This document shows, piece after piece, positions 1-64,000 of a DNA stretch of 64,000 bases. Positions within the stretch are counted from its first letter, which is position 1; each line of letters starts with the position of its first letter. A model generated the notes under the pieces. That model saw only the letters and a list, made by a program, of their open reading frames with translations. It did not search any database and had not been told where the DNA came from. The position numbers and the translations under genes were made by a program. Origin of the DNA: Acidiphilium multivorum AIU301. Lineage in GTDB: Bacteria > Pseudomonadota > Alphaproteobacteria > Acetobacterales > Acetobacteraceae. The DNA is taken from NCBI RefSeq assembly GCF_000202835.1, contig NC_015178.1, positions 124,001 through 188,000 on the forward strand, read 5' to 3'.

Positions 1-351
1 CGTCAGATAAGGGGCTTCGTACCGCTGACCCGCCAGCTGGGCCGGCCGCGGCAGGGCGCAGACGAAAGCGCAGATCTCATGGGTCTGCCGCAACAGCATC
101 GCGCGATTGCCCGGGCTTGCCAGGTCACTGAAAATCGTGCCGGCGACGATCGTCAGACCGCGCTCTGAGAGCGCTTGCCCTAGCCGTGGCACGTCCAGCG
201 GCATATAGCCATAGGGGCCGAGTTCGAGCCCCCCAAAGCCTGCCAGCGCCGCTTCGTCGAGCACTTTTTCCCAGGCCGGCAGATGGGGGTTAGACACATC
301 ATCCACCCCCCAGCAGCAGGGTGCACATGTGATTGTGACAGGAAGCGCCAT
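1..351 (-). CDS. TIM-barrel sugar isomerase/epimerase-like protein (partial, runs off the window)
   Basis: The frame is open from an ATG at 351 to the window edge (117 codons). The N-terminus contains a Cys/Trp-rich CAPCCWG stretch and then GFGGLELGPYGYMP. This resembles the first beta-alpha units of the xylose-isomerase-like TIM-barrel family that includes IolE (inosose dehydratase). The ATG overlaps the stop of the upstream ABM-domain gene (TGATG), so the two are probably translationally coupled. It is the most downstream gene seen in the minus-strand catabolic operon. The IolE resemblance is family-level only, and the substrate cannot be read from the fragment. Confidence 0.7.
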   Translation of the reverse strand, partial: MALPVTITCAPCCWGVDDVSNPHLPAWEKVLDEAALAGFGGLELGPYGYMPLDVPRLGQALSERGLTIVAGTIFSDLASPGNRAMLLRQTHEICAFVCALPRPAQLAGQRYEAPYLT

Positions 352-637
352 CACGAACTTTCAGGGTTGATCGTCTCGAAGGTCATCTTGCGATGGAACT
401 GCTCATGGAAGGCGACGAAAGCCTGCGTGTATTTTTGCGCCATATGGAAGTCGTGCGCGGCCTTGTCGGCCCAAGCTTCCAAGAAAGCAGTTTGTCGGGA
501 TCATCCGTGCAGGTAAAAAAGTCATACGCGAAGCAGCCGCTTTCGGCGCGCATCGCGCGCTGTGCCTCCACCGCACGGTCAAGAATGCGGTCGCGCATTC
601 CAGGCTCAAGCGTGATGGTTATGATGAATTTGCACAT
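351..637 (-). pseudogene. Antibiotic-biosynthesis-monooxygenase (ABM)-domain protein, frameshifted
   Basis: Translation from ATG 637 (MCKFIITITLEPG...) follows the ABM/quinol-monooxygenase fold up to ...DDPDKLL. The frame then breaks at about 484-490. The expected continuation (FLEAWADKAAHDFHMAQKY...) lies in another frame and runs to a TGA at 351-353. One base appears lost in a short T run (TTT where TTTT would restore the frame). A GGAG sits about 6 nt before ATG 637. The intact protein would be about 95 aa, normal for a single ABM domain. It could be a true mutation or a sequencing error. Intact, it would be a small cofactor-free oxygenase or dimeric accessory protein. Confidence 0.7.
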
Positions 638-648
638 CTCCCGCTCCG

Positions 649-1677
649 TCAATCGATGCTGACCACCCGACCTTCGGCCGCACTGATACGTGCAGCGTCA
701 AGCACGGCGAGAACGGCGATGGCCTCCTCAGCGGTAACGGGCGGTTGGCCTCCTGTCCGCACAGCCTCGGCGAAGGCCTCGTAATACGCGTGATACCGCC
801 CTTGCTCCGAAGGGATCTTCGTCGCGCCGTCGGCTGTCCGCAAAATTCCCCAGTGAGCCTCGTCATCATATCCCCAACTGTCAGGATTGTTGATTGGGCG
901 CTTGCCGGCAAAAAGCGCCTGAGCCTGAACGTCTGTCCCGGCAGCAACGTAACTGCCCGCTGAGCCATAGGCGCGCAACTCACGCGTGTTGAGCCGGTTG
1001 ACCTTGCTCGCCGAGATATGAGAATGCACACCGCTCGTATGGCGAAGCGTGAGCACGAAACCCGCATCCGTCGGTCCTTGCGGCAAGACGACCGTGTCGA
1101 GCTGGGCATCAACCGAGACAACAGGACCAATAAGCCACATCGCCTGATCAACGACATGGCTACCGAGATCCCAGAGTAGCCCTCCAGTGGGGCCCGCCTC
1201 CAGCGTTGCGGGATCGTCAAAATCCATGCGTGAATGCAGCCGCCACAACTTGCCGAGCGGGCCCTCCAGAAGCAGCTTTTGCAAGGTCTGGATGTCGGCA
1301 TCCCAGCGGCGGTTGTGATAGACTCCGAGCGTCACGCCCCTGTCCTTTGCCGCCTGCGCCAGCGCCCGTCCCGCCGCCGCACTCGGCGCGAAGGGTTTAT
1401 CGGCGATCACGTGCACCCCGGCCGCAATCGCTTCTAGCACCAGATCCTGCCGCGTTTGCGGGGGTGTGGTGATTGTCACGGCATCTACTCCGGCCGAGAG
1501 CATACCCTGCAGACTCGGATAGATCGGGGCATCGGGGAAATCTGCCTTTGCCTTGGCGATCGTCTCAGGCGCCCGCGCAACGATGCCTGCAAGCGCCACG
1601 CCTCGGGCAGCCGCGATGAAGGGCGCATGAAAATGCTGTCCGCCCGTCCCATATCCAACAAGGCCGATGCGGATCAT
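649..1677 (-). CDS. Gfo/Idh/MocA-family NAD(P)-dependent oxidoreductase
   Basis: 342 aa. The N-terminal Rossmann fold has the dinucleotide motif GYGTGGQHFH (about residues 8-17). A DKP variant of the family's EKP motif (VIADKPFAP) follows near residue 92. The C-terminal half is the alpha/beta substrate domain of the GFO_IDH_MocA family. Start ATG 1677 follows a strong AAGGAGG. Such enzymes oxidise or reduce sugar or cyclitol hydroxyls, often at C3. It is flanked by TIM-barrel genes, a pairing typical of inositol and 3-keto-sugar pathways. The substrate is unknown. Confidence 0.85.
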   Translation of the reverse strand: MIRIGLVGYGTGGQHFHAPFIAAARGVALAGIVARAPETIAKAKADFPDAPIYPSLQGMLSAGVDAVTITTPPQTRQDLVLEAIAAGVHVIADKPFAPSAAAGRALAQAAKDRGVTLGVYHNRRWDADIQTLQKLLLEGPLGKLWRLHSRMDFDDPATLEAGPTGGLLWDLGSHVVDQAMWLIGPVVSVDAQLDTVVLPQGPTDAGFVLTLRHTSGVHSHISASKVNRLNTRELRAYGSAGSYVAAGTDVQAQALFAGKRPINNPDSWGYDDEAHWGILRTADGATKIPSEQGRYHAYYEAFAEAVRTGGQPPVTAEEAIAVLAVLDAARISAAEGRVVSID

Positions 1678-1689
1678 GCTCAGCCTCCT

Positions 1690-2631
1690 TCAGCGGATGA
1701 TGGTGGCTTGCAGCGCATCGATGGAAGACTGGATGCCGGCCTCGGTGGACATGGTGAAGTCCTCCATCTCCAGGCTCACCCAGTCATTATAGCCCATCAT
1801 GCCGACGACGGAGAAAAACTCCTTCCACCATTGCAGATCGTGGCCCGCGCCGACAGCGACGTAGTTCCAACAGCGGTTGGCGACGTCGGTGACTTCCTTG
1901 AGTTCAAGCAAACCGTTGACATCCGCCAGGCCGCGCTCGATCCGTGTGTCCTTCCCGTGGACATGGTGAATGGCGTCGCCGAGCGCACGCGCCGCGGCGA
2001 TCGGGGAGGCCCCCATCCAGAAGAGATGGCTGGGGTCGAGGTTCATGCCTACCATGGGCCCAACCTCGTTGCGCAGTCTCAGCAATGTTTCTGGGTTCCA
2101 GACCAGCATCGCGGAGAAATTCTCGAGCGCGATCTTCTCTACCCCCACGCTGCCGGCATGCTTCACCAGCCCATGCCAATAAGGATAGGCCCGCTCCTCC
2201 CACTGATAGCGGTCGCGCTCAGGCATTTCGACAGGCCAGGACTTCGTATAAACGAGCCAGTTCGGCACGGTGTCGCCGGGCGCCGCCTCCGGCAGGCCCG
2301 ACATGGTGACGATCTTCTTCACGCCGATCTCGCCGGCGAGCGTAAAGGTCTCCTCGATCTCCTTGCGGTGCTTTCGACCCAGCTCTCCAGGGTCAAGAGG
2401 ATTGCCCGAACAGTTGAGGGCGGCGATCTGAAGTCCGCGGGCCTCGATCTCCTTGAGCTTCTGTTTCAGAAGCCCCTTGTCGGCCAGCAGCTCCTCGGCA
2501 CGGAAGTGCGGCGCGGGAGACCAGCCGCCGCCGGTCATCTCGATGCCCTCAACGCCGAGCGCCACGCATTTATCAAGCATTTCTGTGAAAGCGTAGTTGC
2601 CCATCACGTCGGTGCAGATGGAAAGTTTCAT
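1690..2631 (-). CDS. TIM-barrel sugar phosphate isomerase/epimerase
   Basis: 313 aa, starting at MKLSICTDVMGNYAF. The longer upstream frame has no convincing start. Xylose-isomerase-like TIM-barrel (AP endonuclease family 2). Likely metal ligands are Glu in IALENFSA, Asp/His in NLDPSHLFW, His in HHVHGKDT and Glu in SLEMEDF, in the family's order. It lies 12 bp from the next gene downstream in the same operon. Relatives isomerise, epimerise, dehydrate or beta-eliminate keto-sugars. The operon context suggests action on a ketone made by one of the three dehydrogenases. Confidence 0.82.
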   Translation of the reverse strand: MKLSICTDVMGNYAFTEMLDKCVALGVEGIEMTGGGWSPAPHFRAEELLADKGLLKQKLKEIEARGLQIAALNCSGNPLDPGELGRKHRKEIEETFTLAGEIGVKKIVTMSGLPEAAPGDTVPNWLVYTKSWPVEMPERDRYQWEERAYPYWHGLVKHAGSVGVEKIALENFSAMLVWNPETLLRLRNEVGPMVGMNLDPSHLFWMGASPIAAARALGDAIHHVHGKDTRIERGLADVNGLLELKEVTDVANRCWNYVAVGAGHDLQWWKEFFSVVGMMGYNDWVSLEMEDFTMSTEAGIQSSIDALQATIIR

Positions 2632-2656
2632 GGTTTTGGCTTCCGTTGAACGGTGG

Positions 2657-3829
2657 TTATTTGAAATCGACCCAGGCAGCGCCCGCATCGGCCGAGCGCA
2701 CACAATTCTCCAGCCAGCGCACACCGTCGGTGCCGGCCTTGATGCCCGGGTAGTGATGGGTCTTCAGGAAGGCCTCGTCGCCGCGTGCCTTCGCGTCGAT
2801 CGCCTGGGCAATCCAGAGGTAGATGTTTGCCCAGCTATCCCCCAACCCCTCGGTGTGCAGGGCGCCCATTCGGTCGATGGCGAGGCTTTCCTCTTCGAGG
2901 TAAAGCATGCCGTGATGCATGATCCGAACGGGCTCGCCCTGAACCTCGTAAATCAGCTGATCGGGATGACTGTCGGACCACTCGACCGAGGCTTTCGAGC
3001 CGATGAAGCGGTAGCGTTGCGACCCCATATTGCCGGCGTTGACCGATGAAACCCAAAGGCGCCCACGCGCACCATTGTCGTAATGCATGAGAACCGTCGC
3101 ATGATCTTCGAGTGGTGCGCGGCTCGGGATGAAGGCCTTGCGGTCGCAGAGCAGCTTTTCAACCTTGAGATGCGGCAGCACAATCTCGGAAAGGTAGTAG
3201 ACATGTGTTCCGATGTCGCCCAAAACGAATGTCGCGCCGGCGGTCTTCGGGTTGGTGCGCCACTTCACGGCATCCGGCGCATCGGCGTCATCGCCGGCGT
3301 TGAAACCGTGGGTATACTGCATGTCAACGAGACGGATCTCGCCGAGCATTCCTCTGGCGACCATGGCCGCCATCTGCCGCACCATGGGATGCCCGGTGAA
3401 GCCGTAAGTGACGCCGACAATCAGCTCCTTGCGCTCGGCGAGCGCGGCAATCTCCTCGCATTCAGCCGTTGAAAAAAACAGTGGCTTTTCACAGATCACA
3501 TGGATATTGGCTTCGAGAAGCGCCTTGGTGATCTCGTAATGGGTGAAATTCGGCGTTGCTACGGAAACGACGTCAACACCATCCTCACGGCTCCTTTCGC
3601 CGCAAATGAGTTCTTGATAGGTTGCATAGCAGCGATCCTCAGAGACGCCGAGATTGATGCCAAAGTCACGCCCTCGCGCGGCATTCAAATCGAAGGCGCC
3701 GGCAACCAGGCGATAGGTGCTGTCGCGTAACGCCCCGGTGCGATGCTTGTAGCCAACCTGGCCGGTCCGACCACCCCCGACCATACCCCAGCGCAGAGGC
3801 TGACTGATGGTGCGTTCTCCGTTGATCAT
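2657..3829 (-). CDS. Gfo/Idh/MocA-family oxidoreductase
   Basis: 390 aa, with ATG 3829 after GGGAG. The Rossmann motif is GGGRTGQVGYKHR near residues 17-30 and the canonical family motif is VICEKPLFF near residue 115. The C-terminus has the usual GFO_IDH_MocA alpha/beta domain. It is longer than the other two family members in the operon and resembles the roughly 380-aa MocA-like dehydrogenases linked to inositol and keto-sugar catabolism. Three paralogues in one operon suggest successive oxidation and reduction of one ring compound. Confidence 0.85.
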   Translation of the reverse strand: MINGERTISQPLRWGMVGGGRTGQVGYKHRTGALRDSTYRLVAGAFDLNAARGRDFGINLGVSEDRCYATYQELICGERSREDGVDVVSVATPNFTHYEITKALLEANIHVICEKPLFFSTAECEEIAALAERKELIVGVTYGFTGHPMVRQMAAMVARGMLGEIRLVDMQYTHGFNAGDDADAPDAVKWRTNPKTAGATFVLGDIGTHVYYLSEIVLPHLKVEKLLCDRKAFIPSRAPLEDHATVLMHYDNGARGRLWVSSVNAGNMGSQRYRFIGSKASVEWSDSHPDQLIYEVQGEPVRIMHHGMLYLEEESLAIDRMGALHTEGLGDSWANIYLWIAQAIDAKARGDEAFLKTHHYPGIKAGTDGVRWLENCVRSADAGAAWVDFK

Positions 3830-3858
3830 CCTATCATCTCCCTATAGTAGTTGCGTTT

Positions 3859-4872
3859 CTATCTTGATGTTTCGGCATAGAGGCCGGCCTTAGGCTTCAT
3901 GCTGACCGCCTCGCGGCGGCCGCTTTGCGCAGCGCGCAGCGCGGCGTCGGCGACCAGCGTGGCCGCATAGCCGTCCCACACCGAGGGCCCCGCCGCCGTT
4001 CCCTGGCTGGCCGCCGCGATCCATTCGCGGAACTCCTGATCGTAGGCTTCGATGAAACGCTCCCGGAAGTCCGCAGGGATTGCCTGGCGTATGCCATATC
4101 GGTCCGAGATAACCGTCGCGGGCCGGTTTGGAAGAGCAGCCACACCGGTCTCGCAACTCACCTCGCCGCGGATGTCGTAGCCGTACTCGATATTGACCGA
4201 GATCTCGACATCGACAATCGCACCCGAGACCATGTGCAACAGAACGATGGTCGGGTCGCGAAGTTCCCCTCCCTGCCGGGACCGGCGGGGAAACCGCACC
4301 TCCACGCCGGCTATCTCATCGTTGAGCAGCCAGCGCGAGATGTCAGCATCATGCACCAGTGTGTCGTTGAGGGGCATCTCCGAGGTGTAGAGCCCCTCCG
4401 GGACGGAAGCGTTGCGATGAACCGATCGATAGATCAACGGCAAGCCGAGGCTACCATCGTCGATCACCGCCTTGAGCGCACGATAGTCGGCATCGAACCG
4501 GCGCATGAAACCGACCTGAACAAGACGCCGCCCGAAGGCAACTTCCGCATCCATCACGCGCAGTGCGCCTTCTTCCGATGTCACCATCGGCTTTTCGCAA
4601 AAGACGGGCTTGCCGACGGCAATGCATTCGAGCAGTTGCTCCTCATGCGCCGGGCCCCAGGAACATATGACGACCGCTTGCACCTTCTGCGACCGGATCA
4701 GAGCGTGGGGGGTGTCGCATAGCTCGGCGCCAGCGGGAGCGATTGACGCCGCGCGCTTGCGATCGATATCCGCGACCGCGACGACGGAGACGTCGGAGAG
4801 CGTGTGGGTAAGGCGGCGGAGATGATCCTGGCCAATCATCCCCAGACCGATGATGCCGACCTGAAGGCTCAT
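3859..4872 (-). CDS. Gfo/Idh/MocA-family oxidoreductase (inositol 2-dehydrogenase-like)
   Basis: 337 aa. The start is taken as ATG 4872 ([17 protein letters not shown]), because it overlaps the upstream TIM-barrel stop as ATGA. The Rossmann motif is GLGMIGQDH and the EKP motif is [10 protein letters not shown]. The mid-protein [10 protein letters not shown] segment resembles IolG-type inositol 2-dehydrogenases (catalytic His/Asp region). It is probably coupled in translation to the TIM-barrel gene at 4869-5774. The inositol assignment is suggestive only. Confidence 0.83.
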
Positions 4873-5774
4873 TCCTTGCCCCAATACTTGTCAATTAGCC
4901 GCTGCATTTCCCCGCGCATGAAGACGCCGGACTCGTCGGCTTTCTCTTCCCAGGCAAAAACGCAGGCGGTCATGATGCCGTCGAAGCCGATTTCATGCAG
5001 GGTGCGGTAGAAATCGTCCCATGGCACCTCGCCCTGCCCCATGTTGAGATGCTGGTGCACCCGCGCCGTCGAGCCCGGAGGATTGATGATGTAACGCAGG
5101 CCCGAGGATGCCTTGTGATTGAAGGTGTCGGCTATATGGACATGGGCCAGCACGTCGGCGGACTCGCGCAGCATGGCGACCGTGTCATCGCCAAAGTAGA
5201 ATGTGTGCGGCGTGCAGTAGAGAAAGCGAACGCGGGGCGAATTCACCGTACGGATGAGGTCCACCGAAGGCTGCAGCGGTTCGACCCAGTCCTCCGGATG
5301 CGGTTCAATATGGAGGTTGATACCCTCGCGCTCGAGAATCGGCACGAGCTCCTCCATGGAGCGCCACCAGGCATCCTCGCATGCCTCGATCATGGATCCG
5401 GTGTGGCAGCAATAACAGGTGCCCTTGTCGGGATGAAGCCCACGGCCGAATTCGGAATTCATCGTGTCAACGCCCATCTCTACCGCGATTTCGATAGCCC
5501 GCTTCCAGTGGCGCACCGCCGCCTGGCGTTCGTCCTCGTCGTTGGAAGCCCAACGGTACATCGGAAGAAGCGTCGCGATGCCAACTTTCGCATCGGAGAG
5601 TGCCTTCTTGAAGGTCTTGATCCGATCCGGGAAAACGCGCGGTGCTTTGAACCATTCCAGGAAATCGCCGCGCGGGCTGAGCTCGATCCAGTCGTAGCCG
5701 AGTTCCGCCACCTTCGAAGGTAGTTGCTCGAGAGAGAGAGGACGGTGCATAAACGGGTCGAGTGCGATTTTCAT
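4869..5774 (-). CDS. TIM-barrel sugar phosphate isomerase/epimerase
   Basis: 301 aa. ATG 5774 is preceded by GAGGTGA. Likely metal and substrate ligands are Glu/His in HIEPHPEDW, His residues in [13 protein letters not shown] and Glu in GQGEVPW. The protein keeps the full (beta/alpha)8 length. A CYCCHTG cysteine cluster near residue 120 is unusual. It overlaps the next gene by 4 nt (ATGA). By analogy with levoglucosan and inositol clusters it could be a 3-keto-sugar beta-eliminase, hydratase or epimerase. That is inference. Confidence 0.82.
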
Positions 5775-5799
5775 TGCTATTCACCTCGCATTGTGTTGG

Positions 5800-5960
5800 A
5801 TCTCCCCTCGCGCGCTCGCCGGCACCGACTGGCATCCCCATGTCACCGCCATCATTCAGGTCGAACGCGCAGTCGCCACCCGCAATCCCGAAACCGGCCT
5901 GCTCAAGCTGACACACGACACCGCCTTCTACATGTACAAATATTTTTGCAGACTTGGCGT
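5800..5960 (+). pseudogene. Possible ISAs1-type transposase fragment
   Basis: The 198-bp gap between two TIM-barrel genes holds a stop-free plus-strand stretch with TDWHPHVTAIIQVER, then NPETGL and DTAFYMYKYF. It resembles the WPGL...VER...T...YYI block in the C-terminal half of ISAs1-family transposases. There is no start, no catalytic region and no terminal repeat, so it can only be a remnant. It may mark an old insertion that split the catabolic operon. The similarity is by eye and short. Confidence 0.35.
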
Positions 5961-5972
5961 GCAGCAACAATC

Positions 5973-6794
5973 TCAAGTCCAGAGGCTGTGCGCCTTCTCT
6001 CTCAACAGCAGAGCCTCGGCCCAGCGGTCGGTCAAATCCTGACCGTCCGGCCCCGTGATGGCACAAGGGGCCGGGCCAAGCTCGCAGGTGAAGGAAAAAG
6101 TGGCGTCAGGCGCGGCGCGCTCCCGCCATTTGGCGAAACCCATGCGCCACCAACGCTCGAACTGCGTAACCCAAGGCTGATGTTGCGGAAAAATCAGTGG
6201 CAACTGAACCTGGTGCGAGCCAGCGACCCGGCCATGAAAGGCCCAGGCGTGGTCCAGAATGCGGTTGATCGCGGCTTCAGTCTCCGCGGGGATGGGCAAC
6301 TCCATCTCGCGCGCATTGACGTAATGCGAGAGGTCGGCGGTGAAACGCAGATTCGGGAAAACATCAAGAAGCTGCAACGTGAACAGCAGGTCGTTGGTCA
6401 TCCGGCCACGGTGTGTCTCGATATTGACCGCGACACCTGCCTTCTCCGCCAGTCTTTGCCAGCCTTCCAAAATCGGCAGGCAGGCATCGACCGTCATGGG
6501 GCAGGCCATCGCCTGGATGGTGATGTGGTGACAGCCGAACTCGCCGGCAACATCCAGCGCCGGCTCCAGATCAGCTACCGTGCGCGGAAAAACCTGCCCC
6601 TCAATGGTCAGACCGTAATCCTTGAGCAAAGCCATCAGGGGGACCACATGGGCGCGGTCATAGAAATGATCGGTCACGCCATCGAACCCCGCCGCCGCAA
6701 TCCGCTCGATTTTTGCCGCGAGGCTTGGCTCCTCCGCTTCGCCCAGCAAGCGCTGCATGCCCCAGAGGGATTGGAAAATCAGGAGTTTCTGCAT
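5973..6794 (-). CDS. TIM-barrel sugar isomerase/epimerase (hydroxypyruvate isomerase-like superfamily)
   Basis: 273 aa from MQKLLIFQSLWGMQ (ATG 6794), placed 1 nt after the upstream reductase stop. Xylose-isomerase-like TIM barrel. Candidate metal ligands are Glu/His in VNIETHRGR, Asp/His in ADLSHYVNARE and Glu in FTCELGP. It is the fourth TIM-barrel protein in the operon. Tight spacing to the ferredoxin reductase gene ties the isomerase part of the pathway to the oxygenase part. Confidence 0.8.
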   Translation of the reverse strand: MQKLLIFQSLWGMQRLLGEAEEPSLAAKIERIAAAGFDGVTDHFYDRAHVVPLMALLKDYGLTIEGQVFPRTVADLEPALDVAGEFGCHHITIQAMACPMTVDACLPILEGWQRLAEKAGVAVNIETHRGRMTNDLLFTLQLLDVFPNLRFTADLSHYVNAREMELPIPAETEAAINRILDHAWAFHGRVAGSHQVQLPLIFPQHQPWVTQFERWWRMGFAKWRERAAPDATFSFTCELGPAPCAITGPDGQDLTDRWAEALLLREKAHSLWT

Positions 6795-6795
6795 G

Positions 6796-8040
6796 TCATT
6801 CCATATTCGCACGAGGTTGGAGAAGAGTTTTGAGTTTAACTGCCGGGTCTTGCAGCGCCGTGGCGGGCGGGCAAGCGCCGGTTTCGATCAGTTTTTCCGC
6901 AAGCCTGATGTCCCTTGCGATCTTGCCAATGGGACCGAAGGCGCTCGCCCCCACGATGCGCCCAGATTTGAGGTGAAAGAGAAATGGCGTTCCGTCATTA
7001 TCACGCGTTACGGTCTCATCACCTTCATCGGGCAGGCCCGCAATTTGCAGCGTGTCGCCATACTGCTCCGACCAGAACCAGGGGATCGACGCAAAAGACT
7101 CCGTTGCGCCCAGCATGGCATTGGCGGCGTGGCGGCCTTGCTCCCCCGCATTGCGCCATGCTTCGAGGCGCAGGCGGCGCCCCCCGAAAACCGGATGCGG
7201 GAAAGAGCAACAATCGCCAGCGGCAAAAATCGCGGGGTCGTCCGTGGCAAGGTGCTCATCGACACGGATGCCATTGTCGATGGCAAGACCTGCCGCTTCC
7301 GCGAGGCATGTCTGAGGAACGGCACCGATACCCACGACGATGACGTCAGCTTCGAGTGCTCTGCCGCCGGCAAGGATGACGGCGCGCTCCTCGATAGCGG
7401 CAAGGGCAGCTCCCTCAATGATGGTAACGCCCGCGGTGCGATGGCGCGTGGTGATGATTGCCGCGAGCTCCGCCGGTACGGCACGGCCCAAGACGCGCGG
7501 GGCCGCCTCGACGATGGTGACGTCGCAACCTCGCTCCACGGCACTGGCGGCAACCTCAAGCCCGATGAAGCCGCCGCCGATGACGACGAGCCGGGCGCCG
7601 CGAGACAGCCGGGCACGGAGAGCCAGGGCGTCGTTGAATGTCCGCAGGTACAGCACATTCCGCGCCTCAGTCTCCGGCACGCTGAGGGTTCGTGGCCGCG
7701 CGCCGGTAGCGAGTAAAAGGCGGGAATAAGAAAGGCGGGTGCCGTCTTGCAATTGCACGGCCCTAGCTTCGCGGTCGAGGCCCGTTGCCACAACCCCTGA
7801 CCGACAGAGAATATTCTGGCCGGTGAGCATGTCCGCGCCGCCGATGAGCGTCGGAATGGGAAGATCGGCCGCCGTCAGGACTGTTTTGGATAGCGGCGGA
7901 CGCTCATAGGGCGGATGGCGCTCGGCCCCAATGATCGTTATGGGGCCAGCGTACTCTCTTTCCCGCAAGGTGAGAGCGGCGAGGACACCTGCCTCCCCCG
8001 CGCCGATGATAACGATTCCAGGATCACTTGTCGCCGGCAT
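6796..8040 (-). CDS. FAD-dependent ferredoxin reductase (oxygenase electron-transfer component)
   Basis: 414 aa from ATG 8040 (MPATSDPGIVIIGAGEAG). A GAGG lies 6 nt upstream, and an in-frame TTG at 8052 is a less likely start. FAD-binding GAGEAG at the N-terminus, PPYERPPLSK typical of rubredoxin/ferredoxin reductases, a second nucleotide-binding GGGFIGLEVA for NAD(P)H, and the ATDDPAIFAAGD FAD motif. It would pass electrons from NAD(P)H to the adjacent Rieske ferredoxin. Confidence 0.9.
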   Translation of the reverse strand: MPATSDPGIVIIGAGEAGVLAALTLREREYAGPITIIGAERHPPYERPPLSKTVLTAADLPIPTLIGGADMLTGQNILCRSGVVATGLDREARAVQLQDGTRLSYSRLLLATGARPRTLSVPETEARNVLYLRTFNDALALRARLSRGARLVVIGGGFIGLEVAASAVERGCDVTIVEAAPRVLGRAVPAELAAIITTRHRTAGVTIIEGAALAAIEERAVILAGGRALEADVIVVGIGAVPQTCLAEAAGLAIDNGIRVDEHLATDDPAIFAAGDCCSFPHPVFGGRRLRLEAWRNAGEQGRHAANAMLGATESFASIPWFWSEQYGDTLQIAGLPDEGDETVTRDNDGTPFLFHLKSGRIVGASAFGPIGKIARDIRLAEKLIETGACPPATALQDPAVKLKTLLQPRANME

Positions 8041-8048
8041 GATCGGCC

Positions 8049-8363
8049 TCAACCAAGATCAACAAAAATACGGCCATCTTCAACCTTCACCAGAAAAGTC
8101 CTGAGATTGATGCAGGCCGGCGCGCCCTTGGCCTGGCCGGTTGGTATGTCGAAACGGCCATTATGCTTGGGGCATTCGACAATGCGGCCCATTACGAGAC
8201 CGTCCGAGAGATGCACATTCTCGTGCGTGCAGAAACCGCTGGTCGCAAAAAAACGGTCATCGTCCAGCCGGTAGATGGCGAGGCTTTGTCCCTCATGGTC
8301 GAAGCGAATAACATCTTCCTCATCGATTTCGTTTGCCGCACAGGCATTTATCCATTGGGGCAT
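8049..8363 (-). CDS. Rieske [2Fe-2S] ferredoxin
   Basis: 104 aa. The Rieske ligands are intact: CTH followed about 17 residues later by CPKH (FCTHENVHLSDG...VECPKHNGRF). The length fits a soluble oxygenase-type ferredoxin. The start overlaps the end of the desaturase-type gene by 16 nt, and the stop lies 8 nt before the reductase ATG. The three genes are therefore one expression unit. It carries electrons from the reductase to the membrane di-iron enzyme. Confidence 0.92.
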   Translation of the reverse strand: MPQWINACAANEIDEEDVIRFDHEGQSLAIYRLDDDRFFATSGFCTHENVHLSDGLVMGRIVECPKHNGRFDIPTGQAKGAPACINLRTFLVKVEDGRIFVDLG

Positions 8364-9451
8364 TTCATGTTCTCCGTTATTGTTTTTTCGGCCGGTTGTG
8401 CCGTCGCATCCACGGATGCCAGCTGCGTGGCGCGGGGCAACTCACGCACGATATGGTAGTTCGGGTCGCGGCGCTGCTTCAGCAAAGCCGGGATGATCTC
8501 CCGATAGGCGGCAAGGATGCTGGGATAAGGTTGCGGGCATTCCGCCTTGATCAGTTCATGCAAAGTAGGCAGCGCATGATAGGGCACCATCGGAAACATG
8601 TGGTGCTCAACGTGATAATTCATATTCCAGTAGACGAAGCGATTGATCGGGTTCATGTAGACGGTGCGGCTGTTCAGCCGATGGTCCAGCACGTCCTCGC
8701 AAAGCCCCGCATGCTGCGTCGCGCCATAGACGATGGAAAGCGCGCCGCCATAGAGCGTGGGCAGGCCCACGAGCATCGCCGGAATCCAGCTATGCAGGCC
8801 GAACGAGAGTGCTGCGACAGTGAGCAGAATGGCGATATAGATCCGCGCGACGAGAAACACTTTTTTCTGCTCCATCTTGGGGATGAAGGTCTCCTCCTCT
8901 GGAGCCAGCCGGCCGGACGCATGGATCGCAAGTTTTTGCAGCGCGAAAAAGCTCGATTTCAGGGCGAAGACATTGAGCAGGACGCCTACGAAATCTGGCG
9001 GCCGTTTGAAAGAAATCTCCGGGTCGCGCCCAACGATGATGGTGTCGGTATGGTGCCGCGTATGGCTCCACCGCCAGACCGTTGGTTCTCGCATGATCAT
9101 GAAACAGGCAAGCTGATAAACGGCGTTATTCATCCATGCCGTCTTAAAGGCCGTGCCATGGCCGCACTCGTGCCAGCGCGAGTCAGAGGCCGAACCATAG
9201 AGTACGCCGTAAACCGCAAAGAACGGAACCGCGAGCCAACTGCCCCAGAAATGGACACCGAGGATCGCGCAAACGAGCATGACGCCGAGCCAGATCACCG
9301 TGTCGCGGATGGCGGGGCCATCCTTGCGGCGCATCAGTTCTTTCATCTGCTTACGCGGAATAGGGTGCGCATACCAATTCCCCGAAGTGAGTCCTCGCTC
9401 CTCGGCACGATGTGCCTCCGCGCCCACCAAGCTGTAATCTCTGCGTTCCAT
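8348..9451 (-). CDS. Membrane di-iron fatty-acid-desaturase-type enzyme
   Basis: 367 aa from ATG 9451 (MERRDYSLVG). This ATG has GGAGG 8 nt upstream, and that sequence falls inside the alternative ATG at 9466. Three histidine boxes are present: HECGH (about residues 94-98), HTRHH (130-134) and HVEHH (280-284). Hydrophobic segments lie at about 50-85 and 205-245. The fold suggests desaturation, hydroxylation or demethylation of an aliphatic carbon at the inner membrane. It is fed by the adjacent Rieske ferredoxin and reductase. It is the first gene of the operon, and an IS1380 element ends 28 nt upstream. In a sugar/cyclitol-type operon a lipid substrate seems less likely than an alkyl or O-methyl group. 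Confidence 0.85.
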   Translation of the reverse strand: MERRDYSLVGAEAHRAEERGLTSGNWYAHPIPRKQMKELMRRKDGPAIRDTVIWLGVMLVCAILGVHFWGSWLAVPFFAVYGVLYGSASDSRWHECGHGTAFKTAWMNNAVYQLACFMIMREPTVWRWSHTRHHTDTIIVGRDPEISFKRPPDFVGVLLNVFALKSSFFALQKLAIHASGRLAPEEETFIPKMEQKKVFLVARIYIAILLTVAALSFGLHSWIPAMLVGLPTLYGGALSIVYGATQHAGLCEDVLDHRLNSRTVYMNPINRFVYWNMNYHVEHHMFPMVPYHALPTLHELIKAECPQPYPSILAAYREIIPALLKQRRDPNYHIVRELPRATQLASVDATAQPAEKTITENMKCPNG

Positions 9452-9479
9452 CACAATCGCCTCCATCGGCTTCCTCTAT

Positions 9480-11098
9480 CCTGAATTATGCACGAGGGTT
9501 GGCAGGCATGGCGTAAGCCGTTGATTTGATGTAAGAATTGGGTGTCGAGACCAAATCTTCATCAGCACGGAACGCGATGCCCGCCACGGTTGAAACTACC
9601 CCATGCCTCCCCGGTCTGTCACCTGTCGCCGGCAAACCGGTGCTGGCCCGCTTCGACGGCGAGATGCTGTCCTCTGACGGCGGTCTGCTGGCATTGCGCG
9701 AGGTCGAGAAGCGGCTGGGGATTGCCGCGCAGTTGGCGGCCTGCATCGATGATCCGCGCACGCCGGAGCGTGTCCAGCATGGGCTCGACGAGATCATTCG
9801 GTTTCGCATGTTGATGATCGCGGCCGGTTACGAGGATGGCAACGACGCCGACCGGTTGCGCAACGACCCGATGTTCAAACTCGCGATGGAGCGTCTGCCC
9901 GAGGCGGGCGATTTATGCTCGCAAGCGACGATTTCACGCACCGAGAATTTGCCCGGGCCTCGCGCGCTGCTGCGCATGGGCCTGGCGATGGTCGAGCATT
10001 ATTGCGCGAGTTTTCGCACCATACCCAACCGGGTCGTGCTCGATATCGACGATACCTTCGATGCCGCTCACGGCGCGCAGCAACTCTGCTTGTTCAACGC
10101 ACACCACGATGAGTACGGTTTCCAGCCGATTGTGGTATTCGACGGCGACGGCCGGATGCTCGCCGCGGTGCTGCGTCCGGCGTGTCGGCCAAAAGGGGCC
10201 CAGATCGTCAAATGGTTGCGCCGGCTGATCGACGCCATTCGCAGCCACTGGCCCCGCACCGCGATCATGCTGCGCGGTGATTCGCACTACTGCACGCCGG
10301 AGGTGCTGCGGTTCTGTCGGGCGCGTCGCCTCGATTACATCTTCGGCGTCGCACCGACCACGACGCTGCGCAAGCACGTCATCGCGCTGGAGGCCAGCAC
10401 CACGGCGCGCGCGCAACAAGCTCCGGGAGAGAAAATCCGGCGCTTCAAAGAGTTCAATGATGGCGCAGCAAGCTGGGACCGCGTCGAGCGGATCATCGCC
10501 CGCGTCGAGGCCGGGCCGCTGGGGGTCGATACCCGCTTCATCGTCACCAGCCTGAAGGCTGGTTCCCCGCGCACCCTGTATCAAGAGATCTACTGCGCGC
10601 GCGGCCAGGCCGAGAACCATATCAAGGCGTGGAAGACCCATCTTGCCGCCGACCGGACCTCGTGCTCGCGGGCCAGCGCCAACCAGATGCGCCTGTTTCT
10701 GCATATCGGCGCCTACTGGCTGATGTGGAGTTTGCGCTCCCTGATGCCGCGCCGGTCGCGCTGGCGTGGTATCCAGTTCGATACCCTGCGCCTGCGCCTG
10801 ATCAAACTCGCCGTCCGCCTCGAAACCCTGAAACGCTCGATCCGCCTGCATCTGCCGCGCTCAATGCCAGACCAGGCAATCCTCGGCTACGCCCTGGCCA
10901 GACTGCCCAGGCTGGTCATCTGATCACTGGGGCGTTTGCCCCGTCCGGTCCCGATCTCTGCCACATCCAACGCCAACACATCATAGAGCCTACCAAAACC
11001 AGCCAGGTTCGGCCGGTAAGCCGTCACGCCCGCACGATGTCAGGTTGAACAGCACGCCTGAGAAAAATCAGAGGAAATGCGCTCGTGAATAATCCCGG
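9480..11098 (+). mobile_element. IS1380-family insertion sequence, copy A (1619 bp)
   Basis: The boundaries come from comparison with copy B (12631-14249), which encodes an identical transposase. Imperfect terminal inverted repeats start CCTGAATTATGCACGAG on the left and CCGGGATTATTCACGAG on the right. A 4-bp target duplication CTAT is at 9476-9479 and 11099-11102. The insertion lies between the divergent catabolic operon (first ATG 9451) and the LacI-type regulator (ATG 11210). Confidence 0.93.
9538..10923 (+). CDS. IS1380-family transposase
   Basis: 461 aa; a shorter start at MPATVETT (9577) is possible. Typical IS1380 DDE features: FDGEMLSSDGGLLALRE near the N-terminus, DIDDTFDAAHG, ILRGDSHYC and a C-terminal QAENHIKAWK region holding the catalytic Glu. 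It is intact and identical to the copy at 12689-14074, so both insertions look recent and potentially active. Confidence 0.93.
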   Translation: MGVETKSSSARNAMPATVETTPCLPGLSPVAGKPVLARFDGEMLSSDGGLLALREVEKRLGIAAQLAACIDDPRTPERVQHGLDEIIRFRMLMIAAGYEDGNDADRLRNDPMFKLAMERLPEAGDLCSQATISRTENLPGPRALLRMGLAMVEHYCASFRTIPNRVVLDIDDTFDAAHGAQQLCLFNAHHDEYGFQPIVVFDGDGRMLAAVLRPACRPKGAQIVKWLRRLIDAIRSHWPRTAIMLRGDSHYCTPEVLRFCRARRLDYIFGVAPTTTLRKHVIALEASTTARAQQAPGEKIRRFKEFNDGAASWDRVERIIARVEAGPLGVDTRFIVTSLKAGSPRTLYQEIYCARGQAENHIKAWKTHLAADRTSCSRASANQMRLFLHIGAYWLMWSLRSLMPRRSRWRGIQFDTLRLRLIKLAVRLETLKRSIRLHLPRSMPDQAILGYALARLPRLVI

Positions 11099-11157
11099 CT
11101 ATGATCGTTATCTTTCCGCCCTATACTCGGAGATTGCCCCGTCCCTCCGGATCATTT

Positions 11158-11173
11158 TGATGGTTTCCCATCA
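11158..11173. promoter_or_regulatory. Palindrome TGATGG-N4-CCATCA, candidate operator
   Basis: A perfect 6+6 inverted repeat with a 4-bp spacer lies 37 bp upstream of the LacI-type regulator, in what was the shared promoter region before IS1380 inserted. The size and place suit a LacI-family operator. The regulator and its operator are now cut off from the minus-strand operon by 1.6 kb. Confidence 0.4.
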
Positions 11174-11209
11174 TTCAGCTATGTTTCAGGCAAAGCGGAG
11201 GAAGACAGA

Positions 11210-12223
11210 ATGGAACGGCGCAAAATCCGTATTGGGCTTGAAGATGTGGCGCAGCGCGCCGGCGTCGGGATTGCAACCGTCGACCGTGTGTTGAACGAGC
11301 GAGGAGGCGTTTCCGCCAAGGCCGAACAGCGCGTTCTCGAAGCCGCGAGGGCATTGGGACTTCGCCGCCAACTCCCTACACCCCATGCGCGGTCATTGCG
11401 CATCGAAGTCATCCTCGCACGCCCGACAACGCCCTTCATGAAGCGTTTGGGGATGGCCGTTGGCCAAGTTGCCGCAACTCTCGATCGATCCATTTCCATT
11501 CTGCGCACGAGCATCGACATGACCGATCCGTCGCGCGTCGCGCCTCGGATCAGAAGTTCGCGCGCTGACGGCATCATCATCTATTGCGAGGAGCAGCTTG
11601 AGAATATCGCGGCCATTCACGCCGCCACCACGGTTAGGCGTCCAGTGATCTGCGTCGTGACCGATGTGCCAGATTCACCACGCATCGCCTATGTCGGCAT
11701 CGATCATGGAAAAGCCGGACGCACGGCAGGATTCTTCGCAGCGCGCATGGGGCGCCAGCATGGCACCGCGCTCATTATCTCGACCAGCACGGGTTTTCGA
11801 GCCCATAAGCAGCGCATCGAGGGATTTCGTGATGCGCTCAACCTGCACGCGCCCGGCATCAAGATCGCGCCCGTGATGACAACGAACGACGAGGCCGAAC
11901 GCGCCTATCATTGCGTCATGCGGGCAATGCGCGACTGGTCTGACCTCGTGGCAATCTACAATACCGGCGGCGGCAATGAAGGGGTGGGTCACGCGCTGCA
12001 CGACGGTAAGCATGGCGATCCGGTCATTTTTATTGGCCACGAATTGACCGAAGAGAGCATTGGATTACTACGAGACGGCGTCATGACTCTCACCATTGAC
12101 CAAGCACCGGAATTGCAAGCGCGCTGCGCCATCGACCTCATGCTCAGCCATCTCGGCCGTGGTACGGACCAAGCAATGAGCAGCGAAATCGCTTTCAGCC
12201 TGCATACGATGGAGAATTGTTGA
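11210..12223 (+). CDS. LacI-family transcriptional regulator
   Basis: 337 aa. The N-terminal HTH is IGLEDVAQRAGVGIATVDRVLNE with the following hinge. The periplasmic-binding-protein-like effector domain runs from about residue 65 to the end. The TVDRVLN wording and the NTGGGNEGV segment resemble LacI-type regulators linked to rhizopine/inositol-like ligands. It is divergent from the catabolic operon, so it is the likely ligand-responsive controller. No nearby transporter is visible. Confidence 0.88.
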   Translation: MERRKIRIGLEDVAQRAGVGIATVDRVLNERGGVSAKAEQRVLEAARALGLRRQLPTPHARSLRIEVILARPTTPFMKRLGMAVGQVAATLDRSISILRTSIDMTDPSRVAPRIRSSRADGIIIYCEEQLENIAAIHAATTVRRPVICVVTDVPDSPRIAYVGIDHGKAGRTAGFFAARMGRQHGTALIISTSTGFRAHKQRIEGFRDALNLHAPGIKIAPVMTTNDEAERAYHCVMRAMRDWSDLVAIYNTGGGNEGVGHALHDGKHGDPVIFIGHELTEESIGLLRDGVMTLTIDQAPELQARCAIDLMLSHLGRGTDQAMSSEIAFSLHTMENC

Positions 12224-12239
12224 GAATGAATTCCCTTAG

Positions 12240-12380
12240 AACCTGAACAAAAAAGATAGTTGAGCGATTTCAGTTAGTTGTGATTCTGTTGGTTTGCAAC
12301 AACTGACGGAATCACGATGACTCGGACTGAAACCGCTCGGCGGCAATACTGCCGTGATGATCTTCGCTATGCAAGCAACC
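12240..12380 (+). mobile_element. 5' remnant of an IS5-family element
   Basis: From ATG 12317 the frame reads MTRTETARRQYCRDDLRYASN. This matches the opening of IS5-family (IS427-like) transposases, where RYASD is followed by LTDAEW. The frame then runs into unrelated metallo-beta-lactamase DNA at about 12380. The AT-rich 75 bp before the ATG is probably the element's left end; its exact tip is uncertain. Only about 140 bp remain. Confidence 0.55.
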
Positions 12381-12384
12381 CGAT

Positions 12385-12630
12385 CCGCGGCGCGCGGAAG
12401 GCAAGCACTGCAAGCTGCCGCATTGTTCGTGGATGACGTAGTCGGCGCCGGCCGCCGCGGCGAGCGCGCGGCCGGCGGAGCGGTGATCGGCATGCAGATG
12501 CGTGTCGATCACGAGACGGATCGGCGTCGCCGAGGTCGATGCGGCCAGCAAATAGGGCTCGATCGGGAATAGCGGGTCGACGACCACGCCGGCCCCTTGC
12601 CGACACAGTCGAGCAGATAGGAGGTCCTAG
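12385..12630 (-). pseudogene. Metallo-beta-lactamase-fold hydrolase remnant
   Basis: The minus strand reads TSYLLD..., then VVDPLFPIEPYL and the zinc motif THLHADH followed by RSAGRALAAAAGADYVIHE. This matches the persulfide-dioxygenase/ETHE1-like MBL group. The frame shifts more than once and the gene is cut on one side by the IS5 remnant and on the other by IS1380 copy B. No functional protein is possible. Confidence 0.65.
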
Positions 12631-14249
12631 CCTGAATTATGCACGAGGGTTGGCAGGCATGGCGTAAGCCGTTGATTTGATGTAAGAATTGGGTGTCGAG
12701 ACCAAATCTTCATCAGCACGGAACGCGATGCCCGCCACGGTTGAAACTACCCCATGCCTCCCCGGTCTGTCACCTGTCGCCGGCAAACCGGTGCTGGCCC
12801 GCTTCGACGGCGAGATGCTGTCCTCTGACGGCGGTCTGCTGGCATTGCGCGAGGTCGAGAAGCGGCTGGGGATTGCCGCGCAGTTGGCGGCCTGCATCGA
12901 TGATCCGCGCACGCCGGAGCGTGTCCAGCATGGGCTCGACGAGATCATTCGGTTTCGCATGTTGATGATCGCGGCCGGTTACGAGGATGGCAACGACGCC
13001 GACCGGTTGCGCAACGACCCGATGTTCAAACTCGCGATGGAGCGTCTGCCCGAGGCGGGCGATTTATGCTCGCAAGCGACGATTTCACGCACCGAGAATT
13101 TGCCCGGGCCTCGCGCGCTGCTGCGCATGGGCCTGGCGATGGTCGAGCATTATTGCGCGAGTTTTCGCACCATACCCAACCGGGTCGTGCTCGATATCGA
13201 CGATACCTTCGATGCCGCTCACGGCGCGCAGCAACTCTGCTTGTTCAACGCACACCACGATGAGTACGGTTTCCAGCCGATTGTGGTATTCGACGGCGAC
13301 GGCCGGATGCTCGCCGCGGTGCTGCGTCCGGCGTGTCGGCCAAAAGGGGCCCAGATCGTCAAATGGTTGCGCCGGCTGATCGACGCCATTCGCAGCCACT
13401 GGCCCCGCACCGCGATCATGCTGCGCGGTGATTCGCACTACTGCACGCCGGAGGTGCTGCGGTTCTGTCGGGCGCGTCGCCTCGATTACATCTTCGGCGT
13501 CGCACCGACCACGACGCTGCGCAAGCACGTCATCGCGCTGGAGGCCAGCACCACGGCGCGCGCGCAACAAGCTCCGGGAGAGAAAATCCGGCGCTTCAAA
13601 GAGTTCAATGATGGCGCAGCAAGCTGGGACCGCGTCGAGCGGATCATCGCCCGCGTCGAGGCCGGGCCGCTGGGGGTCGATACCCGCTTCATCGTCACCA
13701 GCCTGAAGGCTGGTTCCCCGCGCACCCTGTATCAAGAGATCTACTGCGCGCGCGGCCAGGCCGAGAACCATATCAAGGCGTGGAAGACCCATCTTGCCGC
13801 CGACCGGACCTCGTGCTCGCGGGCCAGCGCCAACCAGATGCGCCTGTTTCTGCATATCGGCGCCTACTGGCTGATGTGGAGTTTGCGCTCCCTGATGCCG
13901 CGCCGGTCGCGCTGGCGTGGTATCCAGTTCGATACCCTGCGCCTGCGCCTGATCAAACTCGCCGTCCGCCTCGAAACCCTGAAACGCTCGATCCGCCTGC
14001 ATCTGCCGCGCTCAATGCCAGACCAGGCAATCCTCGGCTACGCCCTGGCCAGACTGCCCAGGCTGGTCATCTGATCACTGGGGCGTTTGCCCCGTCCGGT
14101 CCCGATCTCTGCCACATCCAACGCCAACACATCATAGAGCCTACCAAAACCAGCCAGGTTCGGCCGGTAAGCCGTCACGCCCGCACGATGTCAGGTTGAA
14201 CAGCACGCCTGAGAAAAATCAGAGGAAATGCGCTCGTGAATAATCCCGG
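12631..14249 (+). mobile_element. IS1380-family insertion sequence, copy B (1619 bp)
   Basis: Same ends and same transposase as copy A. It has its own 4-bp target duplication, CTAG, at 12627-12630 and 14250-14253. The separate duplications show independent insertion, not two halves of a composite transposon. It lies in the metallo-beta-lactamase remnant. Confidence 0.93.
12689..14074 (+). CDS. IS1380-family transposase (second copy)
   Basis: 461 aa, identical to the protein at 9538-10923, with the same FDGEMLSSDGG, DIDDTF and RGDSHYC motifs. It is intact. Two identical direct copies 3151 bp apart allow recombination that would delete the LacI-type regulator. Confidence 0.93.
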   Translation: MGVETKSSSARNAMPATVETTPCLPGLSPVAGKPVLARFDGEMLSSDGGLLALREVEKRLGIAAQLAACIDDPRTPERVQHGLDEIIRFRMLMIAAGYEDGNDADRLRNDPMFKLAMERLPEAGDLCSQATISRTENLPGPRALLRMGLAMVEHYCASFRTIPNRVVLDIDDTFDAAHGAQQLCLFNAHHDEYGFQPIVVFDGDGRMLAAVLRPACRPKGAQIVKWLRRLIDAIRSHWPRTAIMLRGDSHYCTPEVLRFCRARRLDYIFGVAPTTTLRKHVIALEASTTARAQQAPGEKIRRFKEFNDGAASWDRVERIIARVEAGPLGVDTRFIVTSLKAGSPRTLYQEIYCARGQAENHIKAWKTHLAADRTSCSRASANQMRLFLHIGAYWLMWSLRSLMPRRSRWRGIQFDTLRLRLIKLAVRLETLKRSIRLHLPRSMPDQAILGYALARLPRLVI

Positions 14250-14254
14250 CTAGT

Positions 14255-14431
14255 GTCAGCCCGATCATCGCCGGGACGATAAATGTGTACGCGGCGGTGG
14301 AAAAGCTAGGCCTGCGCGGATCACATCTCGCTGAAAATCAACACCGATTCTTTATTGCAAGAGTGAAACTCGAAGGATTCAATAATCCCGTCGATAGAAT
14401 GCTGCGGATCGCAAGTGTCATCAACGTGTAA
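14255..14431 (+). other. Short open fragment beside IS1380 copy B; no gene recognised from 14432 to 14661
   Basis: An open frame begins at the IS edge (SPIIAGTINVYAAVEKLGLRG...) and ends at TAA 14429-14431 without a good start codon. Its composition looks protein-like, but I do not recognise a family. It may be the tail of a broken gene. From 14432 to 14661 I see only AT-richer intergenic DNA. Confidence 0.25.
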
Positions 14432-14661
14432 TACGATAGCTTCTTGCAACCCAAACTTGCGGCACCTTAAATCTTCACCTGTTTGGGGATTTCCTAAACG
14501 CAGACCAGTGAGCAGGTTGCGGCTCCCGCCATAGGACGGTGAATTCTAAACGACGGATGAATAAAGCACTCGGCATTGTTGCACTGATCTGCAAAGCCGG
14601 AGATAAGTCCAAGGAGAAACATAACGCACTTTTAATTACGCCCACATATTCGAATCCGCTT

Positions 14662-14958
14662 TTATTTTGTTCCGCCATCCCTGAGCGTCGCGGCTTCATT
14701 GCCCCGCATTGCCCGCCGGGTCTCAATCAGCCGCCGCATGGCGTTTGCCCAGAACTCAACCAGCGATTCATTCGCAAAGAGAACCTCATTCACATCGCCG
14801 GGGAGACCAATCTCCTTCAACGCGATCGCGGTTTCGACGGCGCTACGGATGAACTCGGCTCGATTCTCATCATCGCCGAGAACCTTATCCAGGCGCTCTA
14901 CGGTCGAAGCATCCAACCTCAATGTCGTTGCAATCGTCAGTCGCTTAGGTCGTGCCAT
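14662..14958 (-). CDS. Ribbon-helix-helix (CopG-like) DNA-binding protein
   Basis: 98 aa from MARPKRLTIATTLRLD. The start was chosen because the beta strand TIATTLRLD begins the RHH fold at once. Helices follow in STVERLDKVLG and RAEFIRSAVETAIALKE. The C-terminal half (FANESLVEFWANAMRRLIE) has no clear family. It is divergent from virB1, with palindromic sites between. It is a likely repressor of itself and the transfer operon, or an accessory DNA-binding protein. Confidence 0.7.
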   Translation of the reverse strand: MARPKRLTIATTLRLDASTVERLDKVLGDDENRAEFIRSAVETAIALKEIGLPGDVNEVLFANESLVEFWANAMRRLIETRRAMRGNEAATLRDGGTK

Positions 14959-15003
14959 CTCGTGACGATAAGGCAACCCTATTGTTTTCAGCAAATAGAT
15001 GTC

Positions 15004-15060
15004 TCTTATAATTTTTCTGGCCACCTTTTATTGACTTTTAAGATACCTCTTATAAGAATG
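15004..15060. promoter_or_regulatory. Candidate operator pair and promoter region for the virB operon
   Basis: A perfect palindrome TCTTATAAGA is at 15048-15057 and a partial copy TCTTATAATT at 15004-15013. They are 44 bp apart, close to four helical turns. A TTGACT (15031-15036) lies between them. The AT-rich sequence stands out from its GC-rich surroundings and sits between the RHH gene and virB1, as expected for RHH-controlled transfer promoters. Confidence 0.45.
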
Positions 15061-15092
15061 CAACTCGTGCTTGCTGTCACCCGATCTCGACC

Positions 15093-15830
15093 ATGTTTTG
15101 CACAGGAGCCAGCAGCTTGCTGATCACCCCGGCTCATTTCCTCGTGCTCGCAAGTCGATGCGCCTCTGACGTCGCACCAACGACGCTAGCCGCGGTTGCA
15201 GGTGCCGAATCGGGGTTCAACACATTGGCGATTCACGACAACACGACGCGTCAGACCGTGCGGCCGCAAGGTGCCCATGGCGCCATTGCCGTTGCCACAC
15301 AGCTGATTGCCGCTGGGCATTCAGTTGATCTCGGCCTCATGCAGATCGACAGCGCGAACCTCGCCCGCCTGGGCCTGACGATCGCCACGGCATTCGACGC
15401 TTGCGCATCGGTGCGAGCAGCCGGGAAACTCCTAGTGCAGGACTACCAGCGGCCGGCCGGGCAGGGGCGCCAAGCGGCCCTCCTGGCGGCGCTGTCACGC
15501 TACAATACGGGTTCGGCCTGGGAAGGCTTCCAGAACGGTTATGTCAGCCGCGTCGTCTCAACCGCCAAATACCTTGTACCGGCAATCGATCCAGCAGATG
15601 GCGTAACAGCTCCAAGGGCAAGCAGCGCGAAATCCAGCCAACCTACCACCCTCTCAAATTCACCTGTCCCTCGGCATGCGCCTGCCTGGGATGTGTTCCC
15701 GAACTCGATCGGTCCGGCTGGCTTCGCGTCGGCGCATGCGGTGACACTTCAAGCGTCCCGCGCTTCTGGCCCCAGCGGCCGGGCTCAACCCTCAAAACAG
15801 GAAACTCACGGTGAAACAAAGGCTCACTAA
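15093..15830 (+). CDS. virB1: VirB1-type lytic transglycosylase
   Basis: 245 aa. Lysozyme-like fold with catalytic Glu in VAGAESGFN, then DLGLMQID and SRYNTG, as in the VirB1/SLT family. The C-terminal third is Ser/Pro/Ala-rich. It opens the murein wall for pore assembly in the periplasm. The export signal is weak near the N-terminus. It overlaps virB2 by 20 nt. Confidence 0.88.
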   Translation: MFCTGASSLLITPAHFLVLASRCASDVAPTTLAAVAGAESGFNTLAIHDNTTRQTVRPQGAHGAIAVATQLIAAGHSVDLGLMQIDSANLARLGLTIATAFDACASVRAAGKLLVQDYQRPAGQGRQAALLAALSRYNTGSAWEGFQNGYVSRVVSTAKYLVPAIDPADGVTAPRASSAKSSQPTTLSNSPVPRHAPAWDVFPNSIGPAGFASAHAVTLQASRASGPSGRAQPSKQETHGETKAH

Positions 15831-16176
15831 GCTGCGCGATCGCGCGGCAAATTTCGCGGCTGGGACGGTTTCAAAAATAGATCGAGGGGCATGGATCCAT
15901 CCCGCCGTCCTTGTGACGGCCGGCCTCCTCCTGCCCGCCGTGGCCCATGCGCAGGTCGTTTCCGGTGGCACCAGCCCCACAACCATCATCGACAACATCG
16001 CGACATTCATCCTCGGCCCATTCGGCGAGGGAGTTGCCGTACTCGCCGTGGCCGCAGTCGGCTTCATGTGCTGGACCGGCCGCATGGGCTTCCATGCGAT
16101 CGGCTGGCTCGCGGCCGGCCTGGTGCTGGTGTTTGGCAGCTCCTACCTCGTGACAACCTTCGTGGGCGGTGGCTGA
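15811..16176 (+). CDS. virB2: VirB2/TrbC-family pilin subunit
   Basis: 121 aa from GTG 15811. A long cytoplasmic leader, then a hydrophobic signal ending LLPAVAHAQ (probable cleavage after AHA), and two hydrophobic helices in the mature part (IIDNIATFILGPFGEGVAVL and GWLAAGLVLVFGSSYLV). This is the classic VirB2 layout. It forms the conjugative pilus. Confidence 0.88.
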   Translation: MKQRLTKLRDRAANFAAGTVSKIDRGAWIHPAVLVTAGLLLPAVAHAQVVSGGTSPTTIIDNIATFILGPFGEGVAVLAVAAVGFMCWTGRMGFHAIGWLAAGLVLVFGSSYLVTTFVGGG

Positions 16177-16179
16177 GCG

Positions 16180-16512
16180 ATGACCGAGCGGCAGCGCGAT
16201 CCGCTATTTGTCGCCGCGACAAGGCCCGCGCTGTTTCTCGGGCTGCCGATCGAGATGGCCGTGGTGATCATCATGATCGGCGCCATGATCGTCATCTTTG
16301 GACACAATCCCTTTTATCTGACGCTGGTGCTGCCGCTCTGGTTCGGGGCGCGCTGGCTCGTTCGATACGACTACAACGCTCCCCGTGTGGCATGGCTGTG
16401 GTTCCGCACCAAGGCCACCGGCGCCGGTGAAAATCAGGCTTGGGGCGGGGCGTCCCCCGCGCCGTTCCCGATGAAGGTCCAGAAGGGCAGGGGGATGCGC
16501 GATGCCGGGTAA
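16180..16512 (+). CDS. virB3: VirB3-like membrane protein
   Basis: 110 aa beginning MTERQRDPLFVAATRPAL, the conserved VirB3 opening (DPLF...TRP). Two adjacent transmembrane segments follow (about 20-60). Inner-membrane component that works with VirB4. It overlaps virB4 by 11 nt. Confidence 0.9.
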   Translation: MTERQRDPLFVAATRPALFLGLPIEMAVVIIMIGAMIVIFGHNPFYLTLVLPLWFGARWLVRYDYNAPRVAWLWFRTKATGAGENQAWGGASPAPFPMKVQKGRGMRDAG

Positions 16513-18895
16513 TCGAATCAGGGTGGAACGCAGCGCTGAACGCTATTTGCCGTATCTCGGACATGTTCGGCCGGACATCCTGCTCATGGATGACGGCAGC
16601 GTTCTTGCCATGGCCGAAATTCCTGGCGCTCCCTATGAGCTGGCGGCCGATGCAGATCGCGCCGCAAGCCTGGTCACGGTCAATGCGCTCTGCAAGAACG
16701 TCGCAGATGACAATGTGACGCTGCACTCGGCCTTCGTGCGCGGGCCTGGGGCTGGGCAACTCGCACACGCGGTTATGCCCAATGAGTTCGCGGCTTCGCT
16801 CGATCGCGCCTATCGCGAGCGCGTCCTTGCTGGGCGCCTTTATCAAAACACCTGGTATCTGACGGTGGTTGTCTCCCCTCGCAATCCGCTGGGCGGCAAG
16901 GCGGGCGGCGCCACGGCCTCCCTATTAGGTGGCAAACGGGAACTCCAAAAGCCTCACGCCACCGCCGAGGGCATCGGCCAGCTAGAAGAGGTTTGCCAAA
17001 CAATCAGCCAAACCCTCGCCCCCTATGATGTTCGCCGGCTTGGCCTACGGCCAGCCGCCAATAGCCAGTTCTATTTCAGCGAAATCGCCGAGGCGCTGCG
17101 CCTGATCCTGACGGGCACGGCGGCGCCGGTGCCCCTGGTCAGCGGCCCGCTCGGTGCCGCCCTCTACACCGATCGCGCGATCTTCGGCCGCCGTGCCTTT
17201 GAGCTGCGCGGGCCGGGGGTGTCTCGGTTCGGCGCCATCTTCGGCTATCGCGAATATCCGTCTGAGACCTATGCCGGCATGTATGATGGGGTCTTTTCCC
17301 TGCCGTGCCCGGTGGTGATGGTCCATACTTTCGACTTTCACGCACGGCATACCTCTGAAAAACGGCTTGGCCTGAAAGCCGCCCAGATGACGGCTGCGAA
17401 TGACAAAGCCAAGTCGCAGATCAGCGACCTTGCGGACGCCCAGGATCACCTCGCCTCGGGCAAGATCGCTATGGGCGAGCACCATTTCTCGCTGACGGTC
17501 TATGCGGACACGATCGAGGAGCTGGATCGGCTGTCCGGCTTAACCCGCACGGTGATTGCCAATAGTGGCGGCGTGGTCGCGCAAGAAAGTGCCGGGCTGG
17601 AAGCGGCCTATTTCGCGCAACTGCCGGGCAACAGAAAATGGCGCACCCGGCCGGGCACCATTACCACGCGCAATTTTGCGGCCTTCTCCGGCTTCGAGGC
17701 GTTTCCGCGCGGCCAACGTGCCGGCAAGTGGGGGCTGGCCATGGCGCGCTTCCGCACCACGGCGGGCACGGCCTATGATTACGTGCCCCATGTCGAGGAT
17801 GTCGGCATGACGGCGATCTTCGGTAAGATCGGCCAGGGCAAAACCACGTTCATGCTGTTCCTGCTGGCGCTGTTCCCGCAATATTTCGCGGCGCGCAACG
17901 GCGCGGTGGTGTTCTTCGACAAGGACCGGGGCGGCGAGTTGCTGTGCCGTGCTGTCGGCGGCCGTTATCTGGTGGTGAGGGCAGGGCGGGATAGCGGCCT
18001 GGCGCCCCTCAAGGCGCTCGACAGCACCCCGGAATCGGTCGCCTTCCTCGTTCAGTGGCTCACCGCCTTGATCCAGCAAGACGGGCACGGCCCGCTCCCG
18101 CCAGAGGATGACGCCCGACTGACCCGCGGCGTTCAAGCCCTGCTGCGCCTGGCCCCGGACATGCGCTCACTCGCCGGGCTGCGTCAGTTCCTCGACTGGC
18201 GCAATCCGATGGGGGCAGGCGCGCGCCTCGAACGCTGGTGCAAGGGCGGATCGCTCGGCTGGGCCTTTGATGGCGAACGTGATGACGTGTCGCTTGATGC
18301 AACCACGGTCGGCTTTGATCTGACGGCCATCCTCGACAATGGGACCGTCTGCGCGCCGGCCGCGAATTACCTGCTTTATCGCATCAGCCAGGCGCTCGAT
18401 GGCCGCCGCTTTGTGCTGTCCTGCGACGAGTTCAATTTCTATCTGCTCAATCCGCTGTTCGCCAAAATCTGGGCGGATTTCATGCTCACCGTCCGCAAGA
18501 GCAACGCCGTGGTGCTTCTGGCGACGCAAGAGCCCGCGCCGGTGCTCGATTCACCGCAGGGCGATAGCATCTTGCGCCAGTGCCAAACCCTCGTGTTCTG
18601 CCCAACACCTGGCGCGGAAGAACATCTCTACCGCAAACGGCTCAACTTCACCGCCGGCGAGTTCCGCGCCGTTGCCGAGGACATGCTGCCCAACTCCCGG
18701 CAACTGCTCATCAAGCGGCATGGCGGCTCCGCGATCATCGATTTCGACCTGTCCGCACTGCCAGAGTTCGTCGCGATCCTGTCCAGCCGCAAATCCTCGG
18801 TTGGGTTTGTCGAACAGCTACGCGCCACCCACGGCGACGATCCGGCGGCCTGGCTGCCGGCGTTCATGGCGCGGTTCCACGAGGAAGTTGAATAG
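16502..18895 (+). CDS. virB4: VirB4 ATPase
   Basis: 797 aa, normal family length. The N-terminal half is the CagE/TrbE/VirB domain. Walker A is GKIGQGKTTF at about residues 440-449 and Walker B is VLSCDEFNF at about 636-644; a later TQEPAPVLDS stretch fits the conserved Gln motif. It is the main inner-membrane ATPase of pilus assembly. Confidence 0.93.
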   Translation: MPGNRIRVERSAERYLPYLGHVRPDILLMDDGSVLAMAEIPGAPYELAADADRAASLVTVNALCKNVADDNVTLHSAFVRGPGAGQLAHAVMPNEFAASLDRAYRERVLAGRLYQNTWYLTVVVSPRNPLGGKAGGATASLLGGKRELQKPHATAEGIGQLEEVCQTISQTLAPYDVRRLGLRPAANSQFYFSEIAEALRLILTGTAAPVPLVSGPLGAALYTDRAIFGRRAFELRGPGVSRFGAIFGYREYPSETYAGMYDGVFSLPCPVVMVHTFDFHARHTSEKRLGLKAAQMTAANDKAKSQISDLADAQDHLASGKIAMGEHHFSLTVYADTIEELDRLSGLTRTVIANSGGVVAQESAGLEAAYFAQLPGNRKWRTRPGTITTRNFAAFSGFEAFPRGQRAGKWGLAMARFRTTAGTAYDYVPHVEDVGMTAIFGKIGQGKTTFMLFLLALFPQYFAARNGAVVFFDKDRGGELLCRAVGGRYLVVRAGRDSGLAPLKALDSTPESVAFLVQWLTALIQQDGHGPLPPEDDARLTRGVQALLRLAPDMRSLAGLRQFLDWRNPMGAGARLERWCKGGSLGWAFDGERDDVSLDATTVGFDLTAILDNGTVCAPAANYLLYRISQALDGRRFVLSCDEFNFYLLNPLFAKIWADFMLTVRKSNAVVLLATQEPAPVLDSPQGDSILRQCQTLVFCPTPGAEEHLYRKRLNFTAGEFRAVAEDMLPNSRQLLIKRHGGSAIIDFDLSALPEFVAILSSRKSSVGFVEQLRATHGDDPAAWLPAFMARFHEEVE

Positions 18896-18904
18896 GAGGA
18901 CCAA

Positions 18905-19663
18905 ATGCTCAAGCCCTCTCGCCGGCTCAGAATCGCCAGCGCGATCGCCATCTTCGGCTTTGCTTCACCCACCTTGGCGCAAGTCCCGGTGATCGATAGT
19001 GCCTCATTGGCGCAAATCATCAACCAGCTAAATGAAGCCAAGCAGCAATATTCTGAACTCGTCAGCCAATATAATGAGCTGAAATCGACCTATAACGCGC
19101 TCTCGCAGAACGTAAACCCGAACCAATGGGCGCAACAGCTCGATCAATCGGCCATGCAGGACACGGTGCCCAACACCAGCATCTTGCCAAACATGCTCGA
19201 CGGGATCAGTCCGCCCTCCTCGCTGAGCGGCAATGTCGGCTCGCTCGCGCAACAATATTACAACATGAACAAGGTCTATATCCCGGCCGGCTCGGATTTC
19301 GGTTCAACGCAGATCCAACAGGGCGCGAATGAGACCGCGAATTTTGAGGCGATCGCCACGCAAAATCTGCAATCGCTGGAAGCCCGCGAGCAAGAGCTGC
19401 CGCAGATTCAGAGTCAGCTGAACAGTGCTACGACGATCCAGCAAGTCGCCTCAATCCAGGCCCGCCTCTCCGCCGAACAGAACTATGTCCAGGCCCAACA
19501 GGCCCAGGCGCAAAACCTGCAATTATTGGCGTTCGAGGAGAACCGCGCGGGCCAGGAAGCAGCCGCACAAGAAAACGCACAGGGCGGCGAACAAACGCTC
19601 TCGACGCTGTGCAGCGACGCTCAAACTCTCGGCGGGGAGCCATCGGCATGTCAGGGACAATGA
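18905..19663 (+). CDS. virB5: VirB5-like minor pilin
   Basis: 252 aa. Signal peptide ends FASPTLAQ. The mature part is helical and Gln-rich (QIINQLNEAKQQYSELVSQYN and a long C-terminal coiled coil), as in VirB5/TraC. It follows an AGGAGG 6 nt after virB4. Periplasmic/pilus-tip adhesin role. The stop overlaps the next start (ATGA). Confidence 0.87.
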   Translation: MLKPSRRLRIASAIAIFGFASPTLAQVPVIDSASLAQIINQLNEAKQQYSELVSQYNELKSTYNALSQNVNPNQWAQQLDQSAMQDTVPNTSILPNMLDGISPPSSLSGNVGSLAQQYYNMNKVYIPAGSDFGSTQIQQGANETANFEAIATQNLQSLEAREQELPQIQSQLNSATTIQQVASIQARLSAEQNYVQAQQAQAQNLQLLAFEENRAGQEAAAQENAQGGEQTLSTLCSDAQTLGGEPSACQGQ

Positions 19664-19893
19664 AACTTATCATCGCCGCCTTGATTGGCGCCGGCGTGAT
19701 CGCAGGTGGAGGGGCCTACTACGTGTACGTCATTGCACCGCCAGCGGTGCAAAACAGACTCGCCCCTCTGCCGAATAGTGGTCGTGAGACGAACGCTCAA
19801 TACGATGCAGAAATAACGGCACTATGCAAAGCAAACGGAAAAGATGCCCCGCCTGCTTGCAAGCCGTATCTTGACGCAAAGACCTCAAAATAA
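19660..19893 (+). CDS. Small membrane-anchored protein, EexN/entry-exclusion-like
   Basis: 77 aa from ATG 19660 (MKLIIAALIGAG), chosen for the ATGA overlap with virB5 and the AGGGA before it. One N-terminal hydrophobic helix, then a periplasmic tail with a Cys pair (ALCKANGKDAPPACKPYL) like EexN proteins. The slot between virB5 and virB6 is where pKM101 carries its entry-exclusion gene. The function is inferred from position and the Cys spacing. Confidence 0.6.
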   Translation: MKLIIAALIGAGVIAGGGAYYVYVIAPPAVQNRLAPLPNSGRETNAQYDAEITALCKANGKDAPPACKPYLDAKTSK

Positions 19894-20780
19894 TGAGTGT
19901 CCCCACAACGACCATCAATGTCTTTGAGTTTATGTATAACCAGTACAGCACCGGGTTCCTGCAATCGCTGAATAGCGATGTGGGAACGGCGTTGTCAGCG
20001 GCATTACCGCCTCTCTCCGCTGCCCTGATCATCTGGGTCATCATCCTCGGATACCTCATGATGACCGGCAGCCTGGATATACGTTACGGCATCTCAAAGG
20101 TATCAACGATGGCGATTGTGGTGGGCATTATTGCTTCAACGTCGCTTTATGATTCCTACGTCCAGACTCTTTTCATGAAGTCGCTGCCGAGCTTTGTCGC
20201 CAGCACCTTTTCATCTGGAAATACGAGCAACATCCCGCAGAGCCTCGATCACACCTTCAATCTCTTTTGGATTGCCGGACAGATCATCTACCACAAAGCA
20301 AACTGCGCGACCTGCGTACTCGAACCATACGTGCTTGGCATCGAAATCGAGCTTGTTCTTGTCGTCTTTTTCATCGCCCTTGCCCTCGTGTTCGCGGTGT
20401 ATCTCATCTCGACAACACTGACGGGCCTTCTCGTCGCCATCGGGCCATTCCTGCTGATCGGATATCTCTTTGAAGCCACAAAGGGCATCCCGGAACGCTG
20501 GCTCGGCAAGCTGATCGGCCTGGCGATCCTGTTGCTCCTGATCACGGCGCTTCTATCGCTGTTCACCGGCGGCATGACTGATTTTCTGAACACCAAGGTC
20601 TCGACCACGTTCACCGCCGACCCGGTGCAAACCGAAATCATCATCCTCGGCGAAATCGCCGCCTATACCGCCATCACGGCCTTCATCACGATCATGCTTC
20701 CCGGCATCGCCGCCTACATTGGCGGCGGTGTGGACTTCAATATTTCCGGGATCGTGAACCCAGCCAACTGGTTCAAATAA
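19893..20780 (+). CDS. virB6: VirB6/TrbL-like polytopic membrane protein
   Basis: 295 aa with at least five hydrophobic segments (LIIWVIILGYLMM, MAIVVGIIAST, IELVLVVFFIALALVFAVYL, GLLVAIGPFLLIGYL, LIGLAILLLLITALL). The W in the FNLFW segment and the general pattern fit VirB6. It forms part of the inner-membrane channel. Its start overlaps the previous stop and its stop overlaps virB7. Confidence 0.88.
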   Translation: MSVPTTTINVFEFMYNQYSTGFLQSLNSDVGTALSAALPPLSAALIIWVIILGYLMMTGSLDIRYGISKVSTMAIVVGIIASTSLYDSYVQTLFMKSLPSFVASTFSSGNTSNIPQSLDHTFNLFWIAGQIIYHKANCATCVLEPYVLGIEIELVLVVFFIALALVFAVYLISTTLTGLLVAIGPFLLIGYLFEATKGIPERWLGKLIGLAILLLLITALLSLFTGGMTDFLNTKVSTTFTADPVQTEIIILGEIAAYTAITAFITIMLPGIAAYIGGGVDFNISGIVNPANWFK

Positions 20781-20962
20781 TGAAGGGCTCACGCATGTTG
20801 TCTCGCCTGATTATCCTCATGTGCGCAGCCGGCCTACTGGCGGGCTGCGCGGCCAGTGACCCGCTGGCGACGGCTCACGGGCCGATGTTCGCCCTCAATC
20901 CCGGCCATTGGTCGCCAAGCGCGGCGCAGTTGGCGCGACCGCCGCAGGTGCCCCACTCATGA
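20780..20962 (+). CDS. virB7: VirB7-like lipoprotein
   Basis: 60 aa with a signal peptide ending in the lipobox LLAGC (Cys at about 23). The tail is short. Size, lipobox and place between virB6 and virB8 match VirB7, the outer-membrane lipoprotein that stabilises VirB9. It overlaps virB8 as ATGA. Confidence 0.82.
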   Translation: MKGSRMLSRLIILMCAAGLLAGCAASDPLATAHGPMFALNPGHWSPSAAQLARPPQVPHS

Positions 20963-21660
20963 ACGCGGACATGAAAAACACGGCTTTGCCGATCGATAAC
21001 GAACGGCTCGCCGCTTATTTCCAGGATGTCGAATCCTTCCAGGCCACTGAGAAGCGCACAGCCCGCCGCTGGGGCCGTGTGGGCTGGGTGGTGGCCGGCG
21101 TGTCCCTGGCGGTCAACGTGACCCTCGCGGGGGCAATCGTGATGATCCTGCCCCTCGAAAAGCTCGTGCCCGCCTTCATCACCGTGAAGTCAGACGGCAC
21201 CACCAGCACCACCATGAATTTCAACAGCCTTCCCAGCGATGAGAAGGCGGCGATGACCAGGGCAGCGATCTGGCAATATGTCCGTGCCCGGGAAAGCTAT
21301 GACTTCGCCGACGCCCAATATCGGTATGATGTTGCCTCGCTGATGTCCAACCCCACGGTGCAAGGCACCTACCAAAGCTGGTTCCTCGATAAAGGGCCAG
21401 GCAGCACCAGCCCGCAGGTCACGGTCGGTAAAAAGGGGCAGATCAGCGTCGAGATGGTGAGCCTGTCCATGGTGCGGCCGAATGTCGCGCTGGTGCGCTT
21501 CCGCCGCACCGTGACGATGTACGGCTCAGATCCGCAGACTTCGACATGGACGGCAACGGTCGGCTTTGAAAACGTCGCATCCCTGCCGGTTTCCGCCCGC
21601 CTCGCAGACCCCAGCGGGCTCATTGTGACCAACTACCAGGCCCAAAAGGATTCGCCATGA
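20959..21660 (+). CDS. virB8: VirB8
   Basis: 233 aa from ATG 20959, chosen for the ATGA overlap with virB7. Short cytoplasmic tail, one transmembrane helix (VGWVVAGVSLAVNVTLAGAI) and a periplasmic NTF2-like domain with YVRARESYDFADAQYRYD, typical of VirB8. It is a bitopic assembly factor. Confidence 0.92.
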   Translation: MNADMKNTALPIDNERLAAYFQDVESFQATEKRTARRWGRVGWVVAGVSLAVNVTLAGAIVMILPLEKLVPAFITVKSDGTTSTTMNFNSLPSDEKAAMTRAAIWQYVRARESYDFADAQYRYDVASLMSNPTVQGTYQSWFLDKGPGSTSPQVTVGKKGQISVEMVSLSMVRPNVALVRFRRTVTMYGSDPQTSTWTATVGFENVASLPVSARLADPSGLIVTNYQAQKDSP

Positions 21661-22547
21661 CATGCGCGCGCAAACTCGCGGCCAGCGGGTTCCTCTGGCT
21701 CGGCATGATGGGGACAGCCCTCGCCATACAGTATCCCCATCCGGGGCACGAAGACCCCCGCGTTCGCTATGTGCCCTATCAGTCCGGCAACGTCACCGAC
21801 ATTTGGACCGCGCCAGGCGCGGCGCTGACGGTCCAGTTCGGCAGGAATGAAAAGGTCGTCTCCGTCGCTGAGAGCGATAGCGCCTATCTCAAGGTCGTCC
21901 CGGTCCAGAATTACCTTTTCATCAAGCCAACCGGCATTCTGCCGGCACAGCCGATCGCGGTCCTCTGCAAGACCAGCGACGGCAAGCTCCGGCATTACTT
22001 TTTCCAGTTCGAGACCGTGAACAAGCACCTCGGCGCCGGCGAGAATGTCGATTACGCCGTGGTGTTCACCTATCCGCACCAGGCGTATGAGCGCCGGCTT
22101 GCCAAGCGGAAGGCGGCCGAAGCGAAGGCTGTCCAGAAGGAGGCCAGGAGCCGCCTTGATGAAGCGCGCGCGGTCATGAACGCGGCGACGGTCGATCAAT
22201 ATCAGGGGCCGCGCAATTACGAATATGTCGCTCGTGGCGATCATCAGCTGGCACCCGCCGAGGTCTGGGACAACGGCTATTCAACCGTGTTCACCTTCCC
22301 GGCCATGCAGCGCATCCCGGCCATTTTCTACGTCCAGCCGGACGGCAAGGAGGCAACGGCCAACTATTCGGTCAACGGGAATACGGTCGTTGTGCCGGGC
22401 ACCGCGCCAGAATGGCGGCTGCGCGATGGGCATACGGTCCTCGACATTTATGACCTCAAATACAACCCGACCGGCGCCACGCCAGGCACGCACACGATCA
22501 GCCCGGATGTCGAGCGCGAGATGAGGACATTCAACAATGGCAAATGA
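21657..22547 (+). CDS. virB9: VirB9
   Basis: 296 aa. Signal peptide ends MGTALAIQ. The mature part begins HPGHEDPRVRYVPY and the C-terminal beta domain ends with VLDIYDLKYNPTG...TISPDVEREMR, characteristic of VirB9. It forms the outer-membrane core complex with VirB7 and VirB10. ATGA overlap with virB8. Confidence 0.92.
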   Translation: MTCARKLAASGFLWLGMMGTALAIQYPHPGHEDPRVRYVPYQSGNVTDIWTAPGAALTVQFGRNEKVVSVAESDSAYLKVVPVQNYLFIKPTGILPAQPIAVLCKTSDGKLRHYFFQFETVNKHLGAGENVDYAVVFTYPHQAYERRLAKRKAAEAKAVQKEARSRLDEARAVMNAATVDQYQGPRNYEYVARGDHQLAPAEVWDNGYSTVFTFPAMQRIPAIFYVQPDGKEATANYSVNGNTVVVPGTAPEWRLRDGHTVLDIYDLKYNPTGATPGTHTISPDVEREMRTFNNGK

Positions 22548-23673
22548 GGACACGCCCGACCGCCCTTATGGGCCGATACGTCACACCAACGCGGCGCCGT
22601 CGCCGGTTGAACAGGAACAATCTGCGGTCGCCAGCCAGCAGCGCCTCAGCGGGCGCCAGATCGGCGGCATTCTTCTGGCCTGCGCGCTCGGCGCTGGCGT
22701 CGTGCTCGTGGTGACCCGGCTCACCGCACATCATGAGCCAAAGCTCGCCCATAAGGCCGCCGTGACAGGCGGGACCGAGGGCCGGCCATTCGTCAACAAT
22801 GCCAGCAGCGGCACGACGCCTTCCTCGAAACCTGCCGGACTCCCCCTGCCGCCAAAGCAGAACGCGGGGTTTCACAATCCGTTCCTGACGAATCAGCAGG
22901 AATCCCCAGCCATGAAGGCGCTCAAGGCACCGATCATGGCGTTCAACCAAACTGGCGGTGGATCATCCGCGCAACCTGCCAGCAATACCGTGGGCCAGAA
23001 TGGCGCTCCCTCCGCGGGATCTGCGAAACCTACGGCCTTCGCGAACAAGCTCGATGCGGATCAATTCAGTGCGGCCGATGCCTCGATGATCGCGCATCCG
23101 AATTTCACGATCGCGGCCGGCACCATCATTCCCTGCACGCTGCAAACCGCGATCAATTCGACCCTGCCGGGCTTCGTCAAATGCGTGTTGCCGCAGCCGG
23201 TGCGCTCGATGACTGGCACGGTGACGTTGCTGGATAAGGGGACGCAGGTGCTGGGCGAGGTTCGCGAGGGCCTGGTGCAAGGCCAGGACCGACTTTTCAT
23301 CCTCTGGGACCGCGCGGTGACACCGCAAAACGTCGCTATTCAGCTCGCCTCGCCGGCGGCCGATCCCCTCGGCCGGGCTGGCGTCTCGGGGGCCGTCAAC
23401 AACCATTTCCTCGAACGGTTCGGCGCGGCGATCATGATGACGATCATCGGCGGCTCGTTGCAGGTCGCGGCGAACGCCGCCCAGAACAGCGCCGGCAACA
23501 CGTATCTGGAATATATGAACTCCAGCACAAACCAGATCGCCAACACCACACTGCAACACACGATCGACATTCCGCCCACACTGACCAAGCACCAGGGCGA
23601 GAATGTCTCGATCTTCGTTGCCCGCGATCTGAATTTCTCCAAGGTCTATAAGCTGTCGGTTGTCTCGCCATGA
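22537..23673 (+). CDS. virB10: VirB10
   Basis: 378 aa. Cytoplasmic N-terminus, transmembrane helix (IGGILLACALGAGVVLVV), Pro/Ser-rich linker, and the C-terminal TrbI/VirB10 barrel with AGTIIPCTLQTAINSTLPGFVKC and DKGTQVLGEV. It spans both membranes in the core complex. It overlaps both neighbours. Confidence 0.93.
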   Translation: MANEDTPDRPYGPIRHTNAAPSPVEQEQSAVASQQRLSGRQIGGILLACALGAGVVLVVTRLTAHHEPKLAHKAAVTGGTEGRPFVNNASSGTTPSSKPAGLPLPPKQNAGFHNPFLTNQQESPAMKALKAPIMAFNQTGGGSSAQPASNTVGQNGAPSAGSAKPTAFANKLDADQFSAADASMIAHPNFTIAAGTIIPCTLQTAINSTLPGFVKCVLPQPVRSMTGTVTLLDKGTQVLGEVREGLVQGQDRLFILWDRAVTPQNVAIQLASPAADPLGRAGVSGAVNNHFLERFGAAIMMTIIGGSLQVAANAAQNSAGNTYLEYMNSSTNQIANTTLQHTIDIPPTLTKHQGENVSIFVARDLNFSKVYKLSVVSP

Positions 23674-23960
23674 GGGAGGGCTGGCGCACCCGCCTGGATC
23701 GCCTGACGCAGGCAGGGCAGCGGCTCAATCGCCATGTCGAAAAGACCGTCGTCAAATACGTTGAATGGCAAGATCGTCGCCACGCGCGCCGGCGGCAGAA
23801 ATTTCTCAGGCAAGGCTGGCTCTACAGCACGCTTCTAGGGCTGTGGCTCGTCCTGATCATCTTGGAATTGCTCGGCCATCAATCAGCCGCGGTCATCCAT
23901 AGCTCGGCCGGCCTCGGCCTGATCTTCCTGGCTCTTAAACTGAAGTTTTCACTGGTTTGA
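23670..23960 (+). CDS. Unknown single-pass membrane protein, C-terminus altered by an IS1634-type insertion
   Basis: Now 96 aa. Basic N-terminal region (residues 1-45), a hydrophobic helix (YSTLLGLWLVLIILELLG) and a second weaker one. The last codons (LKFSLV) come from the IS. Removing the IS with one CTTAAA copy (23670-23939 joined to 27250-27300) restores a 106-aa protein ending IWHSAMVIRAKKRGEL. Its TGA then overlaps the virB11 start as ATGA. I recognise no family. The slot between virB10 and virB11 suggests a transfer accessory. Confidence 0.6.
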   Translation: MREGWRTRLDRLTQAGQRLNRHVEKTVVKYVEWQDRRHARRRQKFLRQGWLYSTLLGLWLVLIILELLGHQSAAVIHSSAGLGLIFLALKLKFSLV

Positions 23961-24010
23961 ATGCAAACTCCCCGCATTTATCGACAACGTTTCTGATCAG
24001 GTTTTGACGG

Positions 24011-25744
24011 TTACTGGACACGCATGGGGTCGATCCCGATCAGGGCGAAGGCGGCGGTTTGCAGCGGCGTGGGGTTTGCCAGGGTGGTGAAGGTGGCGTT
24101 CGGGGCCTTGGGCAGGGCCGCGGTGTTCAGGGTCTGGGTGGCAAGATGCGCCATCAGGTCGGCGAAGCTTGAAATCGGCAGGTTCTGGTCGTTGCGGCGT
24201 CGCCCGCGCTTGCGATCGGCGGCCGGGGATGTCGATGCGGGGGCAACCGGCGATAAGCGTTCGGTCTCAGCTCCCGGGCGGTCGTGATCCTGGAACAGTA
24301 GGGGCTTGAGGGCGTCGCGCAGATGCCACTCGACGTAATAGGCCATCATGCAGAGAAAGACGTGGGCACGCACCCGCGGTGAGAGCCAGTGATGCACCGG
24401 GCGGATCGCGAGATCGACCGATTTGAGGGTCCGGAACGCCCGTTCCACCCGCGAAAGGTCCTTGTAGGCTGACACGGCTTCGGTCTCGCTCATGACGTCC
24501 GCGCTCACACTGGTGCGGATGACATAGATGCCGTCGAGGGCCGCCTCGCGCGCGATGCTGGCGGCGTTGCGCTGGAAATCGAAGCGGCTGGCGGTGATGG
24601 TGAGATCGAAATGCTTGGCCATCTTGCGCTGGTTGATCACCGCCCCCACCGCCAGCCCGATCGCGGCCTCGCCATGAAGAGGAGCGCGTTTGCGCCGTGT
24701 CGCATCCCGGATCCGCGCCAGTTCCGTCTCGGTGGCCACGAGCAGCGCCTCGCGCTTGCGCCGTCGTTCGGTCGCAAGGGCCGCGTTGCGACAGGCGATC
24801 AGCCGCTCGCCCGGATAATCGGGCGACGTGATCGCGGCGATATCGCGCTCGTCGAACAGCGACATCTGCAGCGGTCCCTCGGCAAGATCCTGGATCTGCC
24901 CCGCGCGCAGGCAGCTGATCCAGTCCAGCCCCGCCGGCTTGATCGTCTCGCGGATCCGCGCCGTGGTGATCATCCCGCGATCACCCACCAGGACGACGCG
25001 CTCGAGATGGAACCGCCGCTTGAGTTTCTCCACCTGCGCGGCGATCGTCGCCGGATCGGCGGTGTTGCCTTCGAACACTTCCACCGCGATCGGCCGCCCC
25101 TCGCGATCGCACAGCAGGCCATAGACGATCTGTGGCCGATCGGGCCGGTGATCGCGGCTGTATCCGTGGTGTGCCAGTTCGCAATGCCGGCCTTCGAGGT
25201 AGGATGAACTGACGTCGTAGAGCACCAGCGTGCCGTCGCGCAGATGGCGCCTTGCAAACTGCCGCTCGATCCGGCCCTGCTGCGCGCCCAGCCAGTCCAG
25301 TGCGGCGTAGATCTCGCGCTCTTCAATGGCGCCGAGTTCGAGGATCTCGCCGAGACTCGATGTCGCGGTCTGCGGGTTCAGACCGCGCAGGGTCGAGAGC
25401 TTCGAGCCCGGTGCGATCACCCGACCCGCGATCAGCGCCAGGGCAAGATCGCGCTCACGCGACGCCCTCCGGCCCAGCAGGCCGGGAATCTCAAGCTTGC
25501 GCATCATCCCGAGTGCCGCCGCCACATGACCGTGCGGCAGCGAGCGCCGGATCTCGAGTGCCTGATCGGCACCACCGACCACCGCGCCACCCGCGAGAAG
25601 CGCACGCAGCCCATCGATCAGCTCCGGCGGCATCTGGCTCAGATTGGCGATGGTGCGTTTATGAACCTTGCGACCCTCGCGGAAACTCTCCCGCAACAGC
25701 ACGGCCGGCGCCGATCGGCCATTCGGAACCACGTCAATGAACAT
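24011..25744 (-). CDS. IS1634-family transposase
   Basis: 577 aa. DDE residues: Asp in LYDVSSSYLEG, Asp in VLVGDRGMI and Glu in LSRVERAFRTLKS near the C-terminus, as in IS1634 (IS4 superfamily). The coding frame is intact, but the IS1111-type element lies only 10 bp upstream of the ATG, so its native promoter is displaced. Confidence 0.9.
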   Translation of the reverse strand: MFIDVVPNGRSAPAVLLRESFREGRKVHKRTIANLSQMPPELIDGLRALLAGGAVVGGADQALEIRRSLPHGHVAAALGMMRKLEIPGLLGRRASRERDLALALIAGRVIAPGSKLSTLRGLNPQTATSSLGEILELGAIEEREIYAALDWLGAQQGRIERQFARRHLRDGTLVLYDVSSSYLEGRHCELAHHGYSRDHRPDRPQIVYGLLCDREGRPIAVEVFEGNTADPATIAAQVEKLKRRFHLERVVLVGDRGMITTARIRETIKPAGLDWISCLRAGQIQDLAEGPLQMSLFDERDIAAITSPDYPGERLIACRNAALATERRRKREALLVATETELARIRDATRRKRAPLHGEAAIGLAVGAVINQRKMAKHFDLTITASRFDFQRNAASIAREAALDGIYVIRTSVSADVMSETEAVSAYKDLSRVERAFRTLKSVDLAIRPVHHWLSPRVRAHVFLCMMAYYVEWHLRDALKPLLFQDHDRPGAETERLSPVAPASTSPAADRKRGRRRNDQNLPISSFADLMAHLATQTLNTAALPKAPNATFTTLANPTPLQTAAFALIGIDPMRVQ

Positions 25745-25771
25745 GGAGGCAGGGAACGTATGGCCCGCCCC

Positions 25772-26017
25772 GTCCGCAAGGGGTGATTTTCATCTGGCTC
25801 TAATCAGTCTGCTTCAACGTATCCGGTCTCGGGCTTCGAACCCGGCCAAGATGGAGATCCGCGCGGCCTGATCCTCATAATCACACCGGCCTCGGAGGCC
25901 GTTCACTGCGTCAGGTTTTCAAGCCGCCGTTCGACTGTCAGGCCATCTTCCTTTCACCTCACGCAGACATCGACTGCCCTTTCGCGCCCAACTGTGAGCG
26001 CTGTTCGGGCGATTCCG
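25772..26017 (-). ncRNA. Candidate bridge RNA of IS1111-type element A
   Basis: Noncoding region at the recombinase 3' side, where IS1111-type elements encode their bridge RNA. It shares blocks with the equivalent region of element B (TCAACGTATCCGG and GGCCAAGATGGAGATCC). Between these blocks is a stem whose sequence differs but still pairs (A: GGGCTTCGAACCC; B: GGAGCAAGCTCC). CATAATCACA at 25876-25885 repeats the element's right junction (27125-27134). The strand is assumed from the recombinase direction. Confidence 0.6.
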
Positions 26018-27058
26018 TCATGCGGCCGCAGCCGCCGCTTCGAATTGGGCGTCGTAATCGCAACCGTGCGCCAAAACGGCCCATGCAATCCGAGCCAGCT
26101 TCGCGGCCAGCGCGACTACGACCACGTTCTTATGCGCTCGATCGAGCAATCCCCGCGCCCAGCGGCCCAACGGCGTATCGCGTTCGACAAGATAAGGCAG
26201 CGCCGCTCGTGCGCCATGGATCAAGTTCTTCCGCAAATAACGATTGCCGCGTTTGCTGATGCCGAGCAGGCGCGGTTTTCCACCCGTTGTCATTTGCCGT
26301 GGAACGAGCCCCAGCCACGCCGCCATGTCCCGCCCACGTTTGAATGCATGCGCCTCGCCGACCGCCGCCGCCAGCGCCGTAGCGTTTATCGTTCCAATTC
26401 CTGGGATTTTGGTCAAACGTCGCACAGCCACGTCGTCACGAGCCAACTGAACGAACTCGGCGTCGAAGCCGGTGATCCTCTGGTCGAGTGAACGCCATTC
26501 CGCCCGAAGATCTTCGATCAACGTCCGGATGCGCGGGCTCAACGCGGCAAAACCGCCATCTTCGGCCAATGTCTCAAGCTCGGCTTCCAGTTTCCTCCGG
26601 CCTTGCGGAACGACGATCCCTCGCTCCAGCAGCAACGCCCGCAAGTGATTGATCAGCGCCGTCCGTTCCGAGACGAGGCGCTCCCGGGCTCGGTGCAAAG
26701 CCTGGAGATCAGATTGGTCCTGGCTCTTCACAGGCACGAAACGCATCGTTGGCCGCGTCGCAGCCTCTGCGATCGCCTCCGCGTCGAGATCATCGTTCTT
26801 CTGCGCCTTCACGTACGGACGGACATATTCCGGCGACATCAGCCGCACCTCGTGGCCCCGCGCGGCGAAAATCCGCCCGAGGTGATGAGCGCCGCAACAT
26901 GCTTCCATTGCCACAATGCACGACCCAAGCTCGCCAACGAAACTTTCCAACGTTCCCCGCCGAAGTCTCCGCCTCAAAACAACCCGGCCGGCGGCGTCCA
27001 TGCCCACCACGCTGCAAGAGTTCTTCCCAAGATCGATGCCGAGAATCATGATATCCAT
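26018..27058 (-). CDS. IS110-family recombinase (IS1111 group)
   Basis: 346 aa (a start at MILGIDLG, 27049, is also possible). RuvC-like DEDD acidic residues: GIDLGKNS, VAMEACCGAHH, NDDLDAEAIAEA. The C-terminal Tnp_20 domain has IPGIGTINATAL and the serine-bearing GISKRGNRYLR. It catalyses RNA-guided strand exchange together with its noncoding RNA. Confidence 0.93.
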   Translation of the reverse strand: MDIMILGIDLGKNSCSVVGMDAAGRVVLRRRLRRGTLESFVGELGSCIVAMEACCGAHHLGRIFAARGHEVRLMSPEYVRPYVKAQKNDDLDAEAIAEAATRPTMRFVPVKSQDQSDLQALHRARERLVSERTALINHLRALLLERGIVVPQGRRKLEAELETLAEDGGFAALSPRIRTLIEDLRAEWRSLDQRITGFDAEFVQLARDDVAVRRLTKIPGIGTINATALAAAVGEAHAFKRGRDMAAWLGLVPRQMTTGGKPRLLGISKRGNRYLRKNLIHGARAALPYLVERDTPLGRWARGLLDRAHKNVVVVALAAKLARIAWAVLAHGCDYDAQFEAAAAAA

Positions 27059-27296
27059 CGGTCTGCTCCTCTCTCCAAACCAGCGGCGATCCTACCAGAT
27101 CGCCACGAGAGGGGCGGGCCATCCCATAATCACATACCGAGACGCGCCGCAAGCCCCATGTATGGACACAAACAGAATACAGAAAAACAGCGCTACGCAA
27201 GGAAATCCGCCATGTTCAGGTTATTCTGAAGTAAAAACTTCAGCTTAAAATCTGGCACTCGGCCATGGTCATCAGGGCTAAAAAGCGGGGGGAATT

Positions 27297-28364
27297 ATGA
27301 ACGGCACCGATTTTTCCGATGACCTCGTGGCGGAAAGCCCGGCCGCGCCGCTGCTCCGCTTCCTGCTCGCCCCGCTGCAACCCTGGCTGAACGATGGGGC
27401 CACTGAGGAGCTGTGCATCAACCGGCCCGGCGAGTGCTGGGTGCGCCAGCGCGGCGTTTTTGAGCGGTTCAAGGTGCCCCTCGATCGCTCGGCGCTGGAG
27501 GATATTGCCGTGCTCGCCGGCGCGCTGCGCCGTCAGGATGTCGGCCCTACCTCGCCGCTTTGCTCCACCGAACTGCCAGGCGGCGAACGGCTGCAAATCT
27601 GCCTGCCGCCGGCCGTGCCCACCGGTACGGTCAGCCTGACAATCCGCCGGCCGGGCTCGACGGTCGCGCCGCTCTCCTCCGTCACCTCCAGGTATCAGTC
27701 GGACGGATGGAACAGTTGGGCGGAAAACCGGGACACCCGGAATTTCGCGGAAGCCCTGGACTACTACGATTCCGGCGATCTTGAGGGCTTCCTTGCGGCG
27801 GCCGTGCGCTGCCGCATGACCATCCTGCTCTGTGGCGCCACCGGCTCCGGCAAAACCACGATGAGCAAAACGCTGATCTCGGCGATCCCCATGGCAGAGC
27901 GGATCATCACGATCGAGGACACGGCGGAGCTTGTGATCCCGCAACCGAATCATGTCCGGCTGCTCTACTCGAAAGACGGCCTCTCCACCGCGAAAATCGA
28001 CGCCGAGGCGCTGCTGCAGGCCAGCCTGCGCATGCGGCCAGATCGGGTGCTCCTGCAAGAGCTCCGCGACGATGCGGCATGGACCTATGTGAACGAGGTG
28101 GTTTCCGGGCATCCGGGCTCGATCACCACCATTCACGGCGCCAACCCGGCCCAGGCGTTCAAGAAGCTGTTTTCGCTCATCAAGGGATCCCCGAAGGGCG
28201 CTAGCTTCGATGACGCCACGCTTTGCGATCTGCTTGCGGCGGCTGTCGATCTCATCATCCCGTTCGAGACTTCCGGCACCACCTACCGGATCGGCAAGGT
28301 CTGGTTTGGCCCGGACGCGACCAGGCGCGGCGAAACAGCCGCCGCCCTCTTGCGGGCCGCCTGA
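27297..28364 (+). CDS. virB11: VirB11 ATPase
   Basis: 355 aa. Walker A GATGSGKTTM at about residues 180-189, Asp box TIEDTAEL, Walker B region RPDRVLLQELRDDAAW and the His box GHPGSITTIHG. Hexameric secretion ATPase. Its ATG would overlap the stop of the preceding gene in the uninterrupted operon, and it still overlaps virD4 (TGATG). Confidence 0.93.
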   Translation: MNGTDFSDDLVAESPAAPLLRFLLAPLQPWLNDGATEELCINRPGECWVRQRGVFERFKVPLDRSALEDIAVLAGALRRQDVGPTSPLCSTELPGGERLQICLPPAVPTGTVSLTIRRPGSTVAPLSSVTSRYQSDGWNSWAENRDTRNFAEALDYYDSGDLEGFLAAAVRCRMTILLCGATGSGKTTMSKTLISAIPMAERIITIEDTAELVIPQPNHVRLLYSKDGLSTAKIDAEALLQASLRMRPDRVLLQELRDDAAWTYVNEVVSGHPGSITTIHGANPAQAFKKLFSLIKGSPKGASFDDATLCDLLAAAVDLIIPFETSGTTYRIGKVWFGPDATRRGETAAALLRAA

Positions 28365-30184
28365 TGACCTGGCGCGGCGTGATGCGGCTCCTCGTTGGGC
28401 TGGTGCTCGGCCTGGTGTTCTTCTCCGTCCTCGCCACGATGATCTTCCTCATTGGAACCGGACTGTTCTGGCATTTCCGGCATCCGTTCTGGCAATGGTG
28501 GCTCTATCTTTTCGAGGCCAGCGGAGATCCTACTGTACGGGTCTGGCTGGTCATCAGCGGCGTGCCGGCCTTCGCGATCCCCTTCCTCGCCGGGGTCGTT
28601 CAGCTTGTGCGCGGCCGGCGCGTCACCGGCTGGTCACTGCGCCGCGATCACGCCCCGACAAAGCCCGTCGATGCGCCGATCCGTGCCCCAACCGACAACC
28701 ATGGTCATGCCCGCTGGATGACGATGGAGGAGGCCCGCGCCAGGTTCCCGGGGCCAGCCCCGGAATATGGCGGGCTTGTCGTGGGCGAAGCGTATGAGGT
28801 TCACCGCGACAGCGTTGCCAGTATGCCGTTCAGGCCGAAGGATCGTTCAACCTGGGGGCAGGGGGGCAAGGCGCCCCTGCTGATCGATCCATGCGAGATT
28901 GGCTCGACCCATTGCATGATGTTCGCCGGATCGGGCGGCTACAAGACGACGACGGCCGTCTCCACGCTGCTGACATGGACCGGCTCGGCCATTGTCCTTG
29001 ACCCCTCGGTGGAGCTGGGGCCGATGTTGCGCCAGGCGCGTGAGGACATGGGCCACAAGGTCTATATGCTCGATCCCCGCACGGCCCGCGAAGTCGGGTT
29101 CAATGTGCTCGACTGGGTCGATGTCTCCTCCCCCCTCGCGGAAATCGATGTTCAGGCCGTGGTTGAGTGGGTTTGCGGCGATACCAAAGCAGGCGGCGAT
29201 GAAAACGCCTCCTTCTTCAAGAACAGCGGCAAGGAGCTGGTGACGGCGCTGCTCGCGCATATGCTCTGGGACGAACACCTGGAACCGCACGAAAAGACCT
29301 TGCGCGCCGTCCGCGCGGCCATCGTTACGCCCGAAAAGGAGCTGCGGAACGTCTTGGCCCATATTCACAAGAACTCGCAAAGCCGCCTCGCCCGCGATCT
29401 GGCCGGTAGCTTGAAGGACATTGTGGATGAGACCTTTAGCGGCATCTACAAGAACGCCACCCAGGACACGGCCTGGCTTTCAACCGCCGCCTATGCGGAT
29501 CTCGTCTCCGGCAATGCGTTCCGTTGCGCTGAGCTGACGCTCGGCAAGACCACGGTTTTCATCAACATTCCCCTCAAGGCGCTCGATGCCACCCCGGCCG
29601 TCGCCCGCGTCATCACCGGCGCGCTGCTGAACGCGGCCTATGAAGCGGATGGCGTGATCGAAGGCCGCGTGTTGTTCCTGCTCGATGAGGCCGCCCGGCT
29701 TGGCCCCATGAAAATCCTCGAAACCGCCCGCGACTGCGCCCGGAAATACAAGATCACGCTGTTTCCGTTTTATCAGTCGATCGGCCAGCTTCGCGAGCTG
29801 TTCGGCCAGAACGGCCCGGCCAAGTGGTTTGAATCGGTCAGCTGGTATGGCTTCGCCGGCGTCAAAACCAAGGCCGTTGCCGAGGAGCTGGCTGCGGCGA
29901 TCGGCGAATATGGCGTGCTGGCCTGGTCGGAAGGCTCGAACACCGGCAACTCGGCAAAGGGCCTGGAAGCAGGCACGCGCTCGACCGGCCAGACCAAAAC
30001 CTATCATGAGCTGAAACGCCAACTCATCCGGGCCGAGGAAATCATGCACGACATGAGGGATGATGAGCAGATCATCTTCCCAAAATCCGGCCGGCCGCTG
30101 CGCTGCGGCCGGGCCATTTATTTTCGGCGGCCTGAGATGGCCGCACGTGTGGGCGAGAACCGCTTTGCCGTCAACGCAACTTAA
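28364..30184 (+). CDS. virD4: VirD4/TraG coupling protein
   Basis: 606 aa from ATG 28364, chosen because it overlaps the virB11 stop and begins just before the membrane anchor (MTWRGVMRLLVGLVLGLVFF and a second helix). Walker A-like AGSGGYKTTTAV at about 187-198; Walker B VLFLLDEAARLG at about 436-447. It delivers the relaxase-DNA complex to the secretion channel. Confidence 0.93.
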   Translation: MTWRGVMRLLVGLVLGLVFFSVLATMIFLIGTGLFWHFRHPFWQWWLYLFEASGDPTVRVWLVISGVPAFAIPFLAGVVQLVRGRRVTGWSLRRDHAPTKPVDAPIRAPTDNHGHARWMTMEEARARFPGPAPEYGGLVVGEAYEVHRDSVASMPFRPKDRSTWGQGGKAPLLIDPCEIGSTHCMMFAGSGGYKTTTAVSTLLTWTGSAIVLDPSVELGPMLRQAREDMGHKVYMLDPRTAREVGFNVLDWVDVSSPLAEIDVQAVVEWVCGDTKAGGDENASFFKNSGKELVTALLAHMLWDEHLEPHEKTLRAVRAAIVTPEKELRNVLAHIHKNSQSRLARDLAGSLKDIVDETFSGIYKNATQDTAWLSTAAYADLVSGNAFRCAELTLGKTTVFINIPLKALDATPAVARVITGALLNAAYEADGVIEGRVLFLLDEAARLGPMKILETARDCARKYKITLFPFYQSIGQLRELFGQNGPAKWFESVSWYGFAGVKTKAVAEELAAAIGEYGVLAWSEGSNTGNSAKGLEAGTRSTGQTKTYHELKRQLIRAEEIMHDMRDDEQIIFPKSGRPLRCGRAIYFRRPEMAARVGENRFAVNAT

Positions 30185-30311
30185 CCCAGGGGCGGGCAAG
30201 ACGGGTAGGGAAGTGCCAAATTGAATATCTGCACACGATCCAAGAATGTCGTTCGCGAGCCGAGTAAGCGTTGCCGAAAGCAGCCGTTTACCACTTCGGC
30301 TACACGAACGG

Positions 30312-30794
30312 CTAAACACCGCAGACGGACAAGCTCCGATTGCTCAGGCCGGCAATCTCTCGAAGGGCGATTATGGTTTGGAATCCCTTGACGTTCGGAT
30401 CATTATGGAACACGTCGCGGGCGAACCTCTCGTAAGCGCCCACGCCGCTGACTTGGAGCAAAAGCACGAAGTCGGCTTCACCGGTCGCATACCAGGCGCA
30501 TTTGACCTCATCGCGCCCCCGCAGTTTCGCCTCGAAGGCGTCGAGAGCAGCGATGCCCTCGCGTTCGAGTGAAACCAGCACGTGGATGGTCAGGGGCGTT
30601 CCGAGCACCGCAGGGTGCACAATGGATACATCGGCAACAATCACGCCGCTTCGACGCAAGCGCCGCAACCGACGCAAAACCGCACTCTCGGAAAGCCCGA
30701 CTTGGTCGGCCAGCACCCTGGCCGAGGTCTGATTGTTGACCTGGAGCTTCGAAAGCAAAGCCCGATCGAACTGATCGAGATCGACGGTTTCCAT
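30312..30794 (-). CDS. Lrp/AsnC-family regulator
   Basis: 160 aa. HTH in DRALLSKLQVNNQTSARVLADQ and GLSESAVLRRLRRLR, then the ligand-binding RAM domain (LVSLEREG, CAWYATGEADFVLLLQV). It is divergent from the diaminopropionate lyase operon, with a 65-bp gap. Family members sense amino acids, so it probably controls that operon in response to its substrate. Confidence 0.9.
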   Translation of the reverse strand: METVDLDQFDRALLSKLQVNNQTSARVLADQVGLSESAVLRRLRRLRRSGVIVADVSIVHPAVLGTPLTIHVLVSLEREGIAALDAFEAKLRGRDEVKCAWYATGEADFVLLLQVSGVGAYERFARDVFHNDPNVKGFQTIIALREIAGLSNRSLSVCGV

Positions 30795-30859
30795 CGGCTA
30801 CGCGTCCAAAAATGACGATATCCGTCTTATCACGCCTGAATTTAGGCGCCAACCGTTAG

Positions 30860-31912
30860 ATGAAAACGGGCATGATTATGGTTATGAACGCAACAACCGA
30901 AACTCCCCGCACCTCCGGCATTGCCTCGGATCTCGCCCGCCTCTCGCCGGATTACGCGCCGACGCCGCTACTCGAGCTGCCTGCCTTGGCCAGAAGGCTG
31001 GGCGTCGCCCAGGTGCTGGCGAAAGACGAAGGGTGCCGCATGCTCGGCAGCTTCAAGTCGCTCGGTGGCACCTATGCCGGGCTTCGCGCACTGGCGCGTG
31101 CTGCGAACACGGACATCGCCGCGCTGATCGCCACACGTCCGGGCGGGCAGCCTACCCTGGTCTGCGCCAGCGACGGCAACCATGGCCTGGCGGTCGCGGC
31201 CGCAGCGCGCTTCGCCGGGGCTAGCGCCCGCGTCTACCTGCACAGCAGCGTACCCCAATCCCGTGCCAAGCGGATCGAGGCGCAAGGCGCCGAGGTGATC
31301 TGGGTCCAGGGCACCTACGACGACGCGGTGCACGAAGCTGCCGAGGCGGCCCGTAACGAGGTTGGGATTCTCGTGGCCGACACCACGGACGATCCGAACG
31401 ACCCGGTGGTGCGCGACGTGATGGCGGGCTACGGCGTCATGGCCGCCGAAATCCGCGCCCAGGTGGAAGCCGCCGGTCACGCGCGGCCCACGCACCTGTT
31501 CGTCCAGGCTGGCGTCGGCGGCCTCGCCGCCGTCATGGCCAAAGGCCTGGGCGACTGGCTTGCGGCACCGGGCCGGATCATCGTCGTCGAGCCCGAGACT
31601 GCGCCCGCCGTGGCCGCCGCTCTTACCGCAGGCACGATCATCCGTGTCCAAGGTGACCTGGAGACGACCGCGGAAATGCTGTCCTGCGGCGAGGCCAGCG
31701 CCCCCGCACTCGAAACCCTGCGACGGCACCGCGTGGAAGCGATCACCGTCTCTGAAGCCACCCTCGACGAGGCCCCGCTCCTCCTGCGCGACTGCGGCGG
31801 CCCAGCGACGACGTCTTCCGGCGCCGCAAGCCTGGCGGGCGCCCTCGCACGGCCCGGCCTCCCGGCGGATGCCAGGGTGCTGATCCTCGTCACCGAAGGG
31901 GTGCCGGCATGA
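30860..31912 (+). CDS. Diaminopropionate ammonia-lyase-like PLP enzyme
   Basis: 350 aa as listed; a start at MNATTETPR (30884) is equally possible. Fold-type II PLP enzyme: the Schiff-base Lys is in MLGSFKSLGGTY, as in diaminopropionate ammonia-lyase. ASDGNHGLAVA and the phosphate-binding AGVGGLAAVMA follow. DAPAL converts 2,3-diaminopropionate to pyruvate and ammonia. Threonine dehydratase-like activity cannot be excluded. It overlaps the next gene by 4 nt. Confidence 0.8.
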   Translation: MKTGMIMVMNATTETPRTSGIASDLARLSPDYAPTPLLELPALARRLGVAQVLAKDEGCRMLGSFKSLGGTYAGLRALARAANTDIAALIATRPGGQPTLVCASDGNHGLAVAAAARFAGASARVYLHSSVPQSRAKRIEAQGAEVIWVQGTYDDAVHEAAEAARNEVGILVADTTDDPNDPVVRDVMAGYGVMAAEIRAQVEAAGHARPTHLFVQAGVGGLAAVMAKGLGDWLAAPGRIIVVEPETAPAVAAALTAGTIIRVQGDLETTAEMLSCGEASAPALETLRRHRVEAITVSEATLDEAPLLLRDCGGPATTSSGAASLAGALARPGLPADARVLILVTEGVPA

Positions 31913-33078
31913 TGACCGACGACGCCTTCTGGGCCGAACTCCGCGCCTGGCGCCGCGACTTTCACGCCCACCCGGAATTCGGCTTCGAGGAACGGCGGAC
32001 GAGCCGCCTGGTGGCAGAGCGTCTGCGTTCCTTCGGCATCACCGACATCGTCGAAGGCGTCGGCGGCACCGGCGTAGTCGCTACGCTTACCCGGGGTAGC
32101 GGCAACCGCGCCATCGCCTTGCGTGCCGACATGGATGCGCTGCGCATCGAGGAGAAGTCAGACCTCGCCTATCGGTCGCAGGTGCCCGGCGTGATGCACG
32201 CCTGCGGCCATGACGGGCACACCACGATGCTACTCGGCGCAGCCAAGCTACTCGCCGCCGAAGGCGGCTTCGACGGCTCCGTCCGTTTCGTGTTCCAACC
32301 AGCCGAGGAATGGGGCAAGGGCGCGCTCGCCATGCTCGCCGACGGGCTCACCGAACGGTTCCCATTCGAGGAGATCTACGCGCTCCACAACAAGGCGGGC
32401 CTGCCGGTTGGCAAGTTCCAGGCCCGCGTAGGGACAACCATGTCGGCCGAGGACAATTTTGAGATCGTCCTGCGCGGCATGGGGGGCCATGCCTCGCGCC
32501 CGCAAGACGGTCGCGAGGTGCTCGTCGCCGCCTGCGCGCTCGTGGTCAACCTCCAGACGATCGTATCCCGCCGTGTGGCGCCGACCGACTCGGCCGTGGT
32601 GTCCGTGACCGAGCTGCTGACCGACGGCACACGCAACGCCCTGCCCAGCACGGCCCGCATCCTGGGCGACGCGCGGAGCTTCCAAACGGTGGTGAGCGAG
32701 ACGATCGAGGCGGAACTGCGCCGCATCGCCACGGGCACCGCCGCTAGCTACGACGTAGGCTGCGACGTGACCTACACGCGCGAGTTCGTGCCGACCGTCA
32801 ACGATCCCGTCGCGACCGCGGCGGCGCTCGCGGCCGCCCGCACCGTGCTGGGCGAGGAGAACGTTACACTAGCCGATCAACCAGGCACCGGGTCTGAGGA
32901 CTTCGCCCGCTTCCTGCAGCACGCGCCGGGTTGCTACGCCTTCATCGGCAACGGCGAGGGCTCCGTCCCAGCCCACCACCCCGAATTCGACTTCAACGAC
33001 GACGCGCTGCCGACAGGAACGGGCTTCTTTGTCCAGATCGTCCGCGACCGGCTCGCGACCCGGCCGACGCAGCCGTGA
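31909..33078 (+). CDS. M20D-family amidohydrolase
   Basis: 389 aa. Metal motifs MHACGHDGHTTMLLGAA, QPAEEWGKGA and the dimerisation-domain MGGHASRPQD. This matches hippurate hydrolase/IAA-amino-acid hydrolase-like peptidases. ATGATG start overlaps the lyase stop. It probably frees an amino acid from an N-acyl derivative. The C-terminal GTGSEDFARFL motif is conserved. Confidence 0.88.
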   Translation: MMTDDAFWAELRAWRRDFHAHPEFGFEERRTSRLVAERLRSFGITDIVEGVGGTGVVATLTRGSGNRAIALRADMDALRIEEKSDLAYRSQVPGVMHACGHDGHTTMLLGAAKLLAAEGGFDGSVRFVFQPAEEWGKGALAMLADGLTERFPFEEIYALHNKAGLPVGKFQARVGTTMSAEDNFEIVLRGMGGHASRPQDGREVLVAACALVVNLQTIVSRRVAPTDSAVVSVTELLTDGTRNALPSTARILGDARSFQTVVSETIEAELRRIATGTAASYDVGCDVTYTREFVPTVNDPVATAAALAAARTVLGEENVTLADQPGTGSEDFARFLQHAPGCYAFIGNGEGSVPAHHPEFDFNDDALPTGTGFFVQIVRDRLATRPTQP

Positions 33079-34388
33079 CCGGCCCCCGCATCAACGCCGA
33101 ACGCTTGCTCGGCCGCCTCCGCACGCTCGGTAACATTGGCCGCGACGAGGGACGGCTCACCCGCCTCGCCGCCTCGGACAGCGACCGCGCCGGCCGCGAC
33201 GCCGTGGTGGGCTGGATGCACGACGCCGGGCTGGAGGTCATGGTCGACCGCATCGGCAACCTGTTCGGCATCTGGCACGCCGGTGACGCCAATTCCGCGC
33301 CGCTCATGCTGGGCTCGCACATCGACACGGTCATCGACGCCGGAATCTACGACGGATGCTACGGCGTGGTGGGTGGGCTAGAGGTGGTCCAAACGTTGAG
33401 GGAGGCCGGCGTGAAGCCGGACCGGCCTGTCGTGATCGCGGCCTTCACCAACGAAGAGGGCGTGCGCTACGCCCCGGACATGATGGGGTCCCTCGTCTAT
33501 GCCGGCGGCCTCGGCGTGGCCGAGGCGCTTGCCACCGTCGGCACCGATGGCACGGTGTTGGGCGAGGAACTCGCCCGCATCGGCTATGCCGGCCCGCACG
33601 AGCCCGGCTTCCTGCGCCCGCATGCCTATCTGGAGCTGCACATCGAGCAGGGGCCGATTCTGGACCGCGAAGGTGTTGCGATCGGCGCCGTCGAGAACCT
33701 GCAGGGCATCTCCTGGCAGCGCGTGACGATCGACGGCGTGGCGAATCATGCCGGCACCACGCCGATGGCGATGCGCCGCGACGCCGGACAAGCCGCCGCA
33801 CGGGTTGTGACTTTCCTACGCGACCTGATCTCGCAAACCAACGCCCCGACCGTCGCGACGGTGGGCTGCATGGCGTTCGAGCCGAACGCCATCAACGTCA
33901 TCCCGTCCCGGGCCGTGTTCACTGTCGACCTACGCGACCCCGACGAGGATCGCCTGCGCGCGGCAGAGGCGACCCTCGCGCGATACCTCGAAAGTCTGGC
34001 CGACGCCGAAGGGGTCACTGTCGTCGTCGAACGTCTCGCCCAGTTCGACCCGGTGACCTTCGACCCGGCCATCGTCGCGGCCATTGAAGCCGCGGCCGCC
34101 GAGAATGGCCTACGCTCCCGCCGCATGACGTCAGGAGCCGGACACGACGCGCAGATGATCGCCCGCCTCTGCCCCGCCGCAATGATCTTCGTGCCCAGCC
34201 TCAAGGGCATCAGCCACAATCCGCGGGAGCACACACAAGCTGCCGATCTGCAGGCCGGGGCCAATGTTCTGCTCGACGTCATCCGCAAGCTCACACACGT
34301 AGCCTCCGGCGAGGCACGATCCTTCTCGCAACAGAACTCAAAGTTGGGCTTCGCTTACGACGATTCGTTCACAAAAGAGGGCATCTGA
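33075..34388 (+). CDS. M20C-type Zn-dependent hydrolase (allantoate amidohydrolase / N-carbamoyl-amino-acid hydrolase family)
   Basis: 437 aa from GTG 33075 (VTGPRINAERLL), overlapping the previous stop as GTGA. Family motifs: LGSHIDTV, TNEEGVRYAP, ELHIEQGPILD, NHAGTTPMAMRRDA and SGAGHDAQM. Relatives hydrolyse carbamoyl, ureido or amide bonds. With the lyase and M20D enzyme it suggests breakdown of a substituted diamino acid or similar nitrogen compound. Confidence 0.88.
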   Translation: MTGPRINAERLLGRLRTLGNIGRDEGRLTRLAASDSDRAGRDAVVGWMHDAGLEVMVDRIGNLFGIWHAGDANSAPLMLGSHIDTVIDAGIYDGCYGVVGGLEVVQTLREAGVKPDRPVVIAAFTNEEGVRYAPDMMGSLVYAGGLGVAEALATVGTDGTVLGEELARIGYAGPHEPGFLRPHAYLELHIEQGPILDREGVAIGAVENLQGISWQRVTIDGVANHAGTTPMAMRRDAGQAAARVVTFLRDLISQTNAPTVATVGCMAFEPNAINVIPSRAVFTVDLRDPDEDRLRAAEATLARYLESLADAEGVTVVVERLAQFDPVTFDPAIVAAIEAAAAENGLRSRRMTSGAGHDAQMIARLCPAAMIFVPSLKGISHNPREHTQAADLQAGANVLLDVIRKLTHVASGEARSFSQQNSKLGFAYDDSFTKEGI

Positions 34389-34484
34389 AGCGATTGAGTT
34401 AACTCGAGCGGCCGCTTGTTGAAGCTGGGAAACAACAGCGGACAGTTCGCTTCCCACCCAAACCGGACATAAATGAAGCCCACG

Positions 34485-35741
34485 TTAAAACGAATTCGCG
34501 ACCAGCATTTCCCCGGCTTGCGTCGTGTATCGGGGGGAGAGATTTTGCCGGCGTGCGCCCCATGATGGGGATGTGGCCGTCGAAGCGATCCGCAGGGTTC
34601 CGCGCCCGAACCGGGCGTTGATCGCATCCATAGCTTTCATTGCGGCGGCCGATTGGTCACGGTCGAAGCTGGCGAACAGAACGGCCTGGCGCCGCGCCGG
34701 CGCCAGATCCTGCAACATCACCCCCGCCTTGAAATACCGGTATCCAGGATGCCAGACGGCCCGCAACAGCCTGATCGCCTCGCCGATCAACAGACCGGTA
34801 TCGGCCGTGGGCTCGATCTTGCCCTGGCGCTGCGCCGAATACCACGGGTCACCGTTATGGGGGTTGGTATGGGTGAAGACCGTGATCTGGCCCGCCTCAA
34901 GCCCCTCGGCGCGGAGCTTCTCCGCCGCGCGCGCGGCGAAGGTACAGATGGCCTCGCGCAGTTCAGCCGGCCTGTCGATCATGTGTCCGAAGCTGCGGCT
35001 TACCGCGATTCCCTTCCGTGTTGGCGCCATTAGCGATAGCGGCAGGCAGGAGGCGCCCCTCAACTCTGTCTGTACCCTAGCGCCGGTGACGGTCAGCATG
35101 TCGCGCACCGCGCGCGGATCCGCCCGCACGAAATCCGCGATCGTGGTGATCCCCGCCGCGGCGAGTTTTGCCCCGACCTGGCCGCCGATGCCCCAGACCT
35201 CGGCGATAGGCAGCCGTTCGTAGTGCCGCGCCCGGAGCTCCGGATCGCGTAGGTCGCACACGCCACCGAGCGCCGTCTCCTTTTTCGCGATCTTGTTGGC
35301 GAGCTTGGCGATCGTCTTGGTCGGGCCGATCCCGACACAGGTGGGGATCTTGGCGATCTGTCGGACATCGCGCCGGAGATCGCGACAGAACCGGTCGAGA
35401 TCGGGGATACCATCGAGATCGAGGAACATCTCGTCGATCGAATAGGGCTCAACCTGCGGCACCCGTTCAGTGAGCACGTCGTAGACCCGGCGGCTCATGT
35501 CGCCGTAAAGGGCGTAGTTGCTCGACCGCCATTCGACGGCCCTGCTCTCCGGGCGCTTGCGGAACAGGTGCCAGGGCTCGCCCATCTTGATCCCGAGCGC
35601 CTTGGCCTCCGGCGTTCGGGCGATGGCGCAGCCGTCATTGTTGGACAGCACCACAAGCGGGCGGGAGCGCAGTTCCGGCGCAAACGCCTGCTCGGCTGAG
35701 CAATAGAAGGAATTGCCGTCGATTAGCCCGAAAGTCGGCAT
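34485..35741 (-). CDS. umuC: UmuC, Y-family DNA polymerase (Pol V catalytic subunit)
   Basis: 418 aa. Y-family active-site motifs: LIDGNSFYCSAE (first Asp) and YSIDEMFLDL (catalytic Asp-Glu). The helix-hairpin-helix region is VWGIGGQVGAKLAAAG. The C-terminal little-finger domain is complete. Translesion polymerase of the SOS response. It starts 5 nt after umuD and shares its SOS promoter. Confidence 0.93.
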   Translation of the reverse strand: MPTFGLIDGNSFYCSAEQAFAPELRSRPLVVLSNNDGCAIARTPEAKALGIKMGEPWHLFRKRPESRAVEWRSSNYALYGDMSRRVYDVLTERVPQVEPYSIDEMFLDLDGIPDLDRFCRDLRRDVRQIAKIPTCVGIGPTKTIAKLANKIAKKETALGGVCDLRDPELRARHYERLPIAEVWGIGGQVGAKLAAAGITTIADFVRADPRAVRDMLTVTGARVQTELRGASCLPLSLMAPTRKGIAVSRSFGHMIDRPAELREAICTFAARAAEKLRAEGLEAGQITVFTHTNPHNGDPWYSAQRQGKIEPTADTGLLIGEAIRLLRAVWHPGYRYFKAGVMLQDLAPARRQAVLFASFDRDQSAAAMKAMDAINARFGRGTLRIASTATSPSWGARRQNLSPRYTTQAGEMLVANSF

Positions 35742-35746
35742 TGCGA

Positions 35747-36124
35747 TCAGACCTGAGTTCGCACCAGGCCGGTGATCACCGCCCAGATTTCGGCGTCATC
35801 GCCCTCGACGGGGAGGGGCTCGGTGCCGGCGCGGCCGGAGAGCAGTTGCCACTGCCCGTTGCGCCAGGCGAGCTGCGCGACCAGCACGTCGCCGGCCAGC
35901 ATCACCACCGCGACCTTGCCGGGCGCCGGCGGTGTGGCGGCATCGGCGATCAGGATATCGCCGGAGAAGATGCCGCGGCTGGTCAGCGCATCGCCGGCTA
36001 CGCGCACGGGGTAGCGGCTGGGCCGGCGGAGATCGAGGATCTCGGACAGATCGATCGGTCCCTCCAGGCTATCACCTGCGGGGCTGACGAAACCTGTGGT
36101 ATTCCCGCCTGTGTAGCTTCCCAT
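35747..36124 (-). CDS. umuD: UmuD-like S24 protein lacking the catalytic Ser/Lys pair
   Basis: 125 aa from ATG 36124 (MGSYTGGNTTGFVSPAGD); GGAGGT lies 4-5 nt upstream, so the ATG at 36136 is rejected. Fold and order follow UmuD: GFVSPA (cleavage region; E. coli has Cys-Gly), IDLSEIL, then GDAL where UmuD has GDSM, and LVAQLAW where UmuD has the Lys of VKKL. Ser is Ala (codon GCG) and Lys is Ala. The N-terminal arm is about 10 residues shorter than in E. coli. It would not self-cleave and may act as a ready-made UmuD'-like partner. Confidence 0.82.
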   Translation of the reverse strand: MGSYTGGNTTGFVSPAGDSLEGPIDLSEILDLRRPSRYPVRVAGDALTSRGIFSGDILIADAATPPAPGKVAVVMLAGDVLVAQLAWRNGQWQLLSGRAGTEPLPVEGDDAEIWAVITGLVRTQV

Positions 36125-36142
36125 GTACACCTCCATCGGTCA

Positions 36143-36157
36143 GAACATATGGAGAAC
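36143..36157. promoter_or_regulatory. LexA (SOS) box GAAC-N7-GAAC
   Basis: GAACATATGGAGAAC, an exact match to the alphaproteobacterial LexA site. It lies in the 56-bp gap between divergent umuDC and the YedK-like gene, so it can control both. Confidence 0.85.
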
Positions 36158-36180
36158 ATTTCAGGAGAGCAAGAGGCGCC

Positions 36181-36891
36181 ATGTGCGGACGTTTTGCAGC
36201 CTTCCAGCCGGTTGAAGCGATCCGCAAGCTGTTCGGGGCGGTCAATTCAGCGCCGGCAGATGCACGGCCGTCCTGGAATATCGCCCCGTCACAGCGGGCG
36301 CTGGTTGTCCGCCGACATCCTGAAACCGGCGAGCGGCGCATCGACCTCCTGAGCTGGGGTCTGGTGCCGCACTGGACCAAGGATCTCAAGGAGGCCCGCC
36401 GGCCGATCAACGCACGTGCTGAGACCTTGGCAACCTCGCCGATGTTCAAGCCGGCGTTCGCGTCCCGGCGCTGCCTGGTGCCGGTCGACGCCTGGTATGA
36501 GTGGCAGGTGACGCCAGACGGCAAGCGGCCGTTCGCCTTTGCCCGCACGGATCGCGCGACGATGGCTTTCGCCGGCCTCTGGGAAAGCTGGGTCACGCCG
36601 GGTACGGGGAAAGTGCTCCGCACCTTCACCATCATTACCACGTCCGCCAATGCCATGGCCGCGCCAGTGCATGACCGCATGCCGGTTATCCTCGATGCAG
36701 ACGATTGGCCGCTCTGGCTTGGCGAAAGGACAGGGGAGCCGGCTGCTTTACTCCGGCCGGCTCCGGATATGATGATCGAGGCATGGCCCGTCGGGCGATC
36801 TGTCAACTCGCCCCAGAATAACGGCCTGGAACTCCTTTCGCTGCTTGCTGAACATAAAGACTTGTATCTAACCAATCCGGCAGATGGTTGA
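36181..36891 (+). CDS. SRAP/HMCES-family abasic-site protein (YedK-like)
   Basis: 236 aa. Cys2 immediately after Met (MCGRFAAF), the nucleophile that crosslinks to abasic sites; RPSWNIAPSQ, PINARAETL (Asn/Arg/Glu) and CLVPVDAWYEW; the conserved His is in PVHDRMPVIL. All key SRAP residues are seen. It is divergent from umuDC across a shared SOS box, so probably damage-induced. Confidence 0.92.
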   Translation: MCGRFAAFQPVEAIRKLFGAVNSAPADARPSWNIAPSQRALVVRRHPETGERRIDLLSWGLVPHWTKDLKEARRPINARAETLATSPMFKPAFASRRCLVPVDAWYEWQVTPDGKRPFAFARTDRATMAFAGLWESWVTPGTGKVLRTFTIITTSANAMAAPVHDRMPVILDADDWPLWLGERTGEPAALLRPAPDMMIEAWPVGRSVNSPQNNGLELLSLLAEHKDLYLTNPADG

Positions 36892-37053
36892 TTGGCAGTG
36901 CCGCTCCAGTGACAGCATCATCGATGACGATATGGGCATAAAGGACGTGCTGCGCGGCGGTCCCGATGAAGGATCGTTGGCAAAAAAAATCCCGAAATCC
37001 TCATACAGTTACGCACCGGACTTCTGCATCTGAATCCCCCGCTTATGGCCTAT

Positions 37054-37098
37054 GGGGAGGATGTGGTGCGAAATTCTTGATTTTTGGAAATCCTCCCC
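37054..37098. repeat. Inverted repeat GGGGAGGAT / ATCCTCCCC
   Basis: A perfect 9-bp inverted repeat with a 27-bp spacer, between the YedK-like gene and the convergent PEP-CTERM gene. It has no T run, so it is not a clear terminator. The rest of 36892-37123 holds no gene. Confidence 0.4.
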
Positions 37099-37123
37099 TT
37101 AAGCCGTAGCAGTCATACCTCTA

Positions 37124-37723
37124 TCAGAGGAATCGTTTAGAGAGTTTGAACCGCCCGACCAAACCAAGGCCGATAAGGCCAGTGCCAAGTAGAAGAAGGG
37201 AGCCGGGTTCTGGCACTGGTGTTGGTGTCGGTGTCAGGGGTTTTGATACAAGATCATAGTTATTTTTTGTTCCAACCCAGTTAATCTTGAAATCTGGGCT
37301 GTACCCTGAAAATAAACCAGATGATAATGTAACATAGAATGTATAATTAATGCTGCTGTCTGCTGGCAATGCCGGACCTTGTGGTGTTGTTTCGGCCGCA
37401 AAGCAGTAAAAGTTTCCCTTTCCATTACAGCCGTTTGCGTTCAATCCTCCCGATAATTCTGTGAATCCCGATGGGGCTGCAGCACTTGCGAAATTTGATG
37501 GGGGATTAAGAGCAAAAGACTGTACACCATACCGCCCACCCTCTGCATCGGAAGGGCCATTTATGCCCGCTATATTAAGGGTGAACTGATCCGTTAAGGG
37601 ATTGGCTGTTGCTGATTCGGACAGCGTATAGGTTATGCCATCGGCGATCAGGCTGGCGTGCGCTCCGGCCGTTGTAAGCCCCAGTACGACGATGGCGCTG
37701 GCAATATGGCGAAACTTCAACAT
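37124..37723 (-). CDS. PEP-CTERM sorting-signal protein 1
   Basis: 199 aa. Signal peptide ends TTAGAHAS. The body is Ser/Gly/Asn-rich with a Cys pair (GCNGKGNFYC). The C-terminus has the PEP-CTERM signal VPEPGSLLLLGTGLIGLGLVG followed by basic residues. Such proteins are exported and processed by an exosortase in EPS-forming bacteria. No exosortase is in the window. An IS1595 end lies 11 nt before the ATG and replaces its upstream region. Confidence 0.9.
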   Translation of the reverse strand: MLKFRHIASAIVVLGLTTAGAHASLIADGITYTLSESATANPLTDQFTLNIAGINGPSDAEGGRYGVQSFALNPPSNFASAAAPSGFTELSGGLNANGCNGKGNFYCFAAETTPQGPALPADSSINYTFYVTLSSGLFSGYSPDFKINWVGTKNNYDLVSKPLTPTPTPVPEPGSLLLLGTGLIGLGLVGRFKLSKRFL

Positions 37724-37734
37724 GAAGAACGTTC

Positions 37735-38814
37735 CTTGCCTATCCGGTTGTTACCCACACCCACTAAATGTAGGGTGTGTCCATTCCCCGGAATAAAGCT
37801 CGTCAAAGGTTGGTGCGGCTGCCCTACCCGCGATTCCGAGCAGCGAGCGGAACGCGTTGAAGGGATAGAGGCGCCGGTTGAACCGAAACGTGAATTCATT
37901 GAGGTAGGCTTGTAGATGTTTGGCGCTGACCCCGTGATGGATGCCGTTGATCCAGGTCTTCAGGTTGGTAAAGACCAAGTGGACGATCGGCAGGAATTCT
38001 TCTGCCACCTCCGGGTCGCCGCATTCGGCGATTGCATGGTGGTCGAACCCGCGCCTTCCGAGACCGGCATAGCCGCTCCAGTCGTCGGTAACGATCAGCG
38101 ATCCGGGAGCAACGGCGTTTTCGACGAATCCGCAGAGCGAATTGGCGCTACGGTCGGGGACAACAGCGAGACGAACGCGTCCCGCGTAGCGACCGTCTTT
38201 CCGATTGTCGAGCTTGGTTCCCGGTTTCCGGTGGCGCACCTCCACGGCACAGGCGACGAGAACCTTGTGATGGACACCCCGTCCATCGCCTCGGGTTCGT
38301 CCTCCAACCCACGTTTCATCCACTTCGACGTGTTCTTGCGGCGTGTCGCCAATCTTGTCGCGCTCGGGGCGCACCATCCCGGCGCGCAGCTTATGAAGGA
38401 TGCCGAAGGCGGTCTCGTAGCGCGACAGGCCGAGTTGCCGCTGAAATTGGACGGCCGACATTCCGGGCGTCTGGCTGGCGATCAAGTAAGCCGCCCAGAA
38501 CCAAGTCGACAGCGGCGTGTGACTGCGTTCCATAACGGTCCCAGCCATCAGGCTTACGTCTTTGCGACAGGCCCGGCAGCGCAGAACGCCCGGGCGCGCC
38601 TCGAAACGGAACGGCTCGCCAACGACGCCGCACCTTGGGCAGGCGAACCCTCCATTCCAGCGGGCGCTTTCGAGATAGGCGGCACAGGCCGCGTCGTTCG
38701 GGAAAATACGCTGGAATTCCGGCAGAGACTGCGGGAACGGCAGGTCTTCACGGGCCAGGACATCCATGCCCAACACTAGATCTAGTAGGTATGGGAGTCA
38801 ACCGGATAGGCAAG
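37735..38814 (-). mobile_element. IS1595-family element, copy A (1080 bp)
   Basis: Perfect terminal inverted repeats CTTGCCTATCCGGTTG and an 8-bp target duplication GAACGTTC at 37727-37734 and 38815-38822. It is identical to the copy at 39067-40146. The insertion point is in the ribosome-binding region of PEP-CTERM gene 1; an AAGGA is kept because the IS ends in CAAG. Confidence 0.93.
37751..38776 (-). CDS. IS1595-family transposase
   Basis: 341 aa (start at MDVLARED, 38767, also possible). N-terminal zinc ribbon CPRCG...CRAC, then an ISXO2-like DDE domain: VDETWVGGRTRG, VTDDWSGYAGL and a C-terminal NGIHHGVSAKHLQAYLNEF block. Intact. Confidence 0.92.
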   Translation of the reverse strand: MLGMDVLAREDLPFPQSLPEFQRIFPNDAACAAYLESARWNGGFACPRCGVVGEPFRFEARPGVLRCRACRKDVSLMAGTVMERSHTPLSTWFWAAYLIASQTPGMSAVQFQRQLGLSRYETAFGILHKLRAGMVRPERDKIGDTPQEHVEVDETWVGGRTRGDGRGVHHKVLVACAVEVRHRKPGTKLDNRKDGRYAGRVRLAVVPDRSANSLCGFVENAVAPGSLIVTDDWSGYAGLGRRGFDHHAIAECGDPEVAEEFLPIVHLVFTNLKTWINGIHHGVSAKHLQAYLNEFTFRFNRRLYPFNAFRSLLGIAGRAAAPTFDELYSGEWTHPTFSGCG

Positions 38815-38908
38815 GAACGTTCCTTTCGAAATACCGGCGTTGACTGACGCGGTCGGTTCATCCCTTTGTGAAGCCGGAACAACGATTTTTGGCCGCATAA
38901 TTAAGCAG

Positions 38909-38923
38909 GCAATTTCTATGCCG
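38909..38923 (-). promoter_or_regulatory. Sigma-54-like promoter, original upstream region of PEP-CTERM gene 1
   Basis: On the minus strand CGGCATAGAAATTGC has GG and GC 12 nt apart with a full TTGC; it differs from TGGCACG-N4-TTGC at three places. Without IS1595 copy A it would lie about 100 nt before the PEP-CTERM gene 1 ATG. The surrounding 38823-39058 contains no gene. Confidence 0.45.
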
Positions 38924-39066
38924 AGCTAAATAACCTAACAAAATCAATGCGCATAAATTTTCAGACGATAGAGATGTAAAATATCCCGACACTATCTAGA
39001 GTTGTTTGGTCATAAGTAATGGAACGCCCGACGCTGTAGTCAGAGGGCAGAGCTACAGGTTTGAAC

Positions 39067-40146
39067 CTTGCCTATCCGGTTGTTACCCACACCCACTAAA
39101 TGTAGGGTGTGTCCATTCCCCGGAATAAAGCTCGTCAAAGGTTGGTGCGGCTGCCCTACCCGCGATTCCGAGCAGCGAGCGGAACGCGTTGAAGGGATAG
39201 AGGCGCCGGTTGAACCGAAACGTGAATTCATTGAGGTAGGCTTGTAGATGTTTGGCGCTGACCCCGTGATGGATGCCGTTGATCCAGGTCTTCAGGTTGG
39301 TAAAGACCAAGTGGACGATCGGCAGGAATTCTTCTGCCACCTCCGGGTCGCCGCATTCGGCGATTGCATGGTGGTCGAACCCGCGCCTTCCGAGACCGGC
39401 ATAGCCGCTCCAGTCGTCGGTAACGATCAGCGATCCGGGAGCAACGGCGTTTTCGACGAATCCGCAGAGCGAATTGGCGCTACGGTCGGGGACAACAGCG
39501 AGACGAACGCGTCCCGCGTAGCGACCGTCTTTCCGATTGTCGAGCTTGGTTCCCGGTTTCCGGTGGCGCACCTCCACGGCACAGGCGACGAGAACCTTGT
39601 GATGGACACCCCGTCCATCGCCTCGGGTTCGTCCTCCAACCCACGTTTCATCCACTTCGACGTGTTCTTGCGGCGTGTCGCCAATCTTGTCGCGCTCGGG
39701 GCGCACCATCCCGGCGCGCAGCTTATGAAGGATGCCGAAGGCGGTCTCGTAGCGCGACAGGCCGAGTTGCCGCTGAAATTGGACGGCCGACATTCCGGGC
39801 GTCTGGCTGGCGATCAAGTAAGCCGCCCAGAACCAAGTCGACAGCGGCGTGTGACTGCGTTCCATAACGGTCCCAGCCATCAGGCTTACGTCTTTGCGAC
39901 AGGCCCGGCAGCGCAGAACGCCCGGGCGCGCCTCGAAACGGAACGGCTCGCCAACGACGCCGCACCTTGGGCAGGCGAACCCTCCATTCCAGCGGGCGCT
40001 TTCGAGATAGGCGGCACAGGCCGCGTCGTTCGGGAAAATACGCTGGAATTCCGGCAGAGACTGCGGGAACGGCAGGTCTTCACGGGCCAGGACATCCATG
40101 CCCAACACTAGATCTAGTAGGTATGGGAGTCAACCGGATAGGCAAG
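39067..40146 (-). mobile_element. IS1595-family element, copy B (1080 bp)
   Basis: Same ends as copy A with its own 8-bp duplication GTTTGAAC at 39059-39066 and 40147-40154. Direct repeat of copy A, 1332 bp away. Confidence 0.93.
39083..40108 (-). CDS. IS1595-family transposase (second copy)
   Basis: 341 aa, identical to the protein at 37751-38776, with the same zinc ribbon and ISXO2-like motifs. Recent duplication by transposition. Confidence 0.92.
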   Translation of the reverse strand: MLGMDVLAREDLPFPQSLPEFQRIFPNDAACAAYLESARWNGGFACPRCGVVGEPFRFEARPGVLRCRACRKDVSLMAGTVMERSHTPLSTWFWAAYLIASQTPGMSAVQFQRQLGLSRYETAFGILHKLRAGMVRPERDKIGDTPQEHVEVDETWVGGRTRGDGRGVHHKVLVACAVEVRHRKPGTKLDNRKDGRYAGRVRLAVVPDRSANSLCGFVENAVAPGSLIVTDDWSGYAGLGRRGFDHHAIAECGDPEVAEEFLPIVHLVFTNLKTWINGIHHGVSAKHLQAYLNEFTFRFNRRLYPFNAFRSLLGIAGRAAAPTFDELYSGEWTHPTFSGCG

Positions 40147-40430
40147 GTTTGAACTGACCGCATTCAAAGCGGCAGAAAGTACAGGAAGGGCCAAGGCCGG
40201 CGAGCAAAAGGTCATTGAGACTGATCGGAAAGGCTTGGCTGGCCCAAGATCCCGTTCGCTGCATCAGACCATGCGTGGCCTCCGAGGTCGCGTGACGCGC
40301 TGATCATAGATATCAATCTGAAAGACCTTGGCGGCCGATTGAAATAAAATTCTGTCAGAAAATTTTACACATCTGAGTGCTGGTTCTTTTAATGAAAAAT
40401 AAGTCATTGGAATTATTTGGTAAATTGATA
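40147..40430. other. Intergenic region upstream of PEP-CTERM gene 2
   Basis: Begins with the IS1595 target duplication and becomes AT-rich toward the promoter. I see no open frame with a credible start, no RNA gene and no strong repeat. Confidence 0.5.
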
Positions 40431-40446
40431 TGGCCCGAAACTTGCT
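40431..40446 (+). promoter_or_regulatory. Sigma-54-like promoter of PEP-CTERM gene 2
   Basis: TGGCCCGAAACTTGCT matches TGGCACG-N4-TTGCW with one mismatch. It is 45 nt before the ATG, giving a leader of about 35 nt. PEP-CTERM genes are commonly linked with RpoN and PrsK/PrsR control. Confidence 0.7.
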
Positions 40447-40491
40447 GGGAAAAAACTGTCTAACCCCCCATTACACAAGGATGTATTTGTC

Positions 40492-41166
40492 ATGTCTCTC
40501 AAATTTGCCACGATCGCGGCCTGCGCCGTAGGGGGATTGATGATGGGCTCAGGCGTTGCCCACGCGACCCCCTCGCTCGATTTCTCGGTTCAGGCATGGA
40601 CTGCGCAAACGCCGAATTCCGGTAGCGCCAGCTCTAATCAGCAGGCCCTGCCAAGCAACCCGATAATCTCTGCCACCAACGCATTCTTTACCGGGAATTT
40701 CCTGGGTTTGCCGAACTGGCAAGACAACTCCCAAAATACAAATACACTCAACGACTTTACCAATAATCTGACCGGATTCAGTAACGTCAAATATTACAAT
40801 GGCAATTCTGGCACAACGGTACTGAGCACTGGGGGATTTGGTTCGGCCACGCTGTTCGACCTGACTTTCACCCTCAACCACACGCTGAGTGCCACCGTCA
40901 CGCATGATGATGGTTTCAGCCTGTGGAATGCAACCAACACAGGTAATGCCCTCTTTAACTATGCCCACCCCACTAGCGCTGTTCCTGACAGCATCAGCGT
41001 TGGTCCAGGCACCTATAATCTCTGGTATCTCGAGGCAAACGGTGCCCCGGCACAGCTGACGTTCTCGAACGTCAAGGTTCCGGAACCGGGCTCACTGTTG
41101 CTGCTCGGTACTGGCTTGGTCGGACTTGGTCTGATCTTGCGCCGTCGCCGCTCGCGCACGGCGTAA
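40492..41166 (+). CDS. PEP-CTERM sorting-signal protein 2
   Basis: 224 aa. Signal peptide ends GSGVAHATP. Asn/Thr/Ser-rich beta-type body (for example TLFDLTFTLNHTLSATVTHDDGF, resembling PA14-like exported proteins). The C-terminal signal is VPEPGSLLLLGTGLVGLGLIL plus RRRRSR. Exported, exosortase-processed surface or matrix protein. It is followed at once by a strong terminator. Confidence 0.92.
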   Translation: MSLKFATIAACAVGGLMMGSGVAHATPSLDFSVQAWTAQTPNSGSASSNQQALPSNPIISATNAFFTGNFLGLPNWQDNSQNTNTLNDFTNNLTGFSNVKYYNGNSGTTVLSTGGFGSATLFDLTFTLNHTLSATVTHDDGFSLWNATNTGNALFNYAHPTSAVPDSISVGPGTYNLWYLEANGAPAQLTFSNVKVPEPGSLLLLGTGLVGLGLILRRRRSRTA

Positions 41167-41189
41167 TCAGCCGCAACGATGCTTTTCGA

Positions 41190-41217
41190 CAGGCGGTGGC
41201 AGCACCGCCTGTTTTTT
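41190..41217 (+). terminator. Rho-independent terminator after PEP-CTERM gene 2
   Basis: CAGGCGGTG, loop GCAG, CACCGCCTG, then six T. Perfect 9-bp stem 23 nt past the stop codon. Confidence 0.92.
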
Positions 41218-41393
41218 GTGTCCTCTTCTGCGGTTACAGGCGTGAAATGTGGCCCGCACCAGAACCTGCATTATGGAACTTCACGGCAAGTCGCCGGCAA
41301 CTCACAGTCCAATTCGGCCGTGTATTTCTGCGCCTTATGAATATCCCTGCAGCAGCGACAATCAAACAATGCGATACCGTCATTTCTGCCCCC

Positions 41394-43592
41394 TCATCCT
41401 GACAGCCACTCTCTGAGCTTCGACCATCGGCGCCGCCCCGAGACATTCCGCACGGCGATGGCGACAGCACGCCGACTGCCGACCAGAACGACTAGCCGCC
41501 GGCCGCGCGTGATGCCGGTGTAGAGCAGGTTCCGCTGCAGCATCACGTAGTGCTGGGTCAGCACCGGAATGACGACGGCAGGGTATTCCGAGCCCTGGGA
41601 CTTGTGGATCGTCGCCGCATAGGCCGGCACAAGCCCGTCCAGCTCGCCGAGACCGTAGACCACCTCCCGTCCATCGAAGCCGACGCCAACCTCCCCGGCC
41701 TCCGCATCGACCCGGGCAATAAAGCCGATATCGCCGTTGTAGACCTCCCGGTCGTAGTCGTTCTCGATCTGCATGACCTTGTCGCCGGGAGCATAGGTCC
41801 AGCCGAATCGCTCGACCCGCGGTTCCGCCGCGCCGTTCAGCGCCGCCTGCAGGGTGATGTTGAGTGACCGCGCGCCGACCCCACCCCGGGCCATCGGACA
41901 GAGCACCTGGATGTCGCGGATCGGATCCAGTCCAAACCGGTGCGGAATCCGCGTCTTCACCAGCTCCACGATGCGCTCGACCGCCGTCTCCGGCTCGTCG
42001 GCCGCCACGAAATGGAAATCGCTCTCGGGATCAGCGCGGCCGAGATCGGGGATCTCCCCGCGATTGACGCTATGCGCCACGGTGATGATCCGGCTCGCCG
42101 ATGCCTGGCGGAAGATCTCCGTCAGCCGCACCACCGGTACCGCGCCAGACCCGATCAGATCGGCGAGCACCTGCCCCGGTCCCACCGAGGGAAGCTGGTC
42201 GACATCTCCCACCACCAGCAGCGCTGCCTCGTCGGGGATCGCCCTGGTCAGCGCATGCATCAACGGCACGTCCACCATCGAGGTCTCGTCGATCACCAGA
42301 AGGTCGCATTCCAGAGGATGGTCGACGCCGCGGCGGAAACTACCGCTCGCAGGATCTACCTCGAGCAGGCGGTGGATCGTCTTCGCCTCGCCCCCCGTCG
42401 TCTCGGCAAGGCGCTTGGCTGCCCGGCCGGTCGGCGCGGCGAGCAGAATGCGGACGGATTTCGCAGCGAGGATCCGCAGGATCGCCCGGACGATCGTGGT
42501 CTTGCCGACACCCGGTCCGCCGGTGATCACCAACAGCTTCGCGGTCAGCGCCAGCCGCACCGCCTCACTCTGGCTCGTCGCCAGATTCATGCCGAGATGG
42601 CTTTCCACCCAGCCGATCGCCTTGTCCGCATCGATCGATGGCCAGGGCGTTGCACCAGAGGCAACAATCCGCAGCCGTTCGGCGATACCCTGCTCCGCCC
42701 GATACAAGCCGGCCAGGAACACACAGTCAGTCCCCGCCACCTGATCGGCGATCACCGTGCCCTCTGCCAGTTCGAGGTCGAGTGCCGTCCCGATCAGCGG
42801 CGCCGGCACCTCGAGCAACGTTTCGGCGAGCGAGACCAGTTCGCCGGCCGGTAGGCCACAATGGCCATCATCCATTGCCGTCGCCAGCGCATGACCGATG
42901 CCAGCACGCACACGGATCATCGCGTCCCTGGCGATGCCAAGCTTCTCCGCGATCGCATCCGCTGTCCGGAAACCGATCCCCCTGATGTCCCGCGCCAGAC
43001 GATACGGGTTCTCGCTCATCACCTGCACCGCGTCGGCGCCGTAGGTCTTGAAGATCCGCACGGCGCGGGCCGTGCTCACCCCATGGCTGTGCAGGAACAC
43101 CATGATCTCCCGCACCACCTTCTGCTCGGCCCAGGCATTGACGATCCGCCCGGCCCGCACCGCGCCGATACCCGGCACCTCGCGCAGGCGCTCGGGCTTT
43201 GCCTCGATCACGTCGAACACCGTCTCGCCGAAGGCTCGGATCAGTTTCTTCGCATACACCGGCCCGATGCCGCGGATCATGCCCGAGGCCAGATAGCGCT
43301 CGATCCCCTCGGCCGTGGTCGGCGCCGATGTCCGCAGGAACCGCGCCCGGAATTGCTGGCCATGAACCCGGTCGTTCACCCACTCGCCGCTCGCCGTCAG
43401 CCACTCGCCAGCGCTGATCGTCGCGGCATGCCCGATGACTGTAACGAGATCACGGTGCCCCCGGGCTTTCACCCGCAACACGCAAAAGCCGTTCTCGACA
43501 TTGTGGAACGTCACCCGCTCAACCAGGCCAGCGAGGACCTCGCGATCGGGTGTCTGAGCAGGGGCAGTGGCAATAAAATGGTTCCCCATCAC
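41394..43592 (-). CDS. recD2: RecD2-type ATP-dependent DNA helicase
   Basis: 732 aa. N-terminal OB-like region, helix-hairpin-helix repeats (GIGPVYAKKL, VPGIGAVRAGRI, GIGFRTADAIAEKLGI), then SF1B helicase: Walker A GGPGVGKTTI, motif II VIDETSMVD, GDVDQLPSVGPG, and C-terminal AATIHKSQGSEYP and YTGITRGRRLV. RecD2 acts in repair without RecBC. Unlike the relaxase it has no nicking domain. Confidence 0.92.
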   Translation of the reverse strand: MMGNHFIATAPAQTPDREVLAGLVERVTFHNVENGFCVLRVKARGHRDLVTVIGHAATISAGEWLTASGEWVNDRVHGQQFRARFLRTSAPTTAEGIERYLASGMIRGIGPVYAKKLIRAFGETVFDVIEAKPERLREVPGIGAVRAGRIVNAWAEQKVVREIMVFLHSHGVSTARAVRIFKTYGADAVQVMSENPYRLARDIRGIGFRTADAIAEKLGIARDAMIRVRAGIGHALATAMDDGHCGLPAGELVSLAETLLEVPAPLIGTALDLELAEGTVIADQVAGTDCVFLAGLYRAEQGIAERLRIVASGATPWPSIDADKAIGWVESHLGMNLATSQSEAVRLALTAKLLVITGGPGVGKTTIVRAILRILAAKSVRILLAAPTGRAAKRLAETTGGEAKTIHRLLEVDPASGSFRRGVDHPLECDLLVIDETSMVDVPLMHALTRAIPDEAALLVVGDVDQLPSVGPGQVLADLIGSGAVPVVRLTEIFRQASASRIITVAHSVNRGEIPDLGRADPESDFHFVAADEPETAVERIVELVKTRIPHRFGLDPIRDIQVLCPMARGGVGARSLNITLQAALNGAAEPRVERFGWTYAPGDKVMQIENDYDREVYNGDIGFIARVDAEAGEVGVGFDGREVVYGLGELDGLVPAYAATIHKSQGSEYPAVVIPVLTQHYVMLQRNLLYTGITRGRRLVVLVGSRRAVAIAVRNVSGRRRWSKLREWLSG

Positions 43593-43674
43593 CCCATGCG
43601 ACGCTGTCTTCCGGCGCCGGTCAAGTCAGTCGCAGGCGCGTCTGCTTACGCGGCGCGGCTCCAAGGGGAGGGGC

Positions 43675-43702
43675 AAAAAAATGGCGGCCATTGAGGCCGC
43701 CA
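43675..43702 (-). terminator. Rho-independent terminator after the relaxase gene
   Basis: Read on the minus strand: TGGCGGCC, loop TCAAT, GGCCGCCA, then seven T. It is about 220 nt past the relaxase stop. Between it and 43923 I see no gene. Confidence 0.85.
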
Positions 43703-43922
43703 AGTTTAGGGAGGAAACGTCCAAAAAGGCGAGGCAGTGCCTCGCACAGGACCGATATAGCGCGGCAGGACGCAGTCGTCTTATATATTTTGTGCAGTGC
43801 AGCATTGTTGCCTGTAATGACCCGGAGCAACGGGGTGGAATTCCTGGCACCGGTTATGGAATTGGCCGTGCCAGAAAGCAGCAGGGACGACAGCAGTTCC
43901 TCAAGGAATTGGATCCAAAACC

Positions 43923-46900
43923 CTACCGCCCGCGGCCACGCTTGCGGCTTTCCTGTTCAACCGGACGTTCCTCGGCTTGGCGCTGCGCCTGGCGGCGATG
44001 CCCCTCCAGCGCTTTCTGTAGCCGCGCCCGGGCACTCCGATGCGCGGCCTCGATCAATGGCCGCGCCCGCTCCCACCCCGCCGCCACGGCTGCCCGCACG
44101 GCCGGAGCCGCCCGCTCGATGCGGGCCAGCGCCTGGCCCTTATCCTCGACAGCGCGCGCCATGGTTTCGGTCAAGCGGCTTTGCGTGCCGGCCCGGGCTT
44201 GGGTGCGCGCAAAACGCTGGGACAGGTCAGAGGGCAAGCCTGCGGCCTCGCGCTTCTCGTCGGCCGCCAGCCCTTTGAGGAAGGCGCGGGCCGCATTGCG
44301 GCGGGCCTCCTCGCCGATCTTCACCAGATCGAGCGCATTGGTCTTTTCAGGCTGACGCGCGATATTCCGCGTCCAATTCGTCCAGATGTCGTGCTCGCGG
44401 ATCGGGCGCGGATCGCCCAGCGGCCGGCGGCCCGCGATCTCCTGCCGCTCAGCCCCCTCCGAGGTCAGCCAGTAATCCCGTTCCCGGTGCCGTGACCCGG
44501 AGACATAGGTCTTGAAACCGTCCGTGGTCTGCGAGCCGCCAGGTGTCACAAAGATATGCTCGGTCGTGGTGATGCCCTGGGCGGTGTTGGTGGTCATGGC
44601 ATAGCCGTAGGCCAGCCGCATCCGGCCGGTTTCCTTGTCGGCCAGCGTGTCCCACTTCACAAAGCCCTCGCGGCCATGGTCGTTCCGCAGCACCAGGCCT
44701 TCGTCGCGGATGCTGGTGATTTCGAGGATCGAGCCATTATCGCCGATCGCGCCCTTGCCGCCGTCCAACATCGCAGCATTGGTGCGGGCGAAGAGCCGGA
44801 TTTTTTCGCCCGTCGCGATCGGCAGCGCGTAGTGCTCACCGGTGTTCTTGTCGATCGCCGCCAGCGTCATGCGGCTCTGCCCCAGCTCGCCAGAGGCAAG
44901 CAGCCGTTGCCGGATTGCCTCGCCGATCGCGCGTGCGTCCTGATTGGTCGGTGTGCTGATCGAAATCGTAAAGCGCGGCCGATCTACATTCGCTTTCCGG
45001 CGCTCATCCCAGAGCGCGGCAGCTCGCGCGATCACCTCGCCATGCCCGCCGGCGATGATCTCGGCCGTGCCATCCTGCCGCTTCATGTCCAGCGCCTTGC
45101 CAACAGCTTCGGCGCCACCTTTTCGCAGCAAGCCCGCGATTTCGCGCGCCCGTTCGTTGGTCTGCCGCACGCTGCTTTCAATCGACGGCACCTTGCCCAG
45201 CCCTTTTTCGAGAAGGCCGATCACCTGGCCCGCCTCGATCGACTGGCATTGCTTCGGATCACCGATCGCCACCATACGGAACCCGTGCCGCTCCTGGAGC
45301 CGCAACAGATCGAGCATCTGGCGCGTGCCGATCGTGCCCAGCTCATCGATCACCACGACACTGCGGCTGGACAAGTCCAGCCGGCCGCTCTCCACCCGGT
45401 TGATGAACACCGAGACTGCCGCGATCGTGTCACGCCCGCCGGCCTCGGTGTCGGTGTCGGTATTCAGCCCGGCCTCGCGCAGCTCGCGCGCCTGGCGCCA
45501 GCCGAGGCTGATGCCGTGAATGTCCGCACCCTGCTCGCGCCATGCCGTCACCAGCGGCTTCAACAGCGTGGTCTTGCCAGCTCCGGCCGCCCCGATCCCC
45601 ACCGAGAACCGGCCGCCCATGCCGAGATGATCGATCATCCGGCGCTGTGCCGCGCCATGCGCGCCGGTGAAACTCAGCCCGCTCGCCTCGATCCCGCGCT
45701 TGATTTGTACCGGGTTGAGTGTGCCGCGCCGATCGCGGCCAGCTTGTCCCGCCAGCTCGACCAGCGCGCTCTCCTGCTCGACATGGGCGCGCGTCGTCAG
45801 CCTGGTTGTGGTGATCGTCACATCCGGGTTTTCCGGGTCATCCCTCTCGGTCTCGACCGCGATGATCTGCGTGCGTGCGGACTCACCGTTGCCGCCAGCA
45901 CCACCGGTTTCGACAACCCCGCGCGCCCGCAACCGCGCGATCACCTGATCAACATCGCCGCCATCCTTGATGCCGGCCGCCACCAGGCCACGCGCTGCGG
46001 CAACGCGCTCATCCTCGGCCTTGATGACCGCCCGCCGGGCAAACTGCTCGCCCAGCACCCGCGAAGCCGCCTCATAGGCCCGATCCAGCCGGGCCGCTTC
46101 GGTCATCTTCTCCGCTGGCGCCGCGTTCTGCAGAACGCTTTTGTGCTGGTAGCCGCGTGCCTCCGCCTGGCGCCGCCAGCTCGCAAAATCGCTCAGATCA
46201 TCGGCCTTGGCACTGCGGCTCGCAAAGGCGCCGCCTTTCAGCAGCTTGATTCGTTCATCGCCGGTCATGCGGTCCCAATCCGCCCCCAGCGAGGCAGCAT
46301 AGGCTTTCGCGTCGGAGAGGGCATCGCGGGTCCGCTTACTGAACGCCGCCCGGATCTCCTCCGGCACGGCGCTGAGCCGCGCCGCGCCGGTGGTTCGGTC
46401 CAGCTCTATACTCGCGCCGGCTCGCCGGAGATTCTGGGCAAGATGCGCCTGGTAGATCGCCCCCCATTCATGGATGCGACCGTGCATCTGCAACGTATTC
46501 AGGGACACAACCCGGCCGCTCTCGGTGACGATGACATTCGGCACCGCGACATGGGTATGAAGCTGCGGATCCCCGGCCACCTTCACGGAGACGATCTCGG
46601 TTTCCGTGCGGCCATCCGCTGTCTGCCGGGCGATTTCGATTGTGGGCCGGGCCGTGTAGTGGTCAAAGGTAATCCACCCGATGCGGCCCTGCTCGGTGCC
46701 TTCCTTGCCGCCTTTGCCCTTCCGGGCCTGGCCAATGACCTGCTCGATCTCCGCCATGGTCGCGGCCACCGCATCCTTGTGCGCCTGGGCCAGCTGGTTG
46801 CGCTCCGCCTCGGTCGGCGCGAAGGCCCAGGCCAGCGACACCGACTTGTCGGCCGAGAAGGTAAAATCAACGTAGCCGATCGGGGTTTTCGAGCGGTTGA

Positions 46901-49028
46901 CCGCGTTTCGCCAATCGGCCGCATCCAGCGCCGTGCCATCCGCTCGCTTGCCCTCAAGGATGTTGGCCCGCTCGGTCTCGGAAAGGCCGCGCCCGTCTTT
47001 GGCCTCCAGCGCCTTGTAGAGCCGCACAAGCTCGGGATGAGGCGCGGGCTGGCCTTGTTCGGTCTCCTGGGCGGACGGGCCATCCGGCGCGGCGCCGGGA
47101 GAGGCGGATGACAACTTCGCCTCGATCCGCGCCCGGTCGGCAGCGCTCGACGCTTCGGCCGTCGCCAGCGCCCGCCGCAAGCCGGCGGCGCCACTTTCGC
47201 GCAAGGCATCGGCCCAATCGGCGCCCTTTGCCCCGCCCGCGACATCAGCCGGCGGTTCAAGATAGACCGCCTCGCCGCCATTGGCCTCGATCAAGGCCGC
47301 GGCCTTGGCGGCCGCCTTCTGCCCGGCCTCGCCAACATCACGGCCATTGTGGAGGCGGGCATTGTCGCGATCGGCCAGCAGGACAACCGGCGTCGAGCCG
47401 CTGAATTGCCCGGCCCAGGCCACCAGGCCGCCCGCATTGTAGCCAACAACACCAGCCTGCCGCGTTGCCTGCACGACACTCGCGACGGTCTCGAACCCTT
47501 CACCGGCAACCCGGGCCTGGTCATGGCCACCGATCGGCACCGCTGCGCCAGCCGGCGGATGCAGCAGCCAGGCGCCCGAGGCCCCCAGCATCCGGCGGCC
47601 GATTTTTGCTCCGCCTTCGGTCAGATAGGTGCGCTGCACGCCGGTCAGCCGCACCCGGCCATCCTCATCCTGGCCGAACATCGGCGTCAGCATCACCACC
47701 GCCGCACCGGCCGCCACTTCCGCCGCATCATAGTTCGGATGCGGCCGGACCAGCCGCACATGGCTCATCAGCCAATCATCATCGAGGCCGCGCCCGCTGA
47801 GATAGGCCCGGGCTGACGCCCGCAGGGCCGCGGCCTCGTCCACGCGCGCCGCATGCGCTGTCCGCTGCTGCAACTTCTGCCCCGCAGACCCGTGCAAGCT
47901 CGGAGCGTGCAGCTCGCCAGTGCCCGGAATCGCCTCATCCCAGAGCTTCCCGGCAATGCTCTTGCGAAAGACGTTGCGCCGTATCTCGGCAGTACGCGCC
48001 GCCTTGGCCGCCTCGGGATCCAGCTCGACCGCCTCGGCTTTGACGCCCAGCCGGCGCACCAGGCTCTCGAACCGCCCGCCTTCGCTGGCGGCAAAGTCGG
48101 TCCATTGACCCGTTGTGGCGTTGACCGAAACCGTCCAGCTTTCTACTCCGCGCCAGGTCGCTTGCAGGCGCAACCGGCCGCCGCTGGTCCGGTAGGGCAC
48201 ACCGGCGGCATCAAGCGCCGCCGCAACGTCGATCGCCCGGGGTTCCGCTGGCCGATCCTCGGCCGCCGGGCCACGCGGCGGCACCGCCGGTTCACCGCCC
48301 CGCGCAATATCCGCCTGCCAGTCGGCCGCCAGCGCCGCATCCCGATCATACCCGGCCACCTCCTCCATCGGGGGCGGCACAAAATCTTCCGGCCAGGGCG
48401 GCGGGCCATCGGCCGCACTTCCCAGCTCGCCAAGCGCCGCCGCTTCGGCGGCAAGGGCCGCATCGCGATCCTCCGCCTCGTGCGCCTCAACAGCCTCTGG
48501 CGCTGCGGTCTGCGGAGTGATCGCGGGGGCCGCCTCGACTGGCGCGGCCGGCAGATCAAATCCGTCAGCCCGTTTGCCGGCAAGGAGGTTTTCCAGTTCC
48601 GCGCGGGTCGGCAACCGCATCGGATCAAGCCCAAACACTTCGGCAAGCGGCGTCACCGCGCGCTGATACTGTTTGCCCGCGATCTTCTCGCCATCCGCTC
48701 GATTGCCCGCCAGCAGCTCGGCAATCTCGTCACGGGTCAGCGGGCGCGACGTGTCGATCCCCAGCGCGGCGGCAACGGTGGGGTGCATATCCCGGCGGGG
48801 CTCGGGAATGGTGCCTGGGCGGGCCGCGTCCGTCGCGGTGGCCGCCGCGTTATCTTCCGCCGCTGCCGTGCCTGGCTGCCAAAGCCCGCCCTCGACGGTC
48901 ATGCCGCGCTGATAATACGCCGCCATATCCTGCTCGAACCCCGGCAGTGTCATGGTCATCAGGTGATCCGCCATCTTTCCGGCGGCACCGGATGAAGTGG
49001 AGGCCGCACCGGCGCGGAACGTCAGCAC
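43923..49028 (-). CDS. traA: TraA-like MOBF relaxase/helicase with an internal Toprim-like segment
   Basis: 1701 aa from GTG 49028 (MLTFRAGAASTSSGAAG), overlapping the previous gene by 7 nt. Order: tyrosine motif AAYYQRG (36-42); two LAGxRADG modules (about 90-160); acidic Pro/Ala linker; Toprim/primase-like region (about 270-620) with RVAGEGFET (506-514) and VVLLADRDN (548-556); a third module ILEGKRADG (690-698); the rest of the relaxase fold with FSADKSVSLAW (724-734) and the metal motif DPQLHTHV (820-827); RecD-like helicase with GAAGAGKTTL (1146-1155) and VVVIDELG (1224-1231); basic C-terminus. It nicks oriT, binds the 5' end and unwinds the strand. Usual TraA/MOBF proteins are about 1000-1500 aa and lack the Toprim part, to my knowledge. 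Confidence 0.9.
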   Translation of the reverse strand: MLTFRAGAASTSSGAAGKMADHLMTMTLPGFEQDMAAYYQRGMTVEGGLWQPGTAAAEDNAAATATDAARPGTIPEPRRDMHPTVAAALGIDTSRPLTRDEIAELLAGNRADGEKIAGKQYQRAVTPLAEVFGLDPMRLPTRAELENLLAGKRADGFDLPAAPVEAAPAITPQTAAPEAVEAHEAEDRDAALAAEAAALGELGSAADGPPPWPEDFVPPPMEEVAGYDRDAALAADWQADIARGGEPAVPPRGPAAEDRPAEPRAIDVAAALDAAGVPYRTSGGRLRLQATWRGVESWTVSVNATTGQWTDFAASEGGRFESLVRRLGVKAEAVELDPEAAKAARTAEIRRNVFRKSIAGKLWDEAIPGTGELHAPSLHGSAGQKLQQRTAHAARVDEAAALRASARAYLSGRGLDDDWLMSHVRLVRPHPNYDAAEVAAGAAVVMLTPMFGQDEDGRVRLTGVQRTYLTEGGAKIGRRMLGASGAWLLHPPAGAAVPIGGHDQARVAGEGFETVASVVQATRQAGVVGYNAGGLVAWAGQFSGSTPVVLLADRDNARLHNGRDVGEAGQKAAAKAAALIEANGGEAVYLEPPADVAGGAKGADWADALRESGAAGLRRALATAEASSAADRARIEAKLSSASPGAAPDGPSAQETEQGQPAPHPELVRLYKALEAKDGRGLSETERANILEGKRADGTALDAADWRNAVNRSKTPIGYVDFTFSADKSVSLAWAFAPTEAERNQLAQAHKDAVAATMAEIEQVIGQARKGKGGKEGTEQGRIGWITFDHYTARPTIEIARQTADGRTETEIVSVKVAGDPQLHTHVAVPNVIVTESGRVVSLNTLQMHGRIHEWGAIYQAHLAQNLRRAGASIELDRTTGAARLSAVPEEIRAAFSKRTRDALSDAKAYAASLGADWDRMTGDERIKLLKGGAFASRSAKADDLSDFASWRRQAEARGYQHKSVLQNAAPAEKMTEAARLDRAYEAASRVLGEQFARRAVIKAEDERVAAARGLVAAGIKDGGDVDQVIARLRARGVVETGGAGGNGESARTQIIAVETERDDPENPDVTITTTRLTTRAHVEQESALVELAGQAGRDRRGTLNPVQIKRGIEASGLSFTGAHGAAQRRMIDHLGMGGRFSVGIGAAGAGKTTLLKPLVTAWREQGADIHGISLGWRQARELREAGLNTDTDTEAGGRDTIAAVSVFINRVESGRLDLSSRSVVVIDELGTIGTRQMLDLLRLQERHGFRMVAIGDPKQCQSIEAGQVIGLLEKGLGKVPSIESSVRQTNERAREIAGLLRKGGAEAVGKALDMKRQDGTAEIIAGGHGEVIARAAALWDERRKANVDRPRFTISISTPTNQDARAIGEAIRQRLLASGELGQSRMTLAAIDKNTGEHYALPIATGEKIRLFARTNAAMLDGGKGAIGDNGSILEITSIRDEGLVLRNDHGREGFVKWDTLADKETGRMRLAYGYAMTTNTAQGITTTEHIFVTPGGSQTTDGFKTYVSGSRHRERDYWLTSEGAERQEIAGRRPLGDPRPIREHDIWTNWTRNIARQPEKTNALDLVKIGEEARRNAARAFLKGLAADEKREAAGLPSDLSQRFARTQARAGTQSRLTETMARAVEDKGQALARIERAAPAVRAAVAAGWERARPLIEAAHRSARARLQKALEGHRRQAQRQAEERPVEQESRKRGRGR

Positions 49029-49360
49029 GTCTCTCCGCCTGCCTCTGACTGCGATCCGTCGTCGTCCGGCTCGAGCGCCGTGGCCAGGCCACGCATCACC
49101 CCGGCCTCAACCTCTGCCCCCAACCCGTCCAGCGTTGTGCCGATTTGCAGAAGCGCGGTGGTCTGATCGCGCAGCGCACCGGCGATCCCTGCCAGGGCTT
49201 CCTCAAGCGGGCTCTCTTCCGAAGGGGTCGCCAGCTCGATCAACCGCGCCAGCATTTGGCTGTGCGTATTCTGCGTTTCGATCATCAGCCGCATCGCCTG
49301 GATGACGGCATCGAGGCGGTCATCTTTCCGGGGCGACGGGGCGGCTTCGGGCTCTGGCAT
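49022..49360 (-). CDS. Small coiled-coil protein ahead of the relaxase (probable mobilisation accessory)
   Basis: 112 aa. Charged N-terminus, a helical stretch (RLDAVIQAMRLMIETQNTHSQMLARLIEL) and an acidic Gly-rich tail. No enzyme motif. It overlaps the relaxase start, so the two are co-translated. Position and size suit a relaxosome accessory protein. I do not recognise the family. Confidence 0.6.
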   Translation of the reverse strand: MPEPEAAPSPRKDDRLDAVIQAMRLMIETQNTHSQMLARLIELATPSEESPLEEALAGIAGALRDQTTALLQIGTTLDGLGAEVEAGVMRGLATALEPDDDGSQSEAGGETC

Positions 49361-49499
49361 CGGGCGGAACTCCTGTGATCACCGTAGCGCCATTGTCACT
49401 TGTGCCGCAAGCTCCATAGGTGCAATGGTCTGTGACTACCCCTCTGGATTTTCCCTCCACACAGTGCCGGGGGTTTGGCGAGCTTCATGGCGCGGTGCT

Positions 49500-49588
49500 G
49501 CTGTGATTATGCTGTGAATTTGCATCGTATATGCCGTGATATTGATGATGATAATGCCGAGAATATGCTGCGGTTGTGCTGCGTTCTA
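49500..49588. repeat. Array of about eight 11-bp imperfect repeats in the divergent transfer promoter/oriT region
   Basis: Units start with GC about every 11 bp: GCTGTGATTAT, GCTGTGAATTT, GCATCGTATAT, GCCGTGATATT, a 12-bp GATGATGATAAT, GCCGAGAATAT, GCTGCGGTTGT, GCTGCGTTCTA. Consensus about GCYGYGAWTAT. The period equals one helical turn. It lies between the relaxase operon (minus) and the ParA operon (plus), in 263 bp of noncoding DNA (49361-49623) that is the best oriT candidate. Confidence 0.6.
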
Positions 49589-49623
49589 TTGACGTGCGGA
49601 GATTGAAATCGGTAGGATTCGCT

Positions 49624-50178
49624 ATGCCCGCACCTGACCTCGATATCGAAAAGCTCGGGGCGGCGATGGCTTCCGGCCTTCGTCGTCGGTCGCCGTTGAT
49701 GGTCTGGTTTATCGAGCACCACGACGAATTCGCTGCCCTCCTCGACAAGCATGGAGCGCATTGGAAAGGGTTGGCGGAGCACTTCGCGGCGGCCGGGCTG
49801 GTCTCGCGCACCGGCCAGCCGCTCACGCCGCGCACGGTCGAAAACTATTGGCTGCGGGCGCGGCGCCTGGTCGCCAAGCGCCGCGCGGAAGGGCACCCGG
49901 TTACGGCGGCACCGGCCGGCGCACCGGCACCCGAACCGAAATTCGAGTTTGTGCGTTTGCGGAATGAGGGTCGGGGTGTTTCCGCAGCGGAACGCCATGC
50001 CCTCGGCGATCCAACTGCTCCGGCCGACCAGGCGGCCCAGCCGGCACCCAAGTTTCAACGGTCATGGATGAGAAACGAGGGCCGCGGCGTTTCTGCTGCG
50101 GAACGCCGTGCCCTTGGTGATCCAACAGCTCCGGCCGATCCTGACGATCCGAAATGGAGAGGCGACAAATCCCGATAG
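49624..50178 (+). CDS. Unknown transfer-region protein with a duplicated 22-residue C-terminal unit
   Basis: 185 aa from MPAPDLDIEKLG. The N-terminal 90 residues look like a small DNA-binding domain (HWKGLAEHFAAAGLVSRTGQPLTPRTVENYW, HTH-like). The C-terminus repeats NEGRGVSAAER(H/R)ALGDPTAPAD at about residues 113 and 149. The two copies differ mostly at synonymous sites, so the duplication is old and under selection. It is first in the plus-strand operon with the ParA-like gene. Confidence 0.6.
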   Translation: MPAPDLDIEKLGAAMASGLRRRSPLMVWFIEHHDEFAALLDKHGAHWKGLAEHFAAAGLVSRTGQPLTPRTVENYWLRARRLVAKRRAEGHPVTAAPAGAPAPEPKFEFVRLRNEGRGVSAAERHALGDPTAPADQAAQPAPKFQRSWMRNEGRGVSAAERRALGDPTAPADPDDPKWRGDKSR

Positions 50179-50187
50179 GAGAATTTG

Positions 50188-51078
50188 ATGACTGAGGCCC
50201 CCTCATCAGAAAAGAAACCCAACGGCGCCCACAAACCCGCAACTCCCGTATTCCGCCCCGATAGCGCAGTCGCCGGACTCAAGCCTGCGGAAATCAAGCC
50301 TCTGCTGACCAGCGAGCAATCCAGCACCGAACCCGTCGCCCAGGGCCTCGATCTCGCCGATCGCCCCAAGATCATCCTGACGGCCGGCCGGGGCAAAACC
50401 GGCAAGACCACCTTCCTGCGCTGGATCGCGGAGATGGCGCAGCGGGACGGGAAAGCGCCTCTCCTGGCTGACATTGATCCCACCAACGCAACCTTCTCGA
50501 CCTATTTCGGTGGGGTCGCTCGGCCGGACACCTTCAACCAGGCCGCGGTTCGCGACTGGCTCCAGGACTTCATGGAGTTCGCCATCGCCGAAAAACAAAC
50601 CGCCATCGTCGATCTCGGGGGTGGCGATACGATCCTCCGCACCATAGCCGGAGAAATGCCCGGCTTCGATGCAATGATCGAGGAGGCGGGCATGGCCGTG
50701 GTGATGTTCTACCTCGCCGGCCCGCATCCCGAGGATTTAACCCCGGCCGCCACGCTCGGCGCCTTGGGCTTCAAGCCCCGCGCGCGGGGCTTCGTGCTCA
50801 ATGAAGGCATGGCTCAAGCCGGACAATCCCGCGACCAGGCGTTCAGCCGCGTCACCTCCTCGAACGTCTATCGCGATGAAACCGCGGACGGCGCGCTCAC
50901 CCTCTGGATGCCGCGCCTGCATGCGGCCGAGGCGGTCGAGGCGCGCACCGCGAGTTTTATCGCTGCTCGGGACGGCCAGACAGAACCGCCGCTCGGGGTG
51001 TTCAACCGATCGCGGGTGGGCCACTGGCTCAAGGCGATGGATGAGCAATTCGCCGGCGTGAAATCTTGGATGCCATGA
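50188..51078 (+). CDS. ParA/VirC1-like P-loop ATPase
   Basis: 296 aa from ATG 50188 (AGGAG upstream). After a 60-residue disordered lead, deviant Walker A GRGKTGKTTF, then LLADIDPTNATFS and TAIVDLGGGDTILR, as in ParA/MinD proteins. No partner ParB is seen. Next to a relaxase and likely oriT it may act like VirC1, which gathers the relaxosome at the pole and coupling protein. A partition role is the alternative. Confidence 0.78.
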   Translation: MTEAPSSEKKPNGAHKPATPVFRPDSAVAGLKPAEIKPLLTSEQSSTEPVAQGLDLADRPKIILTAGRGKTGKTTFLRWIAEMAQRDGKAPLLADIDPTNATFSTYFGGVARPDTFNQAAVRDWLQDFMEFAIAEKQTAIVDLGGGDTILRTIAGEMPGFDAMIEEAGMAVVMFYLAGPHPEDLTPAATLGALGFKPRARGFVLNEGMAQAGQSRDQAFSRVTSSNVYRDETADGALTLWMPRLHAAEAVEARTASFIAARDGQTEPPLGVFNRSRVGHWLKAMDEQFAGVKSWMP

Positions 51079-51779
51079 GCGAGGCCGTCGATCAGGGCGG
51101 AGCAGAAGCCGCGATCCGCGCCGCGCGAGCGGAGCTGGATCGGGCCGAACAGCTGGCCCGGCTCGACAATGACCCCACCGCGCACACGCTCCACGCGCTC
51201 CGATTGTTCCTGGACTCGACAGCCGCCATCGCCGCGGATCAGCGGCGCGTTATGGCTGAGCACCGACAGAACATCGATCAGGATTTCAGCGCCGTGCGCC
51301 AGGCGCGGGATGGCTTGGCGCAAACCATCGATCAAGCCTTCCAGGCGGCAAAGGCGCAGGCCGAGGCGGCACATGCGGATCTCTCGCGTCAGTTTGTGGC
51401 CTCCTTCGCGAAAGAAGCAGAACAGCGCCTCAAGTCCATGTCGCGGTGGGTATGGTGGCGCACGATCGCCTCGGGCGCGGCGCTGGCGATCGTGATCCTC
51501 GCGCTCGGCTTCGGCCTGGGCTACTGGCGCGGCAACGCGGCCGGGTACAGCCGGGCCGCCGGGACGATTCAGGCCGCCGGGGCCGTTGAGCAATCCGTCC
51601 TCGCCTCGCAAGGCCCGGCTGGCTTGGCGCAATGGCACCAGCTCATGCGCGACAACGCCATTCTCGACACCATGAAATCCAACTGTTCGGGGAAGAACGT
51701 AGCGCATCAGGACGGCCGCACGGCCTGCCATCTTTGGTTATGGACCACGCCGAATGTCGCGTCCGCCGCGCATGGGTAG
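51075..51779 (+). CDS. Coiled-coil single-pass membrane protein of the transfer region
   Basis: 234 aa from ATG 51075, overlapping the ParA-like stop (ATGA). Residues 1-125 are a long helical coiled coil rich in Ala, Gln and Arg; one transmembrane helix (IASGAALAIVILALGFGLGYW) at about 136-156; a periplasmic tail with two Cys. Probably an inner-membrane partner of the ATPase. Family not recognised. Confidence 0.6.
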   Translation: MSEAVDQGGAEAAIRAARAELDRAEQLARLDNDPTAHTLHALRLFLDSTAAIAADQRRVMAEHRQNIDQDFSAVRQARDGLAQTIDQAFQAAKAQAEAAHADLSRQFVASFAKEAEQRLKSMSRWVWWRTIASGAALAIVILALGFGLGYWRGNAAGYSRAAGTIQAAGAVEQSVLASQGPAGLAQWHQLMRDNAILDTMKSNCSGKNVAHQDGRTACHLWLWTTPNVASAAHG

Positions 51780-51783
51780 CGGA

Positions 51784-52188
51784 ATGGACGAGCGTTTTAC
51801 TCCCACCGCGGATGGGTCGGCTCGCTCGGCCGACTTCACCTCCCAGCTCGGCCGGGTTTTGCTCGGCCTGCTTCGGGGCGCCTTGCGCTGTATGCTGGCG
51901 GCTGTGCTCGACGTGGTGATCCTCGCGGTGCGGTTCGTGCTCTGGTTCCGCCGCATCCTGTTCTGGCTGGGCTTCTTCTCAGCTCTGTCCTGCATTTTGA
52001 ATTATGAGGTTCATCGACTGCGCCTTGCCGCCTTCGCGCTCGGGGCTGGTATCCTCATGATGGCACTCTCACGCGCCAGCCTGCTCCTCAATGACCGGCT
52101 GCGCTTCTGGCAGCTGCAACTCCATGCCTGGGCGCAAGGCTGGCCAGTGAAGCGTTATGCCTTCACCGTGTTGCCGTCCCGGCGCTGA
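51784..52188 (+). CDS. Small membrane protein of the transfer region
   Basis: 134 aa from MDERFTPTADG; an ATG at 51772 that overlaps the previous stop is also possible. Hydrophobic segments at about 30-70 (GRVLLGLLRGALRCMLAAVL, VVILAVRFVLWF, ILFWLGFFSAL) and 80-105. No known motif. It is last in the plus-strand operon. Confidence 0.5.
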   Translation: MDERFTPTADGSARSADFTSQLGRVLLGLLRGALRCMLAAVLDVVILAVRFVLWFRRILFWLGFFSALSCILNYEVHRLRLAAFALGAGILMMALSRASLLLNDRLRFWQLQLHAWAQGWPVKRYAFTVLPSRR

Positions 52189-52719
52189 TGGAGTTGGCCG
52201 ACTTAATACCTAACCAGAAGCTGAACAATTACATGTAAGCATGTTGTTGTGTTGGTAGGGGCATAACTCGATCCTGGTCACTGGATGGCGGATTGTCTGC
52301 CTCTGAATCCAGCCGTTCAATGCCGACCCGAGCTGGCGGGAGCGCGCCCAACATGTCGCCCAACCTTCCCAAGGGAATGCTCCATAGCCGAAACTCGTGG
52401 GCACTCTGCTGGCTAACCGCCTTGGGTGGAACGCGGAATGGCCGCTTTGAAACGAGAAAGCTGCGAAACAGACATTTCCTGCATAGCCCGCTCCGGCCGA
52501 AGCCCGCCTGCCAGCTCCGGCGTACGTCGTGGCCCAAAGGCTGCGCGGCGGCAGGGGCCCTCTTGCACATTCACTGCGCGATCACGCGTCGTGCTGCAAG
52601 TCACGCCCGGCAGGCCATTGTTTGCACGTTGTCCTCAAACCAATTGCACCATCTCGGGATGTGCCTGACTTCCGCCAATCTCGTCGGATTGACGCAATCG
52701 TCGTGCCGGTTGCCTGGTT
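52189..52719. other. 531-bp region without a recognisable gene
   Basis: Frames of moderate length exist on both strands, but they start poorly, overlap each other and show no family motif. The last 60 bp lead into the nasT promoter. No RNA gene seen. Confidence 0.5.
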
Positions 52720-52735
52720 TGGCCCGTTTCTTGCT
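52720..52735 (+). promoter_or_regulatory. Sigma-54-like promoter of nasT-nasS
   Basis: TGGCCCGTTTCTTGCT matches TGGCACG-N4-TTGCW with one mismatch and lies 42 nt before the GTG of nasT. It suggests NtrC/RpoN (nitrogen) control. Confidence 0.72.
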
Positions 52736-52777
52736 GAGTTACGCTCGGCTACATTCCAGACGGATTAACCACCCTGC

Positions 52778-53353
52778 GTGTATATTCTGATTGCCGACAC
52801 TGATCGTACTCGTGCTGAGGCGCTTGCGGCGCGGCTTGGTGCTCAGACGGCCGGTTATGTTGTGCAGGTTGCTCCGTCCAACTTGAGCCTGTCGACCGCG
52901 GTCGCAGAACTCAGGCCAGATGTGGTGATCGTTGACATGGCCCGGCCGGACCGCGACAGTCTTGAACAGGTTCGCAGCGCCACCGCCCAGCCGGCACCGG
53001 TGATGCTATTCGTGGATGAGGATGACCCGAACTTCATGGAGGAGGCGATCGGCGCCGGTGTCGCATCCTACCACGTCGATATCGCGACCATCGCCGACAT
53101 CAAGCCGATCCTGCGCAGCGCGATCGCCCTGTTCCGACGGGGGGCCGAACGCGAACGCCGCCTTGCTGAGGCGGAGTCGGCCCTTGCCGAGCGCCGGCTG
53201 GTCGATGCTGCCAAGCGCCTGCTCATGCAGCGCGACATGATGACCGAACCGGCCGCTCATCGCTTTTTGCAGCGCCGGGCAATGGAGCGCCAGGTACGCG
53301 TTGCCGAAGTCGCCCGCGCTCTACTAGGCGATGACGAGGAAAAAATGCCGTGA
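52778..53353 (+). CDS. nasT: NasT-like ANTAR-domain response regulator
   Basis: 191 aa from GTG 52778. Pseudo-receiver domain (ILIADTDRTRAEAL, RPDVVIVDM), then coiled coil and C-terminal ANTAR helices (SALAERRLVDAAKRLLMQRDMMTEPAAHRFLQRRAMER). ANTAR proteins bind paired RNA hairpins and prevent termination in nas leader transcripts. NasS normally holds NasT inactive until nitrate binds. It overlaps nasS as GTGA. Confidence 0.88.
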   Translation: MYILIADTDRTRAEALAARLGAQTAGYVVQVAPSNLSLSTAVAELRPDVVIVDMARPDRDSLEQVRSATAQPAPVMLFVDEDDPNFMEEAIGAGVASYHVDIATIADIKPILRSAIALFRRGAERERRLAEAESALAERRLVDAAKRLLMQRDMMTEPAAHRFLQRRAMERQVRVAEVARALLGDDEEKMP

Positions 53354-53909
53354 GTTCCATACCGATCCGCATCGGCGTCTTGCGGCTGATTGACTGCAGC
53401 CCCCCGATCGTCGCGCGCGAGTACGGCTTCTTCGCCGATGCCGGGCTTGAGGCCGACATCGCTGTCGAACCGTCCTGGGCCAATATCGCCGACAAGCTAG
53501 CCTACGGCATTCTCGACGCCGCGGTGATCCTGGGGCCGCTCGCCATCGCCATGGGGCTCGGCCTGCGGGGACGGCGAACCGCCCTGGCGCTTGTCGCGAT
53601 GCTTTCGCGCGAAGGCAATGCCGTGGTTCTCCGGCATGGCGCGGAGCGGTGGCTGGAAGAGGCCCGCTTCGCTGCGGTCCATGCATACTCCAACCATGAC
53701 CTGCTGCTCAGGCGTTATCTGGCGGAAGCCGGAATCGACCTGGCCCGAACAAAGATAGGGGGCCGCCCGCCTGCCGAGATGGTCGCCTCGCTTGCGGCCG
53801 GCGAGATCGACGGCTTCTGCGCCGGCGCTCCCTGGGGCGCGCTCGCGGTCCGGACCGGATTCGGCACGGTTGTCGCCGATTCTGCGACGCTGGCACCCGG
53901 GCATCCAGA
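53350..53909 (+). pseudogene. nasS: nasS 5' part (nitrate/nitrite-sensing binding protein), split by an IS
   Basis: GTG start; SIPIRIGVLRLIDCSPPIVAREYGFFADAGL and later AAGEIDGFCAGAPWG match NrtA/NasS-type periplasmic-binding folds without a signal peptide. The frame ends in IS1111-type element B at ...APGHPE. Joined to 55288-55618 it gives an uninterrupted 296-aa protein, so a single insertion broke it. The loss should free NasT. Confidence 0.85.
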
Positions 53910-53926
53910 AACGTATGGCCCGCCCC

Positions 53927-54165
53927 GTCTGCAAGTGGTATTTTCGATGAACTGACCAGTCTGCGTCAACGTATCCGGCCTCGGAGCAAGCTCCCGGCCA
54001 AGATGGAGATCCGCGCGATCCGGTCCTCATAAAATTCACGGCATCAAGCGCGCCATTTTTTGAAGCAGGTTCCCGAAACGCCGGTCGACTGTCAGGCCAT
54101 CTTCATTCCACCACCCGCAAACATCATGACCGGCTATCAAGTTAGCGAGATCATTAGCCGGCTAA
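53927..54165 (-). ncRNA. Candidate bridge RNA of IS1111-type element B
   Basis: Same place and conserved blocks as in element A, with a compensated stem (GGAGCAAGCTCC). Its variable segment CATAAAATTC (54028-54037) repeats the right junction of this insertion (55285-55294). The strand is assumed from the recombinase direction. Confidence 0.6.
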
Positions 54166-55215
54166 TCATGCCATCCCTGATGCGGACCTGGCATCAAACG
54201 TGCCGCCGTTTCTCAGTACCGCCCAAGCGATCCGCGCCAGCTTGTTGGCCAGTGCGACAACCACTGCATTCTTGTGGACCCGAGCGGTGAGCCCGCGCAG
54301 CCAGCCGCCGAGCGGCGTTGAGCTGGTCAACAGACTGGGAAGAGCGGCGCGAGCACCATGGATCAGCAGCTTGCGCAGATACTTGTTGCCGCGCTTGCTG
54401 ATCCCGACCAGCCGCGGTCGGCCTCCTGTCGTGATCTGCCGCGGCACCAGACCAAGCCAGGCAGCAAGATCGCGGCCCCGGCTGAACGTCTCACCGTTGC
54501 CGATCGCGGCAATCAGCGCGGTCGCGTTCATCACGCCGATCCCGGGAATGCTGATCAGCCGGCGTGCCGCTTCGTCCTCGCGCGTGCGAGCGACAAATTC
54601 GTCCTCAAAAGCGGTGATCCGCCGATCCAGCTCACGCCATTCGGCCCGCATGTCGGCAATCAGCGCCCGCAGCCGCGGCGTCAATGTCGCCGGTGGCTCG
54701 GCTTCATCGCCATCGAACATCTCGATCAGGGACCGCTCGAGCTTGCTCCGCCCCTGCGGCACCGTAACCCCGCGCTCCAACAGGATCGCTCGCAACTGGT
54801 TGATCAGCGCCGTCCGTTCACCGACCAGCCGGTCACGCGCCCGATGCAGGGTCTGCATGTCAAGCTGCTCCTCCGTTTTCATGGACACAAAACGCATCGT
54901 TGGCCGTGTTGCCGCCTCCGCAATCGCCTCGGCATCGCGATCATCGTTCTTCTGCGCCTTCACATAAGGGCGCACGTATTCCGGCGACATCAGCCGGACG
55001 TCGTGTCCCTGCGCCGCGAGAAGACGGGCAAGATGATGAGCGCCGCAGCACGCCTCCATCGCTATCACGCAAGGCGGCAACTCCTTCGTGAACGTCACCA
55101 CGGTCTCCGGTCGCATCCGCCGCCGTTTGATCACCGCACCAGTCCCATCCAGTCCCGCAAGGCTGCAGCTGTTCTTGCCCAGATCAATCCCTAAAACCGC
55201 GATCTCTGTCTTCAT
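54166..55215 (-). CDS. IS110-family recombinase (IS1111 group), second type
   Basis: 349 aa. Acidic residues in VLGIDLGKNS, IAMEACCGAHH and NDDRDAEAIAEA; the C-terminal domain has IPGIGVMNATAL and GISKRGNKYLRKL. It is clearly homologous to the 26018-27058 protein but diverged through its middle (for example EMFDGDEAEPPATL), so it is a sister element, not a copy. Confidence 0.92.
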   Translation of the reverse strand: MKTEIAVLGIDLGKNSCSLAGLDGTGAVIKRRRMRPETVVTFTKELPPCVIAMEACCGAHHLARLLAAQGHDVRLMSPEYVRPYVKAQKNDDRDAEAIAEAATRPTMRFVSMKTEEQLDMQTLHRARDRLVGERTALINQLRAILLERGVTVPQGRSKLERSLIEMFDGDEAEPPATLTPRLRALIADMRAEWRELDRRITAFEDEFVARTREDEAARRLISIPGIGVMNATALIAAIGNGETFSRGRDLAAWLGLVPRQITTGGRPRLVGISKRGNKYLRKLLIHGARAALPSLLTSSTPLGGWLRGLTARVHKNAVVVALANKLARIAWAVLRNGGTFDARSASGMA

Positions 55216-55287
55216 TGCCTGCCTCCCTTTCTTCCGTTGGCCCCCGGCAGATTACTCTACAAGCGGGAAAGGGGCGGGCCATTCCAT

Positions 55288-55618
55288 AAAATTCGTGGTC
55301 CTGCGGGCTGATTTTGCAGCAATCCAACCTGCAGCCGCCGCCTTGCGCGCTGCTCTTGGGGCCGCTACCGCGCTCTGCCGCGCGCCAGATGGAGCACCTT
55401 CACTCGCCCGCCTGCTTGCCGCCCCCGCCCATCTGGACCTGCCGGAAGGTATGGTACGCGACGCGCTCATCCCCCGGACCGGCAATCCGATCTTCATGAC
55501 CGGCGCCTCGCTTCTGCCGGACAAGGCCGACATTGCCTGGACCATCGCGCGGATGGTCGAGGCCGGCCATCTTGATCCTGCAGGAGAAGATCCAAGTCTG
55601 GCCATTATTACACCATAA
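55288..55618 (+). pseudogene. nasS: nasS 3' part
   Basis: Continues the nasS frame (KFVVLRADFAAIQPAAAALR...) to TAA 55616-55618. The segment GNPIFMTGASLLPDKADIAWTIARMVEAGHL fits the C-terminal end of NrtA/NasS-type proteins (FM...W...QMVRWG). It has no start of its own. Confidence 0.82.
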
Positions 55619-55731
55619 TAACAAGCCATAAAATAGGCATAAGAACGAAAAATGGTCTTATGTTGTATAAACAATACGCATATATTGTGTTGTCGTACCC
55701 TATAAGGCCCGTTTTTGGACAACTCATAAGC

Positions 55732-55748
55732 TTGGCATCGATATTGCG
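55732..55748 (+). promoter_or_regulatory. Sigma-54-like promoter of the narK-nirBD-nasA operon
   Basis: TTGGCATCGATATTGCG has GG and GC at the right 12-nt spacing and a full TTGC. It leaves a leader of roughly 125 nt before the narK ATG, room for NasT-type antitermination. Confidence 0.68.
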
Positions 55749-55853
55749 TAGCCGCATATGCATGGTGACATGCGGCTTCGGGCCAATGACGGCTCGAGGG
55801 TCGTGCGGGCGTTGCCCATCCTTGATCGATCGCGCGCCAACGGGGGCCGCATC

Positions 55854-55871
55854 GCGGATCGCAAGATCCGC
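55854..55871 (+). promoter_or_regulatory. Leader hairpin just before the narK ribosome-binding site
   Basis: GCGGATC, tetraloop GCAA, GATCCGC: a perfect 7-bp stem with a GNRA loop, ending right at AGGAG (55872-55876). A smaller hairpin (GCAT, loop GGTGAC, ATGC) is at 55760-55773. They may belong to a NasT-controlled leader. I could not identify a clear ANTAR double hairpin or a T-run terminator. Confidence 0.4.
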
Positions 55872-55883
55872 AGGAGTGCGACC

Positions 55884-57110
55884 ATGCATACCACGACGGA
55901 AAAATCGTTTCTGATATCCGGCCATCTACCGACCCTTTTTGCAGCGTTCCTCTATTTCGACGCCAGTTTCATGGTCTGGGTGCTGCTCGGTCCGCTCGGT
56001 GTGCAGATCGGCCGGACGCTGCATCTCGATCCCGCGCACAAGGGGCTGATGGTCGCGGTTCCGGTGCTGGCCGGTGCCCTCCTGCGGATTCCGAACGGAT
56101 TGTCGGTCGACCGCTTCGGCGGGCGGCGCACCGCGATCGTGGCGCAGTTCATCGTCATCACCGGCCTTCTCCTCGCCTGGGCGACCGGCCTGCCAAGCTA
56201 CGGCTCGGTGCTGGCGCTGGGGCTCGTCCTTGGCCTCGCCGGCGCATCCTTTGCGGTTGCTCTGCCGCTCGCATCGCGCTGGTATCCGAAGGAGCATCAG
56301 GGAACCGCCCTTGGCATCGCGGGCGCGGGCAATTCGGGCACTGTGCTTGCCGCCCTGTTTGCCCCGGCGCTCGGCCTCGCTTTCGGCTACGCCAGCGTCT
56401 TCGGCATGGCGGCGGCGATCATGGTCGTCGTGCTGTGCGTCTTCTCGATACTCGCGAAAGACAGCCCGGCCCATCCGGCGCCGCAGAGCCTCGGCGCCTA
56501 TCTCCGCGTGCTGCGGCTCCACGACACGTGGTGGTTCATGCTGTTCTACAGCGTTACTTTCGGCGGTTTCGTCGGACTCGCGGCATCGCTGACGATCTAT
56601 TTCCATACCCAGTACGGCCTGGCTGCGGTCAACGCCGGCTACGCCACGGCGGCCTGCGTCTTCGTCGGATCGTCGGTGCGGCCGCTCGGCGGCTGGCTCG
56701 CGGATCGGATCGGCGGAATCGCGGCACTCTCGATCTTCTATGTCGTCGCCGCGGCCACGCTGGCTCTGGTTAGCATCGGCCTGCCGGACCTCGCCCTCGC
56801 CCTTGCTGCCTTCGTCCTCGCGATGCTCGCCCTTGGGATGGGCAACGGCGCGGTGTTCCAGCTCGTGCCGATCCGCTTCGGCCGCGAGATCGGGGTAATG
56901 ACCGGCCTGGTCGGCATGGCCGGCGGGGTCGGTGGATTCTACCTCGCCTCCAGCCTCGGCTTTTCGAAGCAGTTCACCGGCTCCTACCAGGACGGGTTCC
57001 TGGTCTTCGCCGCCCTCGCGCTCGTCGCCTTCGCCGGGCTGATGACGGTGCGTCGCCGCTGGCGCGCGGATTTCACCTCGCCCCCCGGCAACGGCACCGT
57101 CCGGATCTGA
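55884..57110 (+). CDS. narK: NarK-type nitrate/nitrite MFS transporter
   Basis: 408 aa from MHTTTEKSFL; AGGAG lies 7 nt upstream, so longer upstream starts are rejected. Twelve hydrophobic segments. Nitrate-signature-like Gly-rich motifs (GLAGASFAVALP, GIAGAGNSGTV, MGNGAVFQLVPIRF, GLVGMAGGVGGFYL) and conserved Arg in the helices typify NarK/NasA-MFS proteins. It imports nitrate for the downstream reductases. Confidence 0.92.
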   Translation: MHTTTEKSFLISGHLPTLFAAFLYFDASFMVWVLLGPLGVQIGRTLHLDPAHKGLMVAVPVLAGALLRIPNGLSVDRFGGRRTAIVAQFIVITGLLLAWATGLPSYGSVLALGLVLGLAGASFAVALPLASRWYPKEHQGTALGIAGAGNSGTVLAALFAPALGLAFGYASVFGMAAAIMVVVLCVFSILAKDSPAHPAPQSLGAYLRVLRLHDTWWFMLFYSVTFGGFVGLAASLTIYFHTQYGLAAVNAGYATAACVFVGSSVRPLGGWLADRIGGIAALSIFYVVAAATLALVSIGLPDLALALAAFVLAMLALGMGNGAVFQLVPIRFGREIGVMTGLVGMAGGVGGFYLASSLGFSKQFTGSYQDGFLVFAALALVAFAGLMTVRRRWRADFTSPPGNGTVRI

Positions 57111-57124
57111 AAGGAACGAACGCC

Positions 57125-59569
57125 ATGCATGGCACCACCCTCTCGCGGCCGCGCCTCGTCGTCGTCGGTAACGGTATGGCCGGGATGCGGACGGTCGAGG
57201 AAATCCTCGCCATCGCGCCCGGCATATTCGACATCACCGTGTTCGGCGCGGAACCCCACCCGAACTACGACCGGATCATGCTCTCGCCACTTCTCGCAGG
57301 CGAGAAGCGGTTCGAGGATATCGTCCTTAATGACTACGACTGGTACGCTAGCAACGGCATTCGCCTCATCGCCGGCGAGCATGTCGACTGGATCGACCGC
57401 GCGCGCCGGATCGTGCGAGGTGCCGCCGGCACCGAGGCGCCCTACGACCTGCTTCTGCTGGCGACAGGCTCCAGCCCATTCGTCCTGCCGATCCCCGGGG
57501 CAGAACTTGATGGCGTGCAAACCTTCCGCTCCGTCGCCGATGTCGGGGACATGCTGGCAACCGCGCGGCCCGGCGCGAAGGCGGTGGTGATCGGCGGCGG
57601 GCTGCTCGGGCTGGAGGCGGCGCACGGCCTCGACCTGCGCAGCGCCGAAGTGACGGTGATCCACCTGATGCCGACCCTGATGGAGCGCCAGCTCGACGCT
57701 TCCGCTGCCCATCTGCTCAAGCAGACCCTCGAGGCGCGCGGAATGACGATCCTGACCGGCACCGAGACCGCCGCGTTCATCGGCGACGACCGGGTGCGCG
57801 CGGTCCGGCTGAAGGACGGGCGGGAAATTCCCACCGACCTCGTGGTGATGGCCGTCGGTATCCGTCCGAATGCAGGCCTGGCCCGGGCGACCGGTCTCGA
57901 ATGCAATCGTGGCGTGATCGTCGACGATTTCCTGCGGACCTCCGATCCCGCGATCTTCGCGATCGGCGAATGCGTCGAGCATGACGGCAAGGTCTTCGGC
58001 CTGGTCGCACCGATCTGGGAGATGGCCCGTGTCGCCGCGCGGGCGATGACCGGCACGCCGGGGATCGGATTCACGCCGGCGGCCAGCGTTACAAGGCTCA
58101 AGGTCTCGGGCGTGGAGATGGCCTCGGCCGGCGCCTTCCTCGGCGATTCCGGCACCGAGGACATCGTGCTGCGCGACGGCGCGCGGGGGACCTATCGCCG
58201 GCTCGTCCTGCGAGAAAACCGGATCGTCGGCCTCGTCGCCATTGGCGATGCAAGCGACGCCGCCTGGCATTTCCAGCTCCTGAAGGACGGGACCGATATC
58301 GGCGAGATCCGCGACAGTGTGATCTTCGGCCCCCTCGCGGACGGACCGGCCGACCCCGACGCCGCCGTGATGGCCCTGCCGGACGGTGCGGAAATCTGCG
58401 GCTGCAACGGCGTCTGCAAGGGGACGATAACGAGGGCGATCAAAGCGTTCGGCCTCGCAAGCGTCGATGACGTGCGCGCGAGGACCAAGGCGTCCTCCTC
58501 GTGCGGTTCCTGCACAGGCCAGGTCGAGGCGCTGCTGCGCGCCGCCCTCGGCACGGAGTACGCACCCGCGACGGTCAAGCCGGTCTGCAAATGCACCGGT
58601 CTCGACCATGGCGAGGTGCGCAGGCGGATCGTCGGCGGCAAACTGAAATCAATCCCGGCGGTGATGCAGGCGCTGGAATGGAAGACCCCGGACGGCTGCC
58701 ATGTCTGCCGCCCGGCGCTCAATTTCTACCTGCTCTGCGCCTGGCCGGGCGAATACGTTGACGACGCCCAGTCGCGCTTCGTCAACGAGCGGATGCACGC
58801 GAACATCCAGAAGGACGGCACCTTCTCGGTGGTCCCGCGCATGTGGGGCGGCGTGACCAACGCGCGCGAACTGCGCGCGATCGCCGACGTGGTGGACAAA
58901 TTCGACATTCCGGAGGTCAAGATCACCGGCGGCCAGCGCATCGACATGCTCGGTGTGAAGCGCGAGGACCTGCCCACGGTCTGGCGCGACCTGAACGCCG
59001 CCGGCCTGGTGTCCGGCCACGCCTACGGCAAGGCGTTGCGGACTGTGAAGACCTGCGTTGGCTCGGAATGGTGCCGCTTCGGCACCCAGAACTCGACCCG
59101 CATGGGCATCGCGCTGGAAAAGATGAGCTGGGGCTCGTGGCATCCGCACAAGGTGAAGATGGCCGTCTCCGGCTGCCCGCGGAACTGCGCCGAGGCGAGC
59201 ATCAAGGATTTCGGCGTGATCGCGACTGAGGCCGGCTGGGACCTGCTGGTCGGCGGCAACGGCGGCATCCGCCTGCGCGGCACCGACCTGCTGTGCAAGG
59301 TGACGACAGAGGCCGAGGTGCTCGAATACTGCGCCGCCTTCCTCCAGCTCTACCGCGAGGAGGCCCATTACCTCGAGCGCACCGCGCCCTGGATCGAGCG
59401 CGTCGGGCTCGACTATGTGAAGCAAGCCGTTGTCGAGGACGAGGACAACCGCGAGGCTCTCGCCGCCCGCTTCCTGCATGCCCAAACATTCGCCCAGGCC
59501 GATCCCTGGGCTATGCAGTCGGCCGCGGCCGCCGGCGCGAAATTCACCCATGTCGCGGAGCTTACGTGA
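57125..59569 (+). CDS. nirB: NirB, NAD(P)H-dependent assimilatory nitrite reductase large subunit
   Basis: 814 aa. N-terminal FAD/NAD domains (VVVGNGMAGMRTVEE, VVIGGGLLGLEAAHG, ATSDPAIFAIGE-like RTSDPAIFAIGE). BFD-like [2Fe-2S] CGCNGVC...SCGSC near 424-460 and a second Cys motif KCTGL...DGCHVC. The C-terminal siroheme/[4Fe-4S] domain has CVGSEWC (about 642) and SGCPRNCAEA (about 682). It reduces nitrite to ammonium with NirD. AAAGGA precedes the ATG. Confidence 0.95.
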   Translation: MHGTTLSRPRLVVVGNGMAGMRTVEEILAIAPGIFDITVFGAEPHPNYDRIMLSPLLAGEKRFEDIVLNDYDWYASNGIRLIAGEHVDWIDRARRIVRGAAGTEAPYDLLLLATGSSPFVLPIPGAELDGVQTFRSVADVGDMLATARPGAKAVVIGGGLLGLEAAHGLDLRSAEVTVIHLMPTLMERQLDASAAHLLKQTLEARGMTILTGTETAAFIGDDRVRAVRLKDGREIPTDLVVMAVGIRPNAGLARATGLECNRGVIVDDFLRTSDPAIFAIGECVEHDGKVFGLVAPIWEMARVAARAMTGTPGIGFTPAASVTRLKVSGVEMASAGAFLGDSGTEDIVLRDGARGTYRRLVLRENRIVGLVAIGDASDAAWHFQLLKDGTDIGEIRDSVIFGPLADGPADPDAAVMALPDGAEICGCNGVCKGTITRAIKAFGLASVDDVRARTKASSSCGSCTGQVEALLRAALGTEYAPATVKPVCKCTGLDHGEVRRRIVGGKLKSIPAVMQALEWKTPDGCHVCRPALNFYLLCAWPGEYVDDAQSRFVNERMHANIQKDGTFSVVPRMWGGVTNARELRAIADVVDKFDIPEVKITGGQRIDMLGVKREDLPTVWRDLNAAGLVSGHAYGKALRTVKTCVGSEWCRFGTQNSTRMGIALEKMSWGSWHPHKVKMAVSGCPRNCAEASIKDFGVIATEAGWDLLVGGNGGIRLRGTDLLCKVTTEAEVLEYCAAFLQLYREEAHYLERTAPWIERVGLDYVKQAVVEDEDNREALAARFLHAQTFAQADPWAMQSAAAAGAKFTHVAELT

Positions 59570-59919
59570 TGGACGCGATCATGACCGATACCGGCTTCGT
59601 CGATGTCGCCGCCCTCGACGACATCCCCCAACGCGGCGCCCGGACCGTGGCGACCGCGCACGGCGATGTCGCGATCTTCCGCACCGGCGACGACGCCGTC
59701 TTCGCCCTGCGCGATTCCTGCCCGCACAGGGGCGGCAAAATCAGCCATGGCATCGTCCACGGCCATGGCGTCACCTGCCCGCTGCACAACTGGGTGATCG
59801 CGCTCGCGACCGGTGCGGCTGAGGGCGAGGCGGCCGCCTCCTGCGTCCCGCGCTTCCCGGTACGCGTGACCGAGGGACGCGTGCTGCTGGACGTCTCCGC
59901 TCCGCTGGCGCCGGCATGA
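59569..59919 (+). CDS. nirD: NirD, nitrite reductase small subunit with an intact Rieske motif
   Basis: 116 aa from ATG 59569, overlapping the nirB stop by one base. CPHRGGKISHG and TCPLHNW give complete Rieske ligands (Cys-His and Cys-His). E. coli NirD has lost these. It overlaps nasA by 4 nt. Partner of NirB in the cytoplasm. Confidence 0.93.
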   Translation: MDAIMTDTGFVDVAALDDIPQRGARTVATAHGDVAIFRTGDDAVFALRDSCPHRGGKISHGIVHGHGVTCPLHNWVIALATGAAEGEAAASCVPRFPVRVTEGRVLLDVSAPLAPA

Positions 59920-62501
59920 ACACGACCTGTCCCTATTGCGGCGTCGGTTGCGGGCTGATTGCCGGCGAGGGGACAATCGCTGGCGACCCCGCCCATCCCG
60001 CTAATCGCGGACGGCTCTGCGTGAAGGGCGCGAAACTCGCGGCCACGCTCGACGACCGGGAGCGACTGCGGACGCCGATGGTCGGCGGGCGCGAGACCTC
60101 CTGGAGCGCGGCGCTGGATGCAGCGGCGGACGGCTTCGCGCGGGCGATCGCCGCGCACGGGCCGGACTCCGTCGCCTTCTACGTGTCCGGACAGTTCCTG
60201 ACCGAGGATTACTACGTCGCCAACAAGCTGATGAAGGGGTTCATCGGCAGTGCCAATATTGACACTAATTCCCGGCTTTGTATGGCGTCCGCGGTGGCCG
60301 CCCACCGCCGATGCTTCGGCGAGGACCTCGTCCCGGGGATCTACGAGGATTTCGACGAGGCGGAACTGATCATCTTCGCCGGCTCGAACGCCGCATGGTG
60401 CCATCCGGTCCTGTTCCAGCGCGCACTTGCCGCCCGGGCGACGCGCGGGACGCGGATTGTCGTGATCGATCCCCGCCGTAGCGCGACCGCCGAGTTCGCC
60501 GACCTGCACCTCGCCGTGCGCCCCCGCGGCGACCTCGCCCTGTTCTGCGCGCTGCTCGCCGCCTGCGCGGACCGCGGCGCGCTCGATCGCGACTACATCG
60601 CGCGGCACACCGCCGGGTTCGGCGCCGCGCTCGCCGCCGCGCGGCAGGCCGAGCACGGGATCGATCCCGCCGCGTTCGAAACCCTCGCCGGCTGGGTCGC
60701 CGCCACCCCGCGCATGGTGACTGCCTTTTCGCAGGGCGTGAACCAGTCCGAGACGGCGACCGACGCAATCGGCGCGATCCTGAACCTCCACCTCGCCACC
60801 GGACGGATCGGCCGGCCCGGCGCCGGACCGTTCTCGCTGACCGGCCAGCCCAACGCGATGGGCGGCCGCGAGGCGGGCGGCCTCGCCAACCAGCTCGCCG
60901 CGCATCTCGGCTTCGACGACCCCGACGACCACGCGACGCTCTCCGAATTCTGGGGCGCCCCCAACCTCGTGCGCCGGCCCGGGCTGAAGGCGGTGGACCT
61001 GTTCCGTGCCGTCGCCGACGGCAAGATACGCGCCCTCTGGATCGCCGGCACCAACCCCGCCGAATCCCTGCCAGCGAGCCTCGACGTGCGCGACGCGCTG
61101 TCCCGTTGTCCGCACCTCGTGGTCGCCGATTGCTGGCCCACGGCGACGACCGCCCATGCCCATGTCCTGCTGCCAGCGGCAGGGTGGTCCGAGAAGGACG
61201 GCACCGTCACCAATTCAGAGCGCATGATCTCCCGCCAGCGCGCGTTTCGTCCCGCTCCCGGTGCTGCCCGACCCGACTGGTGGATGTTCGCCGAACTCGC
61301 CCGGCGGCTCGGCCATGGCGCGGCCTTCGCCTGGGACGTGCCGGCTGCGATCTTCCGCGAACACGCGGCACTCTCCGCTTTCCGCAACTTCGGGCGACGG
61401 CGGTTCAATATCGGCGGGCTCGCTGCCATCCCGGATGACGATTACGACGCAATGCGCCCGCTGCGCTGGCCTCTGGCCGGAGATCGCCTCTTTGCCGAGG
61501 GAAACTTCCCGACGCCAGACGGGCGGGCCCGCTTCGTCGCCGTATCACCACTCCGCCACGCGCGCACGGATTTCACCCTCAATACCGGCCGGCTGCGCGA
61601 CCAATGGCACACCATGACGCGCACCGGTCGCGTCGCCGAACTGATGGCCCACCAGGATGCCGCGACCCTGGAACTCGCACCGACGGACGCGGCGCGCCTC
61701 GGCGTGCTGCCTGGTGATCTTGTCGCCGCCGGGAGCGAAGGGGCGCGCATCGTCTTCCCGGCAGCGATCTCGCCGGGACAGTGCGAAGGTTCGGTGTTCG
61801 CCGCGATACACTGGACCGCAGCGCAGGGCAGCGCCGGAAGCGTCAACCGCCTCACTGTTCCGGCGACCGACCCGATCTCCGGCCAGCCGGCCTTCAAGCA
61901 TTCGCCAGTGCGACTTGCGGCGGTGCCGACGCTCTGGAGGGCCATTGCCATCGGCCGTGCCGCTTCCTGCGCGATGGCAGCTGGCAAACAAGCCGTCTGG
62001 TCGCAGGCACTACGCCCGGGCGGGCTGGCGCTGTCGCGCTTCACCGGGTTTGCCCCGCTCGCTGCCCGCAGCGCCGTGGACGCGGCACGGTGGCTGCTGG
62101 AGCTGCCGGAGGGTGCCGAATTCCTCGACTACGCCGACCCGACGCGCGGGGTCTTCCGCCTCGCCGTGCTGGACCGGGCCGGCGTCCAGCTCCTTCTCCA
62201 CGTCGCGCCGGCGGAGCTTGCGCTGCCGGACCCCGAGGCGCTGGAGGCGTTGTTCGCGGCCCCACAAGCAGGAGCCGATCCGACGCTCCTGCTTGGCCAG
62301 CCCGCCCGCGCCACCGCGACCCGCGGGCGGCAGGTCTGCGTCTGCAACGCGGTTGCCGAACCCGCGATCCGCGCCGCGATCCGCGCCGGCTGCCGGAGCG
62401 TCGAGGCGATCGGCGCCGCCACCGGCGCCGGCACCGGTTGCGGTTCATGCCATTCCGAACTGAAGGGATTTCTCCGCCATGACCTCGTTGCCGCCGAATA
62501 G
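59916..62501 (+). CDS. nasA: Assimilatory nitrate reductase, Mo-bisMGD catalytic subunit with C-terminal BFD domain
   Basis: 861 aa. N-terminal [4Fe-4S] ligands C5, C8, C12 and C35. Molybdopterin oxidoreductase core (DTNSRLCMASAV, NAAWCHPV, GTNPAESLP, GGREAGGLANQ). The C-terminal BFD-type [2Fe-2S] has CVCNAV...GCGSCHSEL at about 806-850, typical of the NasA/NasC assimilatory class. No signal peptide, so cytoplasmic. It overlaps both neighbours. Confidence 0.94.
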   Translation: MNTTCPYCGVGCGLIAGEGTIAGDPAHPANRGRLCVKGAKLAATLDDRERLRTPMVGGRETSWSAALDAAADGFARAIAAHGPDSVAFYVSGQFLTEDYYVANKLMKGFIGSANIDTNSRLCMASAVAAHRRCFGEDLVPGIYEDFDEAELIIFAGSNAAWCHPVLFQRALAARATRGTRIVVIDPRRSATAEFADLHLAVRPRGDLALFCALLAACADRGALDRDYIARHTAGFGAALAAARQAEHGIDPAAFETLAGWVAATPRMVTAFSQGVNQSETATDAIGAILNLHLATGRIGRPGAGPFSLTGQPNAMGGREAGGLANQLAAHLGFDDPDDHATLSEFWGAPNLVRRPGLKAVDLFRAVADGKIRALWIAGTNPAESLPASLDVRDALSRCPHLVVADCWPTATTAHAHVLLPAAGWSEKDGTVTNSERMISRQRAFRPAPGAARPDWWMFAELARRLGHGAAFAWDVPAAIFREHAALSAFRNFGRRRFNIGGLAAIPDDDYDAMRPLRWPLAGDRLFAEGNFPTPDGRARFVAVSPLRHARTDFTLNTGRLRDQWHTMTRTGRVAELMAHQDAATLELAPTDAARLGVLPGDLVAAGSEGARIVFPAAISPGQCEGSVFAAIHWTAAQGSAGSVNRLTVPATDPISGQPAFKHSPVRLAAVPTLWRAIAIGRAASCAMAAGKQAVWSQALRPGGLALSRFTGFAPLAARSAVDAARWLLELPEGAEFLDYADPTRGVFRLAVLDRAGVQLLLHVAPAELALPDPEALEALFAAPQAGADPTLLLGQPARATATRGRQVCVCNAVAEPAIRAAIRAGCRSVEAIGAATGAGTGCGSCHSELKGFLRHDLVAAE

Positions 62502-63264
62502 CAAGGCACATCCCGTCATCCTCGCCGGCACCGGGCCGGGCGATCCGGATCTTCTCACCCTGCGGGCCGTACGGGCGATCGGCGCCGCCGAAATCATCCT
62601 GCATGATGCGCTGGTCGATGCTCGCATCCTGGTCCTTGCCGCCCCGGATGCCGTCCTCATCCATGTCGGCAAGCGGTGTGGCCGGCACGCGATGAGCCAG
62701 ACAGAGATCAACCGCCGCCTTGTCGAATGCGCGCGCACCGGCGCTCGGGTGCTACGGCTGAAGGGCGGAGATCCGATGATCTTCGGCCGGGCCGGCGAGG
62801 AGATCGCGGCCTTGCGGGCCGCAGGCATCGCGGTCGAGGTGATCCCGGGGATCACCGCGGCCTCGGCGGCGGCGGCGTCTGCCTGCGTCTCGTTGACCGC
62901 GCGGGGCAGGGCGCGCGCCGTCACCCTGGTCACCGGCCACACCGCCGATGGCGGGGTACCGCCTCAGGACTGGGCGGCGCTGGCCCGGCTCGATTCGACC
63001 CTCGTCTTCTACATGGGCTCCCGCCACGCCCGAGCGATCGCCGACCGCCTGATCGAGGCCGGGCTCGATCCCGCCACGCCGGCGATGCTGCTGACCAATG
63101 TCAGCCGCCCGAACGAGACGCGCCGGCTTGACCGCCTCATCGACCTCGCAGACGGAATCGCCGCCGCCGATCTCGCGGCCCCGGCGCTGATCCTGATCGG
63201 CGCCGCGCTCGACGCGGCGGTTCCGGTGGCGACTATTCGGGCGGACGCCCGCGAGCTGTCGTGA
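62479..63264 (+). CDS. cobA: Uroporphyrinogen-III C-methyltransferase (SUMT)
   Basis: 261 aa. TGPGDPDLLTLRAVRAI (first SAM loop), VHDALV-like LHDALV, RLKGGDPMIFGRAGEE and VEVIPGITAASAAAA are SUMT/CysG-C signatures. It makes precorrin-2 for siroheme, needed by NirB. It starts 23 nt inside nasA and its 3' end overlaps the convergent gene by 32 nt. Confidence 0.93.
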   Translation: MTSLPPNSKAHPVILAGTGPGDPDLLTLRAVRAIGAAEIILHDALVDARILVLAAPDAVLIHVGKRCGRHAMSQTEINRRLVECARTGARVLRLKGGDPMIFGRAGEEIAALRAAGIAVEVIPGITAASAAAASACVSLTARGRARAVTLVTGHTADGGVPPQDWAALARLDSTLVFYMGSRHARAIADRLIEAGLDPATPAMLLTNVSRPNETRRLDRLIDLADGIAAADLAAPALILIGAALDAAVPVATIRADARELS

Positions 63265-63817
63265 GCCAGCCCCGCGCCTCGACATGGTCGGCGATCCGGC
63301 GAGCCGTTTCGGGCATCGACATCCCTTCGGCGCGCCATCGCTCGCGAAGTACCGCGATTTCAGACAGCCGTGCGGCCCAGTCCGCCCCGAATTCGACTTC
63401 GAGATGCCGACGCAGCACAGAGGACAGGCCGGCTGCCTGACCGCCGGTCGAGACCGTCAGCAGCAGATCGCCGCGCCTCACCTGCGCCACGGAATGAAAG
63501 TCGCAGTCGGGCAGGCGGTCCTCGACATTCACCAGCACGCGCGCCGCCCGCGCCGCCGCGACCAGGCCCGCGCGAACCACGTCCGGAACGTCGACGATCC
63601 AGAGCGCATGCAGTCGCGCGAGGTCATCGCCCGTCGGCATTCTGCGGCATAGCGCGGCGCCAGCTTCCGCGATCGTCGCCGCATCCGGATCGTCACTGAA
63701 CAGCAGGGCGGCATCGGCGCCGCCTTCACGCAGCGCACGCAGCCTGCGAAGCGACATAGGACCGTTGCCGCATACGCTGAGACGGCAATAGCTCGGATCG
63801 AGCACGATCGGAATCAT
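63233..63817 (-). CDS. Precorrin-2 dehydrogenase/sirohydrochlorin ferrochelatase-like (CysG N-terminal domain)
   Basis: 194 aa starting MIPIVLDPSYCRLSVCGNGPMSLRRL, the NAD-binding opening of the Met8p/CysG-N family (here CGNGPMSLRR). VNVEDRLPDCDFHSVAQVRRGDLLLTVSTGGQAAGLS is the family's central motif (usually DD...DF..PA...RG.L.IA.STGG..P). It would oxidise precorrin-2 and insert iron. It is a separate gene convergent with SUMT, unlike fused CysG. Confidence 0.9.
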   Translation of the reverse strand: MIPIVLDPSYCRLSVCGNGPMSLRRLRALREGGADAALLFSDDPDAATIAEAGAALCRRMPTGDDLARLHALWIVDVPDVVRAGLVAAARAARVLVNVEDRLPDCDFHSVAQVRRGDLLLTVSTGGQAAGLSSVLRRHLEVEFGADWAARLSEIAVLRERWRAEGMSMPETARRIADHVEARGWLTTARGRPPE

Positions 63818-64000
63818 GAGATCATCCCAACATGAAACGGAACCGCATCAAGGCTAGCAACCGCAAGATCGCTCACAATCGTGCGTCAGGAGGATAGCGG
63901 CGCCTTGTCTGCTTTCAGAAGTTCAAAAATCGCTGCGTTACGACCGAAACCCAGATAGAGGCCGCCCCTTGTGCCCGCGAACGACCGCCCTTGGGATCAT
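63818..64000. other. Right edge: no assignable gene
   Basis: Short open stretches exist on the minus strand (one reads GLYLGFGRNAAIFELLKADK before a stop at 63886-63888), but it is preceded by a stop at the window edge and has no start codon. It could be a gene remnant. The rest is the upstream region of the precorrin-2 dehydrogenase gene. Confidence 0.3.

What the first reader, a model, noticed from the sequence alone, without database searches (positions are those of the whole stretch)
25755..27134. IS1111-type element A: noncoding segment matches its own insertion flank (bridge-RNA guide signature)
In the noncoding 3' part of element A, CATAATCACA (25876-25885) is identical to the right junction CATAATCACA (27125-27134). 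CAT is the IS tip shared with element B; AATCACA is flank DNA. In the sister element B the equivalent variable segment is different and matches B's different flank. Covariation of guide and target in two independent insertions is what RNA-guided IS110/IS1111 integration predicts. A weaker GGAGGC match links the left flank (25745-25750) to 25894-25899.
Basis: partly seen in the sequence, partly recalled or inferred. Interest (0 to 1): 0.85.

Follow-up and report, generated by a model that had tools for sequence, protein, structure and literature searches.

The report
RNA-guided jumping gene, IS1111 type
This is a mobile DNA element that appears to carry, next to its transposase gene, a short RNA gene whose loops spell out both the DNA site where the element inserts and the element's own ends, a mechanism described in 2024; the element is a new member of that known kind, and its relatives give unusually clean natural evidence for how the RNA reads DNA.

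Summary
Element A is a 1373-bp IS1111-group insertion sequence (25757-27129). CATAATCACA in its 3' noncoding region equals its right junction. Two insertion-free sites show that the AATCACA part is target DNA. All 12 full copies found in the genome keep the loop; 11 sit at TGTGA|TT, one at TGTAA|TT. In 67 non-duplicate relatives (55 distinct guide pairs), the 5 bases before the core in the noncoding region match each element's own left flank: 4.42 of 5 against 1.68 when permuted, 0 of 20,000 permutations. RNA base pairs covary in 55 sequences. A second loop matches the element's own ends, and this too covaries across the wider IS1111 group (own right-end 7-mer in 125 of 139 elements, 0.7% across types). 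The RNA is best read as a two-loop bridge RNA/seekRNA, right guide 5' and left guide 3' in both loops. The mechanism is published; this is a new member. The group-wide donor-loop covariation seems the least documented part. No transcript was measured, and single-sequence folding energy is not exceptional.

The parts
25757..27129 (-). Element A, IS1111-group insertion sequence, 1373 bp (7-bp left and 3-bp right extensions outside the subterminal inverted repeats)
   Evidence: 12 full copies in the genome; ends set from flank comparison, empty sites and the 7/3-bp convention
26018..27058 (-). Transposase, 346 aa, DEDD_Tnp_IS110 + Transposase_20; GLVPRQMTTG fits the GL-P----S(t)G motif
   Evidence: Pfam E 1.5e-20 and 2e-21; motif read from the translation
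25772..26017 (-). 3' noncoding region encoding the predicted bridge RNA/seekRNA; part aligned and modelled 25801-25951
   Evidence: 55-sequence alignment and pair covariation
25881..25885 (-). Left target guide, RNA UGUGA (core UU at 25879-25880; AUG at 25876-25878 equals the left end of the element)
   Evidence: 5 of 5 with the flank at 27130-27134; covariation in relatives
25902..25912 (-). Right target guide, RNA GACGCAGUGAA, complementary to the right target (tnp orientation TTCCCTGCCTC, window 25746-25756)
   Evidence: 9 of 11; covariation in relatives and at one base between copies
25886..25901 (-). [quoted passage not shown]
   Evidence: columns 55-59/68-72 of A2, 100% of cells paired
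25816..25822 (-). Left donor guide, RNA AUACGUU, identical to the right end plus core (25755-25761)
   Evidence: group-wide covariation of this 7-mer
25851..25856 (-). Putative right donor guide, RNA CUCCAU, complementary to ATGG of the left end
   Evidence: covariation at the base after ATG in distant relatives, own 0.79 vs cross 0.42
25760..25771 (+). Subterminal inverted repeat at the right end of the element
   Evidence: 12 of 12 bp identical to the other repeat
27111..27122 (-). Subterminal inverted repeat at the left end of the element
27130..27134 (-). Left target half TGTGA (flank DNA)
   Evidence: empty sites L039 and L169; 11 of 12 copies identical, L012 TGTAA
25746..25756 (-). Right target half with TT core, TTCCCTGCCTC in tnp orientation (flank DNA)
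25774..25779 (-). Proposed -35 (TTGCGG), 17 bp before TTATGG when the ends join in the circle
   Evidence: motif CTTG[CA][AGC] in 52 of 55 elements, at 17 bp in 47 and 16 bp in 5 of those 52; promoter activity not tested
53912..55289 (-). Element B, sister IS1111-group element (1378 bp), left guide GAATT matching its left flank GAATT (55290-55294)

Best explanation
Element A is an IS1111-group insertion sequence whose 3' noncoding region makes a structured guide RNA with two DNA-reading loops. [quoted passage not shown] In the donor loop, a 3' segment (AUACGUU) pairs with the element's own right end plus core, and a 5' segment (CUCCAU) probably pairs with the left end. The DEDD transposase with this RNA would excise the element as a circle and recombine it into the site across a TT core. 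The extra AUG next to the left target guide equals the element's left end and is probably a handshake guide that holds the product junction after strand exchange. Shown here: sequence matches, target identity, guide-flank and guide-end covariation, RNA pair covariation. Inferred: transcription, RNA-protein binding, circle formation, order of strand exchange, promoter at the circle junction.
For: IS110/IS1111 transposase domains. Empty sites with AATCACA and no element. 11 of 12 copies at TGTGA, 1 at TGTAA. Left guide vs own flank in 67 elements: per-position identity 0.75-0.97 at -5..-1 against 0.27-0.44 across elements, and no signal at -6 and -7; 55 distinct guide pairs, 4.42/5 vs 1.68, 0 of 20,000 permutations; better than the nearest relative's guide in 49 of 55, tie 3, worse 3. 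Right guide: 5.27/7 vs 3.35, 0 of 20,000; better in 36, tie 13, worse 6 of 55. Between copies in this genome, the one base that varies in the right guide (C or G) equals the flank base in 10 of 12 copies: G/G in both G-guide copies, C/C in 8 of 10 C-guide copies. RNA structure: 96.4% of 1539 cells paired, 190 cells with changes on both sides against 60.3 in shuffles. Donor loop: own 7-mer in 125 of 139 elements (121 of 135 without exact repeats), 0.7% across types; placed by a pattern that does not use the element's end, in 52 of 58 distant elements, 23 classes, 6.39/7 vs 4.49, 0 of 20,000.
Against: Single-sequence folding is no more stable than shuffles (A z -0.27, B z +0.66). No Rfam family reached its gathering score in 23000-29000. 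Right-guide matches are incomplete (7-9 of 11 in A's own 12 copies, each with its own guide) and many relatives have T-rich right flanks, which raises the background. Some elements fail: in 6 of 55 a neighbour's right guide, and in 3 of 55 a neighbour's left guide, fits better than their own. Fourteen of 139 elements lack their own right-end 7-mer. The right donor guide is weaker (second base 0.53 vs 0.30; 20 classes, first base, 4 of 20,000), and the patterns used to place the donor loop were chosen. No RNA data.
Confidence: 0.93

Rival explanations
1. The transposase itself reads the target, and the noncoding match is a second protein-binding copy of the junction, acting as DNA and not as RNA.
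For: The target and end matches are plain direct repeats at the DNA level; the RNA was not observed; single-sequence folding is unremarkable.
Against: Guides change between relatives and flanks change with them; the target guides lie in a loop bounded by covarying RNA helices and face each other across a conserved hairpin. In relatives studied by others the noncoding region works in trans as RNA (Siddiquee 2024, PMC11187229, passages read).
Confidence: 0.04
2. AATCACA is the element's own tip, so the internal match is only a donor-end repeat and says nothing about the target.
For: All 12 copies share the same right junction apart from one base in one copy, so from copies alone it looks like element DNA.
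Against: Two empty sites contain AATCACA without the element; L012 has AATTACA; relatives have other bases there that match their own guides. The donor-end repeat exists but is a different segment (25816-25822).
Confidence: 0.02
3. Chance, or a relic of a captured target sequence without function.
For: A 10-base match taken alone is short.
Against: 0.03 expected in 64 kb, 3 found; 0 of 20,000 permutations reach the observed match in 55 distinct guide pairs.
Confidence: 0.01

Closest known systems
seekRNA of IS1111 elements (ISEc11, ISKpn4, ISPst6, ISPa11; Siddiquee et al. 2024, PMC11187229)
   Same: 3' noncoding region, subterminal inverted repeats with 7/3-bp extensions, two target-matching segments with the top-strand complement 5' of the bottom-strand match, natural re-direction between close relatives
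   Different: In the parts read (outline and abstract, parts 1-3 of 9, the section 'Many IS, many different targets' and the Discussion) only target matches were named and one natural re-direction was described in detail (ISEc11/ISXne4); here 55 distinct guide pairs among relatives and, in addition, end-matching segments
Bridge RNA of IS621 and IS110-family elements (Durrant et al. 2024, PMC11208160; Hiraizumi et al. 2024, PMC11208158)
   Same: Target loop and donor loop, each with left and right guides around a dinucleotide core; guides covary with DNA; handshake bases
   Different: IS110-group RNA lies mostly upstream of the gene, with the bottom-strand guide 5'; here it is downstream with the order reversed. 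For IS1111 the passages read report structural-model predictions and manual inspection, with three members of each group shown
IS110 family transposase, Acidiphilium cryptum JF-5 plasmid NC_009467.1
   Same: 99.6% identical over the whole 1380-base query, so the element itself is already in the databases
   Different: The listing names only an IS110 family transposase under the match; the record's full annotation was not opened

Membership tests
IS1111 group of insertion sequences | Subterminal inverted repeats, usually 11-13 bp | tested here: met
   12-bp perfect repeat ATGGCCCGCCCC at both ends
IS1111 group of insertion sequences | 7-bp and 3-bp extensions outside the repeats | tested here: met
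   TTATGGG and ACG; consistent with the empty sites, which leave the two core bases assignable to either side
IS1111 group of insertion sequences | DEDD transposase of 330-350 aa with GL-P----S(t)G motif | tested here: met
   346 aa, Pfam hits, GLVPRQMTTG; catalysis not tested
IS1111 group of insertion sequences | Longer noncoding region downstream of the gene | tested here: met
   246 bp between stop codon and right repeat
IS1111 group of insertion sequences | One target sequence, one orientation, no target duplication | tested here: met
   12 of 12 copies in one orientation relative to TGTGA/TGTAA|TT; AATCACA is single in the filled site except for the AA core
IS1111 group of insertion sequences | Circular intermediate with a junction promoter | not testable with these tools
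   Only a -35-like motif 16-17 bp from TTATGG was seen
seekRNA / bridge RNA systems | RNA segments complementary to both strands of the target | tested here: met
   (sequence and covariation)
seekRNA / bridge RNA systems | Donor-binding loop matching the element's own ends | tested here: met
   left donor guide strong, right donor guide moderate
seekRNA / bridge RNA systems | Conserved RNA secondary structure | tested here: met
   single-sequence energy not exceptional
seekRNA / bridge RNA systems | RNA is made and binds the transposase | not testable with these tools
   no expression or binding data
IS110 group proper (IS621-like) | Noncoding RNA region upstream of the gene | tested here: not met
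   it is downstream

The most novel reading that the evidence does not exclude
Across the IS1111 group the noncoding RNA is a complete bridge RNA: besides the target loop it has a donor loop that co-evolves with both ends of the element (7 nt at the right end including the core, and at least the base after ATG at the left end), and in both loops the order of guides is the reverse of IS110. This would unite the target-only seekRNA picture with the bridge RNA picture and make the donor ends of IS1111 elements predictable and programmable.
Probability: 0.8. Interest if true: 0.5.

Novelty: new member of a known kind. Interest (0 to 1): 0.42.

Why it matters
The window gives a two-element natural experiment, and its relatives give dozens more, in which guide and target changed together. 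This supports the 2024 mechanism in a subfamily found here mainly in Alphaproteobacteria, marks which RNA bases read which DNA bases, and supports a donor loop in IS1111 elements, which bears on their use as programmable DNA-insertion tools.

Tried and rejected
The idea that AATCACA is the element's own tip was considered after and rejected with the empty sites. Rfam gave only two sub-threshold hits in 23000-29000. An empty site of copy L001 was sought in plasmids only and not found; for the contexts of L004, L011 and L012 no empty site was sought. L042, a more diverged host-IS copy, also has AATCACA but another left flank and was not used. Single-sequence folding gave no signal. The first guide anchor was one base off; its match counts (Lm6) are discarded and one search replaces them. 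The per-base listing compared some copies in the wrong orientation and is replaced. One search scored all 12 copies with the window's right guide (6-9 of 11); one search uses each copy's own guide (7-9 of 11). CATAATCACA at 49502-49511 is judged a chance match. L055 is counted among the 125 of 139, but its placement is doubtful. Of 8 further close elements, 5 had 5/5 and 1 had 4/5 left-guide matches, 1 had 2/5 (L184, end unclear) and 1 had no anchor; L143, L184 and L187 have junctions already seen in the first set (L094, L076, L129), so they are not new.

Full report
What was checked. The 10-mer is found 3 times in the window, against 0.03 expected; the third copy (49502-49511, minus strand) has no element end in the 401 bases read around it. 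The matching pair in element B, CATAAAATTC, is found exactly twice.

Copies and ends. The genome holds 12 full copies of element A plus fragments, and 2 full copies of element B plus a fragment. The 12 A copies fall into about six site contexts: L001; L002 and L005 (one host sequence); L003 and L006-L010 (copies of another host IS, the one at 24011-25744 in the window); L004; L011; L012. All 12 share AACGT at one end, and 11 of 12 share AATCACA at the other (L012: AATTACA). From copies alone AATCACA could be element DNA. An uninterrupted host IS (L039) reads GGCAGGG-AATCACA-GACCGAG, and an empty copy of the L002/L005 host sequence in another genome of the genus (L169) reads CAGCGTG-AATCACA-GCC. 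So AATCACA is target, with AA as a core present at both ends of the insert. Read in the transposase direction, the target is TGTGA|TT and the element runs from TTATGGG-ATGGCCCGCCCC to GGGGCGGGCCAT-ACG: the subterminal repeats and 7/3-bp extensions that Siddiquee et al. give for IS1111 elements (PMC11187229; I read the outline and abstract, parts 1-3 of 9 of the text, the section 'Many IS, many different targets' and the Discussion). The transposase has both IS110 Pfam domains.

Relatives. A scan of genome contigs with the A+B alignment confirmed 326 relatives and kept the best 80 loci. Subterminal repeats could be parsed in 73 of these 80 (not in L068, L079, L088, L089, L109, L115, L121); with A and B that is 75 elements, 67 after removal of duplicates, with 55 distinct guide pairs. 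The aligned noncoding regions of the 67 have a variable stretch before TTAT (64 of 67) or a near variant of it.

Left target guide. At positions -5 to -1 before the core, guide and own left flank agree in 75-97% of the 67 elements, against 27-44% between elements with different guides; at -6 and -7 there is no difference. For 55 distinct guide pairs the mean is 4.42 of 5 (31 with 5, 18 with 4, 4 with 3, 2 with 2) against 1.68 when flanks are permuted, 0 of 20,000. Against the nearest relative with a different left guide (median gene identity 0.77), the own guide fits better in 49 of 55, equally in 3, worse in 3. In one search the A group was represented by L061, by the window copy. In 58 more distant elements the 10-mer of left flank plus left end finds a better place in the own noncoding region than in others' (8.26 vs 6.69 of 10; above the mean of the others in 56 of 58).

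Right target guide. The bases just 5' of the apical hairpin, reverse-complemented, match the right flank: 5.27 of 7 against 3.35 permuted, 0 of 20,000, with the best of three registers allowed for own and permuted pairs alike; nearest-relative test 36 better, 13 tie, 6 worse of 55. Many right flanks are T-rich, which raises the background. Several matches are long, for example L097 TCCTCTCAA and L099 TTTCCACGC. In the window, TTCACTGCGTC (25902-25912) faces TTCCCTGCCTC (9 of 11). Over A's 12 copies, each scored with its own guide, the match is 7 to 9 of 11. The eighth guide base is C in 10 copies and G in two (L011, L012); the flank base there is C in 8 and T in 2 of the ten, and G in both of the two, so guide and target agree even at a base that varies inside this genome. 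The copies are few and partly share sites, so this is illustrative.

RNA structure. On 55 sequences, RNAalifold gives 32 pairs, 16 of them with compensatory change. A 28-pair structure based on it (six doubtful pairs left out, two GG/CC pairs added) has 96.4% of 1539 cells paired, 190 cells changed on both sides (shuffled 60.3), covariation score 0.389 (shuffled 0.173; slid 0.054-0.080). The structure came from the same alignment, which favours it. Against this, the single sequences of A and B are no more stable than shuffles. Both target guides lie in the unpaired stretches between the outer stem and the apical hairpin.

Donor loop. The noncoding region also holds AUACGUU (25816-25822), identical to the right end plus core. 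Among the 67, right ends other than ATACGTT occur twice: L086 has ATACATT and carries ATACATT in the loop too; L097 (ATACGTC) departs in the core base only and keeps ATACGTT in the loop. To test this more widely I took loci from order, class and phylum searches and earlier ones: of 132 loci, 103 had a match of at least about 250 residues, 79 a subterminal repeat, 72 passed a repeat-start filter; with the 67 above this makes 139, 135 without exact repeats. The own right-end 7-mer is in the noncoding region in 125 of 139 (121 of 135; in the distant elements 44 of 57 without repeats), against 0.7% for other types' 7-mers; L055 among them is doubtful. With the loop placed by a pattern that does not use the element's end (but was chosen), 52 of 58 elements below 60% identity could be placed; per-position identity is 0.87-1.00 (across elements 0.43-0.77 at the five variable positions, about 1 at the other two), and 23 distinct classes give 6.39 of 7 against 4.49 permuted, 0 of 20,000. 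The 5' partner, NNCAT, complements the left end ATGNN: first base 0.79 own against 0.42 across (43 elements; 20 classes 0.70 against 0.32, 4 of 20,000), second base 0.53 against 0.30. The right donor guide is therefore moderate evidence, the left donor guide strong.

Mechanism. The reading that fits is a two-loop guide RNA. The AUG beside the left target guide equals the element's left end, which the target lacks; Hiraizumi et al. (PMC11208158, passages read) describe handshake guides in IS621 that pair with the partner DNA after strand exchange, and this AUG is a likely counterpart (inference; it hardly varies here, so covariation cannot test it). A conserved CTTG[CA][AGC] lies 17 bp (47) or 16 bp (5) before TTATGG if the ends are joined, in the 52 of 55 elements that have it, in line with the junction promoter reported for some family members (PMC11187229); activity is not tested.

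Known or new. Siddiquee et al. showed seekRNA for four IS1111 and one IS110 element, with both target matches in the order seen here, and a natural re-direction. Durrant et al. (PMC11208160; passages and the whole section on diverse IS110s) did large covariation analysis on IS110-group elements, predicted bridge RNAs in 93.0% of ISfinder IS1111s, and inspected by hand six elements, three of each group, for donor and target pairing, noting donor nucleotides in a multiloop in many IS1111s. Searches of the held library for 'seekRNA' (9 papers), for 'IS1111' with 'bridge RNA' (4), and for 'IS1111', 'donor', 'guide RNA' and 'covariation' (3) listed no further paper whose title or abstract start reports donor-loop covariation for the IS1111 group; most subscription papers and preprints are not held, and supplements were not read. 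The element itself is 99.6% identical to one on an Acidiphilium cryptum plasmid. Verdict: a new member of a known kind, with supporting data better than usual.

Noticed in passing
24011-25744, and copies around L003, L006-L010: In 6 of its 12 full copies, element A lies at the same place beside near-identical sequence of another IS (DDE_Tnp_1 transposase in the window copy), 12 bp upstream of that transposase's start codon and in the same direction; in L002 and L005 it also lies just before what looks like a transposase start (not tested). Nested spread, or an effect on host-IS expression, is possible.
   Followed up: partly
25909 in L011 and L012: The two most diverged full copies carry G instead of C in the right target guide, and both sit at targets with G at that base: guide drift with the target inside one genome.
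   Followed up: partly
37751-38776 and 39083-40108: Two IS1595-type (ISXO2-like) transposase ORFs of equal length lie in direct orientation 1332 bp apart, with the same Pfam scores: apparently a tandem duplication.
   Followed up: partly
9486-11048 and 12637-14199: A block of ORFs recurs with identical lengths 3151 bp apart on both sides of a LacI-type regulator (11210-12223); two of the repeated ORFs were scanned and have no Pfam hit, the longest (9538-10923) was not scanned.
   Followed up: no
L097 (Methylocystaceae MAG): The right core is TC instead of TT and the right target guide also reads TC, while the left end and donor loop keep TT: a possible natural core change.
   Followed up: no
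L248, L258, L261: IS1111-group elements with right end ATGTAGC whose donor loop reads ATGTAGA: six of seven bases match and the last core base differs, so their core or end position may be read wrongly or work differently.
   Followed up: no
L239, L241, L087, L263: Noncoding regions of about 380-440 bp instead of about 250 bp before the right repeat; extra content not examined.
   Followed up: no
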